IMG/VR virus record: IMGVR_UViG_3300046170_000278
Coordinates: 1-39,089 of that record
Reading direction: 5' to 3' (one strand)
Source: a virus
DNA length: 39,089 nt
Both the position numbers and the translations under genes were made by a program. The notes beneath the pieces are model-generated. The model was given only the letters and a program-made list of their open reading frames with translations. It did not search any database and was not told the DNA's origin. Numbering within the stretch: the stretch's first letter is position 1; each line of letters starts with the position of its first letter. Positions 1 through 39,089 of this stretch are shown one piece after another.

Positions 1-454
1 GCTCGACAAAGAGACTCAGGGTGACCAGATCAAAGCTATCGAAAAGAAGATGGCAGATATGGCGATGGACTTCTTTAACGGCAAACCGCCGAAAGGCATC
101 AAACGCTGTTTAGGTGATGGCGAGGGAAAAGCATACGAAGGCTACGACGGACAGATGTTCATCAGCGCCAGCAGTAAGCGAAAGCCTGAAATTATTGACC
201 GCGATAAAAGCGAACTGGTTGAGCTTGATGACAAGCCCTACAGCGGCTGCTACGTCAACGCGGTCATCGGTTTGTGGGTGCAGGACAATCAATACGGTAA
301 GCGTGTCAACGCGAACTTAGATGTGATCCAGTTCCAGAGTGACGGTGAGCGGTTCGGCGGCGGTGGCGGCAGCAAGTCCGATTTGCTGGATGACATAAAC
401 GACGAAACCGCAGCCGATGTTGCTTCGGAAGCAGAAGATTCGTTCTTCGAGTGA
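1..454 (+). CDS. DUF2815-like protein, 3' part (joins 38983..39089)
   Basis: The frame is open from base 2 to the TGA at 452-454 and continues the gene that begins at 38983, so the apparent internal ATG at 50 is not the real start. Residues around DQIKAIEKKM and the middle section (KPYSGCYVNAVIGLWVQDN) match the DUF2815 pattern. The tail has a Gly-rich stretch (GGGGG) followed by an acidic C-terminus ending DSFFE. An acidic, flexible tail ending in aromatic residues is characteristic of single-stranded DNA-binding proteins such as SSB and T7 gp2.5, which use it to recruit partners. That supports an SSB-like role, but this is inference. Its stop overlaps the GTG start of the next gene (GTGA). 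Confidence 0.85.
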   Translation, partial: LDKETQGDQIKAIEKKMADMAMDFFNGKPPKGIKRCLGDGEGKAYEGYDGQMFISASSKRKPEIIDRDKSELVELDDKPYSGCYVNAVIGLWVQDNQYGKRVNANLDVIQFQSDGERFGGGGGSKSDLLDDINDETAADVASEAEDSFFE

Positions 455-891
455 TCATCTCAATCGACTTTGAGACCTACAGCGAGTGCGACATCCGCTC
501 CGCTGGCGCATACGCCTACGCAGACCACCCCTCTACAGAGGTAATCTGCTTGGCGTGGCGTGTTAACGAGGAATCCCCAGAGCTTTGGCTTTGGGGTGAC
601 CCCCCACCCGTTGAGCTTTTCGGCTACATAGAGAAAGGCGCACAGATCTGGGCGTGGAACAGCTTCTTTGAAATGTGCGTTTGGAACCTTGTGCTGAAGT
701 GGCCTCTCATTCCGTATGAGCAGTGGAACGACACCGCAGCCCTTAGCTCTGTACAGGCGTACCCCCGTGCGCTGGGCAACTGCGGCAAGTTCTTGGGGCT
801 GGAAGGTGACCAAGCGAAAGACAAGCGCGGCAAGCTGTTAATTCAGCGGCTGTGCAAGCCACAAAAAGTAAGGGCCAAGCGTGCGAAATAG
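451..891 (+). CDS. DNA polymerase I-like protein, N-terminal exonuclease part (split gene)
   Basis: A 146-residue product with the first two motifs of a DnaQ/PolA-type 3'-5' exonuclease: Exo I as D6-F-E8 (ISIDFETY) and Exo II as N70..F73-E74 (WAWNSFFEM). In related phage polymerases this domain runs straight on into a third motif and the polymerase domain. Here the frame stops at TAG 889-891, just after the family's usual GKLLIQRLCKP segment. The third motif is encoded by the next gene, one frame away, starting at GTG 881. The GTG start at 451 overlaps the DUF2815 stop. It is either a genuine split subunit or the front half of a gene broken by a one-base indel. Alone it lacks the Exo III aspartate and should not be a complete exonuclease. 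Confidence 0.85.
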   Translation: MIISIDFETYSECDIRSAGAYAYADHPSTEVICLAWRVNEESPELWLWGDPPPVELFGYIEKGAQIWAWNSFFEMCVWNLVLKWPLIPYEQWNDTAALSSVQAYPRALGNCGKFLGLEGDQAKDKRGKLLIQRLCKPQKVRAKRAK

Positions 892-2350
892 AGACCCTGA
901 ACTGCTTCAAGAATTGTACGACTACTGCGAACAGGACGTGGTTGCAGAAAGCGAGATACGAAAACGCCTGCGCGATCTGCGAGGGACGGAGCGCCAGATA
1001 TGGGAACTCGACCAGCGGATTAACTGGCGAGGTGTGCGCTTAGACAAAGAGAACATTGAACATGCGTTGGCGATCATCGCGGACGTGGAGAAAAAGCTAA
1101 ACGCCGAAGTGTTTGAGCTTACCAATGGCGAGATGTCATCAACCAGCAGCCGCGCCAAGGCTCTGGATTGGATCAATCGCCAAGGTGTGTCGATGGACAG
1201 CTACGACAAAGCTGCTGTCGTTTGTGCGTTAGAAGGTGCCTGCCCCCCGAAGGTCGAGCGGTTCCTGCAAATCAGACAGGCGTTGTCACGCAGCAGCACG
1301 AAGAAGTACCAGGCTATGCTGTCCTGCCTTGGCCGAGATGGACGGGCGCATGGCAGCATGATCTACCACGGCGCTGCCACGGGCAGATGGACAGGCCGAC
1401 ACTTCCAGCCGCAGAACTTACCGCGCCCAACAGTCGATGACGTTGATGCGGTTATCGATCTGCTCAAACACAGAGACCCTTCACTCTTTCCATGCGAACC
1501 GATGGAGGCACTGTCCAGTTGTTTGCGGGGAATGTTGATTGCCAGCGAAGGTAATCGGCTTATCGTCAGCGACTACAGCGCGATTGAGGCGCGTGTGCTT
1601 GCGTGGCTTGCAGGGCATAAGCCCGTGTTGCAGTCGTTCCGTGACGGCCTTGATCTTTACAAAGTCACAGCGTCAGCCATGTACGGAATTGCGTACAGCG
1701 ACGTGGACAAAGATCAGCGATTTCTCGGCAAGGTAGCCAGTTTAGCACTTGGCTACCAGGGTGGTGTCCGCGCCTTCCAAAAAATGGCACAGAACTACGG
1801 GACTGATGTCGATGAGCCTACTGCCATCAAGATCAGAGATGATTGGCGTGCGGCTAACAAGCCGATAGTGAAACTGTGGAACGAAGTTGAACGCGCAGCG
1901 ATGAACGCGGTGCGTTATGGCACTGAGCAGGACACCCGCTGCGGATCGTTCAAGTTTGTTAAACGCGACCTTCTCTTCAAGCTGCCGTCAGGGCGGATAC
2001 TGTCGTTTCCTAGAGCATCACTGACGGACAGCGCCTACGGCCAGAAGCTGGTTTATGAAGGCGTTAACAACCACACCCACCGCTGGGGCGAGATAGATAG
2101 CTACGGCGGTTCGCTTGTGCAGTCTATTACACAGGCTGTTGCCAGAGACTTGTTAGCTCAGTCAGTGCTGAACATAGAGAACGCTGGCTACCCCGTTGTG
2201 CTGACAGTGCATGACGAGATTGTCGCAGACGTTCCGAAAGGATTCGGATCGCTAGACGAATTCAACACATTAATGTGCGAACTGCCTTCATGGGCCAAGG
2301 GTCTTCCCGTTGACGTTGAAGGTTACGAATCGGAGAGATACAGGAAGTGA
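881..2350 (+). CDS. polA: DNA polymerase I-like protein, Exo III plus polymerase domain (split gene)
   Basis: A 489-residue family A DNA polymerase, the probable replicative enzyme of the phage. Near the N-terminus it carries the Exo III motif (Y15-C-E-Q-D19) missing from the preceding gene. All three polymerase motifs follow: motif A D231-YSAIEAR, motif B R280..K284..G291-Y292 (FLGKVASLALGYQGG), and motif C H444-D445-E446 (TVHDEIVAD). The GTG start at 881 overlaps the end of the exonuclease gene by 11 bases and has an AAGGG ribosome-binding sequence about seven bases upstream, so independent translation is plausible. In its own frame there is a TAA shortly upstream (860-862), which rules out a longer start. 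The stop overlaps the VRR-NUC gene (GTGA). Confidence 0.93.
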   Translation: MRNRDPELLQELYDYCEQDVVAESEIRKRLRDLRGTERQIWELDQRINWRGVRLDKENIEHALAIIADVEKKLNAEVFELTNGEMSSTSSRAKALDWINRQGVSMDSYDKAAVVCALEGACPPKVERFLQIRQALSRSSTKKYQAMLSCLGRDGRAHGSMIYHGAATGRWTGRHFQPQNLPRPTVDDVDAVIDLLKHRDPSLFPCEPMEALSSCLRGMLIASEGNRLIVSDYSAIEARVLAWLAGHKPVLQSFRDGLDLYKVTASAMYGIAYSDVDKDQRFLGKVASLALGYQGGVRAFQKMAQNYGTDVDEPTAIKIRDDWRAANKPIVKLWNEVERAAMNAVRYGTEQDTRCGSFKFVKRDLLFKLPSGRILSFPRASLTDSAYGQKLVYEGVNNHTHRWGEIDSYGGSLVQSITQAVARDLLAQSVLNIENAGYPVVLTVHDEIVADVPKGFGSLDEFNTLMCELPSWAKGLPVDVEGYESERYRK

Positions 2351-2607
2351 GAGAGTCTCGCATCGAACAGACCGTCAACCAATATGCCAGAGCGCAAGGT
2401 TGGCTGACCTTCAAATGGACATCTCCGTCTCAGCGCGGCGTGCCGGACATGATTTATTTCCGTGACGGAGAGTGTTTGATGATCGAATTTAAGGCTCCAG
2501 GCAGGAAGCCCACCGCTTATCAGCACTCCATCCACAAGAGACTTAAAGAACATGGTTTCCATGTTTACGTCGTGGATAACGTAGCTCAGGGGAAATTACT
2601 ATTTTAG
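2347..2607 (+). CDS. VRR-NUC domain nuclease
   Basis: An 86-residue stand-alone VRR-NUC protein, a PD-(D/E)XK-type nuclease common in phages and thought to act on branched DNA. Visible features are an N-terminal E (RESRIEQTV), the metal-binding core GVPDMIYF followed by IEFKAPG (D..ExK), and the Q-hxxxhxxxG tail (YQHSIHKRLKEHGFHVYVV) that defines the family. The length is normal for single-domain members. It starts with GTG overlapping the polymerase stop, so it is translationally coupled. In many phage genomes the same nuclease sits between PolA and an SNF2 helicase, as here, suggesting joint action at replication or recombination intermediates. Confidence 0.9.
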   Translation: MRESRIEQTVNQYARAQGWLTFKWTSPSQRGVPDMIYFRDGECLMIEFKAPGRKPTAYQHSIHKRLKEHGFHVYVVDNVAQGKLLF

Positions 2608-3965
2608 ACCACAGCAATCTGCATCAGTACCAACTGCGAGCAGCACAATTTATCAAAGACAATCCTATGTGCGCTCTCTGGGTGGACATGGGGCTGGGCA
2701 AAACCGTCAGCACACTGACTGCGTTGGTCGATATGCTGGTCACAAAAGACGTTAAGAAGGTGCTTGTGATAGCACCGCTGCGCGTAGCGCAACACACATG
2801 GCCGACAGAGATCAAAAACTGGAGTCACCTCAAAGCCTTGCATGTGTCGGTGATCGCCGGACTTAGCGCCAAGAACCGCGAGGAGGCAATGCACTCCTCC
2901 GCTCAAATTCACATCATAAACAGGGAAAACGTACAGTGGTTGGTAAACGCTTTGCAGCAAGATTGGCATTACGACGCCGTAGTCATCGACGAAAGCAGCA
3001 GCTTCAAGAGTCACAGCAGTCAAAGGTGGAAAGCACTGCGGCAAGCAGTGAAGACCGGCAAGATCAAACGGATGGTTCAGCTAACAGGCACACCCTCGCC
3101 AAACAGTCTGATGGAACTGTGGCCCCAGATATTTCTGCTGGATAGCGGTAAGCGGCTAGGCACTACCAGAGGTCGGTTCATTGACACGTTTTGCCGTCAG
3201 GTTGGCAACCCGCAGTGGAGCCAGTACGAAGTCCGCGCCGACATGAAAGATACTTTGCAGAAACGTGTGGCTGACTTGGTTCTGCGTATGGCAGCAAAAG
3301 ATTACTTAGAACTACCGGATCGCATAGACAGCGATGTGATAGTGCAGTTGCCGTCAAAGGCACAGAAAGCCTACGCGCAGATGGAAAAGGACTTTCTTAT
3401 CAATCTTGAGCACGGGGAGATACTTGCAGCCAACGCTGCGGTCAAGATCAACAAGCTGCTTCAGGTGTCATCTGGTTCTGTTTACACAGAAGACGGTTAC
3501 GAAGTGCTGCACGACGCAAAGATAGAAGCGTTGAAGGAGATTGTTGAGGCTGCAAACGAGCCAGTGCTTGTTGCTTATAACTTCAAATCGGACGCAGAGC
3601 GCATCTGCGAAGCTCTAAAAGGTGCAGCAGTTCTCAAAAAAGACACCTTATTGATTGATAAGTGGAACAAAGGCGAAGTGCCGGTTATGTTAGCCCACCC
3701 TGCGAGTGCAGGGCACGGACTGAACCTGCAACACGGAGGATCTCTGATCGTTTGGTTTGGCCTGTCTTGGTCTTTGGAGTTGTATCAACAATTCAACGCC
3801 CGACTGCACCGCCAAGGGCAAGCACGTCCAGTTCGCGTGGTTCATCTGCTGGCAGACACTGCTGCTGACAGATCAGTGCGCGAAGTTTTGACTGACAAAG
3901 ATGTATCGCAGAACGCTTTGCTTACATTTGTCGATCAATTTCGGAGGGCGACAACAATCAGTTGA
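2601..3965 (+). CDS. SNF2-type DEAD/DEAH-box DNA helicase
   Basis: A superfamily 2 helicase/translocase with motif I DMGLGKT, motif II VIDESS (a DEAD/DEAH variant), motif III LTGTPSPN, and motif VI near QFNARLHRQGQARPVRV. It probably remodels or unwinds DNA during phage replication. The first canonical start is ATG 2667, but the conserved SNF2 front end (NLHQYQLRAAQFIKDNP) is encoded immediately upstream in the same frame, between TAA 2577-2579 and 2667. That stretch contains no ATG, GTG or TTG. I therefore place the start at the rare codon ATT 2601, seven bases after AGGGGA, giving about 454 residues; a CTG start or a frameshift from the VRR-NUC gene are alternatives. The end overlaps the first operator-like palindrome. 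Confidence 0.88.
   Translation: MLDHSNLHQYQLRAAQFIKDNPMCALWVDMGLGKTVSTLTALVDMLVTKDVKKVLVIAPLRVAQHTWPTEIKNWSHLKALHVSVIAGLSAKNREEAMHSSAQIHIINRENVQWLVNALQQDWHYDAVVIDESSSFKSHSSQRWKALRQAVKTGKIKRMVQLTGTPSPNSLMELWPQIFLLDSGKRLGTTRGRFIDTFCRQVGNPQWSQYEVRADMKDTLQKRVADLVLRMAAKDYLELPDRIDSDVIVQLPSKAQKAYAQMEKDFLINLEHGEILAANAAVKINKLLQVSSGSVYTEDGYEVLHDAKIEALKEIVEAANEPVLVAYNFKSDAERICEALKGAAVLKKDTLLIDKWNKGEVPVMLAHPASAGHGLNLQHGGSLIVWFGLSWSLELYQQFNARLHRQGQARPVRVVHLLADTAADRSVREVLTDKDVSQNALLTFVDQFRRATTIS
3951..3965. promoter_or_regulatory. Operator-like palindrome A (ACAAC-N5-GTTGA)
   Basis: The sequence is CGACAAC-aatca-GTTGA, with the CG at 3949-3950. It overlaps the helicase stop codon and lies 15 bases before an identical half-site arrangement at 3980-3994, upstream of the repressor gene. 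The GTTGACA at its right edge also resembles a -35 hexamer. It is inferred to be a binding site for the 4008 repressor, because the same spaced inverted repeat occurs at two other promoters in this genome. Confidence 0.6.
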
Positions 3966-3979
3966 CAGTGTACTATGCG

Positions 3980-3994
3980 ACAACAAGACGTTGT
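3980..3994. promoter_or_regulatory. Operator-like palindrome B (ACAAC-N5-GTTGT)
   Basis: This is the most symmetric copy: CGACAAC-aagac-GTTGT, with perfect five-base arms, ending 13 bases before the GTG start of the repressor gene. With site A it forms a tandem pair centred about 29 bases apart, close to three helical turns, which would suit cooperative binding and autoregulation. The function is inferred from position and symmetry. Confidence 0.65.
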
Positions 3995-4007
3995 TTAAGG
4001 GTTCGTA

Positions 4008-4652
4008 GTGAGTGAGTTTTACACGCGACTTCTTCAGGCATGTGCGGAAAATCCCGACATACCAGAATACGGAAAAGGAAGACAAACCTACATCTCTCAG
4101 AAAATGGGGGTGTCGCAGGAAGCGGTTAGGAAGTGGTTCGCTGGAGAGTCAAAACCAAAATCGGCAATGGGCCGCAAATTGGCAGAGCTACTAGGCGTTG
4201 ATTACGTTTGGTTGGCACTAGGCACAAGCCACGGTGAGATAGAGAAACGACGAGAAGCGGCAGTCCGACAAGACGCTGCCGTCTATGCGCTAATGAGCTT
4301 CCTCCTTGAGAAAGGCTACAGCGCGGCTTTCGATAATGATAACGACAACATCGACATTGTGACGATATACCAAGGGCAGCAGAATCATATTGCAGTGTCT
4401 TTGGCGGAAGGCAAAAAAGACGATCTTGTTGCCAGCTTCAGTATGTCTATCATCAACGATGTCAGTACCATCATAGCTGTCAGGAACAACACTTTTAGCC
4501 TGAGTTACGATTTCATTTGGGTCAGGCCAGAAGTGTGGGCCAAACACGCAACGCGAGAAGGCAACGACATGCTTCTCAGGTTTAGCAGCCCTCAGAAGAA
4601 AAAGTACACGGTTGGCAGTACCAAGCTGACTAGATACCTGGACGGTTACTGA
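4008..4652 (+). CDS. HTH (CI/Cro-like) transcriptional repressor
   Basis: A 214-residue protein with an N-terminal helix-turn-helix (residues about 24-60: TYISQKMGVSQEAVRKWFAG), followed by KPKSAMGRKLAELLGVDYVWL, the usual Xre/lambda-repressor arrangement. The rest (about 85-214) shows no S24/LexA peptidase pattern that I can recognise and could be an oligomerisation or ligand domain. Its neighbours (excisionase-like HTH, integrase) and two operator-like palindromes directly upstream make it the likely lysogeny repressor. The GTG start at 4008 keeps the family's N-terminal helix, and no ATG lies near. It is on the same strand as the replication genes and could also be reached by read-through. 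Its 3' end touches the next gene's ATG (ACTGATGG). Confidence 0.85.
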   Translation: MSEFYTRLLQACAENPDIPEYGKGRQTYISQKMGVSQEAVRKWFAGESKPKSAMGRKLAELLGVDYVWLALGTSHGEIEKRREAAVRQDAAVYALMSFLLEKGYSAAFDNDNDNIDIVTIYQGQQNHIAVSLAEGKKDDLVASFSMSIINDVSTIIAVRNNTFSLSYDFIWVRPEVWAKHATREGNDMLLRFSSPQKKKYTVGSTKLTRYLDGY

Positions 4653-4876
4653 TGGAGCGCCCATACCTCACAGCCTTAGAGCTTGCAGCCTTATTCAACA
4701 TGAGCAAAGGGGGGCTGCTCAACGCGATCTCACGCGAAGAGTTCCCGCTTCCTACCTACCGGCTAGGCAAGCAACGTGTAGCAGACCGTCAGGTCGTGGA
4801 GGCTTTCTTTGAAGCTCGACGGCTTGAAGGCTTGCAACAAATTACAACTAAAAGTGGAGTACGCAATGAAACGTAG
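4652..4876 (+). CDS. Small HTH protein, excisionase/PrtN-like
   Basis: A 74-residue protein with a winged-helix/MerR-like fold signature at the N-terminus: LTALELAALFNMSKGGLLNAI, then FPLPTYRLGKQRVADRQVVEAFF. This layout (HTH, 'P-x-P-x-x-R-l-G', then a specificity helix) is shared by AlpA/Xis-type excisionases and pyocin-activator PrtN-like regulators. Its place between the repressor and the integrase favours a role in directing excision or in controlling the switch. The ATG overlaps the repressor stop and the 3' end overlaps the DUF3310 gene by 11 bases. Which of the two roles applies cannot be decided from sequence. Confidence 0.72.
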   Translation: MERPYLTALELAALFNMSKGGLLNAISREEFPLPTYRLGKQRVADRQVVEAFFEARRLEGLQQITTKSGVRNET

Positions 4877-5144
4877 AATGACAGATGGCATATCAATGCA
4901 AGAGTGGGAGGAGGCAAAGCACGACATGGTTAACAACCCGCCGCACTACAACAACGGGCAGATTGAGTGCATCGTGTATTTGAGAGATAACCTGGGGGCA
5001 GGTTTCAGCTATTACTGCGAAGGCAACGTGAAGAAGTACCTACACCGTTGGCGACACAAAGGCCAAGCGGTGCAGGACTTAGAAAAGGCTCAGTGGTATC
5101 TAGCCAAACTCATAGAGAGTCAATCGCTGCCACAACCTGACTAG
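4866..5144 (+). CDS. DUF3310 (SaV-like) protein
   Basis: A 92-residue protein with the DUF3310 hallmark: NNPPHYNNGQIECIVYL at the N-terminal side, then GNVKKYLHRWRHKGQAVQDLEKAQWYL. This family is widespread in phages and is often found near replication or nucleotide metabolism genes; its function is unknown to me. The start at ATG 4866 was chosen over the longer reading (4809) because GGAG lies at 4856-4859, six bases upstream, and because the longer version would overlap the HTH gene heavily. The last 35 bases overlap the convergent integrase gene, an unusual tail-to-tail overlap. Confidence 0.88.
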   Translation: MKRRMTDGISMQEWEEAKHDMVNNPPHYNNGQIECIVYLRDNLGAGFSYYCEGNVKKYLHRWRHKGQAVQDLEKAQWYLAKLIESQSLPQPD

Positions 5145-6087
5145 CGTCGAGGTGTGTGTACCGGCGCAGCATGTTGATGTCGCGGTGGCCTGAAAACAGC
5201 GCCACCGTCATGGCATCTAACCCGCGTTCAAACAAACGGCTGCAACCCTCATGGCGTAGATCGTGCCAGCGTACATCCAAACCAATGCGGTTTCGTGACC
5301 GCTGGAACGCGGCACTTACTGTTTCACCTTTGTACGGAAATATCTTAGCCGCTGTCTTAGGCTGGCGCTGAATGATCTCAGCAGCTTCTTTGAGTAGCGG
5401 CACCCTAGCGTATCTTTTGCCTTCTGGATGCTTGCGCCACAGGCCCACAGTCCTGCCATCGTCGCCTAACTCATCCCACGTCATGCCTAGCACCTCACCT
5501 CGCCTCATAGCCGTCAAGACGCTGAACCGTATCAGGTCATCTAGCGGCAGGCGTGTGTCGGAGTTTTGCAGAATCAAATCTATCTCAGCGTCAGTTACAC
5601 GCCGCTCACGTTCTTTTGACTCTGAGATAGTGCCGTTTGACTTTAGGAAGTGCATGGCCTTGTTGTACTCATCCAGCTTAGGCTTGCAGTCCCACGCAGC
5701 CTCTGCCGCTTTCAGCACCACCCCGACATATATCATGTCCTGCTGCACAGTAGAGGCTTGCGCTTCCTTTGAGCGTGATCGCGCATAGGTGATAAGCGTA
5801 GATGAGGTCAGGTCTTTTAAGTTGTTGTGACCAATGTTCCGGCAAACCATCTCCAGCACGCCTTGCTTGGTCGATCCAAACGGGCCGAATTCAGCTATGT
5901 ACCTGTCAACACATTGACCAAAGTTCATGTCATCTTCGCGGTATTCGCCTTTTGCGATGTTAGCTTCTGTCTCAGTCATCCAAGCCTTAGCCAGCGCCTT
6001 CTTTGGAAAGGTCTTCGATATAGAAGGCATTCCAGCCTTGCGGATTAACACTCGGTAGGTTTCTCCGCGCTTTTGTATTACACCCAT
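5110..6087 (-). CDS. int: Tyrosine recombinase integrase
   Basis: A 325-residue phage integrase that would recombine attP with attB to establish and exit lysogeny. The catalytic set is complete: R195 in TAMRRGEVLG, H275-D-L-R278, H301 in SGHRD, and the nucleophile Y310 in RRYTHLD. The N-terminal region (about 1-50) looks like an arm-type/AP2-like domain (YRVLIRKAGMPSISKTF), followed by a SAM-like core-binding domain. ATG 6087 is chosen over GTG 6096 because AAAGGG lies eight bases upstream of the ATG but directly abuts the GTG. It is transcribed against the replication/lysogeny operon and overlaps its last gene by 35 bases. It confirms the temperate character of the phage. Confidence 0.95.
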   Translation of the reverse strand: MGVIQKRGETYRVLIRKAGMPSISKTFPKKALAKAWMTETEANIAKGEYREDDMNFGQCVDRYIAEFGPFGSTKQGVLEMVCRNIGHNNLKDLTSSTLITYARSRSKEAQASTVQQDMIYVGVVLKAAEAAWDCKPKLDEYNKAMHFLKSNGTISESKERERRVTDAEIDLILQNSDTRLPLDDLIRFSVLTAMRRGEVLGMTWDELGDDGRTVGLWRKHPEGKRYARVPLLKEAAEIIQRQPKTAAKIFPYKGETVSAAFQRSRNRIGLDVRWHDLRHEGCSRLFERGLDAMTVALFSGHRDINMLRRYTHLDASQVVAAIDSL

Positions 6088-6107
6088 TTGGTACACCCTT
6101 TGGTACA
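6087..6107. repeat. Two direct TTTGGTACA repeats before the integrase gene
   Basis: TTTGGTACA occurs at 6087-6095 and again at 6099-6107, a 12-base period, just upstream of and touching the integrase start. Spaced direct repeats like these are typical of arm-type integrase or excisionase binding sites or of a small operator, but no function can be assigned from sequence alone. Confidence 0.4.
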
Positions 6108-6118
6108 GTTTGAGTGTT

Positions 6119-6198
6119 AACTTACGTTATAAACCGTGTGTTGACAACGGTTTTAACGCTTTTTAATCAATAGCTTAGTGATCGTAAGTTATTGATTA
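6119..6198. other. Inverted-repeat cluster upstream of int, possible attP/regulatory region
   Basis: Within the 190-base gap between the integrase and the late operon end I see several nested inverted repeats. AACTTACG (6119-6126) pairs with CGTAAGTT (6183-6190). AACCGT (6132-6137) pairs with ACGGTT (6147-6152) and surrounds the palindrome GTTGACAAC (6140-6148). TAATCAATA (6164-6172) pairs with TATTGATTA (6190-6198). The region is AT-rich. An attP with integrase and IHF sites normally lies next to int, so this is the best candidate, but no tRNA-like core was recognised. Confidence 0.4.
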
Positions 6199-6220
6199 TT
6201 ATGCAGTGTGATCAAATCGG

Positions 6221-6242
6221 CCCCATGATGGGTGGGGTTTTT
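6221..6242 (+). terminator. Short hairpin plus T-run, candidate terminator
   Basis: CCCCA (6221-6225), loop, TGGGG (6233-6237), then TTTTT (6238-6242). The T-run follows only in the plus direction, so it would stop rightward transcription that has read through antisense to int. The stem is short (five pairs), so efficiency is uncertain. In the minus direction it could at best be a weak end for the late operon. Confidence 0.4.
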
Positions 6243-6287
6243 GCCTTTGTAAATCAGTCACTTACAGACCGATGGTACTCATTTGGC

Positions 6288-6458
6288 TCACTTCTTAGAC
6301 TTTTTCTTCTTAGCCGTCTTGGCAGCAGCCTTGAAGTTAGCGTCTGAAGGAGCGCCTTTACTGCCTTTCTTTCGCATCTTTTCGCCAGAGCCAGCCTTGA
6401 TTCTACGACGTTTGGCAGCGATGTTGGCATAGAGTCCCTTCTTCTTCTTTGCAGGCAT
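6288..6458 (-). CDS. Very basic small protein (Lys/Arg-rich)
   Basis: A 56-residue product starting MPAKKKKGLYANIAAKRRR and ending in a Lys cluster, with roughly 40 per cent Lys plus Arg. Proteins with this opening and the later GSGEKMRK..GSKGAPS pattern are common as the last gene of the virion block in marine phages; function unknown. Such charge suggests binding to DNA or RNA, perhaps packaged with the genome. ATG 6458 was chosen over the upstream in-frame codon at 6488 because it overlaps the preceding stop as TAATG, the pattern used elsewhere in this operon. It is the last gene of the leftward late operon. Confidence 0.75.
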   Translation of the reverse strand: MPAKKKKGLYANIAAKRRRIKAGSGEKMRKKGSKGAPSDANFKAAAKTAKKKKSKK

Positions 6459-6715
6459 TACTTTCTCCGTGATTTTGCGCCAGAACACTTCCAGCGTTTG
6501 CGTGACAGGTTGTTAGGTGTGTTCGGATCGTTTGCTTTCTTTTTGGGCAAACGCTTCTTAATTCCAAGGCTGCGGGCGCAGTAAGAGTCGCCTTTGCTAG
6601 TCCCAGGCTTCACTCTAGGGCCACCGCCTTTAGCCTTACCTGCTTGACCGTATGACACCTTCTTGCCCGAAGCTGTCACTTTAACTTTCGCTTTTCCTCT
6701 ACGCGGTGTTGGCAT
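6458..6715 (-). CDS. Basic Cys-containing small protein
   Basis: An 85-residue, strongly basic protein (MPTPRRGKAKVKVTASGKK) with a central KPGTSKGDSYCARSLGIKK segment and a basic tail containing a second Cys (KWKCSGAKSRRK-like). The central motif recurs in hypothetical proteins of many marine phages and lies next to the preceding basic protein, with which it is translationally coupled. No enzyme motif is visible. A nucleic-acid-binding virion component is the most reasonable inference; two Cys are too few for a classic zinc finger within one chain. Confidence 0.75.
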   Translation of the reverse strand: MPTPRRGKAKVKVTASGKKVSYGQAGKAKGGGPRVKPGTSKGDSYCARSLGIKKRLPKKKANDPNTPNNLSRKRWKCSGAKSRRK

Positions 6716-6724
6716 GGCTACCTC

Positions 6725-7189
6725 TTATGTGAATGCTTTGATTGTTAAATAAAGAAACCCAGCGGCTATGCCGCCGCCGATAACAAAAGTTGTGCCGCCG
6801 ACGAGAAGCTGACTGATGAGCTTGTCCTTTTCCTTCTTCTTTTTCGCTAACATCGCTGTGTGATCTTTTCGCATTTGTTCTTGTTCCTTCTTCATGAGAT
6901 TGAAGGATTCGAGAAGAGCCGGATCGTGAACCACGAGTAAATCATTGATAGATTTCCAATAACGCTCCTGTTGCTTGCGAAGCTGACTTAGCTTCAACAT
7001 GTCGCCTTGCGAGAGTGGCCTAAACGTGCTGGCCTTGCGATCCATCTCGAACTCAGTCAGCGCCTCACCAAACTCAGAGATTGTTCCCATAATTTGGGAT
7101 AGCCCAGAGCCAGTATCATTGGCCTGCTTAATGAGACCGTTGATGGAACTCAGAATTGCGGATGCCGCTGCAACCGATTCAATAACCAT
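6725..7189 (-). CDS. Coiled-coil protein with C-terminal membrane segment
   Basis: A 154-residue protein of unknown family. The N-terminal third is helical (MVIESVAAASAILSSINGL). A long charged helix follows (about 75-125) ending in a Lys-rich stretch (AKKKKEKDK). A single hydrophobic segment of about 20 residues sits near the C-terminus (VGGTTFVIGGGIAAGFLYLT). This 'charged helix then tail anchor' layout in the late operon suggests a virion or membrane-associated protein, possibly involved in DNA delivery or lysis. It lies nine bases from the next gene, so it is clearly part of the operon. Confidence 0.7.
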   Translation of the reverse strand: MVIESVAAASAILSSINGLIKQANDTGSGLSQIMGTISEFGEALTEFEMDRKASTFRPLSQGDMLKLSQLRKQQERYWKSINDLLVVHDPALLESFNLMKKEQEQMRKDHTAMLAKKKKEKDKLISQLLVGGTTFVIGGGIAAGFLYLTIKAFT

Positions 7190-7194
7190 TACGA

Positions 7195-7674
7195 CTATCT
7201 AATAACCCTTGAATCAAGCATCCCACTACGAATGGCGTTCATTTGCTTTTCGTAGTCGCTCATGCCTGCATTCGCTGGCTCAACAAGCCTGCCATAGTCC
7301 TCCAACATTCTCTGTTGAATTTCGCTGTATGCAGGCTGCGGTTGCTCTTCCAAAGAACCTTGGTTCATCGCCTTTCGAGGATCTATGTCTGTCAACGATG
7401 GCATCTGAGGTGTAGCCAGTGAAGGAAGACCGCCGGACAACATGCCGGATGAGTCCTGCACACCAGCCGCTTGGTTCACTTGCTTCAGCATCGTCGCGCT
7501 ATCAACCATGCCAGTAGGCGTAACAGTCGCGGGGTTGTTGATGAAACCCAACACGCTAGTGCCGTACTTTTTATCCAAATCACTGAGCATGTTTGCTGTA
7601 CTGCCTGCCTGACCACCGCCTAAACCGCCAAAGGCGTCAGACACTCGGCCCATTACACTGCTTAATAATCCCAT
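7195..7674 (-). CDS. Late protein of unknown function
   Basis: A 159-residue protein with a Gly-rich N-terminus (DAFGGLGGGQAG), a Pro- and Gln-containing middle, and a helical, charged C-terminus (YSEIQQRMLEDYGRLVEPANAG). No recognisable domain. It sits three bases after the large internal virion protein gene and shares that protein's low-complexity style, so it is likely a minor virion component. The bacterial-type operon spacing and long open frame support it as a true gene. Confidence 0.7.
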   Translation of the reverse strand: MGLLSSVMGRVSDAFGGLGGGQAGSTANMLSDLDKKYGTSVLGFINNPATVTPTGMVDSATMLKQVNQAAGVQDSSGMLSGGLPSLATPQMPSLTDIDPRKAMNQGSLEEQPQPAYSEIQQRMLEDYGRLVEPANAGMSDYEKQMNAIRSGMLDSRVIR

Positions 7675-7677
7675 TAC

Positions 7678-9660
7678 TTACTCCGCTAACGCGCCTTGTG
7701 ATACGCCTTGTGCGCCTCTTGTTAAACCTCTGACCGCACCTGACATTGCGCCTAGAACACGCTCTTCAAAAACCGGACGCAACGGCCCTAACGCTTTTAT
7801 GACCTCTTCGTTAGACATCATGTCTTGAAGCTGTTGGCGTGACAGACCGTTACTAACCATTACGTCAGCCATTTGAGCTACTGCTTCTTGACTCAGTTTT
7901 GGGTCCGCAATTTTTCCTATGCCTTGCAATACAGCAACGGCTTGCGTTAGGAGGTTGCCTCCCCCAGCTACACCGGCTCCTACGCGGGTCATATCCACGG
8001 CGTTATCTATTGAAGCCAGCGTAGTGTTTCGCTCTGTTGTTAAACTATTACCAGATACTGCATTTCTGGTTTTTACCATTTCATGTTCTGCTTTCATTTG
8101 TTTTAACAACGGCCCCGGGTTGTCAAATGCAGCCGTTATTCGTTTTTTGGCTGCATCACTGCCGTAGGCATCTACAGCAGAGCTTGCGTCTCGGTTACGA
8201 CCAATCAAATCCAGCTTGTCTTCAATAGCTTCTAACGCGCCACGGCGGTAAAAGACTTTTTCTGGCTCGGTCATAAACTCTAAATCATCTGCAATTTGCC
8301 GTGGCTTGGTTTTGAATATGTCTTCACCTAATTCTGCGGCTTTCTTCTGCTCTTCACCTTTGCCCCATATCTGCCTAGCCGCTGCAAGATCAGGAACAGC
8401 TTCTTCTAACAAACCGTTTAGCTCTCGTCGCAAAGCCTGTTTCTGACGGCGGCTGTTAGAGCCACGTTCAGCCTTTAATGCCATGTCAAAAAGGTTGCGT
8501 CCTGTGTGGTCTAAGCGCATGACGGGCGACAGGCTCTCTGGGCCTAACTCATCTTTTACAGTTAACTTTGCTTGCCTATATGCTTTTGCAACGGAAGGGT
8601 GACGCTCTAAAAAACTCTTTAACCCTTTGTGGTCATCCATATAGAACGGCGTGTCGTATGCCATTTGGTAGAAAGGCGCTGCTTGTGTACTCATTTCCTC
8701 TTCAAGCCGTGCCGTAGTAGTGCTCAAACGACCAGCTTTTTCGCCAACGGCCTCTTCTGCCGCAGACAGCACTCTCGCTCTTGCACCGGCCTGACGCTCG
8801 TCAAGAAAACCACCTATCTTGGCTTTGCCTTCGCCAAAACCCGCTTTGGCTCTAAAAGCCTCTGATTGGAAGTTAGCCCCTAAGTCCATCAATGTGGCGT
8901 TAGGGCCAAGATCGTCAAGCATCTTCAACGCTTCATCTGCGTCGAGGCCGTCAGCCTTAGCGGCTTTCGCTATCGCTCTTCGCACTTCGTCTTGCGGAGT
9001 GTCTTTTAGCTTACGCTTGGCAAGCTCAACGCCCCCACCCAGAACTCGGAAGGTCTCTTCTAGCAGCTTGGCTCCTGCGGTTCCTGCTACAAACCCCAGC
9101 CCAGCGCCGATAGCAGCGTCACCCGCTCTATCTTCAAGCGTGTCGCCTCCCATGAAACCGGCGACAGCACCTTCACCTGACGCTATAAGTCCTGCCCCTA
9201 CCCCTGTTTGCGACAAACCTTTTGCCCCTAGCTTCGCAGCGCCAGCTAGACCTAAAGGCACTGCACTAGCTAACGCGCCACCTACTTCAGCTAAAGCCGC
9301 CGTCTTGGGATTTGCGTTTTCATACAGTTGCATCTGCTCTGCAAAATCTTTCTGGTTCTGGTTGTAACGTGACATGAAGTCACCACCAGTGGTAAACGCA
9401 GCGTTTAAGGCAGAACCGATCTCGTCTGAAGAGTTCAACGACGCAGCGTTACCAAACTTCATTAACGCACCCACAGCGGCGTTAGGCGTGGCCGTAGCAG
9501 GGTCAAAGCCTTGCACCTCCATCGGCGTAGCTCTGCCATCGTTAAGCGACATCTCTTCAAACCTGGCAGCAGCCATGTCTTTGAAGGCTTGGTCTTTAGA
9601 CATTAAGAAGTTGGAATCGAACTCAAACACCTTGCCGTTCTTTGCTACATATTTGCCCAT
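7678..9660 (-). CDS. Putative internal virion / DNA ejection protein
   Basis: A 660-residue late protein. Residues about 105-210 form a run of Gly/Ala-rich, weakly hydrophobic helices (VGGALASAVPLGLAGAAKLG, AAIGAGLGFVAGTAG) of the type seen in phage ejection proteins that insert into the cell envelope. The remainder is helical and charged (RRAIAKAAKADGLDADEAL; a second helical block near 440-500). It lies in a row of three large low-homology proteins between the tail genes and the end of the operon, the position of ejection proteins in P22- and T7-like phages. The ATG overlaps the upstream stop (ATGA). The assignment is inferred from composition and position, not from a named domain. Confidence 0.7.
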   Translation of the reverse strand: MGKYVAKNGKVFEFDSNFLMSKDQAFKDMAAARFEEMSLNDGRATPMEVQGFDPATATPNAAVGALMKFGNAASLNSSDEIGSALNAAFTTGGDFMSRYNQNQKDFAEQMQLYENANPKTAALAEVGGALASAVPLGLAGAAKLGAKGLSQTGVGAGLIASGEGAVAGFMGGDTLEDRAGDAAIGAGLGFVAGTAGAKLLEETFRVLGGGVELAKRKLKDTPQDEVRRAIAKAAKADGLDADEALKMLDDLGPNATLMDLGANFQSEAFRAKAGFGEGKAKIGGFLDERQAGARARVLSAAEEAVGEKAGRLSTTTARLEEEMSTQAAPFYQMAYDTPFYMDDHKGLKSFLERHPSVAKAYRQAKLTVKDELGPESLSPVMRLDHTGRNLFDMALKAERGSNSRRQKQALRRELNGLLEEAVPDLAAARQIWGKGEEQKKAAELGEDIFKTKPRQIADDLEFMTEPEKVFYRRGALEAIEDKLDLIGRNRDASSAVDAYGSDAAKKRITAAFDNPGPLLKQMKAEHEMVKTRNAVSGNSLTTERNTTLASIDNAVDMTRVGAGVAGGGNLLTQAVAVLQGIGKIADPKLSQEAVAQMADVMVSNGLSRQQLQDMMSNEEVIKALGPLRPVFEERVLGAMSGAVRGLTRGAQGVSQGALAE

Positions 9661-11282
9661 CAGTAGTTAAATCCCTGCTGCAAGTTGTTGTTGTTCTGCC
9701 CTTGCCCTTGCCCTTGCCCGTTAAACATTTGGTTTATCTCTTCAGGCGACAGCGCGTCCTCACTAACACCTCGTGTAGGAACGCCTTCTGGGTAGGGCGT
9801 TAAAGGCTGTTGCTTAAAGAAAGAATTAAGGGTTCCGTCTCCCTCAAGCATATACTGACCAAATTCAACTGCGTTGTTGTATCCCGTTCCGTACAGCTTA
9901 TCCATTTCAAACATCGTGCCTTCTAACTTGTCACCTAAACGCATGTAGTGTCTTTCCACGTTATCAAGAGCTATGTTTAACTCTTCCTGCGTTGTCGCTT
10001 GGTCAAGTGCGTCAATAGAGTTCTGCAAGGCATCAAGCTCTTGAACAGCCACTTGACCCAACGCGCCACCTGTCTTGTTGTCTGGGTCAGTCCGCATTGC
10101 TTGCAACGTGTCAAAACCGATTCGGTTTTTCATCACTTGCAGCGTGTTTTTTAGCCTCCTACCTTCTGTAAACCACATATCTTTGAAAGCGTTGCCTGTT
10201 AAACCAGCGCCACCTTTAGCCATTGAGTCTCTGGCGCGACCGATAAGATCCGACATCTCACTGGCTTTGTTATTCCAATCGGATATCCTGCTCTTATAGC
10301 TTCTCCGCTCACCAAAATAAGTGGACTGGTCAGTCATAAAGCTGGAGCGCAGCGTCATTAACTGGCCTTTTTCGGAGTCTCGATCAATGTTTTCTACTGT
10401 TCCCTCGCGAGTTGAAGAGCCACCTTTCCCCATGTCGAAGATGTCGCTGCCACCAAGCGCGTTAGCAATTGCCGTGTATTCGGGAGTGAACTCTAATGCG
10501 TCAAATTTTACTTTTGAGGGGTCGTTTGTGTTGAGGGCATCTTGAACTGAACGATACCAAGTTTGATAAGACTCTGGCGTATAATCCCTTGAATTAACTT
10601 TAGCTACGCCAGCGAGAATCTTCTCTCTTACTGAATTACCTGAGCTTGTTCTTGCGTTCAAACGATTAGTAAAAGCTGTAGAACGGTCATTTGACATTTT
10701 CTCTAAAGCAGCAAACCGACCATCCTTCGCAGCGTCATACAGCCTAGCGTTCTCCCCATTCAAAGCATCAAGCTCTTTTAGACGCTGCTCATGGCGTGAC
10801 TGCGCTTCGCGGCTAGGGTCGTTGCTAAAAGCCTGACCGCCGGACAGGATGTTGAAGGGCAAACCAATGGTGTTTCTCGCCACATCGGTCACGGTGTCTC
10901 TGAAGCGGAACATAGGATCACTTAACTGTTCCTGCGCTCTTGCTGTCTCTCTAGCACGCTCTTGATCAGCTAACCTATCATAGTATCGACGGGTTGCAGC
11001 CGCTGGGTCGCTGTACGTTTGAGGGCCAAGTTGTTGCGTTGGCGCTCCTAGACCGCCCTCTGGGGGAAGCATTGTGGTTTGGCGAGGCAGAGCAGTCATG
11101 GTTTGCTGTGCAAAATCCTGCGCCACCAAGTTGTTCGCCTGCGGAGTGAAAGCTTGCGTTATAGGCTTGGTCTCGTTCAAGAACGCTGTGTTAGCCAGGG
11201 TCTCTTTGTCTTTTGCGGTAACGAGATCTAACGCGCCACGGTTGGTAAAGCTGTCGGCTATGTAACTAAAAATGTTTCCCAT
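9660..11282 (-). CDS. Putative internal virion protein
   Basis: A 540-residue protein, mostly predicted helical and polar, with no family I can name. The N-terminus (MGNIFSYIADSFTNRGALD) is followed by a Gln/Thr/Pro-rich stretch. The C-terminus is low-complexity: a GQGQGQ run into NNNN, encoded by a tandem six-base repeat near 9698-9720. Its place between two other large internal-virion-like genes suggests an ejection or core protein of the virion. Spacing to the upstream gene is 12 bases and the 3' end is coupled to the next gene, so all three are probably made in a fixed ratio. Confidence 0.7.
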   Translation of the reverse strand: MGNIFSYIADSFTNRGALDLVTAKDKETLANTAFLNETKPITQAFTPQANNLVAQDFAQQTMTALPRQTTMLPPEGGLGAPTQQLGPQTYSDPAAATRRYYDRLADQERARETARAQEQLSDPMFRFRDTVTDVARNTIGLPFNILSGGQAFSNDPSREAQSRHEQRLKELDALNGENARLYDAAKDGRFAALEKMSNDRSTAFTNRLNARTSSGNSVREKILAGVAKVNSRDYTPESYQTWYRSVQDALNTNDPSKVKFDALEFTPEYTAIANALGGSDIFDMGKGGSSTREGTVENIDRDSEKGQLMTLRSSFMTDQSTYFGERRSYKSRISDWNNKASEMSDLIGRARDSMAKGGAGLTGNAFKDMWFTEGRRLKNTLQVMKNRIGFDTLQAMRTDPDNKTGGALGQVAVQELDALQNSIDALDQATTQEELNIALDNVERHYMRLGDKLEGTMFEMDKLYGTGYNNAVEFGQYMLEGDGTLNSFFKQQPLTPYPEGVPTRGVSEDALSPEEINQMFNGQGQGQGQNNNNLQQGFNY

Positions 11283-11294
11283 TACTTTTCCTCT

Positions 11295-12686
11295 TTAAGA
11301 GCCTCCGAATCCGAAGTTGCGGCTCTTAGAACTTCCGGTGCTGCTTGAGTTGGCACTGGACAAGTTGTTAGGCGCTCCAACGATCTGGTTGTAGAAGTTC
11401 AACGAGTTGTAAGGTGCCATGCCTTGACGGAACTGCTGGTTTAGAAGCTGCTGCTCGAAGTCCCTGCCGTACTGCCCACTTGCAAGTTGTTGACCCACGC
11501 CAGTGTTGTACATGTTTGCTCCTGCTTGCATGTCGCTGACACCTTGAGCACCAAGTCGCGCAGCCAAGCTGGCACCAAACTGCTGGTTTTGCTGGTTGGT
11601 GTTGAATGCGTTCTGACCGATGCCAGCGCCAAACTGTCGCGCTTGGTTGTACTGACCCGCGTTAAACTGTCCAGCTTGCTGCTGCCTGCCAAGGTTTGAC
11701 TCAAGCTGCGATGCACCTATGCCGTAACCTTGGCTGAGAAGCGCATTCTGCGCCCCCGCGTTGTACTGGTTAGCGCCTTGCGCGAAACCGGCATTGGTAC
11801 GCATTGAGTCCTGCATGAAGTTGGCATTGGCTTGGTTTGCGCCCTGTTGAAAGCCAGCATTGGCTTGATTTGCTTGCTGCTGAAATCCAGCGTTTTGAGA
11901 TGCTCGACCTGCCTCTATGCCAAGGGCTTGGTTGTAGGCGTTGCCTCTCATGTTAGCCGCAACATCAGCGGAGCGATCATTAGCGCCACGAGTGGCAATA
12001 GCGTCCATCACAGCGCGCCGGCTTGATCCGCTGTTACCGGATGCAGCAGCGTTAGACGCGCTGGCGGTTAGCTGGTTCTCGTTTAAGTTTCGAGTTATGT
12101 CCCGCGTGGCTGAGTTAATCTGTCCCTGTAGCACATCATTGTTGATGTAGTTGCTGAGGTTGTCTTGGTTGAAGCCTGCGTTGGTGGCGGCGTTCATGCC
12201 AGCCGCGTTCATTGATGCGCTGCCCATCGCCGCTGGGTTCATTGTCGCCGCGTTCCCAGCCATCTCGTTTGCCATGCCAGAGTTGACGCCAGATCCTTGC
12301 GCTGGGCCGAAACCTGAAACGCCTCCAGCGTATCGGTTGCCTGCGCCAAAGGCAGCACGCACACCTCCGGCTGGCCCTCCCATCATCGCCGCGTTACTGA
12401 AATTCAACGCGGAGCCAGAACCGCCAGCCAGAGCAGAGCCAGACCCCATGAGACCCGCGCCAGCACCGGCCTGCATATTCCCTCCCATGTACTGGTTTTG
12501 AAGTGCGCCCGCTAGGTTGGGGTTGATACCTGCAACGCCCTCAACCGGCATACCTTGATTGTTAAGCTGCTGCGCTTGGTTCATCAAATCACGACGAAAC
12601 GGCTGTTGAGTTGGATCAACATATGTGTTCGATGAACTGTTGGAGCTGCTTTTTGATTTGCTGCTTCCGAATGAAAATAAACCCAT
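11295..12686 (-). CDS. Ala/Asn/Gln/Gly-rich repetitive virion protein
   Basis: A 463-residue late protein with a Ser-rich N-terminus (SKSKSSSNSSSN) and very biased composition. Residues about 75-180 are Ala/Gly/Met/Asn-rich. Residues about 255-320 carry a repeat of roughly 11 residues built on NAGFQQGANQA, repeated about five times. The end is again Ser-rich (SSANSSSTGSSKSRN). No catalytic motif is visible. It may be an internal virion or tail protein forming a long helical or amyloid-like Gln/Asn assembly. The repeat makes the plus strand look open in other frames, but these are shadows. Confidence 0.72.
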   Translation of the reverse strand: MGLFSFGSSKSKSSSNSSSNTYVDPTQQPFRRDLMNQAQQLNNQGMPVEGVAGINPNLAGALQNQYMGGNMQAGAGAGLMGSGSALAGGSGSALNFSNAAMMGGPAGGVRAAFGAGNRYAGGVSGFGPAQGSGVNSGMANEMAGNAATMNPAAMGSASMNAAGMNAATNAGFNQDNLSNYINNDVLQGQINSATRDITRNLNENQLTASASNAAASGNSGSSRRAVMDAIATRGANDRSADVAANMRGNAYNQALGIEAGRASQNAGFQQQANQANAGFQQGANQANANFMQDSMRTNAGFAQGANQYNAGAQNALLSQGYGIGASQLESNLGRQQQAGQFNAGQYNQARQFGAGIGQNAFNTNQQNQQFGASLAARLGAQGVSDMQAGANMYNTGVGQQLASGQYGRDFEQQLLNQQFRQGMAPYNSLNFYNQIVGAPNNLSSANSSSTGSSKSRNFGFGGS

Positions 12687-12695
12687 TTTCTTTTC

Positions 12696-12944
12696 CTATG
12701 CTATGTGCTGCCAACCAGCGTCGTAGTAATACAAACCCCTGCCACTCCCAGGGTTCCAAGCCGTGCCGTCCGCAAAAACTACCTGACCCGTCTCTGGCTT
12801 CGATGGCTCCACGGTAAGCACCGGCAGCGTTGTTGTTTGACCGGCAACGGTGAAGCCGTTGGCGATCCTGTTAAGCTCCTGCACCAGCCAGCTACGCAGG
12901 CCGACCGCCGTATCGGCGGCTGTGGATGACGGTATATAGCTCAC
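12696..12944 (-). CDS. Small tail-associated protein
   Basis: An 82-residue protein: helical N-terminal part (LRSWLVQELNRIANGF), then a short beta-rich module ending FADGTAWNPGSGRGLYYYDAGWQHI. The second half resembles the short 'xxDGTxWNPGSGxGxYxY' modules found in phage fibre-related proteins. The GTG start at 12944 overlaps the upstream stop (GTGA), so it is coupled to the gp10-like gene. A role in the tail or as a chaperone for fibres is inferred from position. Confidence 0.65.
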   Translation of the reverse strand: MSYIPSSTAADTAVGLRSWLVQELNRIANGFTVAGQTTTLPVLTVEPSKPETGQVVFADGTAWNPGSGRGLYYYDAGWQHIA

Positions 12945-14497
12945 CGGCCTGCCACCTCCTGCACGTCGATATCGAGGCCGGTCAGACGCCAGTAGTCGGA
13001 CGCTGAGGTGGACTCGATTCGCAGCGCGAAGTACCTGCCAGATGTACGGAAGTCGATCTTGTGATCGGACTCGACATTGAAGGTCTTATCGACTTGCCAG
13101 CGTATGCCGTCCTGCGGAGCATCGGAGATGCCGACCTGAACGCGCACGGTGCCAGTGCCTTCTATCTGGGGCATGATGCCCTTGAGTTGCTTTATGTTGC
13201 GCGTGGACTGACCCAGCACCTGATCCAAGTCGATCTTTGTGGCTTCGAGGAATGCAGGCATAGGGGAGCCGGACAGGCCATTGGTGTCGTTCATCATGCG
13301 GATCTTGTCGCCAACGGAGTCGGCGGCAAACAGCTTTATGTTGTTGGCCTGCGTTCCCAACGACACGTTTGACCAATAGTCACTGGATGCGTTCCAAGTT
13401 GCAGTCGAGTTCGCGTAGTTACCCGATGTGTCCATGCGGTCAGCAACCGTAAGCGCCCTAGCGTTTGGTAGGTCGATGAACGTGAAGGCGTCCTGCGTCC
13501 AATTATAAACAAGCGCACGGTTTGCAGACTGAGAGTCTGCGGCGTCATCATCTGCGTAGCAGATGTACACCTCAGTCGTGCCTGGGATGGTTTGGCAGAA
13601 CACAGACCGCGTGTCAGCCAAGTTGTTGAAGAAGGTGCGGCGGACTTTGTTGTCTACAATGCTGCGCTTCTGCGAGCCGTCGTGCAGGTAGATGTCGTTC
13701 TGGCCCACGACCACATGACCGTTGGGTATCGAAGCCACAGCGCCTCTGTTGATGATTCCGTCATCGCTAAAAACTTCGCGGAAGGAGAAGACTAGCGGGA
13801 AGCCGATGAAATCCATAGCGAACACACCGCGCTCCGCGTAGATAATGTTCGAGTTGTTTAGCGTCAGTTGATCAACAAGCTCGCCGTTAGAGCCGCCGAG
13901 GGTGGTCTCGCCTGACAGGTTGGTTGTGCTGGTAATGTCGTAGGAGCCTGGGATGCCAGATGGATCGTATTCATCCGACCAGCGCACGGTGAATGGTCGC
14001 TTGCTGCTGCCGATCTCATAGCCTGTCATGACCAAGAAGCTGTTGAAGGGCTTCAGGCACTGCGTGACCAAGTTGCTCGGCCATGAGGGTAGGTCAGCAA
14101 AACGCGAGCCGGATGGCAGCATGTACTGCGGTGCCTCGGAGCCGTTGTTCATCAACATGGCCGTGCCAAGTTGAGCGCCTTGCCACCTTGGCGAGTTTGA
14201 GTAGTTAGTCGAGTCCGATGTCTTGGTCACATTGGTCACGGTTGTCCCATCAAACCGATACAGCTTGTTGAGGCTCCCAATGACCAACGTGTTATTTCCG
14301 CCGTAGAGCCAGCCCTGCACTGCGGTGGGAGAAAAACTTAACGACTCGCGCACGCTGTGACCCAGCGCCTTGCCGATACGGCCACTGTGAAACGTCACGT
14401 TATTTCCATCGGGGAACTGGGTTAGCTCCAGATCATACGGATCTTGATCGGTAACGATTCCGCCAGCGCCGATTTTTCTTAGTGGTATGTACGCCAT
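12941..14497 (-). CDS. P22 gp10-like tail accessory / nozzle protein (putative)
   Basis: A 518-residue, beta-rich protein. The N-terminal block (PLRKIGAGGIVTDQDPYDLELTQFPDGNNV), the repeated blade-like segments (WLYGGNNTLVIGSLNKLYRF; VVVGQNDIYLHDG) and the C-terminal beta domain fit a propeller-containing tail protein like P22 gp10 and related 'stabilisation' proteins. Those proteins close the portal/adaptor channel in short-tailed phages. The family link is from pattern recognition and is moderate. It starts with ATG overlapping the previous stop (TAATG). This gene, the P22-like portal and the adaptor at 22428 together argue for a podovirus-type tail. Confidence 0.65.
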   Translation of the reverse strand: MAYIPLRKIGAGGIVTDQDPYDLELTQFPDGNNVTFHSGRIGKALGHSVRESLSFSPTAVQGWLYGGNNTLVIGSLNKLYRFDGTTVTNVTKTSDSTNYSNSPRWQGAQLGTAMLMNNGSEAPQYMLPSGSRFADLPSWPSNLVTQCLKPFNSFLVMTGYEIGSSKRPFTVRWSDEYDPSGIPGSYDITSTTNLSGETTLGGSNGELVDQLTLNNSNIIYAERGVFAMDFIGFPLVFSFREVFSDDGIINRGAVASIPNGHVVVGQNDIYLHDGSQKRSIVDNKVRRTFFNNLADTRSVFCQTIPGTTEVYICYADDDAADSQSANRALVYNWTQDAFTFIDLPNARALTVADRMDTSGNYANSTATWNASSDYWSNVSLGTQANNIKLFAADSVGDKIRMMNDTNGLSGSPMPAFLEATKIDLDQVLGQSTRNIKQLKGIMPQIEGTGTVRVQVGISDAPQDGIRWQVDKTFNVESDHKIDFRTSGRYFALRIESTSASDYWRLTGLDIDVQEVAGR

Positions 14498-14973
14498 TAC
14501 ACGAAATCCAATTCAAGAACGCCTGAACCATCCCAGTTTGTCGGGAAACCAGGTAGCGCCCATGTCCATGTGGTTACACCGCCAGTAGAAGTGAAAGCGT
14601 AGGTGCTGCTTGTTGTTTTGGTTCCAAGAGAGGACTCGGAAACAGAGGTGAAGAAGTTCTGAGAACGCTGACCTGCCACACGAACTGTGAAGTAGTACGC
14701 GGTGGCGTTTTTTACTGTGAGCCTGTAAGCAGCAATCATGGTGATCGTCGCGCCATTTAAGGTGTTTGGCGAAACACTCCCCATTCCTCCTGACACTGTG
14801 CCTGAGTTGTCAAATCCTCTGTAGTCCGCCGGAGATGTGTTGGTGCCTGACCGACCTTGCGTAACTCGGTGGTTCGCTGACCACACCAAGGTGCCACCAA
14901 CATAGACTTCGTTGATCGTGGTCGATCCGATCTTGATCTCCGTTATTTCTGATCCGCCAACGAAAATGCTCAA
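14497..14973 (-). CDS. Putative tail protein, beta-rich
   Basis: A 158-residue protein that opens with a compact beta motif (FVGGSEITEIKIGSTTINEVYVGGTLVW) resembling the short 'I..I..G...V..VYVGGTLVW' module found at the start of many phage tail proteins. The rest is Ser/Thr/Gly-rich and probably beta-sandwich, ending with the hydrophobic tail LELDFV. It lies between the fibre-type gene 14976 and the gp10-like gene with almost no spacing. A minor tail or receptor-contact protein is likely; the exact role is unknown. Confidence 0.65.
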   Translation of the reverse strand: MSIFVGGSEITEIKIGSTTINEVYVGGTLVWSANHRVTQGRSGTNTSPADYRGFDNSGTVSGGMGSVSPNTLNGATITMIAAYRLTVKNATAYYFTVRVAGQRSQNFFTSVSESSLGTKTTSSTYAFTSTGGVTTWTWALPGFPTNWDGSGVLELDFV

Positions 14974-14975
14974 GG

Positions 14976-15836
14976 CTACGTCCTGAAGTAGATGGTGTTG
15001 CTGGCTGTACCGGCTTGGTTGAAGACAATGTTGTATCCGTCAACAGTTCCTGCATTACACCCCGCCGCCAGCGCAACAATTTCGGAAGCGGTCTGATCCG
15101 CTGTGGCTCCGCTCTCAATACCAGCCAGCTTGCTGTTTAAGGCGCTGGTGAAATTGATTTGCGTAAGTCCGCCGTTGCCAACCGAGTAGGTCGTGTTGGT
15201 GTCGGTGAATACCGCGCCAGCGGGCACGTTAGTCAAAACCTGCCCGTCATCAACCTTTGCGTTTAACGCGGCTTGAAGGCCGTCAACATTGGAGATTGTG
15301 TGGTTGTGGCTGTCATCTGCAACCGCAGCGGTCAGTGTCACATTGGCGTCGCCACGAATAGACACGCTGCCGCTCAGATCTCCCGCAAGCGTAATCGTTC
15401 TGGCTGTAGCCCAATGTAATGCGGTGTTCGCTCTGCCGGTAGTGTTCTGGTTACCGGCGGTGTTAACGCCGGGGAGGTCGATGTTCGCGCCGCCGTTGAA
15501 GCTGACGCCGCCGATGGTTCTGGCGGTCTGGAGCGTCGATGCCGTGGATGCGTTGCCCGTCAGCGCCGCAGTGATCGTACCGGCGCTAAAGTTGCCGGAG
15601 CCGTCGCGCTTCACAATCGCGCTGGCCGTGTTGGCGTTTGTCGCGGCGTTAGCCGCAGACACCGCGCTGTTGATGGCCGTGTGGGTGCCGCTGACTGCGC
15701 CAGTGACGTTCGGGAACGTGGCCTTGATCGTGCTCTTTATCAGGCGGATGTGATTGTCGCCGTCGCTGATGTTGTCAGAGCTAGTGGGGTTAGTCACCAC
15801 CAAGCCGTTTATGTATGTGCTGCTTTCCAATGCCAT
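14976..15836 (-). CDS. Tail fibre-type protein
   Basis: A 286-residue protein with typical fibre sequence. The N-terminus (SSTYINGLVVTNPTSSDNIS and DNHIRLIKSTIKATFPNV) is a common attachment module in phage fibres. It continues with repeats of the 'ATxGNASTASTLQTARTIGG' and 'VSFNGGANIDLPG' type and short 'INFTSALNSKLAGIESGA' segments known from trimeric fibre shafts. It probably contributes to the receptor-binding apparatus. The ATG overlaps the holin stop (TAATG), so a fibre gene sits downstream of the lysis genes and apart from the main fibre cluster at 17.7-22.4 kb. Confidence 0.8.
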   Translation of the reverse strand: MALESSTYINGLVVTNPTSSDNISDGDNHIRLIKSTIKATFPNVTGAVSGTHTAINSAVSAANAATNANTASAIVKRDGSGNFSAGTITAALTGNASTASTLQTARTIGGVSFNGGANIDLPGVNTAGNQNTTGRANTALHWATARTITLAGDLSGSVSIRGDANVTLTAAVADDSHNHTISNVDGLQAALNAKVDDGQVLTNVPAGAVFTDTNTTYSVGNGGLTQINFTSALNSKLAGIESGATADQTASEIVALAAGCNAGTVDGYNIVFNQAGTASNTIYFRT

Positions 15837-16234
15837 TAGCGGCTTACTCCTTTTGTCTTTTCAAACGAGCGCATCGCTCCAAGCCCTAACATGCCCATGA
15901 GAACTGGCATCATGGTGTCTAGCGGCACAAGCGGAATGTTCACGTCAATGTCTAGCAGCGCCAGTACAAAATTAGCGAACGGGATAACCATGAAGTTACC
16001 GGCCATGCCCAATACGCAGACCCAGCCCACCGCTGGCCTCCACCCGCTGACCCACAAGCTAGAGCTTGCCGCCTCAACCTTGTTGACCTCTATCTGAGCC
16101 TTGGCTATGTCATTGGCGTGCTTCTCTGCCATTGTGGCGATCTCGTGCGCCAGAGCCTTAGACTTGTCCTTGTCCTCAACAAACTCAGAGATCAAACCTG
16201 TGACCGGCCCTATCAATTCGCCTAGTAACTTCAT
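15836..16234 (-). CDS. Holin, 3TM type
   Basis: A 132-residue protein of the type annotated as 3TM phage holin. An amphipathic N-terminal helix (LLGELIGPVTGLISEFVEDKDK) precedes a charged helix. Two to three membrane segments follow (WRPAVGWVCVLGMAGNFMVIP; FANFVLALLDI; LMGMLGLGAMRSFEK). The WRP..GW pattern and the closing 'GMLGLGAxRSFEKTKG' are characteristic. Holins permeabilise the inner membrane to time lysis. ATG 16234 was chosen over a codon 17 residues upstream because it overlaps the preceding TGA (ATGA). It forms a lysis cassette with the genes at 16231 and 16503. Confidence 0.87.
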   Translation of the reverse strand: MKLLGELIGPVTGLISEFVEDKDKSKALAHEIATMAEKHANDIAKAQIEVNKVEAASSSLWVSGWRPAVGWVCVLGMAGNFMVIPFANFVLALLDIDVNIPLVPLDTMMPVLMGMLGLGAMRSFEKTKGVSR

Positions 16235-16503
16235 ACCGCTACCCCGCTGGCTAACAGACCGGCAAACACCGTCATGCCGATCCAAAATAATCTTTCTCCC
16301 CTACCAAGTGTGAACTCCTGCACCGCGCTCTGTGACTCAAGCTCATCAATCCGGCTGTCTAGCTGCTGCACCTGCTCGTGAATCCTGTCGTTGTGCTTCA
16401 GGATGGTCGTAACTCGCTCCTCGATACGGGCCAGCGACACCAGTGCGTCATTTATCGTGTCCAGCTTCTCCTCGAAGCGTGTCAGGCGCTGCTCGACATC
16501 CAT
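16231..16503 (-). CDS. Coiled-coil protein with C-terminal TM, lysis-associated
   Basis: A 90-residue protein starting MDVEQRLTRFEEKLDTI. It has a heptad-rich helix across residues about 1-60 (with RIEERVTTILKHNDRIHEQV) and one C-terminal membrane segment (LFWIGMTVFAGLLASGVAV). This architecture matches XhlA-like/hemolysin-type accessory lysis proteins that lie between endolysin and holin. ATG 16503 overlaps the endolysin stop as TAATG; a longer reading from 16518 adds five residues and cannot be excluded. It is probably a holin partner or antiholin. Confidence 0.72.
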   Translation of the reverse strand: MDVEQRLTRFEEKLDTINDALVSLARIEERVTTILKHNDRIHEQVQQLDSRIDELESQSAVQEFTLGRGERLFWIGMTVFAGLLASGVAV

Positions 16504-16856
16504 TAACTGTACTGCCATATCATCGGATCTGTGTCGCGGGTATCGACGTGAATAAACGTCTTCGCCACACCAATCCCCCGAAACACGCCCAGCTTGATGG
16601 CGTTGCTGACAATCGCGTGCCGCTGCGCCCCGCCTGTGACCTTGATATCGGCGGCGATACCATGTGTGTGCTGCCCAGGCCTTGCCTTGGCGGCCTCGGC
16701 GCTGTGGCTAGGCGAGCGGTAACCCGATGTGATGATAAACGGGAAGCCGCACACCCCGCGCAGGTCATCCAGAGCAGACACGAAGTCCCACTGGATCTCG
16801 TTCTCTCCGGTTTCACTGCACGCAAAGTCTTCGATGTTAAAGTATCGAAAATCCAT
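16503..16856 (-). CDS. Endolysin, peptidase M15A-like
   Basis: A 117-residue protein of the M15A zinc peptidase type (DD-/L,D-carboxypeptidase-like), which would cut the peptide stems of peptidoglycan at lysis. The zinc site is visible as H-x6-D in THGIAADIKV and the final H-x-D in FIHVDTRDTD, with the usual SGYRSPSHSAE element upstream. The N-terminus (MDFRYFNIEDFACSETGEN) is also typical. No signal peptide is seen, so it needs the adjacent holin for release. It is preceded by a 93-base gap (16857-16949) in which I see no gene. Confidence 0.9.
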   Translation of the reverse strand: MDFRYFNIEDFACSETGENEIQWDFVSALDDLRGVCGFPFIITSGYRSPSHSAEAAKARPGQHTHGIAADIKVTGGAQRHAIVSNAIKLGVFRGIGVAKTFIHVDTRDTDPMIWQYS

Positions 16857-16949
16857 AAGGCTCCAAGAGGGTTGTGTGCTGTCGCCGGACGGCGGTGTAG
16901 CAGGCTAGATGTTGTCGATTCTACTGAAAGTTGTTTCTAAATCAAAGGC

Positions 16950-17477
16950 TTACAAATACCGATATCTGATAGTGGCTACCGTTATGCCTTGCGGGTTGAC
17001 GCTTTCTTCTTCGGTGACCTCATAATTCTCTGACGCGCCAACCTTTGCCATGTGGTAGTCATAAAGGCTGCTGCCGTGGTGACAGCTAATCTTATAGCCC
17101 AGCAGGCCCATCGTGTCGCGGATGTATCCCTTGGTCTGCGTGATGTACGAAGCATCGTGCAGCCAGCCTTTACTGCCATCGGCATCAGATCCGTAGAGAG
17201 CGTAGGCCCACAGGATATATCTCTCATCATCTGGGCTGATAATTCCAGCCGCGAGATGGATCAGTTGCCCATCTTTTTCCCAAGCGATCACCTTAGCGTT
17301 TGGCATTTGCAGAAACTCTCCGTAAGCCTCGCGCATCTTTGACCGCTTCGCGTCGTTGCCTGCCGGATTGTCCATGTATCGCCAATCGAAAGTGCCTGCT
17401 TCTAAGATCGGCAGGCACTCATCAAACAGACTGTCGAAGCCAGCCGGTATCGTTGTGCATTCGGTGATTGTGTACAT
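16950..17477 (-). CDS. Hypothetical protein between fibre and lysis genes
   Basis: A 175-residue protein with no family I can name with confidence. Its mixed alpha/beta pattern (NAKVIAWEKDGQLIHLAAGI, then DERYILWAYALYGSDADGSKGWLHD) is faintly like an acetyltransferase (GNAT) fold: core strands, a Gly-containing loop and a later helix. A clear acetyl-CoA-binding motif is not visible. It lies directly after the fibre accessory gene, a position often used for fibre chaperones or fibre-modifying enzymes. Function unknown. Confidence 0.65.
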   Translation of the reverse strand: MYTITECTTIPAGFDSLFDECLPILEAGTFDWRYMDNPAGNDAKRSKMREAYGEFLQMPNAKVIAWEKDGQLIHLAAGIISPDDERYILWAYALYGSDADGSKGWLHDASYITQTKGYIRDTMGLLGYKISCHHGSSLYDYHMAKVGASENYEVTEEESVNPQGITVATIRYRYL

Positions 17478-17483
17478 TAGCGA

Positions 17484-17723
17484 CTAGGGCTTTGGATTCG
17501 AGTCTTTGATGCCCTGAATCCGAGCCTTCCATGCATCGAAGTCATGGAACATCTCGTCAAGCTGATCAGTCCAGCCGCCGTATGCATCTTGGCGATTTCG
17601 CAGCCACGCTGTAGCGTCAGCTTCGGCTTGTGCTGCCTCGCCATCTGCAATGCGCTGATTGTTTTCTTCTTCCGTTAATTCGATGGTTTCGCCATCTACT
17701 AATTTAAATACACCAGTGCTCAT
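17484..17723 (-). CDS. Fibre accessory / assembly-type small protein
   Basis: A 79-residue protein whose second half (WLRNRQDAYGGWTDQLDEMF, then WKARIQGIKDSNPKP) matches the 'R..xYxxxxDQLDxMxxD...WKxxIxxIKxxxPKP' pattern of small proteins encoded after fibre genes in many marine phages. It is thought to help fibre assembly or to be a minor tail component; the evidence is positional. The N-terminal half is acidic and helical. Spacing to neighbours is six to nine bases. Confidence 0.72.
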   Translation of the reverse strand: MSTGVFKLVDGETIELTEEENNQRIADGEAAQAEADATAWLRNRQDAYGGWTDQLDEMFHDFDAWKARIQGIKDSNPKP

Positions 17724-17732
17724 ATTTTTCTC

Positions 17733-18833
17733 CTATGAGTTTGCTAGTCCGTAAAGGGTGAAGGTGCCGCCGTCGTATGTGTAGGAACTACCTGCCATAC
17801 CATCTATTTTAAATGCGTTAAAAGACGCTAAACCACCACTGCCATGCGTCCTCGCATAAGTTTCGTTAACGCCAATGTCGTTTGTATTCCAACCCCAACT
17901 CGACAGAAGACGGCTATGAGTGTAGGTAAAAGACGAATCGTTCAATCCAAAGATAGTCACTTCGACGTGGTGCTTTTCGTTATTGTTAAATTCGTTAAAA
18001 CCGTACATCAAAGGCAACTTGTTGCTTTGATAAAAGTCGTTGTTGAATGTTTGAGATGTAGAGCCTGAGTTATATCTCAGCGCGATAGATGAAATACCAA
18101 AAGTTGCGAAGTTAGAACCGTTGTCTGATGACAATTGGATTTGATCCGCTGTGCCGCTCGATGAGTAGTTTATGTCAGTCATAATCAATTTATAAACTTT
18201 GTAGCCTGTCACACCTGTGAAGGTTACGCTCGATACTGATGAAGAGATTGTTTGGCTTGAAATCACATTCCAAACTCCTCCACCACCACCCCCAGCGTCT
18301 TCCCAAGCTACACCTGAGCCAGTTGACGTTAGCACCTGTCCATCAGAGCCTTGAGCACCAGAAATCTTGAGGTTAGCGGTGTTTGTGATGCCAGAGGTGG
18401 TTACTCCGGCAAACGTAGGGCTGTCAGTGGTAGCCACGCCTTGGTTAAGCGCCTTAACTGACGCAATACTGTTTAGCTCTGAGTCCATCAAAGCACCAGC
18501 AGCGGTCACGTTAGTTGCGTCTGTTACGTCTGCACTCGCCTCAATACCGTCTAACTTACTGTGATCTGCATCTGTAAATACATTGGAATCACTGGCGGAA
18601 TCAACCAGTGTGCGGGTTTCAGCAGCAGTCTGCCCAGCGTCTTCCCAAGCTATTCCTGATCCCGTGCTTGTTAGCACTTGACCGTCACTGCCTTGGCTCC
18701 CTCCAACTGTAAGATTAGTGAGCGCAACTGTGCCAACGCCTACCACATTTGATCCGGTTAACTCTAGGTTATCGCCGTTGGGTAGCTCTTTGATTGCGGT
18801 GCCGTCAACGACCAGTGGGAATTTATCTGCCAT
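17733..18833 (-). CDS. Tail fibre protein, paralogue 1
   Basis: A 366-residue fibre protein. The N-terminal module (MADKFPLVVDGTAIKELPNG) is shared with the next gene upstream, so the two arose by duplication. Two copies of SQGSDGQVLTSTGSG(I/V)AWEDA and a repeat of the 'LDGIEASADVTDATNVTAAG' type follow, both common in marine phage fibres and probably beta-structured shaft. The C-terminal receptor-side domain (about 185-366) ends GGTFTLYGLANS, close to GTFTLYGLSTS in the paralogue, while the middle of that domain differs. It is likely a host-recognition protein attached via the conserved N-terminus. Confidence 0.82.
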   Translation of the reverse strand: MADKFPLVVDGTAIKELPNGDNLELTGSNVVGVGTVALTNLTVGGSQGSDGQVLTSTGSGIAWEDAGQTAAETRTLVDSASDSNVFTDADHSKLDGIEASADVTDATNVTAAGALMDSELNSIASVKALNQGVATTDSPTFAGVTTSGITNTANLKISGAQGSDGQVLTSTGSGVAWEDAGGGGGGVWNVISSQTISSSVSSVTFTGVTGYKVYKLIMTDINYSSSGTADQIQLSSDNGSNFATFGISSIALRYNSGSTSQTFNNDFYQSNKLPLMYGFNEFNNNEKHHVEVTIFGLNDSSFTYTHSRLLSSWGWNTNDIGVNETYARTHGSGGLASFNAFKIDGMAGSSYTYDGGTFTLYGLANS

Positions 18834-18844
18834 TTTTTATATTC

Positions 18845-19966
18845 CTATGAGGTTGATAAGCCGTAGAGGGTGAAAGTGCCCATTTGCAGCGTCTGCGAAT
18901 AGCGATAAATCTTTATTTTTTCAATAGGACGAACGCCGTTAGACCCCCAGTTATATCCCAAGCCCCAAGTTCTGTGTAATGATAAACGGTCATCGGGGCT
19001 GCTATTCCGTTCTCCAGCGTGCATGTTATTTTCCCACGTGAGCATAGAACCCTCGTTTGTAAAATTGATCTTTCCAAAACCTTTTGGATAGGACGAATTC
19101 CACTGACCGTACACTTGGGCTAACTTGAAATATCCCTGAGTGCGGTTTTTGAGTAACAGTGGTGTGGTAGAGTTGTTGTCTGGTTTGTTGTACCAAGTTA
19201 CAAAAGCATAATCGCTTGTCCAGTAAGCGCCACTATTAGACCCAGTTAGCCCAATTTGCACATACAGGTCTATCTCGTTAGTAACGGAGGCGTCTGTGCT
19301 AAGTCCAGTCCAACGAATTTCATACTCGCTGTAAGCGGAGTTGACGAAGTTCGTAAACTCAACCGCTGTAACGGGACTGCTAGGATTAAGAGTAGTCGAG
19401 GCAATCTGCGTCCAACGACCACCTCCACCAGCGTCTGCCCACGAAAGCACTCCAGAACCGTCAGTTTTCAGAGTTTGATCTGCGTTGCCATCCGTTGTCG
19501 GCAAGGTCAAAGTATAATTTGCTGCTGCACTATGGGCTGGGCCTTTAATGATGACCCCGTGGGAGTTATTCTCGCAGTTCAGCTTGAACTGACCAGCACC
19601 CTTCGTGGCGTTGCCTTTGAAAACAACAACGCCAGAGCCGTTAGGATCTAGGTCGATGTCACCGTTGCTTGTTGTAACGATGTCCTGACCGTTTACATCT
19701 AACGCGCCGCCTAGCTGCGGTGATGTGTCTGAAACGATATCGGAAATGCCACCGGCAGAAGCGTTTTCCCAAGCTACACCAGAGCCAGTTGACGTTAGCA
19801 CCTGTCCATCAGAGCCTTGGCTACCGCTAACAGTTATGTTGGCTAAGTCCACGCTTCCTGCATTTACCACCCCACTATTCAACAGGTTTAAATTATCTCC
19901 TGCGGGTAGCTCCTTTAGCGCGGCAATGCCGCTGGTGTCTACGATTATTGGAAATCTATCTGCCAT
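18845..19966 (-). CDS. Tail fibre protein, paralogue 2
   Basis: A 373-residue paralogue of the preceding fibre gene. It starts MADRFPIIVDTSGIAALKEL, carries one SQGSDGQVLTSTGSGVAW module, then a different shaft (DIVTTSNGDIDLDPNGSGVV; YTLTLPTTDGNADQTLKTDG) and a C-terminal domain ending GTFTLYGLSTS. The shared ends and divergent middle fit a pair of fibres with distinct specificity using the same base and the same tip fold. Spacing to its neighbours is two and eleven bases, so it is in the same operon. Confidence 0.82.
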   Translation of the reverse strand: MADRFPIIVDTSGIAALKELPAGDNLNLLNSGVVNAGSVDLANITVSGSQGSDGQVLTSTGSGVAWENASAGGISDIVSDTSPQLGGALDVNGQDIVTTSNGDIDLDPNGSGVVVFKGNATKGAGQFKLNCENNSHGVIIKGPAHSAAANYTLTLPTTDGNADQTLKTDGSGVLSWADAGGGGRWTQIASTTLNPSSPVTAVEFTNFVNSAYSEYEIRWTGLSTDASVTNEIDLYVQIGLTGSNSGAYWTSDYAFVTWYNKPDNNSTTPLLLKNRTQGYFKLAQVYGQWNSSYPKGFGKINFTNEGSMLTWENNMHAGERNSSPDDRLSLHRTWGLGYNWGSNGVRPIEKIKIYRYSQTLQMGTFTLYGLSTS

Positions 19967-19967
19967 T

Positions 19968-22424
19968 TTAAATACCTACTAGTGTTGTTTGGGATCTGCC
20001 GGAAACGACAAAAAAGGTTCCAGAAGCTTGGAGAGAGAAAAAGTCTGATCTGTTTTGAGCGCCGAATAGCGTTGGGCCAAGGACTATGGTGGCTGCGCGT
20101 TTTGAAACTGTTGTCACATTTGCTGGAAGCAAAACCGACTGACCAGCGCGATTAGTAATTTGATTGATAACGTGCGTTGTGGATCGCCCAAAGACGCTTA
20201 AAACACCCGCATCTGCGTAGACTGCTGCGGAATCTTTGTTCAAAACCGAAGACCCAGACCTGTTAAAAACAGCGGTTATCCCAGTTATGAGAGACCTGCC
20301 GATGATCGAAAGAGAATTAGTGGCTGTTCCGGTTCCGGTTCCGGTTCCTGCTGGGCCTTGTATACCTTGAGCGCCTTGTAAACCTTGTAAACCTTGTAAA
20401 CCTTGCGGCCCCGCTGGGCCAGTTGCTCCGTCAGCGCCGTCTTGACCGTCTTGCCCCGCTGGCCCCGTGGCCCCGGTGGCCCCCCGCACGCCTTGTTGGC
20501 CTTGCGGCCCCGTTGCTCCAGTGGCTCCAGTGGCTCCAGTGGCTCCAGTGGCTCCGTCTTCTCCCGCCACGCCTTGCGGCCCTTGAGGGCCTGTCGGGCC
20601 TGTTGGCCCAGCGACTGTCGAATCTTCGCCGTCTGCTCCGGCTGGGCCTTGTATACCTTGAGGGCCTTGGGGGCCAGTAGGCCCTGCGACTGTCGAATCT
20701 GCCCCGTCTGCCCCGTCTGCTCCGGCTGGGCCTTGTATACCTTGAGGGCCTTGGGGGCCAGCGGGCCCTGCGACTGTCGAATCTTCGCCGTCTGCTCCGT
20801 CTGCTCCGGCTGGGCCTTGTATACCTTGCGGCCCTTGAGGGCCTGTCGGGCCTGTTGGCCCAGCGACTGTCGAATCTTCGCCGTCTGCTCCGTCTGCTCC
20901 GGCTGGGCCTTGAATTCCCTGTGGGCCTTGCGGCCCAGCGGGCCCCTGAACGCCTTGGGGGCCAGCGACTGTCGAATCTTCGCCGTCTGCTCCGGCTGGG
21001 CCTTGCGGCCCCGTTGCTCCAGTTGCTCCGGTTGCTCCCTGCGGCCCTGCGACTGTCGAATCTGCTCCGTCTGCTCCGGCTGGGCCTTGCGGCCCCGTTG
21101 CTCCAGTTGCTCCGGTTGCTCCCTGCGGCCCCGCGACTGTTGAGTCTGCGCCGTCTGCTCCGGCTGGGCCTTGCGGCCCCGTTGCTCCAGTTGCTCCGGT
21201 TGCTCCCTGCGGCCCCGCGACTGTCGAGTCTGCTCCGGCTGGGCCTTGAATTCCCTGTGGGCCTTGCGGCCCAGCGGGGCCGGTTGCTCCGTCTTGGCCG
21301 TCCTCTCCGGCTGGGCCTTGAGGGCCTGTGGCTCCAGCAGCACCCGGGGTTCCTTGAAGTCCCGCTGGCCCCGCCGCTCCAGTTTGGCCCGTTGAACCCT
21401 GCGCTCCGGTGTCGCCTTGCACGCCTTGCGGCCCTTGCGGCCCCGTTGCGCCTTGTGGCCCTTGAGGGCCGGTCAACGCAGTCAATTGCGAGGTCGTAAA
21501 ATCTGAATACTCGAAAGCTGGCCCTGCTGGCCCTGTCACGCCTATCGGGCCTTGAATACCTTGCGGCCCAGCGACAGTTGAATCCGCACCCGCTGGGCCA
21601 GTAGCCCCCGTTTCGCCCTGTGGGCCTGTCAACGCTGTTAGCTGTTCGCTAGTGAAATCCGAATATTGAAAATCAGCCCCATGCGAACCTTGTACGCCTT
21701 GTGGCCCTTGAGGGCCTGTCGGGCCTGCTGGCCCTGCGACTGTAGAGTCTGCGCCAGTAGCGCCGGTTAATCCTTGCGGCCCTTGCGGCCCCGTCTGTCC
21801 CGTTGGGCCTGTGAGCGCAGTTAGCTGGCTGGAGGTGAAATCTGCGTAGGTAAATGCGATTCCCTGCGGCCCCGTTGCGCCTTGTGGCCCTTGAGGGCCT
21901 GTCGGGCCTGTTGGCCCAGCAACAGTTGAATCCGCTCCAGTTGCTCCTGTTGCGCCCTGTGGGCCGGTTAAACCCTGCGGCCCTTGCGCCCCAGTAGATC
22001 CTGTGTCACCTCGTGGGACGGTTAAAACGCCGGTTTCGACGTTATATGATGCGGATGAACCCGCCGCGCCAGTGGATATTGTTAGATCCGTTATTTCGCT
22101 GGCAGAGCTTGCCGCTGCTGCGGCAGAAGCAGCACTGTTAGTTTCTGAGGTTTCAGAATCTGCCTTAGCTGACTCGGAGGCTGCTTGCGCTAACTGGGCG
22201 GCGACCTTTGCTGCCTCTGCGGCAACCTTCGCGGCTTCCGCTGCGTTTTTGCTGCCAAGAGCGTCAGCGGAGTGCGCGTCTGTCGTTGTCTGATCAGGGC
22301 TTCCTTGAAAAAAACCACCGGCAGTGTCCGTTTGCGTCAGAGCATCTTCCGCGATAGTTCCTTCAGTCGCATCCTCCGATCCGACTTGCGTAGCCGCTGG
22401 GTTATTTTGGAAAAAACCAGCCAT
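19968..22424 (-). CDS. Collagen-like tail fibre protein
   Basis: An 818-residue fibre. Residues about 1-125 hold a duplicated short motif (GFFQNNP / GFFQGSP) and an Ala-rich helical part ([17 protein letters not shown]). A junction ([16 protein letters not shown]) then leads into about 520 residues of Gly-X-Y triplets (GPQGPQG, GATGATG, GPAGADG). The early collagen part is interrupted three times by a related insert, FxYxDFTxxQLTALTG. The final 110 residues are non-collagenous ([20 protein letters not shown] and onward) and probably trimerise the fibre or bind the receptor. Collagen-like triple-helical segments are known in phage fibres. The plus-strand open frames in this stretch are shadows of the repeat. 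Confidence 0.92.
20335..22015 (-). repeat. Gly-X-Y coding repeat tract
   Basis: This is the nine-base-based repeat DNA encoding the collagen-like shaft. Long near-identical blocks recur (for example the segments around 21000-21240 and 20640-20900), each encoding a GADSTVAGP or GEDSTVAGP linker followed by GPQG/GATG triplets. The block structure shows growth by unequal exchange or slippage, so length variation between isolates is expected. Confidence 0.8.
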
Positions 22425-22427
22425 TTT

Positions 22428-23030
22428 CTAGTAACCCAACCGGACTGTTGCGGTTGCCCCAGCGTATTCTGCGGTCTTGGCGTGCTGCATCAATCGACCC
22501 ATAGCGTTCTGGTAGCCGCCCTCCCAGCGGGAGCCGTCGCTGCCAAGGTATTGGGCCGCCTCTGCCAGTGTGGCGTAAAGGAAAAGCTCCGGCGCGGCGG
22601 CAAACACAACATTACTGTTCGCGTTGGTGGTCAGCCGCCCCGGGTCGTAGTAGTAGATCATCCGAAGCTCGTCGCTGGCCTCGGCAGTCGGTACCGGGTA
22701 AAAGCGAAGGCGATAGGTCTCTCGTGCAAAAACCTCTGGACTTGTTCCTGAGCGCGAGACGTAGTTGTGGATCTGCGTCAGGCTGACACGTTGCAGGGGA
22801 TCATAGTTCCAGAAAAGATCCTTGGCCTCCAAGAAGTCGGACGGCAAAGTCGCATAGCCGTCGCTGCTCAGGGTTAGAAGGATAGTCTTCTCGTTAACTG
22901 GCGCTCGGAGCTCATGGAAGATGCGGTTCTCCGCAAGCTCGATAAAATCTGGTATGACGTTGGTTAGGTCTTCTCTGTTAAGCCAATCCGCAACAGAGAC
23001 CTTCAAACCATCATAGGTGGTTATGCTCAT
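22428..23030 (-). CDS. Head-tail adaptor protein (gp6/gp4-like, putative)
   Basis: A 200-residue protein that opens TYDGLKVSVADWLNREDL, followed by a helix-rich segment (FIELAENRIFHEL) and a core with YATLPSDFLEAKDLFWN and LRFYPVPTAEASDELRMIYY. These features recur in the phage adaptor family that docks under the portal and joins head to tail. The position two genes after the capsid gene and before the fibres agrees. The ATG overlaps the upstream stop (ATGA). The family call is by pattern and is moderately sure. Confidence 0.72.
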   Translation of the reverse strand: MSITTYDGLKVSVADWLNREDLTNVIPDFIELAENRIFHELRAPVNEKTILLTLSSDGYATLPSDFLEAKDLFWNYDPLQRVSLTQIHNYVSRSGTSPEVFARETYRLRFYPVPTAEASDELRMIYYYDPGRLTTNANSNVVFAAAPELFLYATLAEAAQYLGSDGSRWEGGYQNAMGRLMQHAKTAEYAGATATVRLGY

Positions 23031-23326
23031 AACCTTCCGCCTCTAGTTCTCAAATGCGCCCACTCTGGTGAATTCAACTTCTTCTTTATCTTCTGCTGAT
23101 CCTCGTAGGTAGGGGCCATCATGTTTATCCCCTCTTTCATCCACTCCATCACAACCACAGCAGGTATAGACGCAACTCTTGCGGTATCGCCCCATTTGGT
23201 GTGCTTGTCAGCCGCGTTGGCATCTCGGATGTTTTGTTCAATGATTGGCGTGATGTCCTGCGTGTGCGCCACATGCAGCTTGTCTTCCATCTCGTCGTGA
23301 ACTATGTGGGATTTCAAATCAGACAT
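23027..23326 (-). CDS. Hypothetical virion-block protein
   Basis: A 99-residue protein of unknown function between the capsid and adaptor genes: MSDLKSHIVHDEMEDKLHVA, then a helical middle with KWGDTARVASIPAVVVMEWM, then a basic end (IKKKLNSPEWAHLRTRGGRL). ATG 23326 was preferred over GTG 23335 because AGGTG lies seven bases upstream. Proteins with the 'FKTHPGxIARxASIPxxVVxxW'-like core are common next to capsid genes of short-tailed phages. It may be a head completion or capsid-associated factor, by position only. Confidence 0.75.
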   Translation of the reverse strand: MSDLKSHIVHDEMEDKLHVAHTQDITPIIEQNIRDANAADKHTKWGDTARVASIPAVVVMEWMKEGINMMAPTYEDQQKIKKKLNSPEWAHLRTRGGRL

Positions 23327-23351
23327 TTCTTTCACCTCATAAGAAAAGGGT

Positions 23352-23396
23352 GTCTCCCCCCGAAGGGGGAGACTTGCTCAGGGGAGGGATGAGCAA
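23352..23396 (-). terminator. Double hairpin after the capsid gene (attenuator or mRNA stabiliser)
   Basis: Reading the transcript (minus strand), the capsid stop is followed by stem 1 (TTGCTCA/TGAGCAA, 23396-23390 with 23380-23374). Next comes stem 2, nine perfect base pairs GTCTCCCCC/GGGGGAGAC closed by a UUCG tetraloop (23373-23352), then ACCCTTTTC. A cUUCGg loop on a G+C stem is exceptionally stable. The short T-run makes partial termination plausible; 3'-end protection of capsid mRNA is an equal alternative. It helps explain how capsid protein could be made in excess over downstream tail genes. Confidence 0.65.
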
Positions 23397-23399
23397 ACT

Positions 23400-24299
23400 T
23401 TACGCAGTCAGTGCGTCGATCTTGCCGCTGGCCTTGTCGTTTTCACAAACCAAGGTCAACTCAGTCAACATCTGACGCTTATCGCTGTCGCCGGTCTTAG
23501 CCAGGACGATTGTCTGCATCGGACGCAGAACTGCTCGTGACCAATACTCGGTGTCCAGAACCAAACAGGTGTTGGCGTTTAGGAAACGATTAGGAACAAC
23601 AGACACCTGACCGAAAGGTGAGATGATGATGTCCACAGCGTTAACCAGCGTGGTGCCAGTAGCGAAGTCGCGCTGACGGCCTGATGCCGTTGCGAAACCT
23701 GCAACCGTTACAGAGTGCGAAGGAGTTACCTGAACCTGATTAGGCTCACCACCTTCTTCGTAACACTTCTGCAAAACGTCCAGCAACAAGGCTTCCGTGA
23801 ATGCACGGTTTGAGCCTGCTGTGTTGGTCGTAGCAGCGGCGATCTGGTTAGCGGCAGAGGTTAACTGGCGTGCAGTTGTGCCGTTACCAGCGGTGCCAGC
23901 TTGTCCAGCGCCTACGAAGCTGTGTTCGATGTCGCGCTTGATTTCCTTACCGGCTTTAGCAATAGAGTATGCTAGATCGCTGGTGCGACCATAGGTGCCT
24001 ACTGCTTCAGCGGTTCCAGAAACCTGTACCACCTTGTCGAAGATTTGCGTGTTAGCAGTCTTGACGGTCTGAGTGATCGTAGAGGCTGTACCCGCATCCG
24101 CGCCTTCGACGTTGGCATTGGTCGCAACAGCAGCCAATTCGTCTTGTAGCCATTGGTGCAGCGTTGCAGCCGCAGTTGAAGAACCGATGCTAGAAAGCAT
24201 TGGAGTTGTCGTTGGCGAGATGTCATAGATGATGTCTTCTACGTCTTCGCGCTTACCGACCTGATCAAAGGTCTTGAGGGTGCCTGATACTGTTGGCAT
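23400..24299 (-). CDS. Major capsid protein (SU10/DUF5309 type)
   Basis: A 299-residue capsid protein recognised by its DUF5309/SU10-type sequence: VSGTLKTFDQVGKREDVEDI and ISPTTTPMLSSIGSS at the N-terminus, FDKVVQVSGTAEAVGTYGR, and AYSIAKAGKEIKRDIEHSFV. It should have the HK97 fold and form the icosahedral shell. It follows the scaffold gene after one base, with AGGATG as the ribosome-binding sequence, and is followed by a strong double hairpin. The length is close to that usual for this family, with no extra domain. Confidence 0.9.
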   Translation of the reverse strand: MPTVSGTLKTFDQVGKREDVEDIIYDISPTTTPMLSSIGSSTAAATLHQWLQDELAAVATNANVEGADAGTASTITQTVKTANTQIFDKVVQVSGTAEAVGTYGRTSDLAYSIAKAGKEIKRDIEHSFVGAGQAGTAGNGTTARQLTSAANQIAAATTNTAGSNRAFTEALLLDVLQKCYEEGGEPNQVQVTPSHSVTVAGFATASGRQRDFATGTTLVNAVDIIISPFGQVSVVPNRFLNANTCLVLDTEYWSRAVLRPMQTIVLAKTGDSDKRQMLTELTLVCENDKASGKIDALTA

Positions 24300-24300
24300 T

Positions 24301-25266
24301 TTATTTCATCCTATTCAAGAGGGCAGCAGCCGCATCGTCTACCGTGCCGGTCTTTCTTAATCGCTCCCGTGTTTTACGGGCGCTTTCGGACTGAACCGCT
24401 TTGCTAGAATCTGCTTTGCCGCCAGACAAAGTTTTAGTAGGTGACGGCTTAATTTTCTTTTTAGCCGTAACCTGTTTTGCCTGATCGAACAGCATGGCTT
24501 TATGTAAAGCTGTGATAATTCGGTGATCAGCGACTTGGTTAAACTCCTCCGCGCCTACACCTAATTCCTTTTGAGCATAATCCCCGATCTTGTAATACAA
24601 GTCGTTGTTCCAGTTGGGGATATTCGTCTTCAACACAGTCAGGCTTTCAGCCGCAGCTTCTTTGTGGGCTTGCTCGCTCTGTTGCTGTTGTTGTTCCTGA
24701 AACTGTTCCGCCTGCGCCTGTATATAGTTGTAGGTGGACTGAGTTTGCTCAAAAGCAGCTTTAGCCTGCTTGTACTGATCAGGATTCTCTACCGCTACCG
24801 CTTCCCAGTTCACACCCTGAAAGCGTGAAAGGTCTGCATTCGCAGCAGATAGAAGTGCATTCATGGTCGCTTGAGTCTGCTCGGTTTGGGCTTCATAAGC
24901 CTTCCGCTGCTCTGCTACCGCTTGCGTCTTCTTTGTGTAGTCGCTTTGCCTGAGATAACCAAGTTTCAGTTCTTCGGCTGTTAGGCTTTCGCCATCAACC
25001 TCAAACGTCATCTCTTCAGATTGTTCCTCCTCAGAATCATCGGTTGGGTCTTCATCGACCTCCTCATCTTCGGCGGCTTCTTCTTCCGGTATCTCTTCAA
25101 ACTCTGCGTCTACCGTTTCGGCTTCGTCAGCCTCTTGATCGGATTCTTCCTCACCTTCGGGCTGTTCCAGTTCGGATTCCAAAAGCGCGGTTAATCTGTC
25201 GATCTCGCTTGATCCAGCGGAGTCCTCTAGGGTCTGTTCCACTGATTCGTTTTCTACTTCAGCCAT
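24301..25266 (-). CDS. Capsid scaffold / assembly protein (putative)
   Basis: A 321-residue protein with the usual make-up of a scaffold. The first 90 residues are extremely acidic (EEESDQEADEAETVDAEFEE). Next comes a conserved 'MTFEVDGESLTAEELKLGYL' and 'RQSDYTKKTQAVAEQRKAYE' module found in many podovirus scaffolds. Then follow a Gln-rich coiled coil (QAEQFQEQQQQQSEQ) and a basic C-terminus (KKKIKPSPTKTLSGGK) suited to bind the capsid protein. It lies directly before the capsid gene. ATG 25266 was preferred over 25278 because GGTGAG sits just upstream of it. Confidence 0.82.
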   Translation of the reverse strand: MAEVENESVEQTLEDSAGSSEIDRLTALLESELEQPEGEEESDQEADEAETVDAEFEEIPEEEAAEDEEVDEDPTDDSEEEQSEEMTFEVDGESLTAEELKLGYLRQSDYTKKTQAVAEQRKAYEAQTEQTQATMNALLSAANADLSRFQGVNWEAVAVENPDQYKQAKAAFEQTQSTYNYIQAQAEQFQEQQQQQSEQAHKEAAAESLTVLKTNIPNWNNDLYYKIGDYAQKELGVGAEEFNQVADHRIITALHKAMLFDQAKQVTAKKKIKPSPTKTLSGGKADSSKAVQSESARKTRERLRKTGTVDDAAAALLNRMK

Positions 25267-25267
25267 T

Positions 25268-25531
25268 TTACTCACCATCTCGTTGCAAGCGCAACTCTAA
25301 GTTGTTGATTAATTGAGCAAATTGCTGCACGAACATCTGCCCCGCTTTGAACATCGAGTAGAGCCTTTCACGCTCTTTTTCCGCTTCAGGAGGCGTTTGT
25401 AATATCTGATCCACTATCCCCTGGTTCATCATCTCGAATGCTTCGTTGAATATCGGAGAGTTCAGCATGTTTTTGGCTTGATCCGCTCTCTCCTGTATTT
25501 CATACAGCTCTCTCGTTTCTAGGTCGCTCAT
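25268..25531 (-). CDS. Small helical protein between portal and scaffold
   Basis: An 87-residue helical protein (LETRELYEIQERADQAKNML, then NEAFEMMNQGIVDQIL). Small proteins of this build, with 'EI..RA..AK.LL..P...EAF', are regularly found between portal and scaffold genes in phages with P22-like portals; their role is unknown. It overlaps the preceding gene by 32 bases in another frame, which together with a clear ATG shows dense packing. No catalytic motif. Confidence 0.75.
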   Translation of the reverse strand: MSDLETRELYEIQERADQAKNMLNSPIFNEAFEMMNQGIVDQILQTPPEAEKERERLYSMFKAGQMFVQQFAQLINNLELRLQRDGE

Positions 25532-25724
25532 CCTTAAAGTCCTCTACGGGTTGCTTTGCTTTAGTTTTCCTCTTACGAGGCTTCTTTTCTGGAGCGGAAG
25601 CAGCAGTCTGCTGCTCCCTGTACTCCGAAAACTCTTTGAAGGCTTGCTTCACGTTTTTGTGAGAAGCCTTCTTCTGCTCTATAGCTTTTTTGATAAAACC
25701 ATCGAATCGTGAAACGTCACTCAT
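25500..25724 (-). CDS. Small basic late protein
   Basis: A 74-residue protein: a helical N-terminus (MSDVSRFDGFIKKAIEQKK) and a basic Pro/Lys/Arg stretch (PEKKPRKRKTKAKQP) that could contact DNA. It is coupled to the portal gene by a TAATG overlap. I know no family for it. The combination with the following helical protein suggests two accessory head-assembly or packaging factors. Confidence 0.65.
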   Translation of the reverse strand: MSDVSRFDGFIKKAIEQKKASHKNVKQAFKEFSEYREQQTAASAPEKKPRKRKTKAKQPVEDFKDERPRNERAV

Positions 25725-27814
25725 TAGCCGATACTCACATTGCGGTTCTGCGTCTTCTCAAGCATCAACTCAGCTTCGTCCATCGCCATCTGGTGCTTCA
25801 TCTTCTCTGCGTCCATGAGCAGGCGAGAATCTTCCGTCTCTTCTTGATGCTCTTGCTTGTCACGCTCTATGACGCTGCGGTTCTGTTCCTTCAAGATGTC
25901 TAGCTCTAGCTGGCCCTCTTGAACACTGACCTGCCGTTGCAGCATCTCCGCTTGGAACTCAATCTGCTCCATTTGCATCTGCTCTTGGCGCTGCGCCTCT
26001 TCTTGCTGCTGTTGCTGTTGTTGCTGCTGCATCTGCTGGAACTCTGGCGAGTTCGGATCTGCCAGATACGCACCCGCGTCCTTGATGTTTAGAAGCTCAA
26101 AGGCTCTACTGATCATCGCGTGTCGCTGCTGTTGGCCGTACAGGCCACCTAGCGTTGGGTCTTGAGGGTTAGAAGTGAACTGAGTGTCCAAGCTCAACAG
26201 CATTTGAGCTTCCTTAGCCTGCTCATCAGGCGTCAGCGCAACCGCAACAGTCATCTCAGTACGATCACCAAGGAAGGCGGGGTTCACAGGCATGAACTGG
26301 CCGTCTAGCTGTAGCAGCTTCTCTTCGTTCTCGTACTCCACAGCAAGCCGATACAGGTCGTGCATCAAAGGCTTTAGGAAGTTCTCAGCCAAGTTGCGCG
26401 CCATAATCATGATTCGGCGGTTACTGGCGTTCATGAACGTGTTAATAAGATCGCTAGAGTTCTGCTTGCTGATCGCAGTCGAGTCCATGCCCTTGCTCAT
26501 ACGACTTGAGCCAGAACGCGCTTCCTTCTCCTGCTCAAAGTTCTCAATGGCCGTATACACGTTGCCGTTAAGCTGCGGAGTAGGTAGTGGTCGCACCACG
26601 TTCTCAGGGTTTGGTGAGTTCACGTCAATCACCGCACCGACGCGATTGTCCAACAGGTCGCGTGGGTTCTTAACCAACGAAAGGTTGGCAACCCAACGAC
26701 TTGTTGTTGTTAAGAACAAATGATCGACCACGCCACGCTTCAAAGATGACTGCGTCTTCTGCAAGTCGCAGAGAACGTCAGCAAGGCTCATGCCGTAAAA
26801 GCGGTGCGGTAGCGGGAACGGGCAGAAGCTGCGGAACGGCATCTCGCTGACCATCTCAACGTCTAACATCACTCGACGGCTGTGGATGACTTTGTAATAC
26901 ACGCACTCGTTCATCTCTGCGTCGTGCTTCTTAATATATGACTCGTACAGCGTGACGTACTCTCTGTCCCTGGAGTCGTTTATGCCAGTTGAGTCTTTGC
27001 GGAAGCTGTCTATAGAGTCTCTTCCCAGCGAACCGTCTTCTTGCAGCATGTCCTCTTCATCAAGACGATCCACAATAGACTGATCAAACCCTTCTGACAG
27101 CAACTCGCCACGGGTTCTAGCCATGCGGTGAGAACAGAAGTCACTGCTCTCGATGTCTTTAGCCCGTGGGCTGATCAAGAAGTCTTCTGGCTCTACCGTC
27201 TCAACACACACCTTGCTGGTGTTGATGCGCTTGTGAGCCACGCCGGAGATAGACATCTGCGAATACTCAACGCCTGACGCCTCGTCAACGACAGCAATCA
27301 TCTCTTCCGCTATCTCAACAGGGGTCATAGACGGGTCAGACATCATCACGTTGAACTCAGCCTCGCTAATGCCTTCAAACTCCATCGTTTCGTAGCGGTA
27401 ATCGTTCTTCCAGTACCGCTTCACAATGCCGGTCTTAGCAACCAGTGCGTCGTGGATAACTGACGATAAGATGCGTTGCCCGTCGTTCTGACGGTAGAAG
27501 TTGTAGTTAACCCACGCGGTAGCCATGCGTGCGCCCATCACATCCTCTGGGGTCTGCGCCTCGAAACGGCATATGTTCTTGTCCGCGCTGAATGTTTCCA
27601 GCAGCAGAGCCTTGACCCCCTCTACCGCATCGAACACGTCCATAGAGACGTGCTGGCTGCGCCCACGAATCTCGTTACCCATAGGCTCACCGTAGTAATA
27701 CCGATGGCCTTTATCCCTTTGCTCACCAACTTCGCTGTTCGCGTAGGTGTCTGCGGAGTCAATGTTCTGCTCAAGCGTACTGAGCAGTTCGTTTTCATCA
27801 ATAGTCGTAATCAT
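25724..27814 (-). CDS. Portal protein (P22-like)
   Basis: A protein of about 696 residues forming the dodecameric DNA channel at the capsid vertex. Features of the P22-like portal family are visible: the N-terminal DTYANSEVGEQRDKGHRYYY and VKALLLETFSADKNICRFEA, the core MSLADVLCDLQKTQSSLKRG and SSDLINTFMNASNRRIMIMA, and a long C-terminal coiled coil. That coiled coil includes a Gln-rich run (FQQMQQQQQQQQQ). The longest frame starts at TTG 27874 and overlaps terminase by 77 bases. ATG 27814 gives a 17-base overlap and is preferred, although its AGGAG lies about 12 bases away. A P22-like portal usually goes with headful packaging, in line with the circular assembly. Confidence 0.9.
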   Translation of the reverse strand: MITTIDENELLSTLEQNIDSADTYANSEVGEQRDKGHRYYYGEPMGNEIRGRSQHVSMDVFDAVEGVKALLLETFSADKNICRFEAQTPEDVMGARMATAWVNYNFYRQNDGQRILSSVIHDALVAKTGIVKRYWKNDYRYETMEFEGISEAEFNVMMSDPSMTPVEIAEEMIAVVDEASGVEYSQMSISGVAHKRINTSKVCVETVEPEDFLISPRAKDIESSDFCSHRMARTRGELLSEGFDQSIVDRLDEEDMLQEDGSLGRDSIDSFRKDSTGINDSRDREYVTLYESYIKKHDAEMNECVYYKVIHSRRVMLDVEMVSEMPFRSFCPFPLPHRFYGMSLADVLCDLQKTQSSLKRGVVDHLFLTTTSRWVANLSLVKNPRDLLDNRVGAVIDVNSPNPENVVRPLPTPQLNGNVYTAIENFEQEKEARSGSSRMSKGMDSTAISKQNSSDLINTFMNASNRRIMIMARNLAENFLKPLMHDLYRLAVEYENEEKLLQLDGQFMPVNPAFLGDRTEMTVAVALTPDEQAKEAQMLLSLDTQFTSNPQDPTLGGLYGQQQRHAMISRAFELLNIKDAGAYLADPNSPEFQQMQQQQQQQQQEEAQRQEQMQMEQIEFQAEMLQRQVSVQEGQLELDILKEQNRSVIERDKQEHQEETEDSRLLMDAEKMKHQMAMDEAELMLEKTQNRNVSIG

Positions 27815-29288
27815 GGCTTGTGTAAGCTCCTGTTCGTGTGCCGACGTTCTCACGCTCTGCTCGATTTTGACCAAAACGGGTCACGCTTATTGCTGAATAG
27901 CGTGTCGCGTCCATCAGGTCATCAAACTCTTTGTGAATCTTGCCTTTCTTGCGGTGATACCTTCTAAATTCTTCAAACCAAGGTAACAAGTTGTTGAAAA
28001 CCTTCAATCTTCCCGTGCGAAACCGCTCTAACATCTCCATCAAGGCGGGCTCGACGTAGTTTGTGCCGTCTGGGTTGGTAAATTTGCCGATCATCAGCAC
28101 CCCAGCCTCTAAATACATCTCAGCCAAGGTCTTTCCGCTGCCTTTCTCAGTCGAATCACCGTCATGCGGGTAAATAACCGGAATATCCTTGCCCCTGGAC
28201 TTGATTACCGCCGCGTGTATCGCCGGAACCTCGTCAGCCTTCTTATAAACGTCGTAAACGTAGATCGTGTCTGTGTCCGCGTTGTACGCAGTCCACACAA
28301 CGGTGGTGGGGTGAGTGATACCAAAGTCAATCGCAGCCAGTTTCTTGTAGTGCGGCGGTATCTCAAACGGTTCGCACTTCACAGCCTCTTCCGCTATCGG
28401 GAACACCATGCCTTCGCCCAGTACAGGTATGCCCTTGCTTCGCATATCCCTCTGGTACTCAGGTATAGCAGCCAGTAACTGCTCCTTCGTCTCCGCATCT
28501 AGGTGCTGCGCGTCCTCCCATGTCGCATTTGCGAGGTGCTGACCCTTGGCTCGGTTGTCCATGAACTGGCTGACAAGCTCAGTCACGCCATTTTCCGGCG
28601 TGAACGTCATCACCACATAGCCGCCCTTGCCGTCGTTGCCAGTGGCTGTACGGGTTAAGCACTGCGGGTAGATCGTCGCGTCTACAGGCTCTTCGTCAAT
28701 CCAGATAAAATCTTGGCTTGACCCCATCAAGACGTGCTGGCCCTGCGTGTACGACTTGAAGCTCACAGTGCTGGTGTTGCCAGTGGTATGTCTTACCGCC
28801 ACATCCCTTGGTAGCCTTGGTGTGCCCATAGCAGGAGTCACTTGGTACACCAGCTTTTGCGGAATCAATCCCGATCCGTCGAACTTGCCGTCGCCAAGGT
28901 AGGCACCAAATAGCTCCTTGACCAACACATCGCGTAGCTGCTCACCGGAGACACCCAGGCACCACAGGCTCACAGGCCGATTAAACTGAACACCTTCCCA
29001 CCATTCTGGATATTCGCCTGTGAGGTGGAACGCAACCTCCAACGCCATGGATGCCGTCTTACCTACCCTGTTCGCAGCCATCAATAGCCGTTGTTTGTTG
29101 TCCTTGCCAGATTTGTAGAATTCGGCTTGCCAGGGGTACGGCTTGAAAAACTTCATACGGTTTTCGCGCCTGTGCTGCTTTACCAGTTCAATCGCTTTCG
29201 CCAGTTCTTCCGCTTTCTCTTTTTGGGCCTCTGATAATTCAGGAGTCCCTTTTTTGCGAACCGCTTTTTGCGAAGTCACTTCTGCCAC
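27798..29288 (-). CDS. terL: Terminase large subunit
   Basis: A 496-residue packaging motor and nuclease. The ATPase part has a Walker A-type loop (A71-A-N-R-V-G-K77-T78) and Walker B FIWIDEEP with D198-E199-E200. The RNase H-like nuclease part begins with D321 in LAAIDFGITHPT, continues with D376/D378 in YPHDGD, and has a final acidic pair in KEFDDLMDATRYS. Both domains are complete. GTG 29288 is the start. The upstream 195 bases to the terminase small subunit gene hold no convincing gene, unlike the otherwise tightly packed late operon. Confidence 0.95.
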   Translation of the reverse strand: MAEVTSQKAVRKKGTPELSEAQKEKAEELAKAIELVKQHRRENRMKFFKPYPWQAEFYKSGKDNKQRLLMAANRVGKTASMALEVAFHLTGEYPEWWEGVQFNRPVSLWCLGVSGEQLRDVLVKELFGAYLGDGKFDGSGLIPQKLVYQVTPAMGTPRLPRDVAVRHTTGNTSTVSFKSYTQGQHVLMGSSQDFIWIDEEPVDATIYPQCLTRTATGNDGKGGYVVMTFTPENGVTELVSQFMDNRAKGQHLANATWEDAQHLDAETKEQLLAAIPEYQRDMRSKGIPVLGEGMVFPIAEEAVKCEPFEIPPHYKKLAAIDFGITHPTTVVWTAYNADTDTIYVYDVYKKADEVPAIHAAVIKSRGKDIPVIYPHDGDSTEKGSGKTLAEMYLEAGVLMIGKFTNPDGTNYVEPALMEMLERFRTGRLKVFNNLLPWFEEFRRYHRKKGKIHKEFDDLMDATRYSAISVTRFGQNRAERENVGTRTGAYTSHDYDY

Positions 29289-29483
29289 AAAACCGCCCCT
29301 AGTATGTATCTCGATATATCCCCATACACGGCATATAGGGGGAGTCCCAGATTTGCGAAGCCGTTTCTAACGATTCTTGTCTGCCGCATACCCCTGCCCC
29401 GTGCCGCCAGTGTGCCGTGAGGTGTACCAGCCACCCCGCCAGCCCTTACGGCGTAAAGGAATCGGCCCCATGCCGCATGGGTG
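29289..29483. other. Non-coding gap between terminase genes, candidate packaging (pac) region
   Basis: No convincing gene is seen in this 195-base gap. It includes a near-perfect palindrome, CCCATGC-C-GCATGGG (29467-29481), three bases beyond the stop of the small terminase gene, and a GC-rich stretch with repeated GTGCCG (around 29401-29417). In headful phages pac lies in or next to the small terminase gene, so this is a reasonable candidate. There is no T-run to make the palindrome a good terminator. Confidence 0.4.
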
Positions 29484-29876
29484 CTATAGGGTCTCAGGGT
29501 CAACCCCCGCGTCTATCAACGTCTGGAGTGCGCGTTGTACATCGTGTGCGTGGTCGTGCGATATGTGGCCGGACACGTCATGCTCTTGCCGATCCGACCA
29601 ATTGCCACGGTCACGATTGCGCAGGTAGAAGGTGGCAGCGGCCACGTTAGGCCTATCAGGGTCTGTCGCGGCCTGAAACAGTGAGTTCGTAACGGCACGG
29701 ATGCCAGCGGCGCGGCCTTCCCTTAAAGCACGTTCAAAATGCTCGCAATCGTGCTTTCGTCGAGTAATCGTTGACTGACTAATGCCGAGCGCCTGCGCTA
29801 TCTGAACCTCGCTCATTCCTTGCGCGGCCAGTTGCCGCACCTGATCGGTGTCTATCTCTACGGGTAGTCGTGCCAT
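29484..29876 (-). CDS. terS: Terminase small subunit (putative)
   Basis: A 130-residue protein. The N-terminal HTH (VRQLAAQGMSEVQIAQALGISQSTITRRK) resembles the DNA-recognition part of terminase small subunits. The middle (FERALREGRAAGIRAVTNSL, AATFYLRNRDRGNW) is the helical oligomerisation core typical of this group. It would recognise the pac sequence and stimulate TerL. It is the first gene of the leftward late operon, starting about 170 bases from the divergent plus-strand cassette. Confidence 0.85.
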   Translation of the reverse strand: MARLPVEIDTDQVRQLAAQGMSEVQIAQALGISQSTITRRKHDCEHFERALREGRAAGIRAVTNSLFQAATDPDRPNVAAATFYLRNRDRGNWSDRQEHDVSGHISHDHAHDVQRALQTLIDAGVDPETL

Positions 29877-29952
29877 TTATGCCTGCCAGCGTGTAAATGT
29901 AGGGCAATTATGCCATCGGAATGCAAACGTAACCTACTGAAAAACATAGCGT

Positions 29953-29968
29953 TTTGCATATTTGCAAA
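29953..29968. promoter_or_regulatory. Inverted repeat TTTGCA-TATT-TGCAAA
   Basis: A perfect six-base inverted repeat with a four-base centre, lying between the start of the late operon (29876) and the cassette promoter (29973-30000). A TGCAAAC copy also occurs near 29923-29929, and a TTTGCAA copy overlaps the divergent promoters near 37757-37763. It may be the binding site of a second regulator, perhaps the Cro/YdaS-like protein at 37424 or an activator of the late operon; function inferred only. Confidence 0.4.
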
Positions 29969-29972
29969 CTTA

Positions 29973-30000
29973 TCGACAACCGATGGTTGCATCGTATACT
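29973..30000 (+). promoter_or_regulatory. Sigma70-type promoter of the plus-strand cassette
   Basis: -35 TCGACA (29973-29978, five of six matches), a 16-base spacer, and -10 TATACT (29995-30000, five of six). It points to the gene at 30045, whose AAGGA ribosome-binding sequence is at 30031-30035. An operator-like palindrome fills the spacer. It is the clearest promoter in the window by eye. Confidence 0.65.
29976..29990. promoter_or_regulatory. Operator-like palindrome C (ACAAC-N5-GTTGC)
   Basis: CGACAAC-cgatg-GTTG lies between the -35 and -10 elements of the cassette promoter. It has the same arms and the same five-base spacing as the pair before the repressor gene. Bound repressor would directly block RNA polymerase. 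It implies that the cassette at 30045-32298 is silent in lysogeny and used in lytic growth. Confidence 0.62.
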
Positions 30001-30044
30001 TGTGGTTGATAAGATCACACACACATTAACAAGGACGTACACAC

Positions 30045-30251
30045 ATGAAAGATTACATTTACGGCGCTGCCAGCATTTCCTCGCCTTTTCTTTTGCTTTG
30101 GGCGCTTTTCGCGGGAATGCACAGCAGCAACGAATCGCTGAGTTTTGTTTGCGCGTTAACGTTTATTCTCGGCTGGCCGTTGATCGGGTGCATGCCTATA
30201 GCCACCACACTTCTGATCGATCAAATAGAAGCAATGCGGGGGGTTCGATAA
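30045..30251 (+). CDS. Small membrane protein, two TM segments
   Basis: A 68-residue hydrophobic protein with two predicted membrane helices (ISSPFLLLWALFAGM and VCALTFILGWPLIGCMPIATTLL) and a short charged C-terminus. First gene of the accessory cassette, with AAGGA nine bases upstream of the ATG and a strong promoter. The next gene is another membrane protein coupled by TAATG, so the two may form a pair acting at the inner membrane, for example in superinfection exclusion or lysis timing. This is inference; no family recognised. Confidence 0.75.
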   Translation: MKDYIYGAASISSPFLLLWALFAGMHSSNESLSFVCALTFILGWPLIGCMPIATTLLIDQIEAMRGVR

Positions 30252-30427
30252 TGAAAAACGCTATTTTCGCCACAACGTGGCTCGCAATTACCGCGCTCCT
30301 TTTGATGGTCGCTATTGCTGGGGGTGCTACGCCTTTCGCTTTCACATTCGCTGCAACGATCAGCGCACTTTCTGCCGTCGTCAGTTTTGGCGGTTGCTTC
30401 GTAATCAAATTTTTGGGGGGTAAGTAA
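30251..30427 (+). CDS. Small membrane protein, two TM segments
   Basis: A 58-residue product starting MKNAIFATTWLAITALLLMV. It has two hydrophobic helices (residues about 5-25 and 28-52) separated by a short PFAFTF turn, and ends FLGGK. The ATG overlaps the stop of the preceding gene (TAATG), which is why 30251 is chosen although a longer frame is open upstream from 29954. No family is recognised. It is probably a partner of the gene before it. Confidence 0.7.
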   Translation: MKNAIFATTWLAITALLLMVAIAGGATPFAFTFAATISALSAVVSFGGCFVIKFLGGK

Positions 30428-30429
30428 CA

Positions 30430-31113
30430 ATGCACTATCAATTAGTCAAAAAATCAAGCAACGCCAAAATCGGGCCGATACCAGCAACCAATAGCGCACG
30501 CGCAACATGTCCGCCAGCGTGCCCGTTAGCAGGTGCCGGTGGGTGCTATGCCGAGGCGGGTTTTCATACTCGGCTGAATTGGGACAAGCTCGACGCGGGT
30601 GAGCGCGGCAAAGAATGGCGCGAATTCGTGGCAGATATCGCGGCGCTGCCCGACGGCACGTTATGGCGGCACAATGTGAGCGGTGACCTGCCCCCTATTG
30701 CACCCGACGAATTGCACGAAACCAAGATTGCCGAATTGGTCGCGGCTAATAGAGGCAAGCGCGGGTTTACCTATACCCACTACCCAATGGGCCGCAAAAA
30801 TTCGCAAATCGTCCGCAAGGCGAACGCCAGCGGGTTCACGATCAACGCCAGCGCAAACACTGAGGCGCAAGCCGTAGGCTATGCGAAGCGCAACCTGCCA
30901 ACGGTGGCAATCATCTCAGCCGAGCGGCACGGCAACGATTGGCGCGGGTTTGAGCGCGGCGGCGTTAAATTCGTACAGTGCCCAGCGGAATATAAAGAAG
31001 GCACAACATGCCAATCGTGCAAACTTTGTAGCCATTCCAATCGAAAAACAATTGTAGGCTTCACAGTTCACGGTACGCGCGCAAAAAGCGCGGACATCAT
31101 CGCAAGGGGGTAA
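30430..31113 (+). CDS. Cys-rich DUF7227-like phage protein (possible radical-SAM relative)
   Basis: A 227-residue protein of a family common in phages and plasmids. The N-terminal cluster TCPPACPLAGAGGCYAEAG (Cys spaced C-x3-C-x7-C) is followed by an alpha/beta region suggestive of a TIM barrel (LWRHNVSGDLPP; GFTYTHYP; FTINASANT; VAIISAE). A C-terminal cluster follows: VQCPAEYKEG and TCQSCKLC, then RKTIVGFTVHG. The two Cys groups suggest one or two metal or iron-sulphur sites. The layout recalls DUF5131/Gp37-type proteins related to radical SAM enzymes, but the classic CxxxCxxC is absent. The biochemical role is unknown. The ATG is two bases after the previous stop, so it is in the cassette. 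Confidence 0.78.
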   Translation: MHYQLVKKSSNAKIGPIPATNSARATCPPACPLAGAGGCYAEAGFHTRLNWDKLDAGERGKEWREFVADIAALPDGTLWRHNVSGDLPPIAPDELHETKIAELVAANRGKRGFTYTHYPMGRKNSQIVRKANASGFTINASANTEAQAVGYAKRNLPTVAIISAERHGNDWRGFERGGVKFVQCPAEYKEGTTCQSCKLCSHSNRKTIVGFTVHGTRAKSADIIARG

Positions 31114-31116
31114 TTG

Positions 31117-31281
31117 ATGGATTGGTACACTGTTTGGCTGCGGGAAGATTATCCCGAATGGGAAGGCGCGGAATGGTTTCCTTCCGATATAGAAGGCACG
31201 CACGACTACTGCGTTTCTCAAATTCGGATCGCGTCCCTTGATCAACACTATTTTGTGCGGGTGGTGTCGAATGATGAATAG
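31117..31281 (+). CDS. Small acidic hypothetical protein
   Basis: A 54-residue protein, MDWYTVWLREDYPEWEGAEW at the N-terminus and QHYFVRVVSNDE at the C-terminus, rich in Trp, Tyr and acidic residues and probably a small beta domain. AAGGGGG lies just upstream of the ATG and the preceding gene ends at 31113, so it fills the operon without a gap. Its end overlaps the next gene by 11 bases. No family recognised; it could be an inhibitor-type small protein. Confidence 0.65.
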   Translation: MDWYTVWLREDYPEWEGAEWFPSDIEGTHDYCVSQIRIASLDQHYFVRVVSNDE

Positions 31282-31426
31282 CACCGAACGGCGGCTGCAA
31301 CGCCGCGCACAAGAACGACGGCGGCGCGCCCTGCGCCGCTTCTTAAATGATTCCCTTCTGATCGTTCCAACCATGGCCCTTTATCTGGGCCTTGTTTTCG
31401 TTTTTATCTTGGAGTTGAGCAAATAG
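31271..31426 (+). CDS. Arg-rich small protein with C-terminal TM
   Basis: A 51-residue product beginning MMNSTERRLQRRAQERRRRA, with a very basic amphipathic N-terminal half followed by one membrane helix (LIVPTMALYLGLVFVFIL). This 'positive-inside' tail-anchored layout places the basic part in the cytoplasm, where it may contact nucleic acid or another protein. The start at 31271 or 31274 (two adjacent ATG codons) overlaps the previous gene; a longer upstream reading from 31238 is less likely. An 87-base gap follows. Confidence 0.6.
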   Translation: MMNSTERRLQRRAQERRRRALRRFLNDSLLIVPTMALYLGLVFVFILELSK

Positions 31427-31513
31427 CCGAAACGCGCTGAGGCGCGTCGTGCTGGGTTTGGTTGCCCAGTGCCTGACGATGGCAGACCACCACGACACAC
31501 AACGGAGGTTCCA

Positions 31514-31894
31514 ATGATGGAATTCGACACTTTGACACTTACACACAAAGAACGGGTGTTCATCACCCAGTATTTTGAGACGGCGCTGTGGGCGGACGAA
31601 TCCGAGCATCTGCCAATAGAGGCAATTGCTGGAGAATGTCTGCGCGAGGGCGTTATTGACGCGCTTTGTTTTTATTCTCGCGCTGAGGCTTACCTAAGCG
31701 TTGATAACTACACGGACGCGGCGCACACGTTTTACCTTGTTCGGCAAGGCCACGGGGTGGCGTTCTCAGACAATACCCTTTACACGGATTTTTCAGCGGA
31801 CCGACTGCAAGAAATCGCGGAAAGTTTCGCCCCTGTCGATTATTTTTTAGATGATGGCCGATTGCTCTCTGATCGGGCGGAGGTTGTCGCATGA
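31514..31894 (+). CDS. Conserved phage hypothetical protein
   Basis: A 126-residue acidic protein. The segment AAHTFYLVRQGHGVAFSDN, followed by DRLQEIAESFAPVDYFLDD, fits a pattern frequent in phage and plasmid hypothetical proteins ('xxHDFWLTRNGHGxGFWDR..GxxLTxxAxxxG..DLYxGDD'); function unknown. An excellent ribosome-binding sequence, CGGAGG, precedes ATG 31514, so the longer reading from 31469 is rejected. The 3' end overlaps the next gene by four bases (ATGA). Confidence 0.75.
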   Translation: MMEFDTLTLTHKERVFITQYFETALWADESEHLPIEAIAGECLREGVIDALCFYSRAEAYLSVDNYTDAAHTFYLVRQGHGVAFSDNTLYTDFSADRLQEIAESFAPVDYFLDDGRLLSDRAEVVA

Positions 31895-32298
31895 AAACTC
31901 AAAAACTATTACCGCCAGTTTACAAAAAACTGACCAAAACCATGATCGAAAAAGGCAACCCTGATTGTTGGGGAGGACTGGCGACTTTTGCGCGGCTGTT
32001 TGGCGTGGACTTTGACTCGCTCGAAAACGGGCAGCGCGTCGAGGTTCCGTTAGTCTTCACCGATGGTAGCAAAAGCGTTATCCGATTTTATCGGGTGACG
32101 GGTAAGGGTGGACGCAAGGATAAGCGTTACAGCATCCCAGCGGCAGACTTACGCGCACAGGCCAGCGTAGGCGACACAATCGCCTTTTCGTTTGTGATCG
32201 GCGCGGAAGGCCGCGCTATGCTATTGGCTAACGTATCGCGTCAAAGCGAGCATTTCGGCCTTACAAGCGACGATTTGGACGTTTCTGCGCTCGTTTGA
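31891..32298 (+). CDS. Hypothetical protein, last gene of the cassette
   Basis: A 135-residue alpha/beta protein of unknown family. The N-terminus is basic (KLLPPVYKKLTKTMIEKG). The middle has beta strands (VEVPLVFTDGSKSVIRFYRV) and a basic loop (TGKGGRKDKRY). The C-terminal part (AADLRAQASVGDTIAFSFVI) could be a small beta-barrel. Coupled to the preceding gene (ATGA) and followed within about 25 bases by a strong terminator, so it ends the transcription unit. A DNA-binding role is possible but not shown. Confidence 0.7.
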   Translation: MKTQKLLPPVYKKLTKTMIEKGNPDCWGGLATFARLFGVDFDSLENGQRVEVPLVFTDGSKSVIRFYRVTGKGGRKDKRYSIPAADLRAQASVGDTIAFSFVIGAEGRAMLLANVSRQSEHFGLTSDDLDVSALV

Positions 32299-32302
32299 GG
32301 GG

Positions 32303-32643
32303 GGCACAGGCTTGAGCGGTTTAGGCACGGGTTGGTTTTTCCCAACCTGTGCCTTTTTTTTGCTTATGAATCAAGCACTTACGACAAAAGGCACAGGGGC
32401 ACGGGTGGCACGGGTTGTTTTCAGGTTCGCTGGGGGGCAGCGTGCGCCCCCTGCGCGTGTGGCCAGCGGGCACGGTGGAACGGATAAACTCTATTCTTTA
32501 TATCTCTCCCCTTAGAATAAAGAGAATAAACCTGTGCCACCCGTGCCACCCCGCGCAAAGCCGCAACCCATAAGGGATTTTTAGGCACAGGGTGCTCAAA
32601 ACCAACCCGTGCCCTGCCCGTGCCTTTTGGCTCAACCCGTGCC
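32303..32643. repeat. Array of GGCACRGG repeats in both orientations, candidate origin or nucleation site
   Basis: GGCACRGG occurs on the plus strand at 32303, 32324, 32390, 32398, 32407 and 32584, with a 7/8 copy at 32469. On the minus strand (CCYGTGCC) it occurs at 32346, 32531, 32540, 32606, 32617 and 32636. Several copies extend to GGCACGGGTTG / CAACCCGTGCC. Two tandem copies at 32398-32414 form a 17-base inverted repeat, with one mismatch, with 32531-32547. The two arms surround an AT-rich centre (32486-32530) that has its own TATTCT/AGAATA symmetry. Apart from the first two copies' use in the terminator, nothing coding is seen. Iterons flanking an AT-rich core suggest a replication origin; partition or structural roles are alternatives. 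Confidence 0.6.
32324..32361 (+). terminator. Strong intrinsic terminator of the plus-strand cassette
   Basis: GGCACGGGTTGG (32324-32335), a TTTTT loop, then the matching arm CCAACCTGTGCC (32342-32353; 12 pairs with one G-U), followed by eight T residues (32354-32361). It stands 25 bases after the last gene of the cassette. The two arms are themselves members of the GGCACRGG repeat family. Confidence 0.88.
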
Positions 32644-32848
32644 CGCGGTCACGGCGCAGAGCTGCACGACCTGATTCGAGCGATCCACCCCCTTTTAGGC
32701 TCATACCCCAATGGGGGTCGAGATTTGAGCTTTCCACATTTTGTCTTGCGGATTTTTTGGATGTTTTTAAAAACTTGGCAAAAAAAAGCCCCTCTGATGA
32801 GAGGGGCTTGGGGGTGGTGGGTGGTCGAAAGCGAGAGAGATCACCTCC
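32362..32848. other. Intergenic region between convergent operons
   Basis: About 490 bases without a credible gene. Besides the GGCACRGG array it holds a GGGGGC/GCCCCC hairpin (32433-32451), an ACCCC-AAT-GGGGGT inverted repeat (about 32704-32717) and a perfect palindrome GTTTTTAAAAAC (32763-32774). It ends with the minus-strand terminator. The open frames across it are short, in low-complexity DNA, and lack ribosome-binding sequences. Confidence 0.6.
32780..32809 (-). terminator. Strong intrinsic terminator of the minus-strand early operon
   Basis: On the minus strand AAGCCCCTCT (32809-32800), loop CATC, AGAGGGGCTT (32795-32786), continuing into T residues (to 32780). Ten perfect pairs. It lies about 40 bases downstream of the stop at 32849, closing the operon that starts at 37696. 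Confidence 0.88.
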
Positions 32849-33061
32849 TTACGAGCGCGAATGCTCTTTCTTTATTTTGCCAATCTGGCTCTGATACGCA
32901 AACGTCTTGATCACTTGATCCCTGGATAGCGTCCCGCCTTCACGCTTGTAGACGGTAGAGTCGGCTACTTTGATGGTGCCACCTTCGTCTAGGTATTTCT
33001 GAATCGCGTCGGCTGTTTTCTGCCGCTCGGATTCCTTCTTTGGGTCAGGTGTGGGCCTCAA
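32849..33061 (-). CDS. Small hypothetical protein, last gene of minus early operon
   Basis: A 70-residue, basic helical protein (PDPKKESERQKTADAIQKYL, then GGTIKVADSTVYKREGGTLS). It begins with TTG at 33061, overlapping the upstream stop as TTGA and preceded by GAGGAG. There is no ATG or GTG alternative near the start. The 'YLDEGGTIKV' segment resembles short phage proteins of unknown role with a single small domain. A regulatory or DNA-associated role is possible. Confidence 0.65.
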   Translation of the reverse strand: MRPTPDPKKESERQKTADAIQKYLDEGGTIKVADSTVYKREGGTLSRDQVIKTFAYQSQIGKIKKEHSRS

Positions 33062-33237
33062 TGGATTGTCTCCTCTGCTTCGAGGAAGTCCACGTCAACG
33101 CCGCAGCAGACGCTGTAATAGGCATAGGTGTACCGCTCGACCATTCGGTCGCCGTAGGGTTCGTGGTCGATTTCCACGTCTTCTATGGCATCACAGAGTT
33201 TTTTGCATCGGGTGCAGATGAAGTCAGTGACGGTCAT
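33058..33237 (-). CDS. Small CxxC protein, putative zinc-binding
   Basis: A 59-residue protein. MTVTDFICTRCKKLCDAIED gives a C-x2-C knuckle plus a third Cys, and a second pair (YSVCCGVDVDFLE) lies near the C-terminus, so a single zinc-binding site is plausible. ATG 33237 has GAGG about eight bases upstream; the longer reading from 33252 would add only five residues. It overlaps the preceding gene by 14 bases and the following one by four. Function unknown, perhaps a small adaptor or inhibitor. Confidence 0.65.
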   Translation of the reverse strand: MTVTDFICTRCKKLCDAIEDVEIDHEPYGDRMVERYTYAYYSVCCGVDVDFLEAEETIH

Positions 33238-33397
33238 TGCACACCTCGCCAATGTTTAAGTAGTCGGTGTGAGCGCCGTCTGCGAGACGGGCGCAGTACG
33301 CGGCTTCGGACGCGAGTGCGTCTTGGTAGTCTGCGTCGGAGGCGGTGGCCCACAACGCTGCAAAGAGAAGAGCGCAGGCTAAGGGTGTCAGTTTCAT
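33224..33397 (-). CDS. Small secreted or membrane-anchored protein
   Basis: A 57-residue gene: MKLTPLACALLFAALWATAS is a clear signal-peptide-like start (two positive-region residues, hydrophobic core, small residues at the cut), followed by about 37 mostly acidic residues with two Cys (AYCARLADGAHTDYLNIGEV). The ATG overlaps the upstream stop (ATGA), strong evidence that it is translated. A different frame of the same stretch gives an Arg-rich 65-residue shadow, which is rejected. An exported protein in an early operon suggests action in the periplasm, such as exclusion of further phages; function is inferred. Confidence 0.65.
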   Translation of the reverse strand: MKLTPLACALLFAALWATASDADYQDALASEAAYCARLADGAHTDYLNIGEVCNDRH

Positions 33398-33660
33398 CCG
33401 GTATTCTCCTCAAAGCCTTCCCAGCGTTCACGGAAAAGGTTTTTGACTTTGGTCACGCTGCTGGCTGAGATGCCTAGCTTGCGTGCGATCTGTTTCGGGC
33501 TGTGCCCTTTACGGCTATCAGCCACAATGGTGTCAACGACCTGTTCGTCTTGATCCAGACGGGTTCTGGTCGATTTTCCTTTGGGCCTTGTGCCGGTAAA
33601 CATGCGCGAGAGTCGGCCATCAATGACCACCCTCGTTGCTTGGTAGAACATATCACTCAT
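33394..33660 (-). CDS. HTH DNA-binding protein
   Basis: An 88-residue protein whose second half is a helix-turn-helix: VADSRKGHSPKQIARKLGIS, then SSVTKVKNLFRERW. The N-terminal half is basic (GTRPKGKSTRTRLDQDEQ). The fold resembles resolvase/transposase-type or small regulator HTH modules. It sits near the end of the minus early operon and could control late genes; no late-gene activator is otherwise recognised in this genome. Coupled to the next gene by ATGA. Confidence 0.75.
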   Translation of the reverse strand: MSDMFYQATRVVIDGRLSRMFTGTRPKGKSTRTRLDQDEQVVDTIVADSRKGHSPKQIARKLGISASSVTKVKNLFRERWEGFEENTG

Positions 33661-33663
33661 GGT

Positions 33664-33753
33664 TTAGATTACCACTGTTGGTTGAATTGGGGTGTAGCAG
33701 TTGAGCAGATTGGTGGCTTGTATGAGTAGCTCACGGGGGCCACCACACTTCAT
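33664..33753 (-). CDS. Possible 29-residue peptide
   Basis: An open frame starting ATG 33753 (MKCGGPRELLIQATNLLNCY) and ending TAA three bases before the HTH gene. The composition looks protein-like, but the ribosome-binding sequence is weak and the peptide is very short. It lies in the 186-base gap 33661-33846, which otherwise shows nothing. Confidence 0.3.
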   Translation of the reverse strand: MKCGGPRELLIQATNLLNCYTPIQPTVVI

Positions 33754-33846
33754 CTGCTCTATTTCTCGGCGCGGGAAGCAGGGGATGACTACCCTGTTAT
33801 GCGCTCAGACTGACGCTGCTACTCGCCTGCCAAGGAGGTACGCCCC

Positions 33847-34422
33847 CTAATCTTCGTTTTCGTCTTCGATCCAGAAGTTGATTTGCACGCGGTTGCCGTA
33901 TTCATCGACATGGTAGCCATTGGCGTAATTGTGCTTGACGTTTTTCGGCGCGAACTTCAGCCACTGGGCGAAACTGCTGTCTTCGTACAAGTCATCGCTC
34001 TTGAAGGGAGCCATGATTTTGCGTGTGACGTATATCTCGCCTTCGTACATGTCACACCAGTTTTCGCCCTGTGCGATGTGAAAAGGTGAGTCGTGATCGA
34101 CCGTGTTGACGTGTTCGAGGAAATGGCAAAGCAAGACATCGAAGTCTCGCAGACTAAGCTGCTCTCTCAACTCAAACGGATCGTCTGCTTGGAACCGTTT
34201 ATTGTGCAGTTCGCGCAGAGATTTTCGGCAAGCCTCAAGGCTTTTCTCTTGCTGCTCGAACTTTTCCCGCATTGCCAGCAAGTCTTGCAGGTCTTTTCTA
34301 ACCCATCGAAGCTCTTCTTCTACAAGGCATTTTTGGTTTGCCAGCTTGTCGATTTCTTCAAGCCGTTCCTGGGCTACTGAGGTCAGAGCTTCGATCTTCG
34401 CGTTCTTGGTTACATAAGCCAT
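33847..34422 (-). CDS. Coiled-coil hypothetical protein
   Basis: A 191-residue protein with a long heptad-rich helix (about residues 8-80, with EELRWVRKDLQDLLAMREKF and CRKSLRELHNKRF). A globular acidic part follows, with aromatic residues and a Cys (QGENWCDMYEGEIYVTRKI). AAGGAGG nine bases upstream of the ATG is the strongest ribosome-binding site in the region, so it is probably made in quantity. No family recognised; it may be a replication or host-takeover factor. An 86-base gap containing a GCGCT/AGCGC hairpin separates it from the HNH gene. Confidence 0.75.
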   Translation of the reverse strand: MAYVTKNAKIEALTSVAQERLEEIDKLANQKCLVEEELRWVRKDLQDLLAMREKFEQQEKSLEACRKSLRELHNKRFQADDPFELREQLSLRDFDVLLCHFLEHVNTVDHDSPFHIAQGENWCDMYEGEIYVTRKIMAPFKSDDLYEDSSFAQWLKFAPKNVKHNYANGYHVDEYGNRVQINFWIEDENED

Positions 34423-34508
34423 GTTGTCATCCCTCCTTGGATGGTGTTGTTGTTGTGTGCGCTTTCTTGTTAGCGCAGGAGGGATACTCAGTTATGTATG
34501 TTTACTTG

Positions 34509-34985
34509 TCAACAATTTTTATCAACTATGTTTTGACACCACCAAAACAGGTCGTGCTCTTCCATGTTGTGCTTCATAAGGTTGACGCGCAGGCACACTA
34601 GCTGCACGTTTCGAGGGCTGAACAGATAACCTTTGTCTTGGTCGATTCGGTCAAGAGACACGTTCATGTCTTTGCCCTTTCGGCCCTTGCCGTCCTTTGC
34701 CGCTTGCATCCGCACACCGGAAAGCGCGCAGCGCCCGCCTTGCTCTTCCCATATCTGCATCACGCGGTCAATGTCGATGTCCCATTCGAGACCACGCTTC
34801 TTGGCACCGTGCTTTGCCTTGCTGACGGTGTTGCGGAGGTAGTCCCTGGGGCTGTTGTTTTGTGTTTTTTGCTCTGCGATCCGGCGGCACGCTCGGCACG
34901 TTGGTTCAATAGATCCATCTGGCCGTTCATAGAACAGATGGATTTGCTTGTCCTCCCCACAGACAACGCAAGTCTTTGATTTCAT
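34509..34985 (-). CDS. HNH-type endonuclease-like protein
   Basis: A 158-residue protein. The N-terminal zinc ribbon (KTCVVCGEDKQIHLF and PTCRACRRIAEQK: C-x2-C ... C-x2-C) and the C-terminal HNH-like core (RCALSGVRMQ, VSLDRIDQDKGY, NVQLVCLRVN) are visible. In this subgroup the usual first His is replaced within the 'SxDRIDxxxGY' motif. It could be a stand-alone homing or nicking enzyme, or a host-DNA degrading nuclease. It lies 12 bases after the primase-helicase gene in the same operon. Confidence 0.82.
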   Translation of the reverse strand: MKSKTCVVCGEDKQIHLFYERPDGSIEPTCRACRRIAEQKTQNNSPRDYLRNTVSKAKHGAKKRGLEWDIDIDRVMQIWEEQGGRCALSGVRMQAAKDGKGRKGKDMNVSLDRIDQDKGYLFSPRNVQLVCLRVNLMKHNMEEHDLFWWCQNIVDKNC

Positions 34986-34997
34986 TATGTAATTATA

Positions 34998-37262
34998 CTA
35001 GAAAGGCACGTCATCGTCGCCCCAGTTACTGGGGTCTAACGGATCAAGCCGGTCATCTTCTGTCCACTCGACACTTATACCTAAGTACGCCTCAAAGTTA
35101 TCCCGCGCCTGCCTCAAAGCCTCTAACTTCACCGCCCTGAAACGTGCTCCACCCGCACGCTTGTGAACCTCTTCCTCATAAATGCCTGTCTTGCGTAGCG
35201 CCTTCCAGAAACTGTTCTCTCGCACAACGGTTTCGTACCTGCCTTTCACGCTCGAAGCATAGATGGCGTAAAGCTGTGTCTTGCTGACCTCTTCGCCAAA
35301 CTGGAGCGACTCGCCCGCGATCTTGTGTTCACGGAACTCTGCGTTTTGCAGGCTCGACAGCAGCCACGCATCGACTCCGCTCAGGTTCTCTAGCTTCTGC
35401 TCGTCAAGCGCAGCCGTCTGTGGAGCCTTGCGGACATTCACCGATGACAGGTCAAAATGCTTCAGGTAGTACAGCAGCGCAGAGCCACCACCGTTATGAA
35501 ACCAAGAGTCGAGCGCCTCGAAGTATTTACTGTCTTCCTTGCGCTTGGCGCTGATGTCGAACACGGCAAACCGCCGCTCGTCTAGCGTTGCAGGCACAAC
35601 GAAGTCATCGTTACTGGTGAACACAATGCGTGTGTAGTTTGGTGCCATGTAGCCGTCCACGCCTTTCTTCTCTACAAAGATTTGGCTGGCGGTGAGCAAA
35701 TCCTTCAGCGCCGATTCTGCTGCCTTGGCACCGGCCCAGTAAGCCTCTTCGCCGCACAGGAGTAGCGTCTCTTGCAGGTGCTTGTTGAAGTTGCCGGTGA
35801 TGTGCTCTGCCTTACTGGCACTGGTGAAGTGGCTTTTGACAAGCCAGCCCAGCAGTTCGGCAAACTTCGTCTTGCCTGTGCCCTTCAAGCCTCTAAGCAC
35901 CAGACCGATACCGATTTTAACTTGCGGCTGCTGAACCATCTGAGCGCACCACGCGATGATCCAGTTCGCGTTTGCGACGTTTCCGTCCGCGATTACGTCC
36001 GTTATAAAGTCGATCCATGGCTGTACATCTCCCTGCACTGGCTCGACTGACCAGCCGCGCCACAGGTTATATTGATTGATCGACTCACCGTCAGGGCTGA
36101 ACGCCAGACCGGCTGGGTAAGTCTTGCGGTCTTCGTGCTCTAGCCACATATCAACCAGGTTCACGAGCCGTGGCGTCTTGCCCTCATAGCTCATAACTCG
36201 TTGATTTTGAAACTCTTTTCTTACGTCCTCTAAGCCGTACAGGACTGTGCGGTCTTGAAATATGTCATCTCTAACCACCCTTGCGTGGCCTTCGACCAGC
36301 ACCAGCGACCAGTTCTCCAGCATATGGGGTAAAACCCCATCTACCTTTTCCCGCATATCTTCTTCGGCTTTTGCTGTATGGGACAGCGAGGCTACATATG
36401 CCAGTGTGACAGGCACTTTGCCTTTACTGTCGAAACTGTCCCAACGCTTTTCGCACTCGCCCTCTTTGAACTTCTCACCGTCAGCAGACCACTCTGCCCA
36501 AAGCTGGAGACCCTCATCCGCGCCATCCCAGTGGTGGTGCAAGGCCATCCCCACCCTGAACCACTGGTCATGCTCTGTGTCTGGATCGACTGAGGCCAGC
36601 ATGGTTCGCACATCGTCCATGTCAGCCTCGAACTTGGGGCGCAGTGCCAACAGTTCGTCGTACTCACTGGCACTGCTGTCGCTGCCTTTACGGCTTTCCT
36701 GCCAACCGGCCTCATGTGCTTTACGCTCAAAGAACGCGACGAATTTACGCGCCATGTCTTCCGTCAGTTCCGGCAATTCCGCGTGGTTCACACTGTCGAG
36801 CGAGGCGTATGACTTGAGCCATCGGTAGGGCTTCTGCGTGTCGGGGTGTATCCCGAAAGCCACAAACTGCTGACCATCACCTAGCACCTCAACGGCGTGC
36901 TTGTTACCTTCCTGGCACTCAAACTCAGCCGACTTGATCTTCTTACGCGGGTCTCCGCGATAGGCGAACAGCATCTTCGGCTGGTTGCCGATCCGCGCTG
37001 CGGCGATGCCGACGTTCTCTTCCAGCCAAGCAGCCAGTTTTTTCACCATGCTGACGTTGCGGCAGTCTACGTCCACCGCGATGGTGTTTTTGCACAGCAC
37101 ACCGATGCCGCTGTCAGGCCACTCTGCTGACCACTGCTCTAAGTCTTCGTGCGTAGCTTCAGCTTTCTGCCATTCGTCTATGCACGGGTACTTCTTGCCC
37201 CTTTTTATGGGGATGATTTGATACCCACGGTCAATCAACCGTGCGCCTACTTCTTGCAACAT
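34998..37262 (-). CDS. Primase-polymerase / SF3 helicase (replication initiator)
   Basis: A 754-residue multi-domain replication protein. Residues about 1-170 are an archaeo-eukaryotic primase/polymerase (prim-pol) domain with the metal-binding D64-V-D66 (IAVDVDCRN) and the later VEVLGDGQQFVAFG element. Residues about 215-285 form a PriCT-2-like linker (DTEHDQWFRVGMALHHHW). Residues about 445-640 are a superfamily 3-type ATPase with Walker A G461-T-G-K464-T465, Walker B-like LLLCGEEA and sensor IVFTSNDD. The C-terminus is basic. It likely primes and unwinds at the origin, and pairs with the family A polymerase. It is the largest gene of the minus early operon. Confidence 0.9.
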   Translation of the reverse strand: MLQEVGARLIDRGYQIIPIKRGKKYPCIDEWQKAEATHEDLEQWSAEWPDSGIGVLCKNTIAVDVDCRNVSMVKKLAAWLEENVGIAAARIGNQPKMLFAYRGDPRKKIKSAEFECQEGNKHAVEVLGDGQQFVAFGIHPDTQKPYRWLKSYASLDSVNHAELPELTEDMARKFVAFFERKAHEAGWQESRKGSDSSASEYDELLALRPKFEADMDDVRTMLASVDPDTEHDQWFRVGMALHHHWDGADEGLQLWAEWSADGEKFKEGECEKRWDSFDSKGKVPVTLAYVASLSHTAKAEEDMREKVDGVLPHMLENWSLVLVEGHARVVRDDIFQDRTVLYGLEDVRKEFQNQRVMSYEGKTPRLVNLVDMWLEHEDRKTYPAGLAFSPDGESINQYNLWRGWSVEPVQGDVQPWIDFITDVIADGNVANANWIIAWCAQMVQQPQVKIGIGLVLRGLKGTGKTKFAELLGWLVKSHFTSASKAEHITGNFNKHLQETLLLCGEEAYWAGAKAAESALKDLLTASQIFVEKKGVDGYMAPNYTRIVFTSNDDFVVPATLDERRFAVFDISAKRKEDSKYFEALDSWFHNGGGSALLYYLKHFDLSSVNVRKAPQTAALDEQKLENLSGVDAWLLSSLQNAEFREHKIAGESLQFGEEVSKTQLYAIYASSVKGRYETVVRENSFWKALRKTGIYEEEVHKRAGGARFRAVKLEALRQARDNFEAYLGISVEWTEDDRLDPLDPSNWGDDDVPF

Positions 37263-37277
37263 AGCTCCCCCGTTGTG

Positions 37278-37421
37278 TTATTTGTTGTCTGCTAATTCAT
37301 CGCAGTAATCAGCCCAATCGCGGCATTGATCAGCAGCCATCTCGAAAAGAGATGCAGTAAGACTAAAAGCAGCCTCGAAGGCTTTGGCTACGACTGCCAA
37401 AGATGTGTAAACCTTTTTCAT
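37278..37421 (-). CDS. Small helical hypothetical protein
   Basis: A 47-residue protein: MKKVYTSLAVVAKAFEAAFS, then LTASLFEMAADQCRDWADYC, ending DELADNK, with two Cys. AAAGG lies about six bases upstream of the ATG, and the Cro-like stop is just three bases away, so it is a real member of the operon missed by length filters. Amphipathic helix pattern; possible partner or antagonist of the adjacent HTH protein. Confidence 0.6.
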   Translation of the reverse strand: MKKVYTSLAVVAKAFEAAFSLTASLFEMAADQCRDWADYCDELADNK

Positions 37422-37423
37422 CG

Positions 37424-37696
37424 TTATCCTTTCTGCCACTCCGTGGCTAACTGTTGCGTTGTGGCGACAAGGTCAGGGCACAAAGACCGCCACGTCACCT
37501 CGCCATTGGTCAGCATCTCAATCTGGCAGGCCCGCGCAGCAGGCACTTCGCCTGATGTCCGCCATTTGCTGATCGCTTGCTTCGTCACATCCAGCCTGCC
37601 CGCCATGCGGTTGAAGCTGCTGTTTGCAAGCAAGTAGCAAGCACGGTCTAACTGCTCGACTGCGTGCCGTCGATTTGGGTCTGTTTGGTAGACCAT
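37424..37696 (-). CDS. Cro/YdaS-like HTH regulator
   Basis: A 90-residue protein with the YdaS/Cro-type helix-turn-helix: FNRMAGRLDVTKQAISKWRT, then GEVPAARACQIEMLTNGEVTW, which is the family's signature 'I.WW...G.IPaerc..Iek.t.G.vt...LrPd' pattern. It ends in a Gln-rich helix. As the first gene of the minus early operon, divergent from the replication operon, it occupies the position of cro. It probably binds the shared intergenic region (37697-37814) to favour lytic growth. ATG 37696 is preceded by AAGGAG and GAGG. Confidence 0.85.
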   Translation of the reverse strand: MVYQTDPNRRHAVEQLDRACYLLANSSFNRMAGRLDVTKQAISKWRTSGEVPAARACQIEMLTNGEVTWRSLCPDLVATTQQLATEWQKG

Positions 37697-37728
37697 TTGC
37701 CTCGTCTCCTTTTAGTTGCGATTAGCGG

Positions 37729-37758
37729 TTGACAAGATACCGGACACATAAGTATGTT
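37729..37758 (+). promoter_or_regulatory. Promoter of the replication operon
   Basis: -35 TTGACA (37729-37734, perfect), an 18-base spacer, and -10 TATGTT (37753-37758, four of six). The first gene starts at 37815, so the leader is about 50 bases and contains palindrome D. The strength is uncertain because of the -10. Confidence 0.5.
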
Positions 37759-37763
37759 TGCAA
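37734..37763 (-). promoter_or_regulatory. Divergent promoter of the minus early operon
   Basis: On the minus strand -35 TTGCAA (37763-37758), an 18-base spacer, and -10 TATCTT (37739-37734), pointing to the Cro/YdaS-like gene at 37696. It overlaps the rightward promoter almost completely, so the two would compete for polymerase, as at lambda-type switches. Moderate matches only. Confidence 0.4.
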
Positions 37764-37778
37764 CCTGAAATGTCATTA

Positions 37779-37793
37779 ACAACATTTAGTTGA
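37779..37793. promoter_or_regulatory. Operator-like palindrome D (ACAAC-N5-GTTGA)
   Basis: ACAAC-attta-GTTGA lies in the leader of the replication operon, between the promoter and the start at 37815. It has the same arms and spacing as the sites before the repressor gene, although the leading CG is missing. A repressor bound here would act as a roadblock to replication-gene transcription. Confidence 0.55.
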
Positions 37794-37814
37794 TCGCGGG
37801 AGGGTAGCAAAACT

Positions 37815-38384
37815 GTGAAGCAAACAGAACTGAATCTGGATGAACCGGCTCACGCTGAACTTAGCGCAAGCTCTGCTCACCGTTGGATCGCGTGTCCTGC
37901 GAGTGTGCAGGCCAGCCGTGGGATGCCTGATAACTCGGGCCAAGCGGCAGAGGAAGGGACGGCAGCGCACGAACTGGCCGAGCAATGCCTCCGCACAGGC
38001 GTAGAGCCTCACGAATACATCGGCAACGAGTTCAACGGGTTCCGCGTCGGTCAGGAGATGGCAAACCTCGTAAAAATGTATACCGACTACTGCCGAAGCC
38101 TGCCGCAAGGCTTCACCTTCGTAGAGCGAAAAGTCGATTACAGCCTGTGGGTGCCTAACGGATGGGGGACGGCTGACTACATCGCTATTAAAGAAGGCGA
38201 GGCGTGGGTCGTTGATCTGAAGTTTGGTCGCGTGCCAGTAAAAGCTGACTGCGATCAGTTGAAATGCTACGCACTAGGCGTGCATTACGAGTTCGGCTTC
38301 GACTCGCAGATTGACACGATACATATGACCATCGTGCAGCCGCGGCTTGGTTCAATTGACACGCACACAATGAGGTGCATATGA
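37815..38384 (+). CDS. DUF2800 Cas4/RecB-like nuclease, N-terminal part (split gene)
   Basis: A 189-residue N-terminal half of a DUF2800 protein, a PD-(D/E)XK nuclease with similarity to RecB/Cas4. Visible: SSAHRWIACPAS with C27, EEGTAAHELAEQ, D121 in GTADYIA, D134-L-K136 in VVDLKFG, and Q148..Y152 in QLKCYALG. In intact members the chain continues through an iron-sulphur C-terminal part. Here it ends at TGA 38382-38384 and the C-terminal part continues one frame away from ATG 38381 (ATGA overlap). It is the first gene of the replication operon. Confidence 0.85.
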   Translation: MKQTELNLDEPAHAELSASSAHRWIACPASVQASRGMPDNSGQAAEEGTAAHELAEQCLRTGVEPHEYIGNEFNGFRVGQEMANLVKMYTDYCRSLPQGFTFVERKVDYSLWVPNGWGTADYIAIKEGEAWVVDLKFGRVPVKADCDQLKCYALGVHYEFGFDSQIDTIHMTIVQPRLGSIDTHTMRCI

Positions 38385-38968
38385 GCCAGATGGGTCTACT
38401 GAACTGGGGCCGCACTGTGCTTGCGCCCGCTGCGGAAGCTGCCCTAAGCGACAACCCTGAGTACAACGCTGGCGAGAGCCAATGCCGCTACTGCAAAGCC
38501 GCTACAACGTGCAAAGCATTATCTGAGCACAACATGGAACTGCTGCAAGCCGCGATAGATGAGCCAATCACACCACCAGAGCCTGAGAAGCTGACGGTTG
38601 AGCAGATAGCAAAGCTGCTGCCAGAGCTTGGTTTGATTAAATCTTGGTGCGACAAGGTTGCGGCCTACGCATCAGAGATAGCGCAGGAAGGTACAGAGAT
38701 AGAAGGCTACAAATTAGTCGAGTCAAGAACAAACAGGCGCTGGTCAGACGATCAGGAAGCGATCCGAGTGATGCAGCGCCTAACAAATGAGCCGGTATAT
38801 GCGGCTAAACCAATTTCGCCAACCCAAGCAATAGGAATGCTGGGAGCGAAATGCGATGACGTGAATGCGCTCATCGTCAAACCGGCAGGGAAGCCGACCC
38901 TAGTGCCCGAATCTGATAAGAGACAGGCGTTAGGAAAACCAGCAGACCTGCTAGATAAATTGGACTGA
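38381..38968 (+). CDS. DUF2800 C-terminal part with Fe-S-type cysteines (split gene)
   Basis: A 195-residue continuation of the DUF2800 protein. The Cys group C35-x2-C38-x5-C44 (QCRYCKAATTC) together with C27 of the preceding gene reproduces the one-plus-three cysteine pattern of Cas4/AddB iron-sulphur nucleases. The rest (EKLTVEQIAKLLPELGLIKS, and EGTEIEGYKLVESRTNRRW) is the family's C-terminal helical part. GAGG lies five bases upstream of ATG 38381, so separate translation by coupling is likely. A somewhat longer reading from GTG 38375 exists. It ends 14 bases before the DUF2815 gene. Confidence 0.83.
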   Translation: MSQMGLLNWGRTVLAPAAEAALSDNPEYNAGESQCRYCKAATTCKALSEHNMELLQAAIDEPITPPEPEKLTVEQIAKLLPELGLIKSWCDKVAAYASEIAQEGTEIEGYKLVESRTNRRWSDDQEAIRVMQRLTNEPVYAAKPISPTQAIGMLGAKCDDVNALIVKPAGKPTLVPESDKRQALGKPADLLDKLD

Positions 38969-38982
38969 ATAGGTAAATAGGT

Positions 38983-39089
38983 ATGGATAAGACAGTAGTC
39001 TTGAAAAACGTGCGTTTGTCATTTGCTGACATTTGGGAACCGAAGGCTTTTAACCCAGGTTCACCGCCAAAGTATTCGTGCAACTTCTT
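38983..39089 (+). CDS. DUF2815-like protein, 5' part (joins 1..454)
   Basis: This is the first 35 codons plus two bases of the gene that continues at base 1. The ATG at 38983 begins the peptide MDKTVVLKNVRLSFADIW, a typical opening of DUF2815 proteins, which usually sit between DUF2800 and a PolA-type polymerase in phage replication operons. The last two bases (tt) and the first base of the window (g) make a Leu codon, and the frame stays open into 1..454. The start follows the upstream DUF2800 C-terminal gene by 14 bases. The full protein would be 186 residues. The role is probably single-stranded DNA binding or recombination support; this is inferred from family context and not from catalytic motifs. 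Confidence 0.85.
   Translation, partial: MDKTVVLKNVRLSFADIWEPKAFNPGSPPKYSCNF

Follow-up and report, generated by a model that had tools for sequence, protein, structure and literature searches.

Short repeats of the consensus GGCACRGG crowd the gap between two convergent operons in an uncultured phage, for which the window analysed here, 39,089 bases long, is the whole IMG/VR virus record. This locus raises the question of whether the repeats are the site at which the phage initiates replication of its DNA or serve packaging, integration, partition or transcription termination. To our knowledge, the replication origins of most phages are unknown.

The repeat array and its parts

The features discussed below are as follows.

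32303-32643, both strands: complete iteron array, proposed replication origin
32303-32310, plus strand: iteron GGCACAGG
32324-32331, plus strand: iteron GGCACGGG, left member of an inverted pair with 22 bp spacing
32346-32353, minus strand: iteron GGCACAGG, right member of the inverted pair with 32324-32331
32390-32397, plus strand: iteron GGCACAGG, first of a tandem triple with spacing 8 and 9
32398-32405, plus strand: iteron GGCACGGG, tandem triple, second listed
32407-32414, plus strand: iteron GGCACGGG, tandem triple, third listed
32469-32484, plus strand: degenerate tandem pair GGCACGGT-GGAACGGA, adjoining the core on the left
32483-32530, both strands: AT-rich core, 48 bp, 73% AT, proposed melting site
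32531-32538, minus strand: iteron GGCACAGG, inner tandem pair, spacing 9
32540-32547, minus strand: iteron GGCACGGG, inner tandem pair with 32531-32538
32584-32591, plus strand: iteron GGCACAGG, inverted pair, 22 bp
32606-32613, minus strand: iteron GGCACGGG
32617-32624, minus strand: iteron GGCACGGG
32636-32643, minus strand: iteron GGCACGGG
32323-32354, plus strand: terminator hairpin of the 29954-32298 operon, two iterons followed by a T run, predicted by folding
32786-32809, minus strand: terminator of the initiator operon
34998-37262, minus strand: initiator with Prim-Pol, PriCT-2 and DUF5906 (SF3 helicase) domains and a putative C-terminal winged helix
35127-35291, minus strand: segment encoding the putative winged helix, residues 658-712, which is proposed to read the iterons

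Fourteen exact copies of GGCACRGG are present in the window, where about 3 are expected (mean 3.2 and maximum 8 in the shuffled window), and 12 of them lie within 32303-32643, six on each strand. Together with GGCACGGT at 32469, which has one mismatch, they account for the 13 copies in both orientations counted in an earlier note on this DNA, and the extension of several copies mentioned there corresponds to five exact occurrences of GGCACRGGTTG in the array. Among comparable 8-mers in the window, GGCACRGG forms the top cluster (runners-up 11, 10 and 10), and Markov simulations of 8-mer clustering reached a maximum of 4-6.

The arms at 32398-32416 and 32529-32547 form a 19-nt inverted repeat that is 95% complementary. 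Given this level of identity, 16 of the 17 bases match in the shorter inverted repeat described previously (32398-32414 against 32531-32547), which is real. The earlier picture needs a correction at the inner left tandem pair (GGCACGGT-GGAACGGA, 32469-32484), which is degenerate. Likewise, the array was placed between two terminators; the minus-strand terminator does lie outside it, but the plus-strand one is inside. The hairpin of the latter (-24 kcal/mol, z -5.7) is kept in the alignment of the relatives.

The initiator and the conservation of the array

The Prim-Pol, PriCT-2 and DUF5906 domains found in the product of 34998-37262 agree with its earlier designation as a prim-pol/SF3 helicase. 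This protein matches the C-terminal region of NrS-1 polymerase and PDB 7ola, an entry labelled 'DNA primase' which we take to be the SaPI5 helicase. The profile of the C-termini compared with the PDB gave RFX5 (6e-5), 7ola (3.5e-4) and RFX1 (8e-4). The structural model of the C-terminal part, which is of moderate confidence (pLDDT 64-84 across fragment residues 31-100; pLDDT 40 for the full-length model), has the winged-helix order, and RFX comes first in the VIA-align structural ranking with a middling score (Z 7.3, rmsd 2.9, 69 residues), which supports, rather than proves, the assignment of the C-terminus as an RFX-related winged helix. The array is located 2.35 kb downstream of the initiator gene, with other genes between them.

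The primase-helicase has 13 relatives among viral contigs, and the conservation check proposed in the earlier note came out in favour of the array, which is kept at the same position in all six of these relatives that cover the gap; two additional carriers, L023 and L027, came from a pattern scan. In a seven-sequence alignment of the array region, the motif columns show 97% mean identity (89% invariant), compared to 85% (45% invariant) in the non-motif columns of the array and 76% (21% invariant) in the flanks. The spacing series (19, 11, 22, 44, 9, 124, 9, 8-9, 44, 22, 21) is near-constant in all seven, and the AT core is 48 bp long in each of them, with 71-81% AT in the relatives. An outer unit of the array of ~100 bp is duplicated in three relatives.

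A switch of GC skew, which was also to be looked for, is not seen at the array: cumulative skew tracks gene strand, and a strand-corrected fit of third-position skew did not favour the array site. GC skew, confounded by gene strand, lends no support to an origin.

Several features elsewhere in the window were observed in passing. The family-A DNA polymerase is encoded by two overlapping ORFs (451-891 and 881-2350, with the overlap GTGCGAAATAG), a split that is kept in all ten relatives examined and so does not stem from a sequencing error; the two ORFs may give separate proteins, or a frameshift may be involved. The exonuclease also consists of two overlapping ORFs (37815-38384 and 38375-38968), likewise in L010, L021 and L017, and is a single continuous frame in other relatives. 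The segment 20001-22000, with 60-69% GC and a strong AT skew, lies inside an 818-aa ORF (19968-22424) that probably encodes a repetitive structural protein. Beside the integrase start, 6084-6198 contains a 12-bp direct repeat and a 14-bp inverted repeat, and is a possible attP region.

Arrays of the motif in unrelated phages, and alternative functions

Among the matches listed from pattern scans of viral contigs, most are contigs with repeats on one strand and a minority have two-sided arrays. Two-sided arrays of the same motif occur in at least several unrelated phages with GC contents of 36-66% (L024/L032, 36-39%; L143 and L305/L309, 48-52%; L308, 54%; L251/L237, 60-62%; L082, 65%; L307, 66%), and the outer spacing of the window clade recurs in L143. 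The DUF5906 SF3 helicase (PF19263) was found, again among the matches listed, in 6 of the 10 strict two-sided lineages versus 3 of the 46 controls (Fisher p 4e-4), a comparison in which many records are fragmentary and the controls (one-strand-repeat contigs, which make up most of those from a three-copy scan, many evidently coding) are unlike the array contigs in kind. L024, which comes from a separate scan, is DUF5906-positive as well.

In the PF19263 lineages, the array mostly touches the 3' end of the helicase gene or lies within ~120 bp of it. In particular, the distance from the initiator 3' end to the array start is 7 bp in L082, 15 bp in L308, 82 bp in L305/L309 and ~116 bp in L143; the array overlaps the end of the initiator gene in L251/L237 and is within the last part of this gene in L307. 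The L024 array is located ~4 kb upstream of the initiator gene, between divergent genes. The initiators of these other array phages have either a TOPRIM or D5_N region or PriCT-2, or lack a recognised primase domain; SF3 is common to them, and most score for a C-terminal Pox_D5/RFX.

Arrays are also present in L302, L075 and L046, in the records of which PF19263 was not found. The GGCACRGG array of L302 (5807-5967) starts 10 bp past a TOPRIM/AAA_25 gene; the record gave no match to DUF5906, and the array possibly represents the same motif with another initiator type. In L075, a two-sided GGCACGGG array (11050-11544) surrounds an extended region that contains repeats of CAAACGTG and CAAAAGTG; neither DUF5906 nor Pox_D5 was found in this 17-kb record. 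No GGMACRGG arrays were found in named SF3 phages including AAT-1, 9NA, S1 and Mcat7 (AAT-1 has just weak repeats in the gap 3' of the primase), and BLAST of the window's gap against named phages gave no match. The host search, which consisted of one exact pattern and one protein scan of genome contigs, was empty, and hence no host is identified.

Other functions that the array might have were weighed as well. A partition (centromere-like) site, a copy-control site or an operator array for the small HTH protein encoded nearby (33394-33660) would have a parallel in P4 crr, where iteron sets function beside an origin. Such a role is nevertheless improbable, given that in the majority of the other phages the array adjoins the SF3 gene, and that the AT core and inverted inner pairs suggest melting; as for partition, no partition protein was found among the proteins scanned. 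A cos or pac packaging site, with the repeats bound by terminase, is quite improbable too, although the terminase genes are only ~2.5 kb away (terL, 27798-29288) and some cos regions contain repeated binding sites. Packaging fits poorly because the array phages have differing terminase families, Terminase_6N/6C in the window versus TerL_ATPase/TerL_nuclease in L143, yet share the motif and geometry, and the array goes with the SF3 gene, not with the terminase genes. The tyrosine integrase (5110-6096), also encoded in five relatives, could point to attP with arm-type sites, but lies ~11.5 kb from the array on the circle, whereas an attP is usually next to its integrase gene, and attP is very improbable since no integrase was found in the array-bearing records of L143 (39.4 kb) and L024 (33.6 kb). 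Finally, a role solely as a bidirectional terminator, or as a REP-like repeat separating convergent operons, is hardly credible and was rejected: a strong terminator hairpin does arise from one iteron pair, but this takes up just 2 of the 12 exact copies, such a role would not explain the same-strand tandem copies, the conserved AT core or the exact spacing, and the L024 array sits between divergent genes.

Known origins and a model of initiation

The earlier note knew of no described element with this repeat, but the kind of element is known from SaPI/PICI, P4 and Streptococcus phage Sfi21. An origin of replication is annotated in the Sfi21 record NC_000872 at 34487-34784, where TTAGTTACTTAGTTAC and its inverse flank an AT-rich core. 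As in the window, short tandem repeats (8-bp spacing in Sfi21) are inverted around the core; the Sfi21 origin abuts the 3' end of a DUF5906+Pox_D5 gene, and a Prim-Pol gene is situated just upstream. The differences are in the iteron (TTAGTTAC versus GGCACRGG), in the primase and helicase, which are on separate genes in Sfi21 and fused in the window, and in the location, the Sfi21 origin touching the initiator gene whereas the proposed one of the window is 2.35 kb off. Iterons of the sequence TGTGTTGGGT are arranged likewise 3' of the initiator in Turba and pAN, cultured phages with initiators that share 38-40% identity with that of L082.

In PICI origins, an AT-rich region lies between two iteron sets immediately 3' of the initiator, a layout described as PICI-only (PMC6092414). 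The window resembles SaPI/PICI in the two iteron sets around an AT-rich region and in having its own initiator, a likeness at the level of layout, and differs in the distance of 2.35 kb between proposed origin and initiator gene. Because the major head, tail and terminase genes are present, the window represents a phage and not a PICI. P4 shares iterons of ~8 bp in both orientations, frequently at 9-11 bp spacing, and its alpha protein contains DUF5906 and a C-terminal Pox_D5; however, the P4 iteron (GGTGAACAG) is unlike that of the window, its primase is of the TOPRIM rather than the Prim-Pol type, and ori and crr, the latter adjoining alpha, are annotated as two separate loci. The pRN1 type combines, like the window, an AEP primase, an SF3 helicase and a winged helix, with the pRN1 cis element 3' of the gene, but in place of iterons its origin has a 100-bp stem-loop, and stem-loop use has been proposed for pRN1-type AEP-SF3 proteins (PMC4234260). 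The inverted repeats of the window are iteron pairs, with no single long stem-loop.

Compared with the PICI/Sfi21 type, the window has opposed iteron sets around an AT core, an SF3 (DUF5906) initiator and, with moderate confidence, a C-terminal winged helix in this initiator; the position immediately 3' of the initiator is seen in L082, L308, L305 and L143 but not in the window. The array, its geometry and conservation, the SF3-gene association and the domain homology are established in this analysis. Since the array is conserved, is associated with SF3 genes elsewhere and matches Sfi21 and satellite origins, the iteron-type origin for an SF3 initiator suggested in the earlier note is the best supported reading, and 32303-32643 is very likely the replication origin of this phage. 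The points that count against it are the GC skew, which does not back this site, the distance to the initiator gene in the window, the upstream location in L024 and the three array records without PF19263.

At such an origin, several subunits of the initiator would bind GGCACRGG via the C-terminal winged helix. By analogy with SF3 and satellite origins, the inverted iteron sets, together with the core-side tandem pairs spaced by 8-9 bp, could assemble two opposed helicase rings, and the 48-bp AT-rich core would melt at ring assembly. The rings would unwind outward while the fused Prim-Pol primes, resulting in bidirectional theta replication in which the family-A polymerase and SSB of the phage probably participate. 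The outer iterons, the 22-bp inverted pairs and the duplicated unit of the relatives are probably extra binding sites or are involved in copy control, for which P4 crr is an analogue, and one outer iteron pair is predicted by folding to double as the terminator of the convergent operon.

New here are this proposed origin, an iteron that appears to be common to different primase modules, and the distance of 2.35 kb that separates the proposed origin from its initiator gene. Tentatively, and with somewhat more doubt than confidence, we suggest that the GGMACRGG word and the RFX/Pox_D5-like winged helix form an exchangeable unit across initiators of the Prim-Pol, TOPRIM, D5_N and unrecognised-primase types. 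The reading of the array as an origin assigns one for an entire clade of uncultured phages. The layout, despite its PICI-only description (PMC6092414), is common to satellites and P4 and occurs likewise in a cultured dairy phage and in several unrelated phages, and the window offers an iteron-type counterexample to the stem-loop proposal for AEP-SF3 initiators (PMC4234260). If the unit of word and winged helix is true, the origins of uncultured phages would be predictable from initiator sequence, and such prediction becomes testable.
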